A stretch of DNA of 46,164 nt from NCBI GenBank assembly GCA_013298025.1, contig JAAFJE010000029.1, positions 1 through 46,164 on the forward strand. Reading direction: 5' to 3'. Source of the DNA: Cytophagales bacterium (GTDB lineage: Bacteria > Bacteroidota > Bacteroidia > Cytophagales > Spirosomataceae). The stretch's first letter is position 1; the number at the start of each line of letters is the position of its first letter. Made by a program: the position numbers and the translations under genes. The notes beneath the pieces are model-generated. The model was not told where the DNA came from. It searched no databases and saw nothing but the letters and a program-made list of their open reading frames with translations. Below are positions 1 through 46,164 of this stretch, one piece after another.

Positions 1-156
1 AATTAATTAGACAAGCTTTCGCAATTATTAAAAACAACACTGTATTTCAAAATGATTTTCAGGCAAATAAAACAGCTCTCGCAAAATAATATTTGCCTAA
101 AATTTTGTTTTTTAATACAGTTCATTCAAAATTCACAACTTTCTTTCATTTTGTAT

Positions 157-258
157 TTGCGGTTTTATTTATTTTTATACGGGAAATTGCGTGAAAAAGA
201 TTGGTTAACCTATCTCCAAGATAGGATTTCCTATCTTTTTCACGCAAAAAACCGCAAA
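157..258. repeat. Nested inverted repeats in the leader
   Basis: Three arms nest. TTTGCGGTTTT (157-167) pairs with AAAACCGCAAA (248-258). TTGCGTGAAAAAGA (187-200) pairs perfectly over 14 bp with TCTTTTTCACGCAA (234-247). Inside lies the small perfect hairpin CCTATCT-CCA-AGATAGG (209-225). The structure overlaps the first units of the 21-bp repeat. It could be the 3' hairpin of an upstream gene, a leader RNA fold or a miniature element remnant; the sequence does not decide. Confidence 0.6.
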
Positions 259-381
259 AATGAATCATCGACCTATTTCAAAGATAAGATAAGGCATCAA
301 AATGATGGGGCTTCTACCTGTGAAATGGGATTGAGCTATCTAAAAGATGGAATTTCTTATTCTAAAGATAGATTTACCCTT
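193..381. repeat. Degenerate 21-bp tandem repeat, about nine units
   Basis: Nine consecutive 21-bp units can be laid end to end. Read in the + frame that is open here they give heptads EKDWLTY, LQDRISY, LFHAKNR, KNESSTY, FKDKIRH, QNDGAST, CEMGLSY, LKDGISY and SKDRFTL, so the consensus is roughly (L/S)KD(R/G)ISY. At DNA level the AAGATAG core recurs at 218, 281, 344 and 365, with a weaker copy at 302, all multiples of 21 bp apart. Middle units are strongly decayed. The frame is open from 52, but the peptide looks like no protein I know, so I read this as an untranslated decaying minisatellite in the leader of the VCBS operon rather than a gene. Confidence 0.6.
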
Positions 382-396
382 TTGCCTTTGTCTGTG

Positions 397-472
397 TTGT
401 CACGGGTGACAATGCGTTCAAGCATAATTTATAAATTGCTTGTGAAGATACAAGTAATGACAAGAGATTGTC
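397..472. promoter_or_regulatory. Paired TTGTCA dyads and a hairpin ahead of the VCBS operon
   Basis: Two dyads with opposite polarity lie upstream of the start at 496: TTGTCAC-GG-GTGACAA (397-412) and GACAA-GAGA-TTGTC (459-472), so TTGTCA or its complement occurs four times in 77 bp. Between them, 435-443 and 450-458 form a 9-bp stem with one G-T pair. This looks like an operator or a structured 5' leader. No convincing TAnnTTTG box was found here, so the promoter itself is not placed. Confidence 0.45.
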
Positions 473-495
473 AAAACACCAAAACAAAGAAATAC

Positions 496-3400
496 ATGTT
501 TGTTCAAAAACGATTTTGTTGGCTGATTCCATTTTTTTGCTTGCTTTTTTCTTGCGAGAAAATGGAATCATACTTTGGCGAACAAAAGATGTTTAGCAAT
601 TTGCCCGCTTCTGAAACCAATATTGATTTTGAAAATAACCTTACTTATACCGAAGCATTTAATACTTATACCTACCGAAACTTTTACAATGGTGGCGGTG
701 TCGCCATTGGCGATTTGAATAATGATGGTTTGCCCGATGTTTTCTTCTGTGGCAATATGGTCAGCAATAAATTGTATCTCAATCAAGGTGATTTAAGTTT
801 TGAAGACATTACCCAAAATGCAGGTTTAACTACCCAAGATGTATGGTCAACAGGCGTAAGTATGGCAGATGTGAATGGCGATGGTTGGCTAGATATTTAT
901 GTTTGCAAATCGGGAAAACCGGGCGGTGCTGAACGCAAAAATTCATTATACATCAACAATGGTGTAAAAGCAGGGACTAATATTCCCACTTTTACCGACA
1001 AAGCTACTGAGTACGGCATTGCAGATTATGGGCTATCGACCCACGCAGCCTTTTTTGATTATGATAAAGATGGAGATTTGGATATGTATTTGCTCAATAA
1101 CTCTATCAGAACGGTTGGTATTTATGATTTAATCAAAGACCAACGCAAGATTCGTGATATAAAAGGAGCGAATAAATTATACCGAAACAAGGGAAATACT
1201 TTTGAGGACGTTAGCGAACAAGCAGGAATTTATGGCAGTGCTATAGGTTTTGGTTTGGGCGTAACCATTGGCGACATTAATAAAGACGGCTGGCAAGACA
1301 TTTATGTTTCAAACGATTTCTTTGAAAAAGATTACCTCTATATCAATCAAAAAGATGGTACTTTTTCAGAATCTTTAGAACAGTATATGGGCGAAATTAG
1401 TCTTGGCTCGATGGGAGCAGACATGGCAGATATTAACAACGATACTTATCCAGATGTATTTGTTACCGAAATGTTGCCCGAAAGTAACGAACGAATCAAA
1501 ACAAAAACGGCTTTTGAAGATTGGAACAAATACCAAAGTAATATCTCAACGGGCTATCACAAACAATTTCCCCGCAATATTTTACAGCTTAATTTAGGAA
1601 AAACCCAAAGAGGTGAAATGGCTTTTAGTGAGATTTCTCGCTTGGCAGGCGTAAGTGCGACCGACTGGAGCTGGGGGGCTCTGATGGTAGATTTAGACAA
1701 CGATGGGTTCAAAGATATTTATGTGGCAAATGGTATTTTCAAAGATTTAACCGATTTAGATTATATCAACTATTACGCCGACCCAATTACGATTAAAAGA
1801 TTGATGCAGGAAAAAGGGAAGTTTTTAAAGGAATTGATTGATGCTATTCCTTCTAATGCTTTGCCGAATTATGTATTTCGTAATCAAGGAAATAAAGCTT
1901 CAGCTTTTCAGTTTAAAAATGTTGCCAAAGATTGGGGTTTGGACATTCCAAGTTTTTCAAATGGTTCGGCTTATGGTGATTTAGACAATGATGGCGATTT
2001 AGATTTGGTCATCAATAATGTAAATATGCCCGCCATGGTTTTGCGAAATAATGCCAGAGCGATGAATCTAAACCAACATTTTTTAAGTATCAAGCTCAAA
2101 GGTTTGGGAAAAAATACGGCTGCTTTAGGGACACAAATAACGGTATATAAACAAGGGAAAAGTTTTTATCAAGAATTAGCACCCATGCGAGGCTACCAAT
2201 CTACCGTAGATAATAGATTGCATTTTGGTTTAGGCGATATTCAGGAAGTAGATTCTATCCAAATTCTTTGGGCAAATCAAAGCTCACAAGTACTGAAAAA
2301 AGTGAAAACTAATCAGTCTTTAACGATTCAACAAGAAGTAGCTGAACCTATTCAAGCTCAGAAACAGATAGTTGAAAAAACAATTTTCCAAGACGTTACC
2401 AAGGATTTTAGCATAAATTATCGGCATCAAAAAAGTGCTTTTATAGATTTCAATCGTGAGCCATTACTCTTTCATGCCATAGAAAATAAGAGTGCTCAGA
2501 CGGCAGTGGCAGATGTAAATGGCGATGGTTTAGAAGACTTTTTTGTGGCAGGTTCTTTTGGAAAGGCGGGACAATTGTATCTCCAAACCAAAGCAGGGAA
2601 ATTTGAAGTATCGACTCAAACTTGTTTTGAAAAAGCTCAATTTCATGAAGATACCGCCGTACTTTTCTTTGATGCCAATGGTGATACTTTTCCAGATTTA
2701 TACATTGCCAGTGGCGGAACTGCCTTTATTGATCATGCTCCAGAATTAAAGGATAGACTTTTTATCAATAATGGAAAAGGAAATTTTCAATTGGTAGAAA
2801 ATGCTTTACCGAATATTTTAGAAAATACTTCCTGTGTAAAATCAGCAGATTTTGACCAAGATGGCGACGAAGATTTACTGGTCGGCACAAGAGCAAAGGC
2901 ATTTTACTATGGATTTCCTGTGAACGCTCATCTTTTACAAAATGATGGTAAAGGGAATTTCAAGGAAGTAAGTAAGCAAATTGCTCCTGCTTTACAAGAA
3001 ATTGGCATGGTGACAGATGCCGCTTGGCTGGATTATGACCAAGACCATGATTTAGATTTTGTACTCGTAGGCGAATGGATGGGCATTAAATTATTTGAAA
3101 ATAACAAAGGGAAATTTACCCAAAAAAGTAAAGCAGTAGGTTTTGAAAATAGTAATGGTTTTTGGAATTGTCTTGCGGTGGCTGATATAAACCAAGACGG
3201 ATTTCCAGATATTGTAGCAGGAAATTTAGGCGAAAATACTCGTTTAAGAGCTTCATTAGAAAAACCTTTAACCATCTACGCTCATGATTTTGACCAAAAT
3301 GGAAAGAACGAACAAATCATCACGGCATATAATGGCGAAGAAGCCTATCCATTGGCAACTCGCAAAGATTTATTAGCAGAATTGCCTTTGTTGAAACGCA

Positions 3401-3861
3401 AATTGCCTTTAGCGAAAGATTATGCTCATACCAAAATTGAAGATTTGTTTGAGGAAGACATTTTACATCAGGCAAAAAAATCTTCTGTGGTTACAACGGC
3501 ATCCACTTGTTTTATCAATCTGCGAGGGGCATTTATCGTAAAGGCTTTACCGATTGAAGCTCAAACAGCCCCGATTTATGCTTTAGTCATCAATGATTTT
3601 GACGGAGACAAACAATTAGATATACTCTGTGGCGGAAATTTACATATCGCCAAACCAGAAGTAGGTATTTACGATGCCAGCGTTGGGCAATTATTAAAAG
3701 GCAATAGAAAAGGGCATTTCAAAGTTTATTCAATGGCAAAGTCTGGTTTGTGTATCAAAGGAGAGATTAGAAGTATCAACAAAATAACAATCAAAGGGAA
3801 AGCACATTGGCTAATTACTAAGAAAAACGAAAAAATAAGTATTATCAAGCATACTTTGTAA
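496..3861 (+). CDS. VCBS/FG-GAP and ASPIC/UnbV repeat lipoprotein, copy 1
   Basis: Predicted surface or periplasm-facing lipoprotein of 1,121 residues. The start at 496 is chosen because it opens a lipoprotein signal (MFVQKR, hydrophobic stretch, LLFSC with Cys20) and matches the length of the two paralogs downstream; the frame is open back to 52. Seven DxNxDG-type motifs (for example IGDLNNDG, MADVNGDG, YGDLDNDG) precede an ASPIC/UnbV domain at about residues 530-612, and seven more follow. Such motifs in FG-GAP/VCBS families bind calcium and build beta-propeller blades, so a twin-propeller adhesin or glycan-binding protein is inferred. No catalytic residues are recognised. First gene of a tight operon ending in GH127, which ties it to arabinose-rich glycans. 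Exact function unknown. Confidence 0.88.
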   Translation: MFVQKRFCWLIPFFCLLFSCEKMESYFGEQKMFSNLPASETNIDFENNLTYTEAFNTYTYRNFYNGGGVAIGDLNNDGLPDVFFCGNMVSNKLYLNQGDLSFEDITQNAGLTTQDVWSTGVSMADVNGDGWLDIYVCKSGKPGGAERKNSLYINNGVKAGTNIPTFTDKATEYGIADYGLSTHAAFFDYDKDGDLDMYLLNNSIRTVGIYDLIKDQRKIRDIKGANKLYRNKGNTFEDVSEQAGIYGSAIGFGLGVTIGDINKDGWQDIYVSNDFFEKDYLYINQKDGTFSESLEQYMGEISLGSMGADMADINNDTYPDVFVTEMLPESNERIKTKTAFEDWNKYQSNISTGYHKQFPRNILQLNLGKTQRGEMAFSEISRLAGVSATDWSWGALMVDLDNDGFKDIYVANGIFKDLTDLDYINYYADPITIKRLMQEKGKFLKELIDAIPSNALPNYVFRNQGNKASAFQFKNVAKDWGLDIPSFSNGSAYGDLDNDGDLDLVINNVNMPAMVLRNNARAMNLNQHFLSIKLKGLGKNTAALGTQITVYKQGKSFYQELAPMRGYQSTVDNRLHFGLGDIQEVDSIQILWANQSSQVLKKVKTNQSLTIQQEVAEPIQAQKQIVEKTIFQDVTKDFSINYRHQKSAFIDFNREPLLFHAIENKSAQTAVADVNGDGLEDFFVAGSFGKAGQLYLQTKAGKFEVSTQTCFEKAQFHEDTAVLFFDANGDTFPDLYIASGGTAFIDHAPELKDRLFINNGKGNFQLVENALPNILENTSCVKSADFDQDGDEDLLVGTRAKAFYYGFPVNAHLLQNDGKGNFKEVSKQIAPALQEIGMVTDAAWLDYDQDHDLDFVLVGEWMGIKLFENNKGKFTQKSKAVGFENSNGFWNCLAVADINQDGFPDIVAGNLGENTRLRASLEKPLTIYAHDFDQNGKNEQIITAYNGEEAYPLATRKDLLAELPLLKRKLPLAKDYAHTKIEDLFEEDILHQAKKSSVVTTASTCFINLRGAFIVKALPIEAQTAPIYALVINDFDGDKQLDILCGGNLHIAKPEVGIYDASVGQLLKGNRKGHFKVYSMAKSGLCIKGEIRSINKITIKGKAHWLITKKNEKISIIKHTL

Positions 3862-3872
3862 TAGGTGAATTC

Positions 3873-4454
3873 ATGAAAATCAATCAATTATATATTTACG
3901 CTTTGCTGTTTGTATTGCTTTTAGGAGCTTGTAAACAAACGCCAGAAGAACAGTATCTAAGCTTGGAGTCGGAAGAATTAGCAACAAAAGTTCGTTACGA
4001 CAAGCTTTTTAAAGGACTTTACTTGGGCATGAAAGATTCTACTTTTTTTGATTTTTGCTTGAAGAAAAACATTCATAAAGACTTTTTTCAAGGCGGACAG
4101 AAAAATGCCTCTTGGATTACAACTAAAATACAAATACCCAAGCATAAAACCTTAGAAATCAATTTTTTCCCAACCTTTAAAGCCCAAAAAATTGCCGAAG
4201 TAAATGCTGCTTTCTATTATCAGGATGCCGTAGCTTGGAAGGTTGGTGCAAGTAATGACAAGCTTTTGAGTGATGTAATTCAGCTTTTAGAATCGTGGTA
4301 TCAGCGAAAGTTTATTAAGATAAATAGTCCTTACTTTTTCAAAAATGATGTTTTTGTAACGGTTCGGGGCAATTGTAGAATTGTAGTTTCGGAAGAAGCC
4401 CAAAGCAATGCCATCAATGTAAGGTTTATAGATTTATTAGCCCCAAAACAGTAG
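3873..4454 (+). CDS. Small lipoprotein of unknown function
   Basis: Protein of 193 residues with a clear lipoprotein signal: hydrophobic LLFVLLLGAC with the lipidated Cys at 20, followed by polar KQTPEEQ. I recognise no family. The mature part is a mixed alpha/beta-looking sequence with basic and aromatic residues and no repeats or transmembrane segments. It starts 11 bp after VCBS copy 1 and ends 3 bp before VCBS copy 2, so it is almost certainly co-translated with them. A role as a partner or accessory subunit of the large lipoproteins is inferred only from this placement. Confidence 0.8.
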   Translation: MKINQLYIYALLFVLLLGACKQTPEEQYLSLESEELATKVRYDKLFKGLYLGMKDSTFFDFCLKKNIHKDFFQGGQKNASWITTKIQIPKHKTLEINFFPTFKAQKIAEVNAAFYYQDAVAWKVGASNDKLLSDVIQLLESWYQRKFIKINSPYFFKNDVFVTVRGNCRIVVSEEAQSNAINVRFIDLLAPKQ

Positions 4455-4457
4455 TTC

Positions 4458-7400
4458 ATGCAAGGTTTGAAAAGAAATATATGGGTGCTGATGCTATCAT
4501 TTACAGCTTGGGCTTGTCAGTGGAATCAAAGTGAAAAACCTTTGTTTACCGAATTGTCGGCTGCCGAAACAGGTATTGACTTTCAGAATACCGTTACCGA
4601 TAGCAAGGAGTTCAATATTTATACTTACCGAAATTTTTATAATGGTGGTGGCGTAGCCATTGGCGACATCAACAACGATGGTTGGCAAGATATTTACTTC
4701 ACCGCCAACATGGGGAAAAACAAATTGTACTTGAACAAAGGCAATGGAAAATTTGAAGATATTACTAAAAAAGCAGGCGTAGAAGGTACAAAAGCATGGT
4801 CAACTGGCGTGACGATGGCAGATGTAAATGGCGATGGTTGGTTAGATATTTATGTGTGTAATTCGGGAGATGTAAAAGGCGACGACAAACAAAACGAACT
4901 TTTTATCAATAATCAAAACGGAACTTTTAGCGAAAAAGCCGAAGAATACGGCTTGGCAGACAAAGGTTTATCGACGCACGCTTCTTTTTTTGACTATGAC
5001 CAAGATGGTGATTTGGATGTTTATATTCTGAATAATTCTTATCGTCCGATTGGCTCATTTAATTTGGCGAACATCGATAGAGATATAAGAGATGAATTAG
5101 GAGGCGATAAATTGTACAGAAATGATGGCGGAAAATTTAAAGACGTTAGTCAGGAAGCACATATTTATGGCAGTGCCATTGGCTTTGGTTTGGGCTTGGT
5201 TGTTTCCGATTTTAATGATGATAGTTGGTTGGATATGTATGTATGTAACGATTTTTTTGAACGAGATTATCTCTACATCAATCAGCACGATGGTACTTTT
5301 TCCGAAGAACTTACTCAGCAAATGCCTTCCATTTCACAGGCAAGTATGGGTGCAGATGCCGCCGATTTAAACCATGACGCTTTACCCGAATTGTTTGTAA
5401 CAGAAATGTTGCCCAAAGATGAAGAAAGGTTGAAAACTTCCATGACTTTCGAGAATTGGAATAAGTATCAATACAACCAAAAGTATGGTTATCATCAGCA
5501 GTTTACACGCAATATGTTGCAGCTCAACAATGGAGCAAACGAGCTTTCAAAAGGTTCATTTAGTGAAATTGGTAGATTTGCAGGCGTAGAAGCGACCGAC
5601 TGGAGTTGGGGAGCTTTGATGGTAGATTTTGATAACGACGGTTGGCGAGATATTTATGTGAGTAACGGCATTTATAAAGATATTCTGAATCAAGATTACT
5701 TGAAATTTATTTCAAGCGACGCTTTTGCCAAAACGGTTATCTCAAAAGATGGTGTAGATTATAAAAAATTAATCGACATTATTCCGTCGAAACCGATTGA
5801 AAACTACGTTTTTGCAGGCAAAGCAGATTTAGCTTTTGAAGACAAAACTAAAGCTTGGGGGCTGGATAAACCTAGTTTTTCTAATGGTTCGGCTTATGGC
5901 GATTTAGACAATGATGGCGATTTAGATTTGGTTGTAAACAACGTCAACATGCCTGCTTTTGTGTATAGAAACGAAAGTAATACAGTGGAAGAAAAAGGCA
6001 ATTTTCTGAGAATACAACTCAAAGGAAAAGATAAGAATACTGCTGCGATTGGAGCAAAAGTAATAGCCTTTTCAGCAGGAAAACAGTACATGGTTGAGCA
6101 AATTCCTTCTCGTGGTTTTCAATCTTCGGTAAGTAATTTGTTGCAAATTGGTTTAGGGAAAAATGCTAAAATTGACTCCATGCTGATTCGTTGGCCAAGA
6201 GGGGGATTCACAAAAAGTTATCAAGTAAAAGTAAATCAAACTTTGGTTTTTGATGAAAAAACAGCTTCAACTTTTCAGCAAAAACCAGAATCAAGCAAGC
6301 AAAATAGTACTTTCTGGAAAGACATTTCTAAGGATTTTTCAGTAGATTTTTCACATCAAGAAAATACTTATAGCGATTTTGACGATGTGCCTTTACTCTT
6401 CCAAATGCTCTCGACCGAAGGCCCACATTTGGCAGTGGCAGATGTCAATGGCGATGGTTTGGAAGATGTTTTTATTGGTACTGGCAAAGGATTTCCTGCC
6501 AAATTATTACAACAAAAAGCGGATGGCAGTTTTGTACAGACCAATCAAAAGCTTTGGGAAATGGACAAAAATGCCGAAGATGTGGATGCCGTTTTCTTCG
6601 ATGCCGACCAAGACCATGATTTGGATTTGTACGTGGCAAGCGGTGGGAGTGAGGCAGGCGAGCAAAGTAATGAACTGAGCGACCGATTGTATTTTAATGA
6701 TGGCAAAGGGAATTTTACAAAATCATTCCAGTTTTTACCAACGATTAAATTTGAAAATACAGCTTGTGTAAAACCTGCTGATTTCGACCAAGATGGCGAT
6801 ATTGATTTGTTTGTGGGCATTCGTGCTGCTAATCGACATTATGGTTTGCCACAAAATGGCTATTTTTTGCAAAATAATGGCAAAGGGCTTTTTAGTAATA
6901 TTACGCTAAAAATTGCTCCGGCTTTAAATCAAATCGGTTTGATTCGTGATGCAAAATGGATTGATGTTGATAAAGACAAACGGCTTGATTTAGTAATTGT
7001 TGGAGAGTGGATGGGTGTTCATATCTTCAAAAATTCGCATGGAAAATTTGAAGATATTTCCGAAAAATTAGGCGTATCAAATGTAAAAGGTTGGTGGAAT
7101 ACTATTCAATCAGCTGATTTGGATAACGATGGTGATGAAGATTTGATACTCGGAAATAATGGATTAAATTCCAGATTTAGAGCTTCTGAAAGCAAGCCTA
7201 TTCAACTTTTTGCCAGTGATTTTGATAACAATGGTTTCTTTGAGCAAATTCTGTGTACTTACAATGGCGAAGAATCTTACCCTTTAGTTTTACACCAAAA
7301 TATCACAGCTCAATTGCCTTATTTGAAGACTAAATATTTGAAAAATGAAAGCTATAAAAATCAGAAAATCAATGATTTATTTACCCAAGAGCAATTATCA

Positions 7401-7796
7401 AAAGCGACGCAACTGGAAGTAAATACTTTAGAAAGTGTCGTACTAATCAATCAACAAAAAGAGGGATTTAGGATACAAAAATTGCCATATCAAGCACAGC
7501 TTTTTCCGATTTATGCCATTCATGTTACAGACATCAACCATGATAAATTTCCAGATTTAATTTTAGGTGGAAATCTCTACGAAGCCAAACCAGAAGTAGG
7601 CAGATACGATGCTGGTCGTGTGCTTTGCTTATTAGGCAAAGGCGACGGGACTTTTTCTGTTATATCAAATAAATTATCGGGTATTTATGTAGAAGGGCAA
7701 ATTCGAGATTTCAAAACCTTGAAAGTAGGAAAAAAAGAAGTATTAATGGTAGCTAAAAATGGGGCTAAGTTTCAGGTTTTTTGTAAGGGAAAATAA
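4458..7796 (+). CDS. VCBS/FG-GAP and ASPIC/UnbV repeat lipoprotein, copy 2
   Basis: Lipoprotein of 1,112 residues and the closest paralog of copy 1. The signal is MQGLKRNIW followed by a hydrophobic run and TAWAC (Cys20). It shows seven Asp-rich motifs (from IGDINNDG to YGDLDNDG), an ASPIC/UnbV domain near residues 516-598, then seven more (from VADVNGDG to VTDINHDK). This 7 + ASPIC + 7 arrangement suggests two seven-bladed propellers joined by the ASPIC domain. It shares near-identical DNA blocks with copy 1, consistent with tandem duplication. Calcium binding is expected from the family; ligand and enzymatic activity, if any, are unknown. Confidence 0.88.
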   Translation: MQGLKRNIWVLMLSFTAWACQWNQSEKPLFTELSAAETGIDFQNTVTDSKEFNIYTYRNFYNGGGVAIGDINNDGWQDIYFTANMGKNKLYLNKGNGKFEDITKKAGVEGTKAWSTGVTMADVNGDGWLDIYVCNSGDVKGDDKQNELFINNQNGTFSEKAEEYGLADKGLSTHASFFDYDQDGDLDVYILNNSYRPIGSFNLANIDRDIRDELGGDKLYRNDGGKFKDVSQEAHIYGSAIGFGLGLVVSDFNDDSWLDMYVCNDFFERDYLYINQHDGTFSEELTQQMPSISQASMGADAADLNHDALPELFVTEMLPKDEERLKTSMTFENWNKYQYNQKYGYHQQFTRNMLQLNNGANELSKGSFSEIGRFAGVEATDWSWGALMVDFDNDGWRDIYVSNGIYKDILNQDYLKFISSDAFAKTVISKDGVDYKKLIDIIPSKPIENYVFAGKADLAFEDKTKAWGLDKPSFSNGSAYGDLDNDGDLDLVVNNVNMPAFVYRNESNTVEEKGNFLRIQLKGKDKNTAAIGAKVIAFSAGKQYMVEQIPSRGFQSSVSNLLQIGLGKNAKIDSMLIRWPRGGFTKSYQVKVNQTLVFDEKTASTFQQKPESSKQNSTFWKDISKDFSVDFSHQENTYSDFDDVPLLFQMLSTEGPHLAVADVNGDGLEDVFIGTGKGFPAKLLQQKADGSFVQTNQKLWEMDKNAEDVDAVFFDADQDHDLDLYVASGGSEAGEQSNELSDRLYFNDGKGNFTKSFQFLPTIKFENTACVKPADFDQDGDIDLFVGIRAANRHYGLPQNGYFLQNNGKGLFSNITLKIAPALNQIGLIRDAKWIDVDKDKRLDLVIVGEWMGVHIFKNSHGKFEDISEKLGVSNVKGWWNTIQSADLDNDGDEDLILGNNGLNSRFRASESKPIQLFASDFDNNGFFEQILCTYNGEESYPLVLHQNITAQLPYLKTKYLKNESYKNQKINDLFTQEQLSKATQLEVNTLESVVLINQQKEGFRIQKLPYQAQLFPIYAIHVTDINHDKFPDLILGGNLYEAKPEVGRYDAGRVLCLLGKGDGTFSVISNKLSGIYVEGQIRDFKTLKVGKKEVLMVAKNGAKFQVFCKGK

Positions 7797-7811
7797 CCAC
7801 TTGTAAATGCA

Positions 7812-10800
7812 ATGATTTTTAAAAAAGCAAACAGTATTTGTAATGATTTATACTTCAAAAGAGTTGTTCAAGCTTTTTTGTGTCTGCTTTTGTTCGTTGC
7901 TTGTTCTTCTGACAAAGAGCCTTTGTTTCAATTATTAGAGAATAAAAATACGAAAGTTGACTTCGTGAATCGCTTTTTAGAAACGGAAGAAGTAAACCTG
8001 AACGAATATTTATATGCCTATAATGGCGGTGGCGTGGCGGTTGGCGACATCAATAATGATGGCTTTCCAGATATGTACTTCACGGCTAATCAATCTGGCA
8101 ATACTTTGTATCTGAATAAAAGTAAAGAAAATGAACAAATTAGTTTTGAAGACATTACAGAAAAAGCAGGCGTAAAAGGATTTTCAGGTAAAAATTATTG
8201 GACTACTGGTGTAGTGATGGTGGATATTAATCATGATGGTTGGTTAGATATTTATGTAAGTCAAATGTCTGGTTATAAAGATTTTACTGGTAGAAATCTA
8301 TTATTTATCAATAATCATAATCTTACTTTTTCCGAGAAAGCAAAAGAGTATCAGCTTGATTTGGTTGGTTACTGCCAGCAAGCAGCTTTTTTTGATTATG
8401 ACAACGACGGCGATTTAGATTTATATCAATTGAATCATTCGGTTCATAGCCCAGAAGTATATCTTAACACGAGTCTTCGCAATAAAAGAGACCCTTTGGC
8501 AGGCGATAAGTTACTAAGAAATGATAATGGGAAATTTGTTGATGTCAGCGAAAAAGCAGGCATTTGGGGTTGGGCTGCTGCTTATGGTTTGGCGGTGGGT
8601 GTAGCAGATTTAGACAATAATGGCTTTGCTGACATTTATGTTTCCAATGATTTCCATGAAAATGATTATGTCTATTTCAATCAGGGCGATGGTACTTTTT
8701 TAGAAAAAAGTAAAGAAGCTACGACTTACACCAGTAATTTTTCGATGGGAAGTGACATCGCCGATATTAATAATGATGGTTTATTGGATATTATGACTTT
8801 AGACATGAAGCCCGACGATGATATTGTCAGAAAACAATCGGCAGGAGCAGACCCATTTGATATTTTTCAGTTCAAACTTAGTTTTGGTTATCAAGCACAA
8901 TTTCCAAGAAATATGCTGCAATTGAATCAAGGAAATTTAGATGGAAAAATTGGTTGCCGATTTTCAGAAATTGGTCAATTGGCAGGCGTGGATGCTACCG
9001 ATTGGAGTTGGTCAACACTTTTGGCGGATTTAGATAATGATGGATTGAAGGATATTTTTGTTTCCAACGGCATTTATCGTCGCCCAAATGATTTAGATTA
9101 TATCAATTATACTTATCAGAAAAATGTCAAAAAAAGTACTTCTTTGAAACTCTCGCAAATGATGCCAAGTGGAGCAGAGCATAACTTTGCGTATAGAAAT
9201 CAGGGTAACTTACAATTTGAGGACGTTTCGCAAGCTTGGGGTTTTTCAACCGTAGGCTATTCGATGGGAACAGCTTACGCTGATTTAGACAATGATGGCG
9301 ATTTAGATTTAGTTATCAATAATCTCAATGCTTTGGCTTCTATCTATGAAAACAAATCGAATGCCGAAGAAAATCATTACTTAAAAATTCAATTAAAAGG
9401 GGCAGGGAAAAATCCTTTTGGTATTGGAGCAAAAGTAGAAATAGTCGCTCAAAAAGGCACAATAGTTCAGGAATTACAGCCTACTCGTGGTTGGCTTTCT
9501 TCGATGGACTATATCTTGAATTTCGGTTTAGGAGCAATTAAAACGATTCAAGAAATAAAAGTAACTTGGGCAAATGGTAAAGTACAAGTATTGAAAAATA
9601 GGCCTGTTAATCAATTACTTATCCTTTCTGAAAAGAATGCTTTTCCTGAAAAACCTTTACCAGAAAAGGCAAAACAAACACTTTGGCAAGATATTACTGA
9701 GCAAAGTAATCTCAAATTTGTTCATCAAGAAAACTCTTATTTAGATTTTGCCAATGAACGTTTAATGCCACAAATGCTATCTACACAAGGGCCAAAAATA
9801 GCAGTAGCAGACGTAAATGGCGACGGTTTGGAAGACTTTTTTGTGGGCGGAGCTATGAACCAAGCTGGCGTTTTGTATTTACAGAAAAATGACAAATTTG
9901 TACAGGGAAATCAGCAGGCATTTATGGCGGATAAACAATACGAAGATGCAGATATTCAGTTTTTTGACGCTGATAATGATACAGATTTAGATTTGTTGAT
10001 ACTCAGTGCAGGAGGACAAACGAATGAGGCGAGTCTTACGCCGTTAAGATTATACTTGAATGATGGCAAAGGCAATTTTAGTCGTTCGTCGAAAGAAATG
10101 CCTTTGCTTTGGAGTAATAAATCATGTTTAGTCACGGCAGATTTCGATGGTGATAAGCGAATGGATATTTTTGTCGGCGTGCGTTCTATCGTAAAACAAT
10201 ATGGTATTTCAGCAGATAGTTATGTGCTGATGAATAGAGGAAATGGTGAATTTACTTTAGATACGAGTGAAAAAACAGCGGTCTTCAAAAATTTAGGCAT
10301 GGTTACTTCTGCGGTATGGTTGCCCAAAAGTAAAGAGTTAGTCGTGGCTGGAGATTGGATGCCGATTACTATTTTGAAAAGAGAAGCGAATGGTACTTTC
10401 TCAAAAAGAATCATCGCACATACGGCTGGTTGGTGGAATTGTTTAAAAGCTTGTGATTTAGACAATGACGGAGACCTTGATATTTTGGCAGGAAACCGAG
10501 GCATTAACTCAGATTTAAGAGCGACTACTGAAACTCCTGTGACATTGATGGTGAAAGATTTCGACAATAGTTTTTCTACCGACCCCATTATTTGCCATTT
10601 CAGAAACGGGAAAGAACGATTGTATGAAGGTTTGGACGAAATCAAAAAACAAATGCCCATGATTCAAAATCGTTTCCATGAATATAAGTTTTTTGCGGTG
10701 AGCCAATTGAAAGATATTTTTCCAGAAGCACTCAAAAAAAATGCAGTGATTAAACAAGTAGAAACGTTTGAATCGCTACAATTAATCAATGACGGACAAA

Positions 10801-11144
10801 GTAATTTTCAAACAAAAGTACTTCCGAAACATTTCCAGTTTGCTCCGATTTACGCTTTTTGTACCAAAGATTTTAATCAAGACAGGAAAATTGATTTGGT
10901 TTCTGGCGGTAATTTCTCGGGATTCAAACCCAATATTGGGATGATGAAAGCAAGTGTTGGTACTTATTCAGAAGGTAATTCAAAAGGTGATTTTAACGCT
11001 ATACCAGCCCATCAAAGTGGGTTAATTATGTCAAAAGAAGTACGAGATATTCAAGCTATTCGGCTTGGAAATCGTGATTGTCTTTTGATTGCCAATAATA
11101 GCGAACATATACAATTATTTCAATTTTTTAAAAATCAACAATAA
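7812..11144 (+). CDS. VCBS/FG-GAP and ASPIC/UnbV repeat lipoprotein, copy 3 (divergent)
   Basis: Lipoprotein of 1,110 residues with a longer signal (lipobox LFVAC, Cys31) followed by SSDKE, an acidic tail like the export signals of surface lipoproteins in this phylum. It keeps the seven N-terminal Asp-rich motifs, the ASPIC/UnbV domain (about 524-608) and most of the second set. In the second half the fourth motif is lost: near residue 831 the text reads AVWLPKSKELVVAGDWM where copies 1 and 2 have LDYDQDHD and IDVDKDKR. It is visibly more diverged than copies 1 and 2 are from each other. It starts 15 bp after copy 2 and ends 5 bp before the GH127 gene. Confidence 0.87.
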   Translation: MIFKKANSICNDLYFKRVVQAFLCLLLFVACSSDKEPLFQLLENKNTKVDFVNRFLETEEVNLNEYLYAYNGGGVAVGDINNDGFPDMYFTANQSGNTLYLNKSKENEQISFEDITEKAGVKGFSGKNYWTTGVVMVDINHDGWLDIYVSQMSGYKDFTGRNLLFINNHNLTFSEKAKEYQLDLVGYCQQAAFFDYDNDGDLDLYQLNHSVHSPEVYLNTSLRNKRDPLAGDKLLRNDNGKFVDVSEKAGIWGWAAAYGLAVGVADLDNNGFADIYVSNDFHENDYVYFNQGDGTFLEKSKEATTYTSNFSMGSDIADINNDGLLDIMTLDMKPDDDIVRKQSAGADPFDIFQFKLSFGYQAQFPRNMLQLNQGNLDGKIGCRFSEIGQLAGVDATDWSWSTLLADLDNDGLKDIFVSNGIYRRPNDLDYINYTYQKNVKKSTSLKLSQMMPSGAEHNFAYRNQGNLQFEDVSQAWGFSTVGYSMGTAYADLDNDGDLDLVINNLNALASIYENKSNAEENHYLKIQLKGAGKNPFGIGAKVEIVAQKGTIVQELQPTRGWLSSMDYILNFGLGAIKTIQEIKVTWANGKVQVLKNRPVNQLLILSEKNAFPEKPLPEKAKQTLWQDITEQSNLKFVHQENSYLDFANERLMPQMLSTQGPKIAVADVNGDGLEDFFVGGAMNQAGVLYLQKNDKFVQGNQQAFMADKQYEDADIQFFDADNDTDLDLLILSAGGQTNEASLTPLRLYLNDGKGNFSRSSKEMPLLWSNKSCLVTADFDGDKRMDIFVGVRSIVKQYGISADSYVLMNRGNGEFTLDTSEKTAVFKNLGMVTSAVWLPKSKELVVAGDWMPITILKREANGTFSKRIIAHTAGWWNCLKACDLDNDGDLDILAGNRGINSDLRATTETPVTLMVKDFDNSFSTDPIICHFRNGKERLYEGLDEIKKQMPMIQNRFHEYKFFAVSQLKDIFPEALKKNAVIKQVETFESLQLINDGQSNFQTKVLPKHFQFAPIYAFCTKDFNQDRKIDLVSGGNFSGFKPNIGMMKASVGTYSEGNSKGDFNAIPAHQSGLIMSKEVRDIQAIRLGNRDCLLIANNSEHIQLFQFFKNQQ

Positions 11145-11149
11145 ATACT

Positions 11150-13126
11150 ATGAAAAAAGTACTCTTAATGGTGTGTTGGCTTTTGGCTTTTTATGCCAAT
11201 GCCCAAAAACTTTCTTTTGATTATCCCATCAGACCGATTGATTTCACCAAAGTAAAAGTAACGGGCGGTTTCTGGAAGAGTCGTTTAGATACTGTTGAAA
11301 ACAAAACGATTCCTTATGCTTTTCAGAAATGCGAGGAAACGGGTAGAATCAATAATTTTATTTTTGCTGGCGGACTCCAAGAAGGAAAATTCAAAGGAAG
11401 TTTTGGCTTTGATGATTCGGACGTTTATAAAATCATCGAAGGAGCTTCCTACTCTTTGATGAACGAGCGTAATCCTAAATTAGACGCTTATTTGGACAAA
11501 GTAATTTCGTACATAGCCGCTGCTCAGGAAGATGATGGCTATTTGTACACTGCTTGGACCTTGAAAGCGAATGATTACAACAAATTCCAATGTTGTTCTT
11601 ATGACCCTAAAGGTAGATTTTTGGGTGAAAAAATGAGCCACGAATTTTATGACGCTGGTCACATGTACGAAGCGGCGGTTGCCCATTATGTTGCTACGGG
11701 CAAAAAGTCATTCTTGAATATTGCCACTAAAAATGCAGATTTGATTTATGATTTATGTTTCAATAAGGGTTTACAAAGCTATTCGGGGCATCAGGAAATA
11801 GAGTTGGGTTTGATTAAATTATTTAGAGTAACCAATAATAAAAAGTACCTTGACTTAGCAAAACTATTGCTTGAAAGGCGTGGTCATCAGCCACTTACAG
11901 GTAAAAAGACCGACTTCGATAGTCCTGCTTATTCACAAGACCACTTGCCTGTAACTCAGCAAGACGAAGCCGTAGGGCATTCTGTGCGTGCAGTTTATAT
12001 GTATGCGTCGATGGCTGATATTGCAGCTATTACAGGCGATAAAGCGTACCTAAAGGCGATAGATAAACTTTGGGAAGATATTGTTAGCAAAAAAATGTAC
12101 GTGACTGGTGGTTTGGGTGCTGCACATGGTATCGAAGGTTTTGATGTTGCCTATGCTTTACCAAACGACGCTTATGCAGAAACCTGTGCGGCTATTGCCA
12201 ATGTTTATTGGAATCACCGTATGTTTTTATTGCATGGCGAATCTAAATACATGGACGTTTTAGAAAGAACTTTGTACAATGGTTTGATGTCTGGTTTGTC
12301 TTTAGAAGGAGACAAATTCTTTTATCCAAATCCACTTGTATTTGATGGAAAAGAGAAATTCAATCAAGGAGCTACTTGTCGCAGTCCATGGTTCGACTGT
12401 TCATGTTGTCCTTCCAATCTTTCAAGATTTGTCCCTTCGGTTTCGGGATATGTGTATGCCGTAAAAGATAACAGTGTTTTTGTCAACTTATTTATGAATT
12501 CGGAGGCTACTTTAGCGGTAAAAAATCAAACCATTCAATTGACCCAAACGACCAATTATCCTTGGAGTGGCGATGTAAATTTATCGGTTAAAACGTCAAA
12601 GTTAACGCCTGCTACTTTACGGATTCGTATTCCGGGTTGGTCGCAAAACGAAGCCGTACCAAGCGATCTATACTATTTCAACGCCACTTCAACTGCCAAA
12701 ACTATCATTAAATTAAATGGGAAAGCGGTAACATATAAAATAGAAAATGGCTACGCTTTGATTAATCATTCTTGGAAAAGTGGCGATAAAGTAAGTATAA
12801 GTTTCCCGATGGAAAACAAAACTTTGACAAGTAATCCAAATATCAAAGCAAATACAAATAAAGTAGCTGTTCAAAGAGGACCAATGTTATTTTGCGTAGA
12901 AGCACAAGACAATAACAATCATGCTTTAGACATTTCCTTAAACGAACAATCCCCTTTGACGGCAGAATATCAAAAAAATCTGCTAAATGGAGTAACCATT
13001 TTGAAGGGGAAAGGCTGGATAAATACCAACGAAGGAAAACAAGAAGTCCCTATTCAGATGGTTCCCTATGTAGTTTGGGGACACAGAGATATTAAGCCGA
13101 TGGCAGTTTGGTTGGGCAAAAATTAG
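11150..13126 (+). CDS. GH127 beta-L-arabinofuranosidase (DUF1680 family)
   Basis: Secreted enzyme of 658 residues with a signal peptidase I type leader (MKKVLLMVCWLLAFYANAQ) and no lipobox, so probably periplasmic. The GH127 signature is complete: Glu344 and Cys346 in AETCAAIANVYWN, a conserved Glu329 fifteen residues earlier as candidate acid/base, and Cys419-Cys420 in CSCCPSNLSRF. In characterised GH127 members a zinc ion held by one Glu and three Cys supports a cysteine nucleophile that releases L-arabinofuranose from beta-linked units. Members with other specificities exist, so the exact linkage is inferred. Last gene of the VCBS operon, 5 bp after copy 3, with a small hairpin just downstream. 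Confidence 0.9.
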   Translation: MKKVLLMVCWLLAFYANAQKLSFDYPIRPIDFTKVKVTGGFWKSRLDTVENKTIPYAFQKCEETGRINNFIFAGGLQEGKFKGSFGFDDSDVYKIIEGASYSLMNERNPKLDAYLDKVISYIAAAQEDDGYLYTAWTLKANDYNKFQCCSYDPKGRFLGEKMSHEFYDAGHMYEAAVAHYVATGKKSFLNIATKNADLIYDLCFNKGLQSYSGHQEIELGLIKLFRVTNNKKYLDLAKLLLERRGHQPLTGKKTDFDSPAYSQDHLPVTQQDEAVGHSVRAVYMYASMADIAAITGDKAYLKAIDKLWEDIVSKKMYVTGGLGAAHGIEGFDVAYALPNDAYAETCAAIANVYWNHRMFLLHGESKYMDVLERTLYNGLMSGLSLEGDKFFYPNPLVFDGKEKFNQGATCRSPWFDCSCCPSNLSRFVPSVSGYVYAVKDNSVFVNLFMNSEATLAVKNQTIQLTQTTNYPWSGDVNLSVKTSKLTPATLRIRIPGWSQNEAVPSDLYYFNATSTAKTIIKLNGKAVTYKIENGYALINHSWKSGDKVSISFPMENKTLTSNPNIKANTNKVAVQRGPMLFCVEAQDNNNHALDISLNEQSPLTAEYQKNLLNGVTILKGKGWINTNEGKQEVPIQMVPYVVWGHRDIKPMAVWLGKN

Positions 13127-13453
13127 AGCCTTATTGATTGTGTTGTGAAGCTTTTCACAAATTTATTTTGAAACTTTAAAACGCTCTTTGGCGTATCCCT
13201 CAACCACCACTTGCTCATTTATCAACATTGGTAATAACCAATCTCGTAAGTGAGCGAGTGGTTGATTTTCTTGTTAATCACTACTTATTAGAAAAACAAA
13301 AAATATATCTTTACATTCACGAAAAACGTCCATTTTCTGGTACTCACCAAATACTACGATTTTTACTGCTTAATACGCCCATTGTTAGTTTACAATACTT
13401 ATACCAATTATCATAGTTCCTACAAATGGGAATACTTGAGTTTCATTCGTTTT
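13127..13453. other. Intergenic region between convergent genes, with a nested dyad
   Basis: No gene seen. Besides the candidate terminator it holds a nested inverted repeat. CAACCAC...TTGCTCA (13201-13217) faces TGAGCGAGTGGTTG (13251-13264) with a short bulge, and ATTGGT-AATA-ACCAAT (13227-13242) sits inside. It lies between convergent ends and may serve termination from either side. A 62-codon open frame at 13228-13416 overlaps it but has no coding character. Confidence 0.5.
13143..13160 (+). terminator. Candidate terminator of the VCBS-GH127 operon
   Basis: TTGTGAA (13143-13149) pairs with TTCACAA (13154-13160) around a four-base loop, followed by ATTTATTTT. It begins 16 bp after the GH127 stop. 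The stem is short and lacks G+C, so it is a modest candidate. Confidence 0.45.
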
Positions 13454-14635
13454 TTAGTCGTCTAAAGCAATTAATCCAAATTGAGTAAGGTTTTGTGCTA
13501 GGGTCGTAATACTACAAACCCAAACATTAGGGCGTAGTTGATAATCTTGAGCCGATGGCGTGACAACTAATAAAGGAGGATTGCCAAGGTCTTGCAGAGA
13601 GATGGTATTCCCTTTCGATAGTACAGGCGAATCGGATAGTTTTATTTCAATAGCCAACTTGATTCCCAATCCTTGCTCAATTACTAGGTCTAGCTCTGCT
13701 CCATCTTGAGAACGATAATAAAATGGTAAGGCGTCTTGTGGCAAATTACTGATGATTTCTTGAATAATGTAGCCTTCCCAAGAGCCTCCTGCCACAAGAT
13801 GTCCTAATAAAGAGTCGATGTTCTTAATGGTAAGTAAGTGATGCAACAGTCCACTATCACGGATGTAGATTTTAGGACTCTTGACTAGGCGTTTGCCAAT
13901 ATTGACAAAATAGGGTTGGAGTCGTCTCACTAAAAATGCTTGTTCTAAAAAATCAATTGCATTTTTTATAGTTGGTTGGCTTACCCCCAAAGAATTAGCT
14001 AAGGTTGAATAATTTAAGCTGCCTCCTTGCATACTAGCAATCATCATCAGGAGCCTTCGCATGAGTAATGGCGATACCGATAAGCCTAATTGAGGGAGAT
14101 CTCTTTCGAGATAGGTCATCATAAAGTCGTTAAGCCAAATCGTTTTGATGCGGTCACTTTTTCCCAAGTAAGCAGTAGGGAAACCGCCCCACAGCCAATG
14201 GTATTGGTAGGTATCAGGCTTTAATTCACGATAGGTGAAGGGGTGCATTTCCAAATAAGATATACGCCCAGCTAAGGATTCTGCTGTGTTTCGGAGTAAT
14301 TCGGGAGAGGCAGAACCTAATAAAATGAAACGTCCAGCTTCTCTTTGTTGGTCAATTAAGGCCCTAATAAGCACGAATATATCGGGTAGGCGGTGGATTT
14401 CATCAAGTATGACCGTTTTATCTTGCAGACTTTTCAAGAATAGTTCAGGGTCTGTTGAAAACTTAATAAAATCAGAAGGAACTTCTAAATCAAAGTAAAC
14501 ACTTTGGCGAGGTAAAGACGCTTTTAAATGTTTAACAAGTGTTGTTTTACCCACCTGTCTAGGGCCAAGAATGGCAGTTACAGGAAAATGCTTAACTCTA
14601 AATAGTAGTTCTGATGTAATTTCTCTTTGAATCAT
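13454..14635 (-). CDS. AAA+ ATPase with C-terminal DUF4143 domain
   Basis: Cytoplasmic protein of 393 residues, full length for the COG1373-type family. Walker A is GPRQVGKTT at 24-32, Walker B VILDE at 75-79, and a sensor-like LLGSAS lies near 105-110. A winged-helix-like stretch follows at about 205-230 (YSTLANSLGVSQPTIKNAIDFL). The C-terminal DUF4143 part carries ELD (314-316) and EIK (330-332), a pattern like the PD-(D/E)xK nuclease fold. The cellular role of these widespread ATPases is not settled. The gene is alone on the minus strand, unrelated to the neighbouring glycan genes, and its start lies seven bases from a perfect 51-bp palindrome. Confidence 0.88.
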   Translation of the reverse strand: MIQREITSELLFRVKHFPVTAILGPRQVGKTTLVKHLKASLPRQSVYFDLEVPSDFIKFSTDPELFLKSLQDKTVILDEIHRLPDIFVLIRALIDQQREAGRFILLGSASPELLRNTAESLAGRISYLEMHPFTYRELKPDTYQYHWLWGGFPTAYLGKSDRIKTIWLNDFMMTYLERDLPQLGLSVSPLLMRRLLMMIASMQGGSLNYSTLANSLGVSQPTIKNAIDFLEQAFLVRRLQPYFVNIGKRLVKSPKIYIRDSGLLHHLLTIKNIDSLLGHLVAGGSWEGYIIQEIISNLPQDALPFYYRSQDGAELDLVIEQGLGIKLAIEIKLSDSPVLSKGNTISLQDLGNPPLLVVTPSAQDYQLRPNVWVCSITTLAQNLTQFGLIALDD

Positions 14636-14641
14636 AATTGT

Positions 14642-14692
14642 ATATTATTCCTGTAAATTTAAAATATTATTTTAAATTTACAGGAATAATAT
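14642..14692. repeat. Perfect 51-bp palindrome abutting the ATPase start
   Basis: Positions 14642-14666 and 14668-14692 are exact reverse complements around the single base 14667; the outer arms read ATATTATTCCTGTAAATTT and its complement. The ATPase ATG (minus strand, 14635) lies seven bases away. It can act as a dyad operator, or as an RNA hairpin covering the translation start if transcription begins beyond it. The symmetry ends sharply at both sides. Confidence 0.85.
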
Positions 14693-15146
14693 GGTATTTT
14701 TTTACGATAAAATAAAGTTAAATATTTGATTATAAAAAACTTATATCATGGGTATGCTAATATAAACACTTCTTATAATTATAAATTAAAATGTACAAAT
14801 ATAACTTTCAAAGATATTGTAACTGCAAAGAAGCAAATCAAAACCTTTGCATTGGGCTTTCAGGTTTTAATCTACTTCAATTTTAGGCTAAGTATTCCCA
14901 ATCACTATTTATCTATTGCTATTAGATTTTAAAAAATGCCTAAGACTTTATAACCCTAAAAATCTTATCTGACTCTATCATCACCCTGACGAATTACCAA
15001 CAAAATAGCATTGTTTACACCAACGATTCAAGTTCAGCCGTGACGCATGGTTATACTTCAGCTATCATGTTTTCAGAGATACTTTCAAGCTATCACTTTC
15101 GCCAACCATAAATATTTACAAGAAATCTATCCATTATCGAAGAGAT
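14693..15146. other. AT-rich intergenic region with a direct repeat
   Basis: No gene is supported; a 68-codon frame at 14726-14932 has no recognisable content. Upstream of the SusC1 promoter module, ATACTTCAGCTATCA (15053-15067) and ATACTTTCAAGCTATCA (15079-15095) repeat directly, with AGCTATCA 28 bp apart. This may be an additional activator site, but it is not found ahead of the other two promoters of the presumed regulon. Confidence 0.4.
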
Positions 15147-15210
15147 GAACATTTGTCTTATAGATTTTGTGATTAGTGCTACTGTATTTTTGATGAGCAA
15201 CCTTACTTTG
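15147..15210 (+). promoter_or_regulatory. Shared promoter module, SusC1 operon
   Basis: GAACAT at 15147-15152, GTGC at 15176-15179 and TTACTTTG at 15203-15210, each separated by exactly 23 bases. GTGC is preceded by ATTTTGTGAT plus two bases. The same layout occurs at 36900-36963 and 44439-44502. TTACTTTG fits the Bacteroidota -7 box TAnnTTTG with one mismatch, and no TTTG sits at -33, as expected of an activator-dependent promoter. Binding by the HTCS proteins encoded nearby is inferred. Confidence 0.65.
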
Positions 15211-15257
15211 TGCAATAATTTTTATATTATTTATTAAATGAATCATATTTATATTGT

Positions 15258-18200
15258 ATGAAGCAAGATTACCAACCTATTTTAACTAAACGAAAAAAGC
15301 GACACCTTACCCTTTGGTGTACCTTATTTTTGTTCCTGTTTTCGGGTTTTGCATTGCAAGCCCAAACAGTCAAAGGAACGGTGAAGTCCGTAACTGGTGA
15401 AGGAATTCCTGGCGCAACCATTGTTGTAAAAGGAACAACCCGAGGAACCAATGCTAGTAGAGAGGGAGCATTTACGATTAAGTGTTCTCCTAAAGAAATC
15501 TTAGTCATTAGCTCTATCGGATACAAGACCCAAGAAGTACCCGTTGGCAACAAAACGCTTATCAATGTAGTGCTAGAAGAACAGCAATCGGCATTAGATG
15601 AAGTAGTAGTTGTGGGTTATGGTAAGCAAAAGAAAGAAGGCGTTGTAGCGTCTGTTACCCAAACAACAGGCAAAGTGCTAGAGCGTGCTGGGGGTGTATC
15701 GAGTATTGGAGCAGCCCTAACGGGTAACGTACCGGGTCTTATTACAAATGCTAGTACTGGTTTGCCTGGAGGAGAAGACCCTCAAATCTTGATTCGTGGC
15801 TTGAGTAGCTGGAACAATTCATCTCCTTTGATTTTGGTCGATGGCGTAGAACGTCCTATGAACAGCGTGGACATCAGTTCTGTAGAAACCGTTACTGTAT
15901 TGAAAGATGCTTCGGCCACGGCGGTGTTTGGTTCGAGAGGTGCAAACGGTGTAATTTTGATTACGACCAAACGAGGTAGAACAGGAAAAGCCTCTATCAG
16001 GGCTACGGTGAATACCATCATGAAAACGCCGTCGAAATTACCGGGCAAATATGATTCTTTCGATGCTTTACGCATTCGCAACGAGGCTATAGAGTATGAA
16101 TTGGCAACCAAGCCCGATGGCTGGAGAGATTATTTACCCTACGATATTCTGAACAAATACCGCAATCCTGCCGATGTGACCGAAGCCGAACGCTACCCGA
16201 ACGTAGATTGGGAAAAAGCCTTGTTTAAGGAAGCTGCTTGGTCAAACAATGCCAACCTCAATATTACGGGAGGTACAAATACGGTGAAGTATTTTACCAG
16301 TGCCGACTTTTTGCACGAAGCAGACTTGTTCAAAACGTATAATAATAATCGTGGGTACGAACAAGGCTTTGGCTTCGACCGTATCAATGTGCGTAGCAAC
16401 CTCGATTTTCAGTTGACACGCAGCACACTTTTCAAAACCAATTTATCTGGTTCGTATGGGGTTCGTAAGAGTCCTTGGGGCTTTACGGGTTCGCAATATG
16501 GCCCTTGGATAGATGCCTACAATGCTGCCCCCGATTTGTTTTTACCAACATATTCAGATGGCTCTTGGGGGTATTATGCACCCAACGAAGCCCGTGCCGA
16601 AAACTCGGCTAGAAGCTTGGCGATTGGGGGTATCTTGTATCAGACTACAGCCAGAATTACGACCGATTTTACCCTCGACCAAGAGCTAGATATGATAACG
16701 AAAGGACTCAGGTTTACAGGAACGATTTCGTTAGATAATACTTTTGTAGAAAGTGACAGGGGTATCAACGACTTGTACAACGATACTCAACGTAAATGGG
16801 TCAATCCAGAAACCGGTGCTGTAACCTACCGACAAGCCATTGATGGTATCACAGGTTTTGATTTTCAGGAAGGTATCAAATGGTCGCCAGCAGCAGGGTC
16901 TATTGGAGCAAGTGATAGAAGAACTTTCTATCAATTACAACTCAACTATGGTCGTACTATTGCAGGCAAACACAATGTGACAGGTATGGGCTTGATGAAC
17001 CGCAACGTGTATGCCAGTGGAAGTATGATTCCTTCGTACCGTGAAGACTGGGTTTTTAGAACAACTTATACTTTCAACAATAAATATACGGTTGAATACA
17101 ACGGTGCGTACAACGGTTCTGAGCAATTTGCTGCTCCTTATCGCTTTGCCTTTTTCTCATCGGGTGGGGTCAACTGGGTATTATCTAATGAAAAGTTTAT
17201 CAAGTCTTTAAAGTTTGTGGACCAACTGAAATTGCGTGCTTCTTATGGACAAACAGGCTTTGATAACTTGGGTGTTAGATGGCCATACCTAGAGCAATGG
17301 CAATACAGTGGTAAGTCACGTTTGGGTATTAGTGGCGAAGGTGCCGAGCAAAGTCCTTACACCTGGTATAGCCAAACGGTGGTTGGAAACCCTAATGTGC
17401 AATGGGAACAATCAGAAAAATACAATGTCGGACTAGATTTTGAATTTTTGAGTGGATTTATCAAAGGAAAAGCCGACTTTTTTACCGATAATCGTAGCAA
17501 AATCTTGTTGGCCAACCGTACAGACGTTCCTACTTATTTTGGAGCAACCCCTCCTGTGGCAAACCTTGGTGCAGTAAAGGCTAGTGGTTATGAGTTAGAA
17601 TTGCATTTAAACAAACAGCTTGGCAAATTTAGGTTATGGACAGACCTAAACATGACACATACGCAAAACAAAATTTTGGAAGCGGCCAACCCTGAATTAC
17701 TACCAGATTATCAAAAATCGGAAGGAATGCAGATCAACCAAGCCTACTCGTATGTAAGTCGTGGTATGTATAATACTTGGGACCAACTCTATGGCAGCAC
17801 CATACACAATGCCAACGACAATCAGAAACTTTTAGGCAATTATTACTTGGTTGATTACAATGGCGATGGCGTGATTGATGCCCAAGACAATATTCCTTAC
17901 GGCTACACAGGTTGGCCTGCCAATACCTATAACGCTACTTTTGGCTTGGATTGGAAAGGATTTTCGGCATTCGTTCAGTTTTATGGAGTTAACAACGTAA
18001 CTCGACAAGTAGTTTTTTCTAGTTTGAGTTCACAAAGCCACACGGTTTATCAGGAAGGAGCTTATTGGTCGCCGAGCAATACCGACGGTACGCCTATGCC
18101 TCGTTGGCTTACAACGCCTTCGGGCTATTACAGAGGTACGCAATACATGTATGATGGCTCTTATTTACGTCTGAAAAATGCCGAAATAGCCTATACTTTC

Positions 18201-18386
18201 ACGCCAGAATTTAGTAAAAAACTGGGCCTTTCTAATCTGAGAATCTATTTGAATGGAAATAACCTGATAGCATGGAGTAAAATGCCAGACGATAGAGAGT
18301 CGAATTTTGCTGGTACAGGATGGGCTTCACAAGGAGCGTACCCTACGGTAAAACGATTCAATTTAGGACTCAATATTACATTTTAA
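15258..18386 (+). CDS. SusC/RagA-family TonB-dependent outer-membrane transporter (SusC1)
   Basis: Protein of 1,042 residues, normal length for SusC. A signal peptide ends near FALQAQ (about 36). A carboxypeptidase-D-regulatory-like domain follows (about 38-108), then the TonB-box-like DEVVVVGYG (114-122), a plug with LVDGVERPMNSVDISSVETVTVLKDASATAVFGSRGANG-type signature, and a beta-barrel ending in FNLGLNITF. It imports oligosaccharides bound by SusD, driven by TonB and the proton gradient. It starts 48 bases after the -7 box of the shared promoter module and is followed 11 bp later by its SusD partner. The GH10 further downstream points to xylan oligosaccharides as cargo; this is inference. 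Confidence 0.93.
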   Translation: MKQDYQPILTKRKKRHLTLWCTLFLFLFSGFALQAQTVKGTVKSVTGEGIPGATIVVKGTTRGTNASREGAFTIKCSPKEILVISSIGYKTQEVPVGNKTLINVVLEEQQSALDEVVVVGYGKQKKEGVVASVTQTTGKVLERAGGVSSIGAALTGNVPGLITNASTGLPGGEDPQILIRGLSSWNNSSPLILVDGVERPMNSVDISSVETVTVLKDASATAVFGSRGANGVILITTKRGRTGKASIRATVNTIMKTPSKLPGKYDSFDALRIRNEAIEYELATKPDGWRDYLPYDILNKYRNPADVTEAERYPNVDWEKALFKEAAWSNNANLNITGGTNTVKYFTSADFLHEADLFKTYNNNRGYEQGFGFDRINVRSNLDFQLTRSTLFKTNLSGSYGVRKSPWGFTGSQYGPWIDAYNAAPDLFLPTYSDGSWGYYAPNEARAENSARSLAIGGILYQTTARITTDFTLDQELDMITKGLRFTGTISLDNTFVESDRGINDLYNDTQRKWVNPETGAVTYRQAIDGITGFDFQEGIKWSPAAGSIGASDRRTFYQLQLNYGRTIAGKHNVTGMGLMNRNVYASGSMIPSYREDWVFRTTYTFNNKYTVEYNGAYNGSEQFAAPYRFAFFSSGGVNWVLSNEKFIKSLKFVDQLKLRASYGQTGFDNLGVRWPYLEQWQYSGKSRLGISGEGAEQSPYTWYSQTVVGNPNVQWEQSEKYNVGLDFEFLSGFIKGKADFFTDNRSKILLANRTDVPTYFGATPPVANLGAVKASGYELELHLNKQLGKFRLWTDLNMTHTQNKILEAANPELLPDYQKSEGMQINQAYSYVSRGMYNTWDQLYGSTIHNANDNQKLLGNYYLVDYNGDGVIDAQDNIPYGYTGWPANTYNATFGLDWKGFSAFVQFYGVNNVTRQVVFSSLSSQSHTVYQEGAYWSPSNTDGTPMPRWLTTPSGYYRGTQYMYDGSYLRLKNAEIAYTFTPEFSKKLGLSNLRIYLNGNNLIAWSKMPDDRESNFAGTGWASQGAYPTVKRFNLGLNITF

Positions 18387-18397
18387 TACATAAAATC

Positions 18398-20287
18398 ATG
18401 ATAAAGGGAGTTAAAATTTTAGTAATGTCGCTAGGTCTTTGCATGACTTTAGGAGTAGTATCCTGTAAAGATTTTTTATCCAGAGACCCGCAATCTGTGG
18501 TATCTGACAAAGATGCTTTTAAGAATTTCGTTAATTTTCAAGGATTTACCGAAGAGTTATATCATTGTATTCCTGATTTTACAAATGCCTATTGGACCAA
18601 CTCATGGAACTGGGGCGAAGACGAAATTCAATCGACAGCCCAAACGTTTCACTTTTGTGTAAAAATAGACAATGGCGATTTTTGGGGATGGCAACGCAAT
18701 TTTGACGGCTGGCAGGCAGGATGGATGGACAGAAACAGCAACCAAACCAACGACGACCGTTTTGCTAAATCGCTTTGGGGTTTGGGTTGGTATGGTATCC
18801 GTAAAGCCAATATGGGGCTTGCCAATATTGATAAACTAACCGATGGGACTCAAGAGGAAAAAGACTTAATCAAAGGACAATTGTTGTTCTTTAGAGGGTG
18901 GTTTCATTTTATGTTTATGCAATATTTTGGAGGTTTACCATACATTGATACCGTACTTCCGGGCGACGAAAAACTTACTTTGCCACGCCTCAAATACAGC
19001 CAATGTGCCGATAAAGCTGCGGCTGATTTTAGAGCCGCCGCCGATTTATTGCCTGCCAACTGGGACAATACTACCGCAGGAAAAAGAACTCTTGGTAAAA
19101 ACCAATTGCGTATCAACAAGATTATGGCCTTGGGATACCTCGGCAAAAACTACCTTTGGGCCGGTAGTCCATTGATGAACTTGGTGTCTAATGGTACTCG
19201 TTCGTATAATGCCGATTACTGCAAAAAAGCCGCTGATGCTTTTGCCGAACTGTTAACCTTGTGCGAAAACGGAACCGCTCCTTATAGCTTAGTGCCTTTT
19301 GCCCAATATTATACTAATTTTTATACAACTGGACAAAACTGGAATATTCCAGGAGGCACAGAAGCGATTTTTAGAGGCCCTTATTATGGTGCTAATAGCT
19401 CTAACTGGGGTACAAGTAAGCAATATACACCTCTGATTATCAGTGAAGGAGATGTGAAATTTCTGCCTACTTCCAATTATGTAAGTTACTACGGCATGGC
19501 CAATGGTTTACCTATCAAAGACATCACCAAAGCCGATGCCGAATCGGGGTATAATCCAGAATATCCTTGGAAAGGACGTGACCCCCGCTTTTACAACGAT
19601 ATTGTTTTCGATGGCGTAAAAATGGTGGCTGGAAGTATTCCTAATGCCAACGAAGCCAATAACCGTTATGCCAATTTGCATACAGGTGGCTCGTATCGTG
19701 ACATTGCTACGGGAAGTCGTACAGGATTTTTACTCTTTAAGTTTGTGCCAAGAACGGCCAATAAATACGACCAAGGCTATAGCTACGACAAAAGCTTGAA
19801 CGTGCATTTACCTTATATGCGTTTGGCGGATGTGTATTTGATGTATGCCGAAGCGGCTGCACAAGGCTACGGCTCGCCCACAAGTAAGCCTGCGAGTTAT
19901 GCCAAAACGCCTGTAGATGCCATCAATATGCTTCGTGATAGGGCTGGCGTAGGGCGTGTAGCACCGCAGTTTTCGGCTTCGCTCGATGCGTTCATGGAAG
20001 AGTTGCGTCGTGAACGAGCGGTGGAACTTTCTTTTGAAGGACATCGTTTCAATGACCTTCGTCGTTGGTTGCTTTTAACCCAAAACCCTTATACCCTCAA
20101 AAAATCTATTGAATTTGACAGAGCTGCACCACTCGACCCCAACAAAGACCCTAAAGAAAATAAAGTGGTCAATTTGAGGGAAGTAGTGATTTTAGAACGC
20201 AAGTTTACGGATAAACATTATTGGCTTCCTTTGAAAAACAACGATGCTAATTTGTACCTAGAATTTGCCCAAAATCCAGGATGGTAA
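18398..20287 (+). CDS. SusD/RagB-family glycan-binding lipoprotein (SusD1)
   Basis: Lipoprotein of 629 residues. The start at 18398 is chosen because it follows the SusC1 stop and opens the signal MIKGVKILV...LGVVSC with Cys23; the open frame reaches back into SusC1. The sequence has the SusD N-terminal domain, helical TPR-like part and the C-terminal RagB portion with typical RDRAGV and ERAVELSFEGHRFNDLRRW. It caps the SusC1 barrel at the cell surface and captures oligosaccharides. A 129-bp gap to SusC2 holds a weak long-range stem (20301-20309 with 20356-20364) and no clear terminator. Confidence 0.92.
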   Translation: MIKGVKILVMSLGLCMTLGVVSCKDFLSRDPQSVVSDKDAFKNFVNFQGFTEELYHCIPDFTNAYWTNSWNWGEDEIQSTAQTFHFCVKIDNGDFWGWQRNFDGWQAGWMDRNSNQTNDDRFAKSLWGLGWYGIRKANMGLANIDKLTDGTQEEKDLIKGQLLFFRGWFHFMFMQYFGGLPYIDTVLPGDEKLTLPRLKYSQCADKAAADFRAAADLLPANWDNTTAGKRTLGKNQLRINKIMALGYLGKNYLWAGSPLMNLVSNGTRSYNADYCKKAADAFAELLTLCENGTAPYSLVPFAQYYTNFYTTGQNWNIPGGTEAIFRGPYYGANSSNWGTSKQYTPLIISEGDVKFLPTSNYVSYYGMANGLPIKDITKADAESGYNPEYPWKGRDPRFYNDIVFDGVKMVAGSIPNANEANNRYANLHTGGSYRDIATGSRTGFLLFKFVPRTANKYDQGYSYDKSLNVHLPYMRLADVYLMYAEAAAQGYGSPTSKPASYAKTPVDAINMLRDRAGVGRVAPQFSASLDAFMEELRRERAVELSFEGHRFNDLRRWLLLTQNPYTLKKSIEFDRAAPLDPNKDPKENKVVNLREVVILERKFTDKHYWLPLKNNDANLYLEFAQNPGW

Positions 20288-20416
20288 GCTAAGTGAAAAA
20301 GGTGAGTTGTGCATTTGATATTTGATAATCAGTTTGTTATTATTTTTTAAATGTCCAGCTCACCACTAATTCATAGCTCATACTTATTTCATTTTATTAG
20401 ATAAACAAACAAAGAA

Positions 20417-23400
20417 ATGAAGTTGATAAAATTACTAACAATCTTGTGCACGTGGTTGCTATGCTCGACCCATCTGCTACAGGCACAGGAGGTTTCGACC
20501 ATAAAAATAAAAGCTACCGTTTGGAACAGCAACAGCCAGCCCATCAAAGGGGCGGTTGTGAGTAGCTCGGCGGAAAACGGGAAAATTGCCACAACAGACG
20601 TATGGGGAACGTTTGAATTAGAAGTTCCTCAAAACGAAGTATTGTCGGTTTCGGCCAAGGGCTTTCAAACTAAATACATAACCATCACACAACCCATTAG
20701 CGAAATTGTACTAATCGAAGAGAAAGCTACCGATATGGTACATCTCGCTTTTCGGGATGTTGCCAAACAACATTTGCTCGGAGGGGTGTCGTATGTAAAT
20801 GTAAATGAACTTTTACAGAAAAATTACTTTACTTACACCCTCGAAGGCATGGAATCGTTGGCATCAGGCTTCAATGGCAACAGCAATTGGGGCATGGGTA
20901 ATTATTTGTTTATGATTGACGGCGTACCTCGTGAAACGGGCAACGTAACCCCTACTGAAATTGAGCAAATTGTATTTTTGAAAGGAGCAAACGCTGTTGC
21001 CTTGTACGGTAGCCGTGCTGCCAAAGGCGTGGTGAATATCATTACGAAAAGAGGAGAAGCCAACAAAACCCGTTTCGATTTAAGAGTAAACAGCGGTATT
21101 AATTTACCCAAAGCGTATCCTAAATATTTGGGTTCTGCCGAATACATGACGCTCTACAACGAAGCCCGCCGAAACGATGGTTTGACCGATTTGTATTCGG
21201 AAATAGATATTTATAATTATGCGTCGGGTCGCAACAAATACCGTTATCCGAATGTCGATTTTTATTCTGCCGATTATTTGAAAAATAGCTTTATGCGTTA
21301 CGATGCTACGGCGGAAATTTCGGGAGGAAACGAACGCATCAGGTATTATACCAATTTGGGCTTTACTACAACGGGTTCTTTACTCAACTTCGGCGAAGCC
21401 AAAAATAATAGCAATGCCGACCGACTTAATTTTAGAGGAAATATCGACGTAAATCTCAACGAATACATCAGTTTGAACGTGGACGCAACCGCCATTTTCT
21501 ATACAGGCAGGGGCGTAAATGCCGACTATTGGGGCAGTGCCGCTTCGGTGCGTCCAAACCGTTTTACCCCACTCATTCCGATTGATTTGATTGAAAAAGA
21601 GGATGCTGCTTCTCAAATATGGATTCAGAATAGCAATAACCTCATCGATGGAAAATACTTGTTGGGCGGTACACAGCTAGACCAATCAAACCCTATTGCG
21701 ACTATCTATGCAGGAGGTAATAACCAGTACGCCAACCGTCAGTTTCAGTTCAATACAGGATTCAAAGCCAACCTTGGTAATGTATTGAAAGGCTTGTCGT
21801 TTCAGTCGAAATTTGCTGTAGATTATGCCACAGCTTACTCGCTTTCGTATAACTACACTTACGCAACTTATAGCCCCACTTGGAATAATTATAGCGGAAC
21901 AGATTTGATTAGTAGCCTTGCCGTGTATAACCAAGATACCAAATCGGGAACGCAAAACGTAAATGGTAACTGGTACCGCCAGACCATTGCTTTTACGGGA
22001 CAATTGAACTACGACAGAACCTTTGCCGCCAACCATCATTTGTCGGTGATAGCCTTGGCCAATGGTTTTCAGCAATCGGAATCGGCGGTGTATCACCGCA
22101 CAAGCAATGCCAATATAGGCTTATTGGCAAGCTATAATTTCAAGGATAAATACTACCTCGATTTTAGTGCGGCATATATTCATTCGGCTAAATTACCGCC
22201 AGCCAACCGCCAAGCCCTTTCGCCTTCGGTTACGCTCGGATGGCGTATCAGCCAAGAGCCGTTTTTAAAAGATGTAAAAGCCATCAACGACCTCAAGCTT
22301 ACGGCTTCGGCAAGTATTTTGAATACCGACTTAGACATCTCTGATTATTATTTATACCAAGGTATTTATACAGGTGCTGGCTCGTGGTATGGTTGGAAAG
22401 ATGGAACTGGGATTCAGGCAACCGAATCTCGTAGAGGGGATAACCCCAATATGAAATTTCCAAGAAGAGAAGAAATTAACGTAGGTATTGAAGGAACATT
22501 TTTCAACAATAGTTTACAGGTAAATGGTACGTTTTTTACAAATAAAATCACAGGTAATATTATCCAAGCGGGTGTTTTATTTCCCTCTTATTTTACCACA
22601 GGATGGCCCGTTTCTTCTTTTATTCCTTATGTTAATTACAATGAAGACCAACGCATTGGCTTCGATTTTGGGGCAAGTTTTCATAAAAAGATAGCAGATA
22701 TTGATTGGAATATTGGTGTCAATGGTACTTACTACGAAACAACTGCTGCGAAAAGAGCAGAAGTTTATGAAAATAGCTACCAATACCGCCAAGGAAAAGC
22801 ATTAGACGGTATATGGGGTTTACAAAACTTAGGATTCTTCCAAGATGCAGATGATATTAAAAACTCTCCTTCGCAGACTTTCGGACAAGTAAAACCCGGT
22901 GACATCAAATACAAAGACCAAAACGGCGATGGTATCATCGACTCTCGTGATGAGGTATTTTTAGGTAAAGGAGGCTGGTTTGGTGCACCTTTTACGATGG
23001 GTTTACATCTATCAGCCAAATGGAAAAACTTGAGCTTTTTTGCTTTAGGTGTAGCTCGCTTTGGAGCAAATGCCATGCGTAATAACTCGTATTTCTGGGT
23101 TAGCGGAGAAAGTAAATATTCGGAAATAGTACGCAATCGTTGGACAGAAGCCAACAAGCAAACCGCTACGTATCCACGTCTTACAACATTCAACAGCGAT
23201 AACAACTTCCGTTCTTCGGATTTCTGGATTTACACAACCAATCGTTTTGATTTGTCTAAAGTACAAGTGACCTACGACCTAACAAGTGCCTTGAAAATGA
23301 AAGCATTTGTCAAAGAACTAGGCGTTTATGTAAGTGGTTTCAATTTGTTGACGGTAGCCCCTAACCGTGAAATTTTGGAAATGAACGTAGGGAGTGCACC

Positions 23401-23443
23401 TCAAACAAGGTTATTTAATTTAGGATTGAAAGCATTGTTCTAA
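20417..23443 (+). CDS. Divergent SusC-type TonB-dependent transporter (SusC2)
   Basis: Protein of 1,008 residues with signal peptide MKLIKLLTILCTWLLCSTHLLQAQ. A carboxypeptidase-regulatory-like domain covers about 30-100 and the plug has MIDGVPRETGNVTPTEIEQIVFLKGANAVALYGSRAAKG-like sequence. It lacks the DEVVVVGYG box of SusC1 and SusC3; in its place are residues ATDMVHLAFRDV (about 104-115) followed by LLGGVS, a variant I associate with a separate SusC subfamily. The barrel ends in RLFNLGLKALF. It is encoded in the same operon as SusC1 with its own SusD partner, so it may take a different oligosaccharide size class or decoration. Confidence 0.9.
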   Translation: MKLIKLLTILCTWLLCSTHLLQAQEVSTIKIKATVWNSNSQPIKGAVVSSSAENGKIATTDVWGTFELEVPQNEVLSVSAKGFQTKYITITQPISEIVLIEEKATDMVHLAFRDVAKQHLLGGVSYVNVNELLQKNYFTYTLEGMESLASGFNGNSNWGMGNYLFMIDGVPRETGNVTPTEIEQIVFLKGANAVALYGSRAAKGVVNIITKRGEANKTRFDLRVNSGINLPKAYPKYLGSAEYMTLYNEARRNDGLTDLYSEIDIYNYASGRNKYRYPNVDFYSADYLKNSFMRYDATAEISGGNERIRYYTNLGFTTTGSLLNFGEAKNNSNADRLNFRGNIDVNLNEYISLNVDATAIFYTGRGVNADYWGSAASVRPNRFTPLIPIDLIEKEDAASQIWIQNSNNLIDGKYLLGGTQLDQSNPIATIYAGGNNQYANRQFQFNTGFKANLGNVLKGLSFQSKFAVDYATAYSLSYNYTYATYSPTWNNYSGTDLISSLAVYNQDTKSGTQNVNGNWYRQTIAFTGQLNYDRTFAANHHLSVIALANGFQQSESAVYHRTSNANIGLLASYNFKDKYYLDFSAAYIHSAKLPPANRQALSPSVTLGWRISQEPFLKDVKAINDLKLTASASILNTDLDISDYYLYQGIYTGAGSWYGWKDGTGIQATESRRGDNPNMKFPRREEINVGIEGTFFNNSLQVNGTFFTNKITGNIIQAGVLFPSYFTTGWPVSSFIPYVNYNEDQRIGFDFGASFHKKIADIDWNIGVNGTYYETTAAKRAEVYENSYQYRQGKALDGIWGLQNLGFFQDADDIKNSPSQTFGQVKPGDIKYKDQNGDGIIDSRDEVFLGKGGWFGAPFTMGLHLSAKWKNLSFFALGVARFGANAMRNNSYFWVSGESKYSEIVRNRWTEANKQTATYPRLTTFNSDNNFRSSDFWIYTTNRFDLSKVQVTYDLTSALKMKAFVKELGVYVSGFNLLTVAPNREILEMNVGSAPQTRLFNLGLKALF

Positions 23444-23446
23444 ACG

Positions 23447-23503
23447 AGTATTGTACGACGAATGAAAAAACTGCAATCGTTTTTCAGACGCTCGTACAAT
23501 ACT
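23447..23503 (+). repeat. Nested stem-loop between SusC2 and SusD2
   Basis: AGTATTGTACGA (23447-23458) pairs perfectly with TCGTACAATACT (23492-23503). Inside, TGAAAAA (23463-23469) pairs with TTTTTCA (23480-23486). The structure begins 3 bp after the SusC2 stop and has no U-tract, so it looks like an intercistronic RNA structure (stability or processing) rather than a terminator. No other intergenic gap of this operon shows one this strong. Confidence 0.7.
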
Positions 23504-23537
23504 AAGGATAAACTAAAAAAACAGACTTTTATACACG

Positions 23538-25328
23538 ATGATGAATAAAGGAATTTTAACCATACTTGCCTGTATCTTGCTACTCACGAGCTGTCAAGAC
23601 CTGATAGAACCAGCCCAAGAAAACAACAGGCAACTCGACCCAAGTGCTTATTTACCAAGCGATTCGAGGTTTCCTTTCGGAATATTGCTTAATGGCTACA
23701 ACCGTATTCCTAGCAATGGATGGTCGTTTAATGATGTGGCAACCGACGATGCCGTAACCAACGACCAAACCAATGGCTATTTGAAAATGGCAACAGGCCA
23801 ATGGACAGCCAACAACAACCCAGCCAACCAATGGACAAATGGCTACGCTGCCATTCAGTACCTCAATATTATGCTAGGCGAAGTAGATAAAGTGCAATGG
23901 GTAAACGACCCCGTTGCCAGCAAGCTATTTGCTACACGCATCAAAGGAGAAGCGTATGGTTTACGGGCTTTGTTTATGTATCACCTGCTACAAGCCCATG
24001 CAGGCGTAGGAAAAAACGGAGCAATTTTGGGTGTACCTATTTTACTAAAACCACAAACAACCTCCGATAACTACAATTTGCCTAGAGCTACGTTTGATGA
24101 TTGTATGAAACAAATTTACCAAGATTTAGATAGTGCCGACGTAAAATTGCCTTTAGATTACCAAAATCTTGCACAAGGACAAGAAGCGTTGATTCCTGCC
24201 AAATTTGGTAAAGTAACCCTTGAGCAGTACAACCGAGCTTTTGGGGTGACGTTCAGCGGTTTGTTGAGCGGACGCATCGCTAAGGCTATCAGAGCCAAAG
24301 CTGCCTTGTTGGCGGCAAGTCCGGCCTTTAATCCCAACAACACTGCCAAATGGGTCACAGCAGCCAACTACGCTGCCGAAGTACTCAACCTCAAAGGCGG
24401 CCTTAGTGCTATTACTTCCAATGTAGCCAGTGGTCTTACATGGTATGCCAATACAAGTGAAATAGCCAACCTCAAAGATGGTGCAAACCCACCTGAAATA
24501 CTTTGGCGTAACAACTGGGGCGAAAACAGAGATTTAGAACAAGCCAATTTTCCGCCTACGTTATTTGGCAATGGCCTCATCAATCCTACGCAAAATTTGG
24601 TAGATGCCTTTCCTACCTTGAATGGTTATCCAATCAATAACTCTTCTAGTGGCTATGACCAAGCAAACCCTTACAACAACCGAGACCCTCGCCTAAGAAT
24701 GTTTATTTTGGTCAATGGCAGTACAGCAGGGGTAAACAACACGGCAATCAATACCGCAGCCGATGGAACAACCAACGACGGGCTCAATAAAGTAGCCACT
24801 TCTACCCGAACGGGCTATTATATGCGTAAACTTTTACGACAAGATGTAAACCTCAACCCCACATCGGCAACCAACCAACGGCATTATAAACCCCATATTC
24901 GCTATACAGAAATAGCCCTTACGTATGCCGAAGCTGCCAATGAAGCTTGGGGACCTACTGGCACGGGAACAAACAGTTTTTCTGCCTACGACATCGTAAG
25001 AGTCATTCGCCAACGGGCAGGTATTGGCGTAAGTAATGGCGATGCCTACCTCGAAAGTGTAAAGAACGACAAAGAACTCATGCGTCAGTTGATTCGTAAC
25101 GAACGCCGCTTAGAGCTTTGTTTTGAAGGATTCCGTTTTTGGGATTTACGTCGCTGGGATGCCAACCTTACCGAAACAGCCAAAGGAATGAGCATCAGAA
25201 GTGGGGCTTATTCGGTATTGCCTAGTGTAGAATCACGGGTGTATCAGCCTTATATGAAATATGGTCCAATTCCTTACTCTGAGTTATTGAAATTCAATGC
25301 TTTAGAACAAAACCAAGGCTGGAATTAA
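23538..25328 (+). CDS. SusD/RagB-family glycan-binding lipoprotein (SusD2)
   Basis: Lipoprotein of 596 residues (signal MMNKGILTILACILLLTSC, Cys19; a second ATG at 23541 is equally possible). It shows the SusD pattern, including the early ATDDAVTNDQ segment and the C-terminal IRQRAGIGV and NERRLELCFEGFRFWDLRRW typical of RagB/SusD. It is the surface partner of SusC2. It follows SusC2 after 94 bp containing a strong stem-loop and precedes the DUF1735 gene by 41 bp. Confidence 0.91.
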   Translation: MMNKGILTILACILLLTSCQDLIEPAQENNRQLDPSAYLPSDSRFPFGILLNGYNRIPSNGWSFNDVATDDAVTNDQTNGYLKMATGQWTANNNPANQWTNGYAAIQYLNIMLGEVDKVQWVNDPVASKLFATRIKGEAYGLRALFMYHLLQAHAGVGKNGAILGVPILLKPQTTSDNYNLPRATFDDCMKQIYQDLDSADVKLPLDYQNLAQGQEALIPAKFGKVTLEQYNRAFGVTFSGLLSGRIAKAIRAKAALLAASPAFNPNNTAKWVTAANYAAEVLNLKGGLSAITSNVASGLTWYANTSEIANLKDGANPPEILWRNNWGENRDLEQANFPPTLFGNGLINPTQNLVDAFPTLNGYPINNSSSGYDQANPYNNRDPRLRMFILVNGSTAGVNNTAINTAADGTTNDGLNKVATSTRTGYYMRKLLRQDVNLNPTSATNQRHYKPHIRYTEIALTYAEAANEAWGPTGTGTNSFSAYDIVRVIRQRAGIGVSNGDAYLESVKNDKELMRQLIRNERRLELCFEGFRFWDLRRWDANLTETAKGMSIRSGAYSVLPSVESRVYQPYMKYGPIPYSELLKFNALEQNQGWN

Positions 25329-25369
25329 GCATGTTCTGATATTTCATTTATTCTAAAATTACATTATTC

Positions 25370-26329
25370 ATGAAGAAATTAATTTATATACTGGGCTTAG
25401 GAATGATGGGGTTACTTTCTTGTAATGCCGAGAAAGAATTTCCTGATTATAAATACCAAACGGTATATTTTGCGTATCAATACCCTATCAGAACTATCAC
25501 ACTCGGCGAAGATACGTATGTAAACACCGACCTTGATAATCAGCATAAATTTCAAATTTATGCCGCCACAGGAGGCGTTTATTACAGCAAAAAAGATGTA
25601 TCTATTGCGGTAAATGTGAATAACTCGCTTTTAGGTAGTGGCTTACGCTTTGGCTCAGGAAAAGACGAAATATTACCCATGCCGAGCAATTATTACACCT
25701 TGGCATCCAACAACATTGTGATTCCGAAAGGAACGCTTGCTGGGGGCGTAGATGTACAATTGACAGATGCGTTTTTCGCAGACCCCAAAGCCATCAAAAA
25801 TACCTACGTCATTCCTCTAAACATGACCAAAGTAACCGATGCTGATTCTATTTTATACGGAAAACATTTTGTTTTATATGCCGTAAAATTTGTGAATCCT
25901 TGGCATGGCAATTACCTCAGAAGGGGCAAGGATGTCGTAACGGGTTCGCTCAACCAAACCATTGTACGTCATGCACAATATGTGGAAAAAGACGAAGTAA
26001 ACAAACTTTCCACCAAATCTTTGAGCGAGTTGGAGTTTCCTGTAGTCGTGAAAGACAAAGACGGCAAAAACATCAATGTTACCTTGCTACTCAAATTTGA
26101 CAACGAAGGCAAATGTACCATTAGCTCTAGTACAAGCGGTTTTACAGCTACTGGTTCGGGCGTATTTGTGAAAAAAGGAGAGAAAAATAGTTGGGGAAAC
26201 AAAGACAGAGATGCCTTGTATTTGAAATATGAGATAGACTTGACAAGCATGAAAGTTGCCACAACCGATACACTTGTGATGCGTGACCGTGCCGTAACGA
26301 TGGAAACTTTTACGCCAGTTGCCAAGTGA
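25370..26329 (+). CDS. DUF1735-type surface glycan-binding lipoprotein
   Basis: Lipoprotein of 319 residues (signal MKKLIYILGLGMMGLLSC, Cys18). The N-terminal half resembles the DUF1735 (BT_3987-like) domain, with ITLGEDTYVNTDLDN, the characteristic MPSNYYTLASNNIVIPKG and a later YVIPLNM. The C-terminal part, starting near KFVNPWHGNYLRRG, resembles a DUF4361-type domain. Proteins of this layout sit after SusCD pairs and act as surface glycan-binding proteins. The gene lies between SusD2 (41 bp) and the GH10 gene (25 bp), so it probably presents xylan to the enzyme. Ligand not shown by sequence. Confidence 0.82.
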   Translation: MKKLIYILGLGMMGLLSCNAEKEFPDYKYQTVYFAYQYPIRTITLGEDTYVNTDLDNQHKFQIYAATGGVYYSKKDVSIAVNVNNSLLGSGLRFGSGKDEILPMPSNYYTLASNNIVIPKGTLAGGVDVQLTDAFFADPKAIKNTYVIPLNMTKVTDADSILYGKHFVLYAVKFVNPWHGNYLRRGKDVVTGSLNQTIVRHAQYVEKDEVNKLSTKSLSELEFPVVVKDKDGKNINVTLLLKFDNEGKCTISSSTSGFTATGSGVFVKKGEKNSWGNKDRDALYLKYEIDLTSMKVATTDTLVMRDRAVTMETFTPVAK

Positions 26330-26354
26330 TATGTTTAAACTAGACCATTGTAAC

Positions 26355-28037
26355 ATGAAGAAATTACATACCCTCATGGCAGGAATCATGACGCTTGCGT
26401 TTGCTTCCTGTACTAAATTTGAAGCCCTCGATTTTGCGGCCAACAAGCCCGAAAGCATTGCTTTACAAGAAGATATAGATGCGTATCCAGCACTCAAAAC
26501 GTACATCAACCGAACGGCCCATCCAAATTTTAAATTTGGTGCAGCCCTTTCACTCAGCGACTACGTAAACAAAGGCGTGATGTACCGCTTGGCCAATAAA
26601 AATTTTGACGAAATTGTACTTGGCTATGAAATGAAACACGGGGCGGTCGTACAAGCCAACGGCACGCTGGCATTGGATAATGTCAGCAAATTGTTGGCAA
26701 CAGCAAAAGAAAGTGGTACTACGGTGTATGGGCATACCTTATGCTGGCATGCCAATCAAAATGCTACTTACCTCAAAGGTTTGATTGCTCCTGATATTCT
26801 TTCGTCAACTGGCCCTGGTTGGGACTTAATCACAGCCGCTGATTTTGAAACCGATGCCGCCACTAATTTTCAATCTAATGCCAATGCTGTATTGTCTTAT
26901 ACGGCTGTGGGCGAAGGAGCTAACGGCGTTGGGAGAGCCTTGAAAATTAATAATGCAAGCGTTCGGGCTAATGATTGGGAAGCTCAGTTTTTCTTGAAAT
27001 TTTCGCCCGCAGCAGTCTTGGGAGAAAGATATATCCTTAAAATGGATGTGAAAGCAGATGTTGCTGCATCTTATTCTACTCAGGCACACGTAACCCCAGG
27101 GGCATACAAACACTGGGACTTTTTCGGTACTATTTCGGCTACGCCAACTTGGACGACCTATACCAAAGAGATTACAATTACTGCCGACATGGCTACCTGT
27201 GGAGCAATTGCTTTTAATCTTGGTAAAACGGCTACTAACTATTATTTCGACAATATCACTTTGACAAAATACAATGCTACAGGAAGTATCCAAACAAGAG
27301 AAAAAACACCTGAGCAAAAGAAGACCCTCATTACCAATGCTTTGGATAAATGGATGTCAGGGATGTTGGAGGTAAGTAAAAATTATGTAAAAGCATGGGA
27401 CGTTGTAAACGAACCCATGGACGACGGCAAGCCGTATGAACTCAAAACGGGTGTTGGCAAAACGTTGGCAGGCGATGAGTTTTACTGGCAAGACTACATG
27501 GGTAAAGACTACGCCGTAACAGCTTTCCAATTAGCAAGAAAATATGGCAATGCTACAGACATCCTTTTTATCAATGATTATAATTTAGAATATAATTTGG
27601 ATAAATGTAAAGGTATTATTGCCTACGTCAATTACATCGAATCGAAAGGAGCGAAAGTAGATGGCATCGGTACGCAAATGCACATCGACATCAACAGCGA
27701 TAAAACCAAAATTGCAGATATGTTTAAGCTTTTAGCTGCTTCTGGAAAATTGATAAAAATCTCTGAATTGGACATTGGTTTGGGCGGTATAAAAACAGCC
27801 AACGCTACCAAAGAGCATTACCAAGCACAAGCCGAAATGTACAAATACGTGATTGATAAATACTTCGAGTTAATCCCTGCTGCCCAACGCTACGGTATTA
27901 CCCTGTGGAGTCCACTCGATAGCCCTGCCAATTCGAGTTGGCGTGCTGGCGAGCCTATCGGTATCTGGAACTTACAGTATGTGCGAAAGTTAGCATATTC
28001 GTATGTTGCCGAAGCGATTAAAACCAATATGAAATAG
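26355..28037 (+). CDS. GH10 endo-beta-1,4-xylanase lipoprotein with inserted CBM
   Basis: Protein of 560 residues. The start at 26355 opens a lipoprotein signal (MKKLHTLMAGIMTLAFASC, Cys19). The GH10 barrel is split. Its first part runs to about residue 155 and contains GHTLCWH. A carbohydrate-binding module of CBM4/9/22 type occupies about 156-308 (DLITAADFETDAATNF to YYFDNITLTKY). The barrel then resumes with WDVVNEPM (acid/base Glu353) and ISELDIGL (nucleophile Glu471). Split GH10 enzymes with internal CBMs are known from xylan PULs of gut Bacteroidetes, usually with two modules; one is seen here. As a lipoprotein it would cut xylan at the cell surface. Last gene of its operon. Confidence 0.92.
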   Translation: MKKLHTLMAGIMTLAFASCTKFEALDFAANKPESIALQEDIDAYPALKTYINRTAHPNFKFGAALSLSDYVNKGVMYRLANKNFDEIVLGYEMKHGAVVQANGTLALDNVSKLLATAKESGTTVYGHTLCWHANQNATYLKGLIAPDILSSTGPGWDLITAADFETDAATNFQSNANAVLSYTAVGEGANGVGRALKINNASVRANDWEAQFFLKFSPAAVLGERYILKMDVKADVAASYSTQAHVTPGAYKHWDFFGTISATPTWTTYTKEITITADMATCGAIAFNLGKTATNYYFDNITLTKYNATGSIQTREKTPEQKKTLITNALDKWMSGMLEVSKNYVKAWDVVNEPMDDGKPYELKTGVGKTLAGDEFYWQDYMGKDYAVTAFQLARKYGNATDILFINDYNLEYNLDKCKGIIAYVNYIESKGAKVDGIGTQMHIDINSDKTKIADMFKLLAASGKLIKISELDIGLGGIKTANATKEHYQAQAEMYKYVIDKYFELIPAAQRYGITLWSPLDSPANSSWRAGEPIGIWNLQYVRKLAYSYVAEAIKTNMK

Positions 28038-28043
28038 GTTACT

Positions 28044-28095
28044 TTCAAAAGAAACGCAGTATTTTGAACAAACAAAATACTGCATTTCTTTTGAA
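28044..28095. terminator. Strong bidirectional-looking terminator after the GH10 gene
   Basis: 28044-28066 pairs with 28073-28095 over 23 bp with a single C-A mismatch and a six-base loop. The arms are A/T-rich at the base, giving a U-run on either strand. It separates the SusC1-to-GH10 operon from the HTCS genes. Confidence 0.8.
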
Positions 28096-28138
28096 GATTT
28101 ACTAGCCACTAATGTATGAGTACCGCTATAAAATTGTA

Positions 28139-28146
28139 TAAATTTG
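28139..28146 (+). promoter_or_regulatory. Candidate -7 box for HTCS1
   Basis: TAAATTTG matches the Bacteroidota -7 consensus TAnnTTTG exactly, 46 bases before the HTCS1 ATG. A good -33 TTTG is not seen at the usual distance, so the promoter is weak or needs help. Confidence 0.45.
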
Positions 28147-28192
28147 CTTGTTTTTTGTATTCATCAAAGCAAACGTTATAATCCATTAAGCT

Positions 28193-31100
28193 ATGAAGAG
28201 GTGTTTTCTATTATATTGTTTTCTAGTCGTTTTCTACACTTATGGGCAACAGCCTAAAGAGTATAAGTTTATTAATTTTAGTAATAAAAATGGACTGTCG
28301 TCCAATTCCATCAATGCCATTATCAAAGATAAAAATGGCTTTATGTGGTTTGCGACAGAAGATGGATTAAATAAATTTGATGGACAAAACTTCATAGCGT
28401 ATCGACACAAAGCTTACGACAGTACAAGTATTGGAAGAGGGGCCGTCATTGCCATGACCCAAGACAAACATAAGCAATTATGGTTGGCCGCCAATTTTAC
28501 GTTGTCGTTGTACAACCAAAACCAAGATGCGTTTTTCAATTATGATTTTAGTAAATATGGCTGGATAACAAGCCTTTGTGCCGACTCGTTTGGCAAAATA
28601 TGGGTAGGCACGTATAGTGGCTTGTTTGTCTTTGACCCTACTACGCATAACGTTACATCTTTCAAAGCCAAGACTGGGCCACAAGCCAATACGATCAACT
28701 GTATAACAGAAGATTCAAGACATAATATTTGGATAGGGAGTACGAATGGGCTACACCTATTTCACAGAAAATCAGCTACTTTCAAGCATTATGGCCATGA
28801 CCCTGCCAACCCTAATAGCCTTTCGAGCAATCTTATACGTTGCATCACAGAAGATACACACGGACAACTCTGGATTGGTACAGACACCGGTGGCATCAAT
28901 GTGATGAACCCTAGCAATGGTTTTTGCAAAATTTATCGTGCTAATATAGCCGACAATACAACCCTTTCGAGTAATAACATTTTTAAACTTGCCTTCGATA
29001 AGGCTGGGCAACTGTGGGTTGGAACAGACGTTGGTCCCAATATTTTACATCCACAAACCAATCAAGTAGAACGTATTAAATGTTCTTTGTTGGGACAAGA
29101 CGGGCATATAGCCCGCATCGCAGGCCGTTCGGTAAGAGATATTTATATCGACGAAACGGGTATTTATTGGCTTGCCATTCACCAAGGAGGCGTAAACAAA
29201 TACGATACCAATTTGGCTGTTTTCAACCATAAACCTTTTCACCTTTTCGACCCTAATGGACTGACGGGCAGCTCTGTTATGACTTTTGCCGAAGGGGTGT
29301 CAGGAGAAATATTTGTAGGCTTGGAAGGTACTGGCATCAATAAATTCAATCCTAAAACAGGTACAATCAAACCCTATACCCTCAAAGAAGATAAAATTAA
29401 CCACGCCTCTGTGATAGCACTGGCAACGCAAAACCATAACCTTTGGATTGCCACCTACCAATTTGGTCTATACCGTGCCAATACCCAAACGGGAGCTGTC
29501 AATTATTTTGCCCTACCTACCAGTAAAAACGATTTGAACGACGTACCCGTCAATTGTATAAGCATTGATAAAAATGGACTCCAGTGGTTTGGAACAAACG
29601 GTGGTGGGGTGTATCTGTACCATGCGGGCAAGAATACCTTGGTATCGTTGCAAGATTTTTTTGAATTACCCTCATCCAACAAACTGCCTTTAAATGGCTA
29701 TATCACCAGTATTATAGAAGACCTACAAGGTAATGTATGGATGGGTTCTAATGGCACTGGTATAGCCGTTTTTTCGCCTTATACTAAAAAATTTCAGGTA
29801 TTCAATCACGGTAACAGCAATCTGCCTATAGACAAAGTACAAAGTGTTTTATGCGATAAATCAGGAAAAATATGGATTGGCTTGTCGGGTGGTGGGCTCT
29901 GTTTGTACAAACCTGAGAGAAATAATTTCGATATTTTCGACGAAAGAGCCTCTTTGCCTAATGATGTGATTTATAGGATTTTAGAAGACAACAAAGGACA
30001 ACTATGGCTGAGTACCAACAAAGGTATTAGCACTTTCGACCCTCATAAAAAAGTATTCCGAAACTTCTCTCACTATAATGGTATTCAACAAAGTACTTTC
30101 AACGTAGGGGCTGGATTTAAAACCTCTGACGGGCAACTATTTTTTGGGGGCTTAGACGGGTTTAATTATTTTAATCCTAACAATATTATTCAGAAAAAAA
30201 TTATTCCCCCACTTTTTATTACGAGCCTCAAAGTCAATAATAAATTGGTTAGTCCATCCGAAAATGCCGAAATAACGGAGCATATTTCTATGGCTAAAGA
30301 AATTACGCTGAACTACAAGCAAAACTTTTCCTTAGACTTTATGGCACTCAATTATACTGTGCCACACGAAAACCGCTATGCCTATCGCTTAGACGGCTTC
30401 GACAAAGAATGGAACCAAGCCAACACGGCCGTTTATACCAATTTGGACCCCGGCGTTTATACCTTTCGCTTGAAAGCTTATAGCGAAAATGGGGCTTGGA
30501 CAACCCCCGAAAAGGTTATTAAAGTAACCGTAAAACCTCCTTTCTGGCGAACCTACTATGCTTATACCTGCTATGTATTAATAGTGGTGTTTGTCTTTTG
30601 GGCATTGCGGAGAAGTTCTATTCAAAAGCTAAAAAATGAATTTTCCCGAGAACAAGAACGCCTAGAAGTCAAGCATTTAATAGAAAAAGAACGCCACGAA
30701 GCGGAGAAAATGATGGAGTTGGAAAAAATTAAAATTAAGTTTTTAACCAACTTGAGTCATGAGCTAAAAACGCCTTTAACGCTGGTACTCAATCCAATTG
30801 AAAACCTGATGTTTCAGGAAAATAGTACCGAAAAATTGGAAATGCTCAACCTCATTAGTCGCAATGCCAAAAGGTTACTGAACTTGGTGAATCAGTTGCT
30901 CGATTTTCGTAGCATCGAAACCCACGAACTAACCCTGCATACGACCGAGGTCGATTTAGTACCATTTACCCAAGAAATTGTCGATTCGTTCAAATACATT
31001 GCTACTCGTAAAAATATATCCTTGCATTTTCTCAGTACATACAGTACTTTTTATACCCATTTCGACAAAGACAAAGTAGAACGCATCTTAATCAATATTC

Positions 31101-32284
31101 TTTCAAACGCCATCAAATTTACCAACGAAGGAGGCAATGTAAGCGTACAACTCGCCAACGATAACAATACAGGTATCAAGCTGATTATCAGAGACACAGG
31201 CATTGGTTTACCCTCTGATTTAGTAGATAAAATTTTTGAAAGATTCTTCCAAGTCAATCATCATGACACCATCCTCAACCAAGGCAGTGGCATAGGGCTA
31301 TCTATTGCCCAAGAGTTTGTAAAACTGCATGGCGGCACAATCAATGTAGAAAGCGAAGAAGGACTCGGCACAACCTTTGTGATTAGCCTACCGCTCTCGC
31401 CTATTGTTTTTGAAGAAGCCTCTGCTCCAAGCATTGCTACACCCGAAAATTTATCTATTGCTAGTTTTGCCAAACATCAACCGCCTAAAATAGACTTGCC
31501 CACTATTTTAATTGTCGATGACGACGACGATTTGCGAACCTATTTGGTAGAAAGTCTCAAGACAAAGTATAAAGTCATAGAGGCTACCGACGGCCGAAAA
31601 GGTTGGCAAAAAGCTTTGTCGGCTCATCCGCAAATCATTATTACCGACGTAAATATGCCGGGAGTTGATGGGGTGGAAATGGTAAGGAAAATCAAAAGTG
31701 ACAACCGTACCAAGCATATTCCTGTGATTATGCTCACGGTACTATCGGAAGAAAGCAACCAACTCAAAGGGCTAGAAGCTGGCGCCAGCGATTATCTCAC
31801 CAAGCCTTTTAGCTTTCATTTGTTGAGCATCAAAATAGATAACCTTCTGAGCCTTAATAATTTATTGAAAGATACCTATAGCCGAAAAATTCAGCTAGAA
31901 ACCCCTGTCTTTGAAGCCGTTTCGGAAGATGAAAAGTTTTTGCTTAAATTTTCTCATTATGTAGAAGAACACATAGAAGACACCAACCTTTCTATAGAAG
32001 AACTTAGCAAAAATATGTGCGTAAGCAGAGGCACACTTTACAGCAAAATACTCAACCTTACAGGCGAATCGCCCGTAGAATATGTGCGGTCGATAAAGTT
32101 GAAAAAAGCCCTTTTGCTACTTGAAAAAAGTGATATGAAAATTTCACAAATCGCCTATGCTGTTGGGTTCTCGAATCCTAATTATTTTACAAGGGCATTC
32201 AGGGCAAAATACAGTGTATCGCCATCAGAATATGTGTCACATCATAAAAATGTGGTACATGAAGTTATGGAAGAAGAGTCTTAA
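28193..32284 (+). CDS. Hybrid two-component system regulator (HTCS1)
   Basis: Single-protein sensor-regulator of 1,363 residues with a signal peptide (MKRCFLLYCFLVVFYTYGQ). The periplasmic part is a series of Reg_prop propeller repeats (such as NGFMWFATEDGLNKFDG and GKIWVGTYSGL) and a Y_Y_Y domain before one transmembrane segment near 786-806. The cytoplasmic part has HisKA with His856 (NLSHELKTPL), a HATPase domain, a receiver with phospho-acceptor Asp1152 (ITDVNMPG) and an AraC-type HTH at about 1265-1350. HTCS proteins bind oligosaccharide products in the periplasm and activate PUL operons. It is flanked by its own terminator and is a tandem paralog of HTCS2. Confidence 0.94.
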   Translation: MKRCFLLYCFLVVFYTYGQQPKEYKFINFSNKNGLSSNSINAIIKDKNGFMWFATEDGLNKFDGQNFIAYRHKAYDSTSIGRGAVIAMTQDKHKQLWLAANFTLSLYNQNQDAFFNYDFSKYGWITSLCADSFGKIWVGTYSGLFVFDPTTHNVTSFKAKTGPQANTINCITEDSRHNIWIGSTNGLHLFHRKSATFKHYGHDPANPNSLSSNLIRCITEDTHGQLWIGTDTGGINVMNPSNGFCKIYRANIADNTTLSSNNIFKLAFDKAGQLWVGTDVGPNILHPQTNQVERIKCSLLGQDGHIARIAGRSVRDIYIDETGIYWLAIHQGGVNKYDTNLAVFNHKPFHLFDPNGLTGSSVMTFAEGVSGEIFVGLEGTGINKFNPKTGTIKPYTLKEDKINHASVIALATQNHNLWIATYQFGLYRANTQTGAVNYFALPTSKNDLNDVPVNCISIDKNGLQWFGTNGGGVYLYHAGKNTLVSLQDFFELPSSNKLPLNGYITSIIEDLQGNVWMGSNGTGIAVFSPYTKKFQVFNHGNSNLPIDKVQSVLCDKSGKIWIGLSGGGLCLYKPERNNFDIFDERASLPNDVIYRILEDNKGQLWLSTNKGISTFDPHKKVFRNFSHYNGIQQSTFNVGAGFKTSDGQLFFGGLDGFNYFNPNNIIQKKIIPPLFITSLKVNNKLVSPSENAEITEHISMAKEITLNYKQNFSLDFMALNYTVPHENRYAYRLDGFDKEWNQANTAVYTNLDPGVYTFRLKAYSENGAWTTPEKVIKVTVKPPFWRTYYAYTCYVLIVVFVFWALRRSSIQKLKNEFSREQERLEVKHLIEKERHEAEKMMELEKIKIKFLTNLSHELKTPLTLVLNPIENLMFQENSTEKLEMLNLISRNAKRLLNLVNQLLDFRSIETHELTLHTTEVDLVPFTQEIVDSFKYIATRKNISLHFLSTYSTFYTHFDKDKVERILINILSNAIKFTNEGGNVSVQLANDNNTGIKLIIRDTGIGLPSDLVDKIFERFFQVNHHDTILNQGSGIGLSIAQEFVKLHGGTINVESEEGLGTTFVISLPLSPIVFEEASAPSIATPENLSIASFAKHQPPKIDLPTILIVDDDDDLRTYLVESLKTKYKVIEATDGRKGWQKALSAHPQIIITDVNMPGVDGVEMVRKIKSDNRTKHIPVIMLTVLSEESNQLKGLEAGASDYLTKPFSFHLLSIKIDNLLSLNNLLKDTYSRKIQLETPVFEAVSEDEKFLLKFSHYVEEHIEDTNLSIEELSKNMCVSRGTLYSKILNLTGESPVEYVRSIKLKKALLLLEKSDMKISQIAYAVGFSNPNYFTRAFRAKYSVSPSEYVSHHKNVVHEVMEEES

Positions 32285-32303
32285 CTGTAAGCTATCATAA
32301 CCC

Positions 32304-32342
32304 GTCTGTATGTATTTGATTGATAAGCAAATATATACAGAC
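32304..32342 (+). terminator. Terminator-like hairpin after HTCS1
   Basis: 32304-32318 pairs with 32328-32342 over 15 positions with one G-T pair and a nine-base loop, followed by ATTATTTTTATG. It lies 20 bp after the HTCS1 stop and separates it from HTCS2. Confidence 0.65.
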
Positions 32343-32439
32343 ATTATTTTTATGTATGTATCTCAATCCATTGAATCGAATCAAGTATTGCTTATCACTT
32401 TTAATTGTCGAAAGATAAATGATACTAAAAGAATATTTT

Positions 32440-32473
32440 TTTGAATAAAACAGACTTATCCTTCTTATATTTG
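32440..32473 (+). promoter_or_regulatory. Candidate promoter of HTCS2
   Basis: TTTG at 32440-32443 and TATATTTG at 32466-32473, 22 bases apart, match the -33 and -7 elements of Bacteroidota sigma-ABfr promoters. The HTCS2 ATG follows at 32582, leaving a leader of about 100 bases. Confidence 0.55.
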
Positions 32474-32581
32474 TGTCTATCTTACACATTTTTTACTCTT
32501 TTCATGTTGGGTTTGTAAAGCCCAACAGCATTATCCATTCAAAGATTTTTTCGGTTTATCAAAAGAAAAAATTGATTGACT

Positions 32582-35500
32582 ATGAAGACTCAGTATTATA
32601 TCATTTTATTGCTTTCGCTCTTCCAAACTTCATTGGGACAAGTAAAAGACTATAATTTTATCAACCTCAACAATAAAAATGGGCTATCGTCCAATACCGT
32701 CAATGCTATTTTGAAAGACAAGTACGGCTTTATGTGGTTTGGTACAGACGACGGACTGAATAAATTTGACGGGCAAAATTTTACCATATATCGGCATAGC
32801 GAAACGGACTCAAACAGTATCGGCAGGGGCGTAATAATGGCGATGCAAGAAGATATAAACGGAAACTTATGGATTGGTTCAAATATTACTTTATCTCTTT
32901 ACAACAGAAGTTTAAACAATTTTATCAATTTTGACTTTAGTAAACTTGGTTGGATTCGTTGCCTTCGAGCCGACCATTTAGGCAATATTTGGGTGGGGAC
33001 ATACAGTGGGCTACATTATTTTAACCCCAAGACAAAGAAAATAATTACTTATAGAGCCAATCCTTTAAGAAAGGATAAGCTGAATTCTGATGTCATTCTT
33101 TCAGTATTTGAAGACAGTAAAAACAATGTATGGGTAGGTACAAACGCAGGCTTTCATTTGTTGAATCCTGCCAAAGGCTCGTTTGTTCGATATTTTCATG
33201 AAGAAGGAAATCCTCTGAGTATTGGTAGCGACGTTGTTCGTACTGTGGCAGAAGACAAAGAAGGAAATCTTTGGCTTGGCACACGTGAAGGATTAGATAA
33301 AATGAATGTAGCAAGGCAAACATTTGAGCATTTTACAAGTATAAAATCGGATGTACAAACCTTGAGCGATAATAGCATTTATAAAATTGCTTTTGACAAA
33401 GATGCAAAACTGTGGGTAGGCACAGAAGATGGATTGAATATCTTTAACCCAAAAGATGGTAAAACCCTTAGAATCAACAAGTCGGCATCGAATAAATTTA
33501 GCGGAGCAGGCAGTTTTATTGGGTATTCGGTCAGAGATATTTATTTGGATAATTGCGGTATTTATTGGATTGGAACAATCAAAGCTGGCGTAAACAAATA
33601 CGATAGCAATTTGGCTTACTTCAATCATACAAGGTTAAATCCTTCGGATTTTAATAGTGGCTCGGTATTATCATTTGCGGAGAGTCCGACGGGTGATATA
33701 TTTATCGGGACAGAAAACAGGGGGCTTAATATTTTCTATACAAAAACTGGCTCAATAAACCCGATTCCCTTGGCAGGCATGGATGCAAACAAAGGCATTA
33801 TTTTGTCTTTAGAACGTTCGGAAAATACACTTTGGATAGGGTCTTATGCACATGGACTATACCGCAAAGATTTACGAAACAACACGACCAAAAACATTCC
33901 TATCACAAATCCTGATGGCTCAAACGTTCCGATTAATTGCCTAAAAGCCGATAAAGATGGAAATATCTGGATAGGGACAAATGGGAAAGGGCTATACAAA
34001 TACAATAGCAAGACAGAAGAATTACTGCATTTTAGCCATATTTTTCACGAAAATAAAGCAAGAAGTGCCTTAAAAAATGGGTATATTACCACTATTGAAA
34101 TAGACCCCAAAGGGAATTTATGGATAGGCACAAATGGAAGCGGATTGACAATTTATCATCCAATTGAAAAAAAGCTAAAAGTGTTTAATCATGACAATAG
34201 CCATTTGCCATTTGACATGGTTTTGGCGGTTCATTGCGATAAAAAGGGGCAAATTTGGGTAGGTGTCATGGGCGGTGGATTATGTTTGTTTGATGACAAA
34301 GCACAAAACTTTCGCCAGTATAGTGCCAAAAATCTGCTTTCAAACGATGTGATTTGTCAAATCTTAGAAGACGATTTGGGTCATTTATGGGTTAGTAATA
34401 ATAAGGGTATCAGCGTTTTTGACCCTCAAAAAAAGATATTTAAGAATTATACTTATCATAATGGCATTCAGCAAAGCAATTTCAACTTTGGTGCTGGACT
34501 AAAAACCAGTACGGGTGAAATGTATTTTGGCGGAAACGAAGGCTTTAATTATTTTAATCCAACATACCTCAATCAGAATAGAAATACACCTTCTTTGGTC
34601 TTGACAGATTTGAAAATTGGCAACAAAAGCGTAAATCCAGTTGAAAATACAGAAATTACAGAACCCATTTCGCTGGCGAAAAGAATAGACCTAAGCTACA
34701 AACAGAACTTTTCCTTAGACTTCGTCGCCTTGAATTATACCGCCCCACAAGAAAACCAATATACTTATATGCTTGAGGGTTTTGATAAAGATTGGAATAA
34801 AGTCGGCACTGTTACGACGGCCGTTTATACCAATTTGGACCCTGGAACTTATAAATTTAGACTCAAAGCCAAAAGTGAAGATAGTTCTTGGCACACACCC
34901 GAAAAGGTAATTGAGATTATCGTTCATCCACCTTTTTGGCGTACTTACTATGCTTATACTTGTTATGTGTTGATGGTCATATTGATTTTCTGGACCTTGC
35001 GTAGAAGAGCCATTCAGAAAATCAGGAATGAATTTGCTTTGGCACAAGAACGCCTTGAATTAAACCATCTTATTGAAAAAGAAAGAACCGAAGCCGAGCG
35101 AAAAATGGAATTAGAGCAACTCAAAATTAAGTTTTTGACCAACCTCAGCCATGAATTAAAAACACCATTGACGCTAATTTTGAATCCTATTGAGAGCCTT
35201 TTATCGAAAGAAAAAAGCACCGAAAAAGTAGAAACCCTCAATTTGATTAACAGAAATGCCAAAAGGCTTTTAAATATTGTCAATCAATTATTGGATTTTC
35301 GTAAAATAGAAGAAAACGAATTGAAACTAAACTTATCAGAAGGCGACTTCGTTTCGGTTGCCCGAGAGATATTCGATTCTTTTAAGTATATATCTGAACG
35401 TAAGCATATTCACCTCGATTTTGTGAGTTCGATCAATGCGTTTTATACCGTTTTCGACAAAGATAAAGTAGAACGTATTTTACTTAATTTGTTGTCGAAC

Positions 35501-36703
35501 GCCATTAAGTTTACCAACCAAAACGGAAGCGTATATTTTCATATCGAACCAGATGCCGAACAAGGTATCAAGCTGATTATTGGTGATACAGGTGTTGGCC
35601 TATCGGCTGAGGTATTAGATAAAATATTTGACAGGTTTTATCAAGTCAACGACAAAGCTCATATTCTCAACCAAGGCAGTGGCATTGGGCTTTCAATTAC
35701 GCAGGAATTTGTGAAGCTACACGGCGGTACAATTAATGTTAGCAGCGAAGAAGGTGAAGGCAGTGTTTTCACGGTTACGTTGCCTTTGCTCGCAATAATA
35801 CCAAGCGAAAACCTGCGTACTTCATCGGCTGTGGAAGTGCCAGAAGAAAAAAAGCAAACAATGTCAACAGAAGAGGTATCTGAAAAATCTGCTAAAATCG
35901 AAAAGCCAACAGTCTTATTGGTAGATGATAGCGAAGACATTAGAACTTATCTGAGAGATAATTTAAAAGATATGTACAGAATCGTAGAAGCTTCCGACGG
36001 CAAACAAGGCTGGCAAAGAGCCCTTTCGGCACATCCTGCCATTATCGTAAGTGACGTGAATATGCCCAACATGGACGGCATCGCCTTGCTGAAAAAACTA
36101 AAAAGTGATAACCGAACCAAGCATATTCCTGTGATATTACTAACGGTTTTGTCAGAAGAAGTGGACCAACTCAACGGCTTACAAACGGGAGCAAACGATT
36201 ATTTGACGAAGCCCTTCAGTTTTCAGTTATTGAAGGTAAAAATCAACAACTTACTGAACCTTAACAGTACATTTAAAGATACGTATAGCAAACAAATCAA
36301 TATTGAAATTCCAGCCGTAGAGGTGATGTCGGAAGATGAGAAGTACTTATTGAAAGTGACGCAATATGTAGAAGACCACATCAGCAATCCAGATTTATCA
36401 GTAATAGAACTCAGTAAAAAAATGAATACAAGCCGAGGCACGCTATACAGTAGAATATTGAGCCTCACAGGCGAAACACCCGTCGAATTTGTGCGTTCAG
36501 TAAAGCTCAAGCGAGCGGCGATGCTTTTAGAAAAAACTGATATGAAAATTGCCCATGTTGGCTACGAAGTAGGCTTCTCGAATCCTAATTATTTTACAAG
36601 AGCCTTCAAAGCAAAGTATAATGTTTCGCCTTCTGAATACATCCTCTTGAAGCGAGTTCCTACCAAACTTAACCAGTCCATAGAAAAGCCTACCCAACCT
36701 TAG
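32582..36703 (+). CDS. Hybrid two-component system regulator (HTCS2)
   Basis: Paralog of HTCS1, 1,373 residues from the ATG at 32582; a TTG two codons upstream is less likely. A signal peptide (MKTQYYIILLLSLFQTSLGQ) is followed by Reg_prop repeats, Y_Y_Y, a transmembrane segment near 787-806, HisKA with His857, HATPase, a receiver with Asp1158 (VSDVNMPN) and an AraC HTH. The recognition region FSNPNYFTRAF is identical to HTCS1, so both probably read the same DNA element. The sensor halves differ more, suggesting different ligands. A 25-bp-stem terminator overlaps its stop codon. Confidence 0.94.
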   Translation: MKTQYYIILLLSLFQTSLGQVKDYNFINLNNKNGLSSNTVNAILKDKYGFMWFGTDDGLNKFDGQNFTIYRHSETDSNSIGRGVIMAMQEDINGNLWIGSNITLSLYNRSLNNFINFDFSKLGWIRCLRADHLGNIWVGTYSGLHYFNPKTKKIITYRANPLRKDKLNSDVILSVFEDSKNNVWVGTNAGFHLLNPAKGSFVRYFHEEGNPLSIGSDVVRTVAEDKEGNLWLGTREGLDKMNVARQTFEHFTSIKSDVQTLSDNSIYKIAFDKDAKLWVGTEDGLNIFNPKDGKTLRINKSASNKFSGAGSFIGYSVRDIYLDNCGIYWIGTIKAGVNKYDSNLAYFNHTRLNPSDFNSGSVLSFAESPTGDIFIGTENRGLNIFYTKTGSINPIPLAGMDANKGIILSLERSENTLWIGSYAHGLYRKDLRNNTTKNIPITNPDGSNVPINCLKADKDGNIWIGTNGKGLYKYNSKTEELLHFSHIFHENKARSALKNGYITTIEIDPKGNLWIGTNGSGLTIYHPIEKKLKVFNHDNSHLPFDMVLAVHCDKKGQIWVGVMGGGLCLFDDKAQNFRQYSAKNLLSNDVICQILEDDLGHLWVSNNKGISVFDPQKKIFKNYTYHNGIQQSNFNFGAGLKTSTGEMYFGGNEGFNYFNPTYLNQNRNTPSLVLTDLKIGNKSVNPVENTEITEPISLAKRIDLSYKQNFSLDFVALNYTAPQENQYTYMLEGFDKDWNKVGTVTTAVYTNLDPGTYKFRLKAKSEDSSWHTPEKVIEIIVHPPFWRTYYAYTCYVLMVILIFWTLRRRAIQKIRNEFALAQERLELNHLIEKERTEAERKMELEQLKIKFLTNLSHELKTPLTLILNPIESLLSKEKSTEKVETLNLINRNAKRLLNIVNQLLDFRKIEENELKLNLSEGDFVSVAREIFDSFKYISERKHIHLDFVSSINAFYTVFDKDKVERILLNLLSNAIKFTNQNGSVYFHIEPDAEQGIKLIIGDTGVGLSAEVLDKIFDRFYQVNDKAHILNQGSGIGLSITQEFVKLHGGTINVSSEEGEGSVFTVTLPLLAIIPSENLRTSSAVEVPEEKKQTMSTEEVSEKSAKIEKPTVLLVDDSEDIRTYLRDNLKDMYRIVEASDGKQGWQRALSAHPAIIVSDVNMPNMDGIALLKKLKSDNRTKHIPVILLTVLSEEVDQLNGLQTGANDYLTKPFSFQLLKVKINNLLNLNSTFKDTYSKQINIEIPAVEVMSEDEKYLLKVTQYVEDHISNPDLSVIELSKKMNTSRGTLYSRILSLTGETPVEFVRSVKLKRAAMLLEKTDMKIAHVGYEVGFSNPNYFTRAFKAKYNVSPSEYILLKRVPTKLNQSIEKPTQP

Positions 36704-36757
36704 CACGCATAAAAATACCGTAGCTTTGCCTTAGCTACGGTATTTTTATGCGTGCTA
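36701..36757. terminator. 25-bp perfect-stem terminator overlapping the HTCS2 stop
   Basis: 36701-36725 pairs perfectly with 36733-36757 around a seven-base loop, and the left arm begins with the stop codon TAG itself. The ATTTTT and AAAAAT blocks inside the stem and the lack of an external U-tract are unusual for an intrinsic terminator, but its length and place argue for an end-of-unit function. Confidence 0.75.
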
Positions 36758-36899
36758 TGTCATCTTTATTACATAAAAAAGAAAAACTTAAACAAAAGAC
36801 ATTTTCCTATTTTTTATCCTTCTTTCTCCTGCATCTATACCTACAGCTTTCTCTTTTTGTAATATCAGTGCTATAGAATAGCACAATTTTATACTTTTT
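36758..36899. other. Intergenic region with GTGCTAT dyad
   Basis: No gene. GTGCTAT-AGA-ATAGCAC at 36868-36884 is a perfect dyad 15 bp upstream of the shared promoter module. Its arm GTGCTAT equals the GTGC element as written in the GH10 promoter (44468-44474). It could be an extra regulator half-site pair. Confidence 0.45.
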
Positions 36900-36963
36900 G
36901 AACATCTGTGAATCAGATTTGGTAATACGTGCCGTATAGTTTTTTTAGCATCTACTTACTTTA
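36900..36963 (+). promoter_or_regulatory. Shared promoter module, SusC3 operon
   Basis: GAACAT at 36900-36905, GTGC at 36929-36932 and TTACTTTA at 36956-36963 with 23-base spacers, as in the other two copies. ATTTGGTAAT plus two bases precedes GTGC. AGCAT follows at 36947. The ATG is 71 bases after the -7-like box. Confidence 0.65.
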
Positions 36964-37034
36964 CGCCGTCAAAAATACCTTCTTTCTTAGGAAGGTTAAA
37001 TAAATTATCAAAACAATCACATTTGTCATTTCTT

Positions 37035-40000
37035 ATGAAAAAACTCGACTATCTTATTTTTCAAAGGAAGAGTATCCCATATTTTTTGGTATGGTGCATA
37101 CTGCTTTTATCCATTTCCAGCTTTAGTACAGTGGCTCAGACACTGAAAGGGCGTATTACGACCGACGACGACAAAGCTTTACCTGGTGCATCAATTTCAG
37201 TGAAGGGTACAAATATTGGAACAGTAACAAACAGTAACGGAGAGTACTCTTTTAATAATTTACCTAAAAACGCTACGATTGTTATATCAAGTATTGGCTA
37301 TGTAAAACAAGAAATTGCGGTTGGAAACAAAACGACCATTGACGTTGTATTACTTACCGATACCCGTGAGTTGGGCGAAGTAATCGTAGTGGGTTATGGT
37401 ACACAAAAGAAAAGAGACATTACTGGCTCGGTCGTATCTGTATCGGAAGCGACCCTCAAAGAAGTACCAGCCCCCAACCTTCTCAATTCATTAAAAGGTA
37501 GAGCCGCAGGGGTATCTATCGTAAGTAATGGCTCTACGCCCGGAAGCCAAGCCTCTATTCGTATTCGTGGAAACCGCTCCTTGACTACAGGAAACGGCGA
37601 CGGCCTCGACGGCCCTTTGGTAGTAGTGGACGGTATTCCCTTTGGCGGTTTGAATGACATCAACCCTGATGATATTTCAAATATCGAAATTCTCAAAGAT
37701 GCTTCTGCAACCGCTATTTATGGTTCACGTGGGGCTGGGGGTGTTATTCTTGTAACAACCAAAAGAGGTAAAATCAGTAAACCAGTATTTACTTATGATG
37801 GCTACCACGGAATAACCACCATGATGGGGAAATACAATGTAATGAATGGCGAGCAATATGCTAAATTCAAAGAATTATCTGCCGCTTACAATACGCAAGG
37901 AGCAGGTACAACGGCTTATCCTTTGACAGAAGAGGAAAAAGCAAATTTGGCGGCTGGGGTTTCAACCGACTGGCAAAGCTTGTTGTACAAACAAGGCTTT
38001 AATACGAGTCATCAGCTTGGTTTACAAGGAGGTGTAGAAAATACCCAATATAGCATGGGCATTGGCTATTTCAACGAAACAGGGATTTTACCTAACCAAA
38101 ATTTTGACCGTATGACCATCCGTGCAACCATAGACCAGAAAATTGGAAAGCACGTGAAGATTGGCTTGAATACTATCAATACCTTGACACATAAAAACGA
38201 CCCTGCGGGAGGGGGTATTCCAACAGAATTGGTTCGTCTTTCTCCTTTGGTTTTACCTTATAATGCGGATGGTACTGTAAACTTGAACCCTAAAAAAGGA
38301 ACTATCGAAGCACAAGCAGTTAGCCCATTAACGCTTATCTCTCGTGGCTCTGATATACTTTCAAATGAGCGTTCGCTCAGAACTTTCAACAGTTTGTATG
38401 CTGAAATAAATATTCTGGATGGTTTAAAATACCGTTTCAATGCAGGCTTAAACTTTAGCCAAGTGCATTTTAATGGTTATGCACCGCCAAATACTTTTGT
38501 CAACACAGGAACAGACCAAAGTGTATCAAGTGCAGATATTAGAAACACTGAATATTGGGACGTGAACTTCCAGCACTTGTTGTATTATGATAAAGTATTT
38601 GCCAAAAAACATAAAATAGGTTTAACGGCTTTATATGAAATTACTAAAAACCATAATTTAGGTAGTAATTTTAATGTAAAAGGCGTACCTGCGGATTATA
38701 TTCAAACGGCAAACTTTACTTTGGCATCGGGAACTGTGACTGCTAACACAAGTTTTGGTAACTCTTTCGGAGAAACAGGTTTGTTATCCTACATGGCACG
38801 TTTGAACTATACTTTTAATGATAGATATACGCTTACGGCTACTTTCCGTAGAGATGGTTCTTCTACTTTATCGCCTGGCAATCAGTATTTTAATTATCCT
38901 GCCATTGGTTTAAGCTGGAATATCATTGATGAACCTTTCATGAAAAACCTTACTTTTATTTCTAATTTGAAATTAAGAGGTGGTTGGGGTATTTCTGGAA
39001 ACCGTAACGTAGATGCGTATGCAACTTTAGGGGCATTATCTTCTGGATATTATAACTTCGGTACTACAACAGCAGGGCAAGCACTTGCTTATACCGTAAC
39101 AAGTTTACCTGCCAGCAATTTAGGATGGCAATCTACTGCTCAGTCTGATTTTGGTTTAGAAATCGGTTTATTGGATAACCGTATCACTGGTTCATTTGAT
39201 GTGTACCAACAAAATACAAAAGATATTTTGCTTTCAGTAAACCTTCCGCAGAGTAATGGTGCGGGTTCGGCCTTGAAGAATTTAGGTAAAACAGAAGGTA
39301 GTGGTTTTGAGTCTTCGTTGACTGTTGACATTATTAGAAATAAAAATGGATTCAACTGGAGTTCAGACCTTACTTATTTCTTTAACCGTGAAAAAATCAC
39401 ACAACTTACCACTCCTACGGAATTAGATAACAAAGGAAATTACTGGTTTGTTGGACAGCCATTAACTGTGATTTATGACTATAACAAAATCGGTATTTGG
39501 CAACAATCTGACAAAGACGATGGTACTTTGGCCAAACAAACTTCGCCAGTACAAGTACCCGGAGAAATCAGAGTGGAAGACGTTGACGGCAATGGTAAAA
39601 TTGATGCTAATGACCGTAAAGTTATCGGAAACTTCCAACCACAATGGGAGGGAGGCTTTACCAACCGATTGTCTTACAAAGGTTTTGATTTATCAATCGT
39701 TACTTACGCCCGTATGGGAATGAAAGTATTAGTTCCATACTTGGCTGGAACATCAGGTGGTGGCTCTGGTTTTGGCTTCCTTAACCAAGGTCGTTCAAAC
39801 CAATTGGTAATGGATTATTGGACAACCGATAACCCAACCAATGCTTTCCCAAGACCCAACGCAGGTGGTGGTGTAAGAGACTTTACTTCAACAACCCAAT
39901 ACCAAGATGGTTCATTTATCAAAGTACGAAGCATCAATTTAGGCTATACTATCCCAACCAAATTCCTTAGCAGAATGGGTATCAGCTCGGCTCGTGTTTA

Positions 40001-40184
40001 TTTGAATACGACCAATCCATTTATCCTTTATTCTCCATTAGTTAGAGACAAACTGGCTATCGACCCAGAAGGAAACGGATATGGAAACACCATCCAAGGC
40101 GGTAACTTCAACCGTGTAATCAGTGTAAACCTAAATAACCCGCCAGTACGTCAGTTTACTTTAGGTGTAAATCTCAAATTTTAA
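37035..40184 (+). CDS. SusC/RagA-family TonB-dependent transporter (SusC3)
   Basis: Protein of 1,049 residues from ATG 37035; an in-frame TTG at 37023 is less likely. The signal peptide ends near SSFSTVAQ (about 35). A carboxypeptidase-regulatory-like domain follows, then the TonB-box-like GEVIVVGYG (114-122), a plug with VVVDGIPFGGLNDINPDDISNIEILKDASATAIYGSRGAGG-type signature and a barrel ending in QFTLGVNLKF. It belongs to the common SusC subfamily, as does SusC1. It pairs with SusD3 19 bp downstream; no enzyme is encoded in this transcription unit, but its promoter module links it to the GH10 operons. Confidence 0.93.
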   Translation: MKKLDYLIFQRKSIPYFLVWCILLLSISSFSTVAQTLKGRITTDDDKALPGASISVKGTNIGTVTNSNGEYSFNNLPKNATIVISSIGYVKQEIAVGNKTTIDVVLLTDTRELGEVIVVGYGTQKKRDITGSVVSVSEATLKEVPAPNLLNSLKGRAAGVSIVSNGSTPGSQASIRIRGNRSLTTGNGDGLDGPLVVVDGIPFGGLNDINPDDISNIEILKDASATAIYGSRGAGGVILVTTKRGKISKPVFTYDGYHGITTMMGKYNVMNGEQYAKFKELSAAYNTQGAGTTAYPLTEEEKANLAAGVSTDWQSLLYKQGFNTSHQLGLQGGVENTQYSMGIGYFNETGILPNQNFDRMTIRATIDQKIGKHVKIGLNTINTLTHKNDPAGGGIPTELVRLSPLVLPYNADGTVNLNPKKGTIEAQAVSPLTLISRGSDILSNERSLRTFNSLYAEINILDGLKYRFNAGLNFSQVHFNGYAPPNTFVNTGTDQSVSSADIRNTEYWDVNFQHLLYYDKVFAKKHKIGLTALYEITKNHNLGSNFNVKGVPADYIQTANFTLASGTVTANTSFGNSFGETGLLSYMARLNYTFNDRYTLTATFRRDGSSTLSPGNQYFNYPAIGLSWNIIDEPFMKNLTFISNLKLRGGWGISGNRNVDAYATLGALSSGYYNFGTTTAGQALAYTVTSLPASNLGWQSTAQSDFGLEIGLLDNRITGSFDVYQQNTKDILLSVNLPQSNGAGSALKNLGKTEGSGFESSLTVDIIRNKNGFNWSSDLTYFFNREKITQLTTPTELDNKGNYWFVGQPLTVIYDYNKIGIWQQSDKDDGTLAKQTSPVQVPGEIRVEDVDGNGKIDANDRKVIGNFQPQWEGGFTNRLSYKGFDLSIVTYARMGMKVLVPYLAGTSGGGSGFGFLNQGRSNQLVMDYWTTDNPTNAFPRPNAGGGVRDFTSTTQYQDGSFIKVRSINLGYTIPTKFLSRMGISSARVYLNTTNPFILYSPLVRDKLAIDPEGNGYGNTIQGGNFNRVISVNLNNPPVRQFTLGVNLKF

Positions 40185-40203
40185 TGTTAGCTAAGAAAAG
40201 AAT

Positions 40204-42015
40204 ATGAAAAAAATAAAAATATCCATACTAGCCTGTACTTTATTGTTAAGTTTAGGTTGTGAACAAATCCTTGTAGAAAAGCCTCAATCGCAAATTGTAC
40301 CTTCCTATTTCAATAGCCCTGCTGGCGTACTTGGCGGCATTGCAGGGGTGTATAACGAAATCCGTAACCAATGGGGTACAGAAGGTTTTTCTTCAGAAAT
40401 GCAAGCAGGAACAGATGAATTTATTCAAGGAGCAAGTAGTGGCGGTGGCCCTATTCATACCTTCAATGGTCTGAACGGTACAAACTTTGGTTCGGCATGG
40501 GGGTCATCATTCACATGTATTAATACATTAAATGGTGTATTGAAATTTGGTCAGACTATCGACCTACCAGACGCAACTAAAAAACAATATCTTGCACAAG
40601 CTAAATTTTTAAGAGCATTTTGGTATTTCTACTTGGTTCAGACTTGGGGAGATGTGCCTTTGCATACAGAATTTATCACGGTGCCTTCTCAGGCGGCCAA
40701 AAGAGACCCTGCCTCTGAAGTGTATAAATTAATCATTAAAGATTTAACAGAAGCAGCGGCCGATTTGCCAGATAAACCTACCGCTCCATTCTTAGGAAAA
40801 GCAGCCACCAAGCCTGTAGCCCTTTTCTTTTTGGCTAAAGCTTACCTTACCCGTGGTTGGTTGACTAATTCACAGACGGACTTCACGGAAGCAGCAAGAA
40901 TTTCAAGCGATATTATTGCGAATAAAACAACCTATGGTTTAGATTTATGGCAAGATTTTGGCGATGCCTTTGTACCTGCCAACGACTATGGTAAAGAAAC
41001 CATGTTTGTAAGCGACCACTCAAATGACCCAAAATTTGGTTATTACACCGTGGGCGGTGGTGCCAGTGGTGGTGCTGGACAAAACCTTACGCCGTGGTTT
41101 ACCAACTGGAATTATCCAAACAACAGTGGCGTTAACTCAATCGTAAATGCCAGTGGAGTTTTGGTCAATTCGGGTACTTCCTTGATGGTTCGTGATTCGT
41201 ACTATGGCCGTCCTTACCAACGTATTCGTCCGAATAGCGTAAAACAAACGACTGGAGAAGTAGCAGGAAAGAACTATTTCCTCGACCAAGCTTTTGTGAA
41301 AAGAGATGTTGATTCAAGATTTGCCAATACTTTCTATACAGTATATATTTCGAATCAATCTATTACAAATACCGCCACAGCCACAAACAACAAAAGAGGT
41401 ATCGGTTATACCACACAAATTGGTGTGGATACTGCCGTTTGGTTGCCAGACTTTGAAGTACCGGGTGCTCCTCAATTCGTTGGAACAAGACCATTTAAAG
41501 GTATTGTAGTTCCTCCAAGTCTTTGGAAAGCGGACGTTTTCCCTGCCATTAAAAAACACATGGACCCTAGTCGTGGAACAAACTTCAACGACCCTTCTAC
41601 TCGTCCAGTTGTGATTACTCGTTTTGCAGAAGTATATCTTGTAGGAGCTGAGGCTTACCTTCAAGCTGGAAATAAGGCAAAAGCGGCTGAATTGTTGAAT
41701 GTCATTCGTCAACGTGCGGCTTATCGCAAAACGAATACACCAGCTCAAAACACCGCCGCCGCCGAAGCAATGTTAATAAAAGAATCTGACGTAACGATTG
41801 ACTTTATTTTGGATGAAAGAAGCCGTGAATTATTTGGCGAATGGATGAGATACCATGATTTGGTACGTACCAAATCGTTGGTAAGACGCATCAAACTTTG
41901 GAATACCGAAGCAGCTCCTTATGTGAAAGATTTTCATGTACTAAGACCTATTCCACAGTCTGAAATTGACCGTACTGTAGAAGGCCCAGCCTTTACACAA
42001 AACCCTGGCTATTAA
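40204..42015 (+). CDS. SusD/RagB-family glycan-binding lipoprotein (SusD3)
   Basis: Lipoprotein of 603 residues (signal MKKIKISILACTLLLSLGC, Cys19). Typical SusD features include LRAFWYFYLVQTWGDVPL, a TPR-like middle, and the C-terminal RFAEVYLVGAEAYLQAGN, VIRQRAAYR and DERSRELFGEWMRYHDLVR, ending in FTQNPGY. It binds oligosaccharides and closes over SusC3. The unit ends at a classic intrinsic terminator 21 bp later. Confidence 0.93.
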   Translation: MKKIKISILACTLLLSLGCEQILVEKPQSQIVPSYFNSPAGVLGGIAGVYNEIRNQWGTEGFSSEMQAGTDEFIQGASSGGGPIHTFNGLNGTNFGSAWGSSFTCINTLNGVLKFGQTIDLPDATKKQYLAQAKFLRAFWYFYLVQTWGDVPLHTEFITVPSQAAKRDPASEVYKLIIKDLTEAAADLPDKPTAPFLGKAATKPVALFFLAKAYLTRGWLTNSQTDFTEAARISSDIIANKTTYGLDLWQDFGDAFVPANDYGKETMFVSDHSNDPKFGYYTVGGGASGGAGQNLTPWFTNWNYPNNSGVNSIVNASGVLVNSGTSLMVRDSYYGRPYQRIRPNSVKQTTGEVAGKNYFLDQAFVKRDVDSRFANTFYTVYISNQSITNTATATNNKRGIGYTTQIGVDTAVWLPDFEVPGAPQFVGTRPFKGIVVPPSLWKADVFPAIKKHMDPSRGTNFNDPSTRPVVITRFAEVYLVGAEAYLQAGNKAKAAELLNVIRQRAAYRKTNTPAQNTAAAEAMLIKESDVTIDFILDERSRELFGEWMRYHDLVRTKSLVRRIKLWNTEAAPYVKDFHVLRPIPQSEIDRTVEGPAFTQNPGY

Positions 42016-42035
42016 GCATACTTAGCTCAAAAACT

Positions 42036-42068
42036 AACTGCTCCGAACTTTGTTCGGAGCAGTTTTTT
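42036..42068 (+). terminator. Intrinsic terminator after SusD3
   Basis: AACTGCTCCGAAC (42036-42048) pairs perfectly with GTTCGGAGCAGTT (42052-42064) around a TTT loop, and T63-T68 form the U-tract. This is the cleanest terminator of the window. Confidence 0.9.
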
Positions 42069-42479
42069 AATAACTTTTGTAAACTTTATCAAAGATAAGG
42101 GCAAAACTAAAAACCTCAGATACGCAACCGTTGATTGTTTAAATAATGTTGGTACACATGTAAAAATCAACTCCTCAAAACACATCAATCAATTCTTTTA
42201 CAGGCACTTATATGATTAAATGAGATTTCTACAAAATAGAAGTCTTTTGCTGTTGTATGACATCAGAAAGATTTATTACGAGTGAACAAGAGAGTCTTTC
42301 GTAAGAAAAGTAACAAAATAAGGTAATGTTTTAGTATCAGTCGAATTGCATCAAACCCACACGATTTGATGCAGAAAGTTTACGCCAATTATACCATAAA
42401 AAACCAATTATCACCAATATTGCTCCTAATACTCAAGAACGTTACTACCGAACGCCGAGCGATTCCCTTCCTTAATAAA
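42069..42479. other. Intergenic region, no gene seen
   Basis: AT-rich DNA between the SusD3 terminator and the HipBA promoter, without open frames of note or a tRNA fold. The only structure seen is TGCATCAAA (42347-42355) pairing with TTTGATGCA (42365-42373) around a nine-base loop, without a U-tract. This region and 44155-44438 bound the HipBA module and are the places to look for insertion junctions; no direct repeats were found by eye. Confidence 0.4.
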
Positions 42480-42528
42480 TGTTTGATATTATAGATAATT
42501 GTTGTAATATTGTTTATAATATCAAACA
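42480..42528 (+). promoter_or_regulatory. HipBA promoter inside a 14-bp inverted repeat
   Basis: TGTTTGATATTATA (42480-42493) is repeated inverted at 42515-42528 with 21 bases between. The left arm covers the -33 box TTTG (42482-42485). TAATATTG (42505-42512), 19 bases further, fits the -7 consensus with one mismatch, and the right arm follows it directly, ending two bases before the hipB ATG. This arrangement suits autorepression by HipB, as known for toxin-antitoxin operons. Confidence 0.7.
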
Positions 42529-42530
42529 AA

Positions 42531-42854
42531 ATGAAATCAAAATCAATTATTTTATTGCCTTCTGCTGCTAAAATATTAGCTCAGTTAGGCGAAGATATTA
42601 GGCTGGCTCGTCTGAGAAGAAAATTAACAACAGAACAAGTAGCAGAACGAGCAAATATCAGCCGCTCTACTTTATGGCTGGTTGAAAAAGGTACTGCAAG
42701 TGTTGCTATTGGTACATACTTACAGGTTCTTTTTGTGTTGGGTTTAGAAAAAAATTTTCTGCATATCGCCAATGATGATACGTTGGGGAGAAAACTACAA
42801 GATGCCGATTTATTGAGTAAAAAGAAAGTACGTAGAAAGACGAAAGAGGCATAA
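42531..42854 (+). CDS. hipB: HipB-like XRE-family antitoxin/repressor
   Basis: Protein of 107 residues with an XRE helix-turn-helix at about 20-78 (LGEDIRLARLRRKLTTEQVA followed by ERANISRSTLWLVEKG). The start ATG 42531 is preferred over an upstream TTG because it lies directly after the operator-like repeat. The basic tail KKKVRRKTKEA may contact DNA. It precedes hipA by 4 bp. Known HipB proteins neutralise HipA and repress their own operon; here that role follows from family and context. Confidence 0.85.
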   Translation: MKSKSIILLPSAAKILAQLGEDIRLARLRRKLTTEQVAERANISRSTLWLVEKGTASVAIGTYLQVLFVLGLEKNFLHIANDDTLGRKLQDADLLSKKKVRRKTKEA

Positions 42855-42858
42855 GACA

Positions 42859-44124
42859 ATGGCAGAGAAAAAACGACATATTGCTGTTTTTACAGATTGG
42901 GAAGGCACTGATGAACCTCAATTAATGGGGCAAATCACAGCAACACAAATACGAGGGAAAGAGATTTTTTCGTTTGAATACGAAAAAAAATGGTTGAAGG
43001 CTAATGAATATTTATTCTCACTCGACCCTGATTTGGGCTTGTACAGCGGTAAACAATATTTGAATGATAACAAGAGTAATTTTGGTATTTTTATGGATTC
43101 TTCGCCCGACCGCTGGGGGCGTTTACTGATGCGTAGGCGTGAGGCAGCTATGGCAAGGATAGAGGGGCGTAGAGAGCAACTACTTTTTGAAACAGATTAT
43201 CTTTTAGGCGTTTACGACCAGCACAGAATGGGAGCAATACGTTTTAAAGAAGCTATAGAAGGACCTTTTTTGAATGATAATAAAGCAATGGCTGCTCCAC
43301 CTTTTACTTCTTTGAGAGAATTAGAACAAGCCAGTCTTCGACTTGAAAATGATGATAGCGTAGATAACCCAGAGTATCTAAAATGGTTAAATATGCTTAT
43401 TGCTCCGGGTTCTTCTTTGGGCGGAGCAAGACCCAAAGCCAGTATTATAGATACCAACAATCATTTATGGATTGCTAAATTTCCAAGTAATTTTGATAAC
43501 CGAGATACAGCAGCATGGGAAATGGTGGTGTATGAATTAGCAAAAAAGGCAGGAATCCAAATGTCTGAGGCAATGATTCAACGATTCAGTGGTCAGCATC
43601 ATACTTTTTTAACAAAACGTTTTGATAGAATCAGCAACCAAAGAATTCACTTTGCTTCTGCCATAACTTTATTGGGTTTTACCGATGGAACAGATTTTCA
43701 GGATGGTGTAAGCTACTTGCATTTGGCAGAGTTTATCATGCGAAATGGCTCGAATGTTGAGCGTGATTTAGAACAACTTTGGCGAAGAATCATCTTTAAT
43801 ATTTGCGTATCTAATACCGATGACCATCTGCGAAATCACGGTTTTTTATTAAACAAAAAAGGCTGGCAACTTTCTCCCGCTTTCGACATCAACCCTATTG
43901 AAACAGGTACAGGATTAAAGTTGAATATTACCGAAAATGATAATGCCTTGGAAATAGAACTTGCCTTGGAAGTAGCAAAGTTTTTCAGACTGAAACAAGA
44001 CCATGCCAAGCAAATGATAGAAGAAACCAAGCGAGTAGTATCAGAATGGCGAGTCATAGCTACCCGATATAAAATAAGTAGAAACGAGCAGGAAATGATA
44101 AGTAGAGCATTTATAGAAGGGTAA
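42859..44124 (+). CDS. hipA: HipA-family serine/threonine kinase toxin
   Basis: Protein of 421 residues, full length. The N-terminal HipA domain (about 10-130) and the kinase-like C-terminal domain are present, with the Gly-rich loop GSSLGGARPKA (184-194), Lys207 in WIAKF, catalytic NTDDHLRNH with Asp321, and the metal-binding DINP with Asp343. Nothing essential looks lost. HipA of E. coli phosphorylates glutamyl-tRNA synthetase and causes growth arrest or persistence; other HipA proteins have other targets, so the target here is open. It starts 4 bp after hipB. The module is unrelated to the flanking glycan genes and was probably acquired between them. Confidence 0.88.
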   Translation: MAEKKRHIAVFTDWEGTDEPQLMGQITATQIRGKEIFSFEYEKKWLKANEYLFSLDPDLGLYSGKQYLNDNKSNFGIFMDSSPDRWGRLLMRRREAAMARIEGRREQLLFETDYLLGVYDQHRMGAIRFKEAIEGPFLNDNKAMAAPPFTSLRELEQASLRLENDDSVDNPEYLKWLNMLIAPGSSLGGARPKASIIDTNNHLWIAKFPSNFDNRDTAAWEMVVYELAKKAGIQMSEAMIQRFSGQHHTFLTKRFDRISNQRIHFASAITLLGFTDGTDFQDGVSYLHLAEFIMRNGSNVERDLEQLWRRIIFNICVSNTDDHLRNHGFLLNKKGWQLSPAFDINPIETGTGLKLNITENDNALEIELALEVAKFFRLKQDHAKQMIEETKRVVSEWRVIATRYKISRNEQEMISRAFIEG

Positions 44125-44154
44125 CTTGGTAAATATGAGCTAACCAAGTTGCCC
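44119..44154 (+). terminator. Terminator-like hairpin overlapping the hipA stop
   Basis: GGGTAACTTGGT (44119-44130) pairs with ACCAAGTTGCCC (44143-44154) over 12 positions with one T-G pair and a 12-base loop, followed by TTGATTGTTT. The hipA stop TAA lies in the left arm. The U-tract is weak. Confidence 0.6.
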
Positions 44155-44438
44155 TTGATTGTTTAAAATTCACATCATTGGGTACTGACTTCATTAGCAA
44201 TAGCTGGTAAAATGAAGAGATCAAAGATAGTTATTCTCTGTTTTAGTGATTTTTAATTTTCTAATTTTAGCAATGTAATTTCACAAGCTTTACAAAGACA
44301 CTTTGCTTGAATATATTGGCGATGAAAACAACCAATAAATTGGGTACTTTTTGTAGCGTTTGATATGGTCATTGTAAAAATCTTTGGTGAAGTATTTCCG
44401 AATCTCTTGACCCAAACATAGTCTATTTCTCATCAACT
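44155..44438. other. Intergenic region, no gene seen
   Basis: AT-rich DNA without a supportable gene or RNA. TATTGG...CCAATA near 44311-44334 is a short dyad of doubtful meaning. Confidence 0.35.
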
Positions 44439-44502
44439 GAACATTTGGTAAGGATATTTAGTAATTTGTGCTATTCAAATTTTGAAGCATTTATTTACTT
44501 TA
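44439..44502 (+). promoter_or_regulatory. Shared promoter module, GH10-GH95 unit
   Basis: GAACAT at 44439-44444, GTGC at 44468-44471 and TTACTTTA at 44495-44502 with 23-base spacers. ATTTAGTAAT plus two bases precedes GTGC. A second TTTGGTAA (44443-44450) makes a direct repeat with TTTAGTAA (44456-44463). It is the third copy of the module and places the GH10-GH95 unit in the same presumed HTCS regulon as SusC1 and SusC3. Confidence 0.65.
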
Positions 44503-44554
44503 CAACATTAAAATTCTTCTTACAAAAGCCGTTTAATAGACAAACACACAAAGC

Positions 44555-45676
44555 ATGAATTATTGTAAAATAGCAACAGCGATATATCGCACAGTTTTTA
44601 TAAGTGTCTTATCTCTCAACTTATCTTTTGCTCAGAAAACACCTGTTTCGCTAAAGTCGGTTTACCAAGAAGATTTCTTGATTGGTACAGCATTAGGCAC
44701 TGAACATATTCTCGAAAAAAACGAAAAAGCCAACGCGCTTATCAAAAGAGAGTTTAATGCCATCACGCCAGAGAACATTATGAAATCTCAGGTGATTCAT
44801 CCAGAACCCAATCGCTATAATTTTACACTTGCCGATAAATATGTAGAGTACGGGCAAAAAAACCAAATGTACATCGTGGGGCATACCTTGGTTTGGCATT
44901 CGCAATTACCGCCTTTTGTTTTTAGAATGAAAAATGCTGATTCTGTACGTATATTCATGACCGACCATATTAAGACAGTGGCAGGACGTTATGCAGGAAA
45001 AATCAATAGTTGGGATGTGGTAAATGAGGCATTGAATGAAGATGGTACGCTTCGCAAATCTGTTTTCTTGAATACCTTGGGCGAAGGCTATATCAAAGAA
45101 GCGTTCGATTTGGCTGCCCAAGCCGACCCTAAAGCGGCTTTGTATTACAACGATTACAATATTGAACAACCTGCCAAACGCAAAGGAGCAATTGAACTTA
45201 TCAAAAAATTGCAAGCAAGCGGAACAAAAATCGACGGCGTGGGCATTCAAGGACACTGGAGTATCAAAACCCTCAATTTGAAAGAAATCGAAGAGTCAAT
45301 CATTGAGTTTTCAAAATTAGGAATCAAAATAGCTTTTACGGAATTAGACCTTACTGTATTACCTAACCCTTGGGATTTACGGGGAGCGGATGTGAACCAA
45401 CGCTTTGCCGAAAGTCCTGAAATGAACCCATATAAAGACTCCTTACCCGACTCTGTCCAAACCGCCTTGGCCGACCGTTACACAGACCTCTTTAAACTTT
45501 TCTTGAAACACCAAGATAAAATTAGTAGAATTACCTTTTGGGGCGTTGACGATAGCCACTCATGGCTAAACGGATTCCCAATTAGGAATAGAACCAATTA
45601 CCCTTTGTTGTTTGATAGAGCTTTAGAACCTAAAAAAGCTTACCAAGCTGTATTGAATGTAAAAGCTGCCAAGTAA
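44555..45676 (+). CDS. Secreted GH10 endo-beta-1,4-xylanase
   Basis: Protein of 373 residues made of a signal peptide (to about SLNLSFAQ) and one uninterrupted GH10 barrel. WDVVNEAL holds acid/base Glu158 and FTELDLTV holds the nucleophile Glu263; GHTLVWH and YNDYNIE are also typical. There is no lipobox or CBM, in contrast to the split GH10 at 26355, so this one is probably periplasmic and works on imported xylo-oligosaccharides. It starts 52 bases after the -7-like box of the shared promoter module. The GH95 gene follows after 99 bp without a strong terminator, so the two are probably co-transcribed. Confidence 0.93.
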   Translation: MNYCKIATAIYRTVFISVLSLNLSFAQKTPVSLKSVYQEDFLIGTALGTEHILEKNEKANALIKREFNAITPENIMKSQVIHPEPNRYNFTLADKYVEYGQKNQMYIVGHTLVWHSQLPPFVFRMKNADSVRIFMTDHIKTVAGRYAGKINSWDVVNEALNEDGTLRKSVFLNTLGEGYIKEAFDLAAQADPKAALYYNDYNIEQPAKRKGAIELIKKLQASGTKIDGVGIQGHWSIKTLNLKEIEESIIEFSKLGIKIAFTELDLTVLPNPWDLRGADVNQRFAESPEMNPYKDSLPDSVQTALADRYTDLFKLFLKHQDKISRITFWGVDDSHSWLNGFPIRNRTNYPLLFDRALEPKKAYQAVLNVKAAK

Positions 45677-45775
45677 AGATAAAGAAGGATAGAAATTGTT
45701 TGTTTTAGAAGAAATTAGCATTATTCTTAGCAATTTTATAACAAAAGCTAATACTTCAAACAAATCCAATGATTT

Positions 45776-46164
45776 ATGAAACGAATTTACATAGTCCTTT
45801 TACTGTTTTTGGCGAACCATGTCTTTCCACAAGAAAGACAAAAATTGACCTTGTGGTACAAACAACCAGCAGGCAATACTTGGGAAAATGCTTTGCCTAT
45901 CGGGAACGGTTTTTTAGGGGCAATGGTCTATGGCAATGTTGAAAAAGAAACGATTCAACTCAATGAACATACCGTTTGGAGTGGTAGCCCTAACCGCAAC
46001 GATAACCCCGATGCCTTGGCTGCTTTGCCGATAGTTAGAAAATTGATTTTTGAAGGAAAATACAAAGAAGCCGAAAAGCTGACCAACCAGTCGATTGTCA
46101 CCAAAAAATCGCATGGACAAATGTTTCAGCCTGTGGGTAATTTGCATTTAACTTTTGAAGGACA
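45776..46164 (+). CDS. GH95-family glycosidase, N-terminal part (runs off the window)
   Basis: Only the first 129 codons are present. After a signal peptide (MKRIYIVLLLFLANHVFPQ) comes the GH95 N-terminal signature: LWYKQPAGNTWENALPIGNG, then GFLGAMVYGN and IQLNEHTVWSGSP. GH95 enzymes are alpha-1,2-L-fucosidases or alpha-L-galactosidases; some act on L-galactose side chains of complex xylans, which would suit the GH10 neighbour. The catalytic residues lie beyond the window, so activity and linkage cannot be judged. No upstream promoter motif was found in the 99-bp gap. Confidence 0.85.
   Translation, partial: MKRIYIVLLLFLANHVFPQERQKLTLWYKQPAGNTWENALPIGNGFLGAMVYGNVEKETIQLNEHTVWSGSPNRNDNPDALAALPIVRKLIFEGKYKEAEKLTNQSIVTKKSHGQMFQPVGNLHLTFEG

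Follow-up and report, generated by a model that had tools for sequence, protein, structure and literature searches.

A xylan-utilisation cluster with three copies of a 64-bp module

The window, the whole stretch of 46,164 nucleotides analysed here, is the entire contig C22 of a Cytophagales genome (5.44 Mb, 53 contigs). It carries the core of a xylan-utilisation system, whose exact make-up we take to be two SusC/SusD pairs, a protein of unknown role, a GH10 enzyme and a hybrid two-component regulator (HTCS). Two HTCS genes are present, their products 55–56% identical. The features are listed below, with putative half-site limits drawn from the conserved columns and the sister-clade sites.

15147–15210, + strand: module 1, ahead of SusC1; putative distal half-site 15147–15156, proximal half-site 15168–15179, −7 box 15203–15210; matrix score 61.0 bits; predicted start about 15215
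15258–28037, + strand: unit 1, the xylan-utilisation core, with SusC1, SusD1, SusC2, SusD2, a BT_3987-like/DUF5627 protein and GH10
28193–32284, + strand: HTCS1, candidate reader; AraC-type DNA-binding domain at residues 1271–1348
32576–36703, + strand: HTCS2, candidate reader; AraC-type domain at residues 1279–1355
36900–36963, + strand: module 2, ahead of SusC3; putative half-sites 36900–36909 and 36921–36932, −7 box 36956–36963; matrix score 60.4 bits; predicted start about 36968
37035–42015, + strand: unit 2, SusC3 (ATG at 37035) and SusD3
44439–44502, + strand: module 3, ahead of the second GH10; putative half-sites 44439–44448 and 44460–44471, −7 box 44495–44502; matrix score 70.0 bits; predicted start about 44507
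44555–46164, + strand: unit 3, a GH10 xylanase, then a protein whose N-terminal domain is of GH65 type (Glyco_hyd_65N_2), truncated by the contig end

The genes of unit 1 would be co-transcribed, judging from their order and strand. Large FG-GAP/UnbV_ASPIC proteins (two of the scanned frames) are encoded at 52–7796, upstream of a GH127 beta-L-arabinofuranosidase gene at 11150–13126. Between SusD3 and the second GH10, at 42510–44124, lie a small helix-turn-helix gene and a HipA-like gene, which look like a toxin-antitoxin pair inserted into the sugar cluster.

The original prediction described the motif GAACAT-N23-GTGC-N23-TTACTTTR ahead of SusC1, SusC3 and the second GH10. It was recovered exactly at all three places, always on the + strand and with both spacers of 23 bp, and ATTTNGTRAT-N2 directly precedes GTGC in each, as had been claimed. 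The downstream part alone, GTGC-N23-TTACTTTR, matched three times in the window and not once in 100 dinucleotide shuffles.

Occurrence of the module and of the HTCS1/HTCS2 clade

Across the whole genome, GTGC-N23-TTACTTTR matched at seven places and GAACAT-N23-GTGC at six, three of these six being the window modules, against two matches for each reversed control. A relaxed form, RAACA-N24-GTGC-N23-TTAYTTTR, gave four sites: the three window modules and one on contig C4 (176446–176509, − strand). The nearer end of C4 is 15 kb away from the fourth site, which is therefore at least that distance from the window, the draft leaving contig joins open. This site precedes a GH30-like gene and a GH115 glucuronidase gene. 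The GH30-like protein resembles the glucuronoarabinoxylan xylanase XynC (256 bits, model cut-off 650), with Pfam GH30 just below cut-off. The site and its genes are consistent with a xylan regulon. Thus all three of the predicted units stood, and their number did not, since at least four units carry the module.

Among the four other genomes of the genus, the exact three-part pattern occurred in none and the relaxed pattern in three. When both gaps were left free (17–31 and 16–30 bp), 18 of the 84 counted pairs fell on (24,23), with AACA as the start of the count, and every other of 224 gap combinations had at most three; these counts cover, among the matches listed, 9 tabulated genomes of 18 searched, with G001, G003 and G004 left out owing to swamping by a dispersed repeat, plus six more. 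This repeat, containing CTCTTTGCCTTGTGCCTGTTGCC, is present many times in the three genomes, which belong to the same genus.

The relaxed pattern, looser than the original motif, served as the strict pattern for the family. It gave 31 matches in 16 of 222 family genomes, and the reversed pattern one. Two matches (G154 and G208), without SusC, GH10, GH30 or GH43 downstream, were set aside as chance. By closest match, the genes after the remaining 29 sites were SusC1 (9), SusC3 (11), GH10 (3), GH30 (2), GH43 (3) and one unassigned (site L159), after which the next frame is hydrolase-like. The SusC3-closest genes were 34–100% identical, two of them only 34–36%, and one GH43 target, 528 bp away, was weak by BLAST and clear in Pfam. 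Many hits far from glycan genes had been named as speaking against the original prediction; as 28 of the 29 strict sites precede susC or glycan-degrading genes, it was not refuted on this point.

A matrix was built after dropping 8 near-duplicates of the 29 sites. Over 22 loci (428 kb), real sites scored 60–73 bits and the next best 10.5, and nothing in the reversed sequence exceeded 5. Four additional sites had a variant −7 box, three before SusC1 and one before GH43; three came from the matrix scan, in three more genomes, with TTTCTTTG as the box, and the extra GH43 site was in G001. The total was thus 33 family sites, 32 of which precede SusC, GH10, GH30 or GH43 genes. Distances to the start codon were narrow: 46–50 bp after the −7 box in 8 of the 9 strict sites of SusC1 type (for L181 taken from the homology start; no start found for L165) and 66–71 bp in 11 of 11 SusC3-type sites. 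Over 390 genomes of the order, a looser pattern matched 14 places in 13 genomes outside the family, against five reversed-control matches there, and judged on sequence these look like chance. It also matched G172, a family genome outside the HTCS1/HTCS2 clade.

With HTCS1 as query, a clade at 51% identity or more was found in 18 of 222 family genomes, other listed matches being at most 44% identical; the limit is this identity gap, seen after the motif search, and the bit scores on either side of it differ little (1,197 and 1,225, the latter from a broken copy in G004). Relatives with the closest HTCS include Flectobacillus (Cytophagales, Flectobacillaceae in the NCBI taxonomy), Arcicella, Pseudarcicella and Emticicia. 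A pattern covering both −7 variants matched 30 places, against 2 for the reversed control, and was present in 17 of the 18 clade-bearing genomes and absent from the other 204. The Fisher test (p = 1.6 × 10−24) is only nominal because the genomes are related and the pattern was drawn after the variants had been seen. The earlier strict pattern gave 14 of 18 against 2 of 204 (p = 6.6 × 10−17, likewise over related genomes). In the one exception, G046 (86% complete), the HTCS lies on a 4.5-kb contig that ends about 250 bp past the gene.

This co-occurrence supports the original proposal that the promoter depends on an activator, namely one or both HTCS, and proteins of the HTCS1/HTCS2 clade are very probably its readers. 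It could be due in part to the cluster travelling as a block among related genomes. In Arcicella rosea (G044), a site on contig C6 (L159, L133; 12514) is preceded by about 1.5 kb by a partial HTCS2-like stretch (L133 10001–10960; 74% identical over 319 aa), and is thus no clean unlinked case. In G004, the HTCS1-type gene (L082 10001–14067) falls in two overlapping frames with in-frame stops, reflecting either a broken gene or an assembly error, and the modules remain.

HTCS types were assigned by identity, the HTCS1 type being 66–70% identical to HTCS1 and 56–57% to HTCS2, and the HTCS2 type closer to HTCS2. The module was present where only the HTCS1 type was seen (G106, G111, G161, G162, G165) and where only the HTCS2 type was seen (G112, G127, G160, G163, G166, G170), two candidates having been scored per genome, so that additional copies can be missed. 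AraC-type domains were delimited by profile search. Within them, SRGTLY and SNPNYF, which we take to be the recognition helices by AraC homology, are shared by HTCS1 and HTCS2 in nearly identical form.

Anatomy of the predicted operator and promoter

The module is highly likely, as part of the overall explanation, to contain an operator in the form of a 21-bp direct repeat, with a distal half-site at columns 1–10 (RAACATTTGK) and a proximal half-site at columns 22–33 (RGTGATWTGTGC). The −7 box TTACTTTR begins 23 bp past the latter. Conservation in the window's clade is highest at AACA (2–5), G9, GTGC (30–33), TA (34–35), a T tract (42–45) and the −7 box; the search pattern itself fixed R1, AACA, GTGC and the −7 letters, leaving the remaining columns alone as free evidence.

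The repeat is degenerate in this clade. A preset shift of 21 bp gave p = 0.02–0.06, and the best score over all shifts was not significant (p = 0.18). A 13-bp shift had the highest score of all, above the 21-bp shift; it was absent among ACANNTGT pairs of the sister clade, and a 13-bp direct repeat is kept as a possible sub-box pattern. An inverted repeat (GAACAT...ATGTGC) was rejected, its best score not exceeding that of permuted columns (p = 0.34).

Much clearer repeats were found near a sister HTCS clade (42–44% identity), where the repeat most often reads GAACAWWTGT-N11-GAACAAATGTGC, 24 bp from TAnnTTTG. The 21-bp repeat was carried by 16 of 20 upstream regions in a loose form and by 10 in a tight form, 14 of the 16 coming from one genus and many being nearly identical; no site was found in the other four (L235, L244, L245, L247). 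The sister pattern demanded the 21-bp shift and the TAnnTTTG box and left the distance between them free at 18–30 bp, and the gap was 24 bp in all 16. With the shift free, 12 of 14 ACANNTGT pairs lay at 21 bp, both strands of the palindromic unit being counted. With AACA alone, 25 of 320 pairs did so, second to a 3-bp shift with 34. The sister-clade repeats end in GTGC in 9 of 16 cases and otherwise in ATGC, CTGC or GTTC.

The clearer repeat in the sister clade argues that GAACAT and GTGC each form the outer end of a half-site within a single operator. The motif and spacing of the original three-part reading are retained, and its first two elements are better read as half-site ends, followed by a putative −7 box, than as independent boxes. 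In the window's modules, TA (columns 58–59) lies 24 bp after GTGC, matching the distance to the box in the sister clade. The first helix (mostly SRGTLY) and the outer operator ends are common to both clades, and the second helix and inner bases differ. This is suggestive, not proof, of parallel change in helix and operator.

The last element had been proposed to resemble the −7 box. It shares five (ending in G) or four (ending in A) of the six fixed bases of TAnnTTTG, and at the corresponding position 16 of the 20 sister-clade regions carry TAnnTTTG itself (box demanded, distance free). The usual distance of the −33 box TTTG is 19–21 bp. No TTTG starts at columns 28–42 in the three window modules, in agreement with the claim that the GTGC block takes the place of this box. 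Placing the −7 box at −12 to −5, the position it has in Flavobacterium psychrophilum (PMC9723704, in the part available), would put the transcription start at about column 69, a purine in 21 of 28 clade sites. All 28 have C or T directly after the −7 box and A at column 72. Columns 65–74, which would be the first transcribed bases, are also conserved in these sites, beyond apparent promoter need.

Predicted readers, alternatives and wider meaning

Our preferred reading, to which we assign a probability of about 0.85 on comparative sequence evidence, is that the module is the operator and core promoter of a xylan regulon under the HTCS1/HTCS2 clade. Periplasmic sensing of a xylan oligosaccharide, the presumed inducer, would yield a phosphorylated HTCS, the form presumed to act. 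Two AraC-type domains of HTCS1 and/or HTCS2 would bind in tandem on one DNA face, and the promoter-proximal domain would touch RNA polymerase in a class-II-like manner, enabling a poor promoter to work and switching on the xylan regulon. In AraC-type class II activation, two half-sites lie in tandem with the proximal one occupying the upstream promoter element, and the same arrangement is predicted here. The non-consensus core and an operator at −33 are what such an activator would need. Unlike these systems, the present one would combine a Bacteroidota −7 box with a membrane-bound hybrid kinase. KHIP seems to be the sequence in both receivers (HTCS1 residues 1174–1177, window 31712–31723, and the matching part of HTCS2); most HTCSs have S/CHIP there, a motif tied to inhibited DNA binding in the accessible text of PMC11253607.

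Within this reading, it is possible, if doubtful, that one paralogue reads all sites, or each its own subset, the other paralogue having another target. Of 12 genomes having an HTCS2-type gene, 10 have a module downstream of that gene and no more than about 600 bp from it, and SusC1 sites often carry GAACATTTGT with a −7 box ending in G. However, this SusC1 subtype fails in G001, G003 and G004, the presumed recognition helices are nearly identical, and genomes with either type alone (two candidates scored in each) have the module. An HTCS1–HTCS2 heterodimer behind the unequal half-sites was also considered, and is not needed because genomes showing HTCS1 only retain the asymmetry.

The −7 element might instead be read by an alternative sigma factor of the TAnnTTGY type, which we consider unlikely. 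TA and TTR sit closer together by one base than they do in TAnnTTTG, with C or T next in all 28 clade sites, an arrangement resembling motif SM5 of F. psychrophilum (PMC9723704, in part). However, the housekeeping box is also followed by C or T (TANNTTTGY; PMC12632263, in the portion available), 16 of the 20 sister-clade regions have TAnnTTTG in this position (box demanded, distance free), and G161, G162 and G165 have TTTCTTTG there.

It is more improbable still that another regulator, encoded elsewhere, reads the module, with the HTCS genes as merely linked passengers. An AraC-like protein of about 638 aa is encoded divergently from SusC1 in G161, G162 and G165 (L216 10855–12771, L219 440–2356, L217), genomes in which the HTCS1 type alone was seen. 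Against this, the window lacks this protein, the 204 family genomes without the HTCS clade yielded no module, the operator form and 21-bp spacing are those of published HTCS sites, and the sister HTCS clade has a parallel variant. A third HTCS, on C4 about 10 kb from the C4 site, was rejected as reader because its first recognition helix differs. Finally, chance, or common ancestry of whole intergenic regions, is negligible as an explanation: orthologous promoters do share ancestry, but sites within one genome precede unrelated genes (SusC, GH10, GH30), and 31 matches in 222 genomes stand against one for the reversed pattern.

The reading of the module as an HTCS1/HTCS2 operator agrees with what is known of HTCSs, a main class of glycan-use regulators in Bacteroides (PMC11253607, in part). 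Direct repeats averaging 21 bp were predicted for 16 of 36 HTCSs of B. thetaiotaomicron by Ravcheev et al. in 2013 (PMC3878776, in the text available), where neighbouring paralogues were proposed to share motifs and distant operons were found to be part of the same regulon. Since such repeats were already predicted in Bacteroides, the module belongs to a known kind of switch. As there, a direct repeat of about 21 bp lies ahead of susC operons, a paralogous HTCS pair sits in one locus, and a distant operon joins the regulon; here, in contrast, the bacterial class is another, the target is xylan and one half-site is degenerate. The likeness rests on form and spacing, not on half-site sequences, and the available text of PMC3878776 gives no fixed distance to a −7 box. 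The cluster likewise resembles the xusABCD/Xyn10/XynR systems of Prevotella and Bacteroides (PMC8002723, in part) in its paired SusC/SusD, GH10 xylanase and HTCS, and differs in having two adjacent HTCS paralogues, a third SusC/SusD pair and a defined operator common to its units. In the available portions of PMC11253607, PMC11501099, PMC6874557 and PMC8002723, the HTCS operator is nowhere placed at a set distance from the −7 box, nor was a published account tying the two positions found in a search mostly outside the subscription literature. What is added here is the fixed register of operator to −7 box, together with a regulon that extends across the family.

In 66 loci near more distant HTCS genes, direct repeats (shift 20–22 bp) before TAnnTTTG numbered 23; reversed sequence gave 10, and two mock boxes gave 8 and 11, box frequencies not being equalised and the repeat-to-box distance not being uniform. 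Repeats of 20–22 bp before TAnnTTTG, at 21–26 bp in several, occur at L129, L089, L104, L097, L124 and others, and are candidate operators of other HTCSs. A palindrome, GAACATTTGTT...AACAAATGTTC, lies close to one of the more distant HTCSs (L234 9080–9143, in G155). We tentatively propose, at somewhat below even odds, a general and rigid promoter grammar for HTCS activators, in which a 20–22 bp direct repeat, with its proximal end at a fixed distance of about 24 bp (two helical turns) from the −7 box, replaces the −33 box and is kept while half-sites and regulator diverge.

The definition of operator, register and regulon members is sufficient for target prediction, including the GH30–GH115 operon on the other contig, and the two clades provide an example of operator sequence drifting between regulators with its geometry retained. 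If the general grammar is true, HTCS regulons would be readable straight from genome sequence across Bacteroidota.
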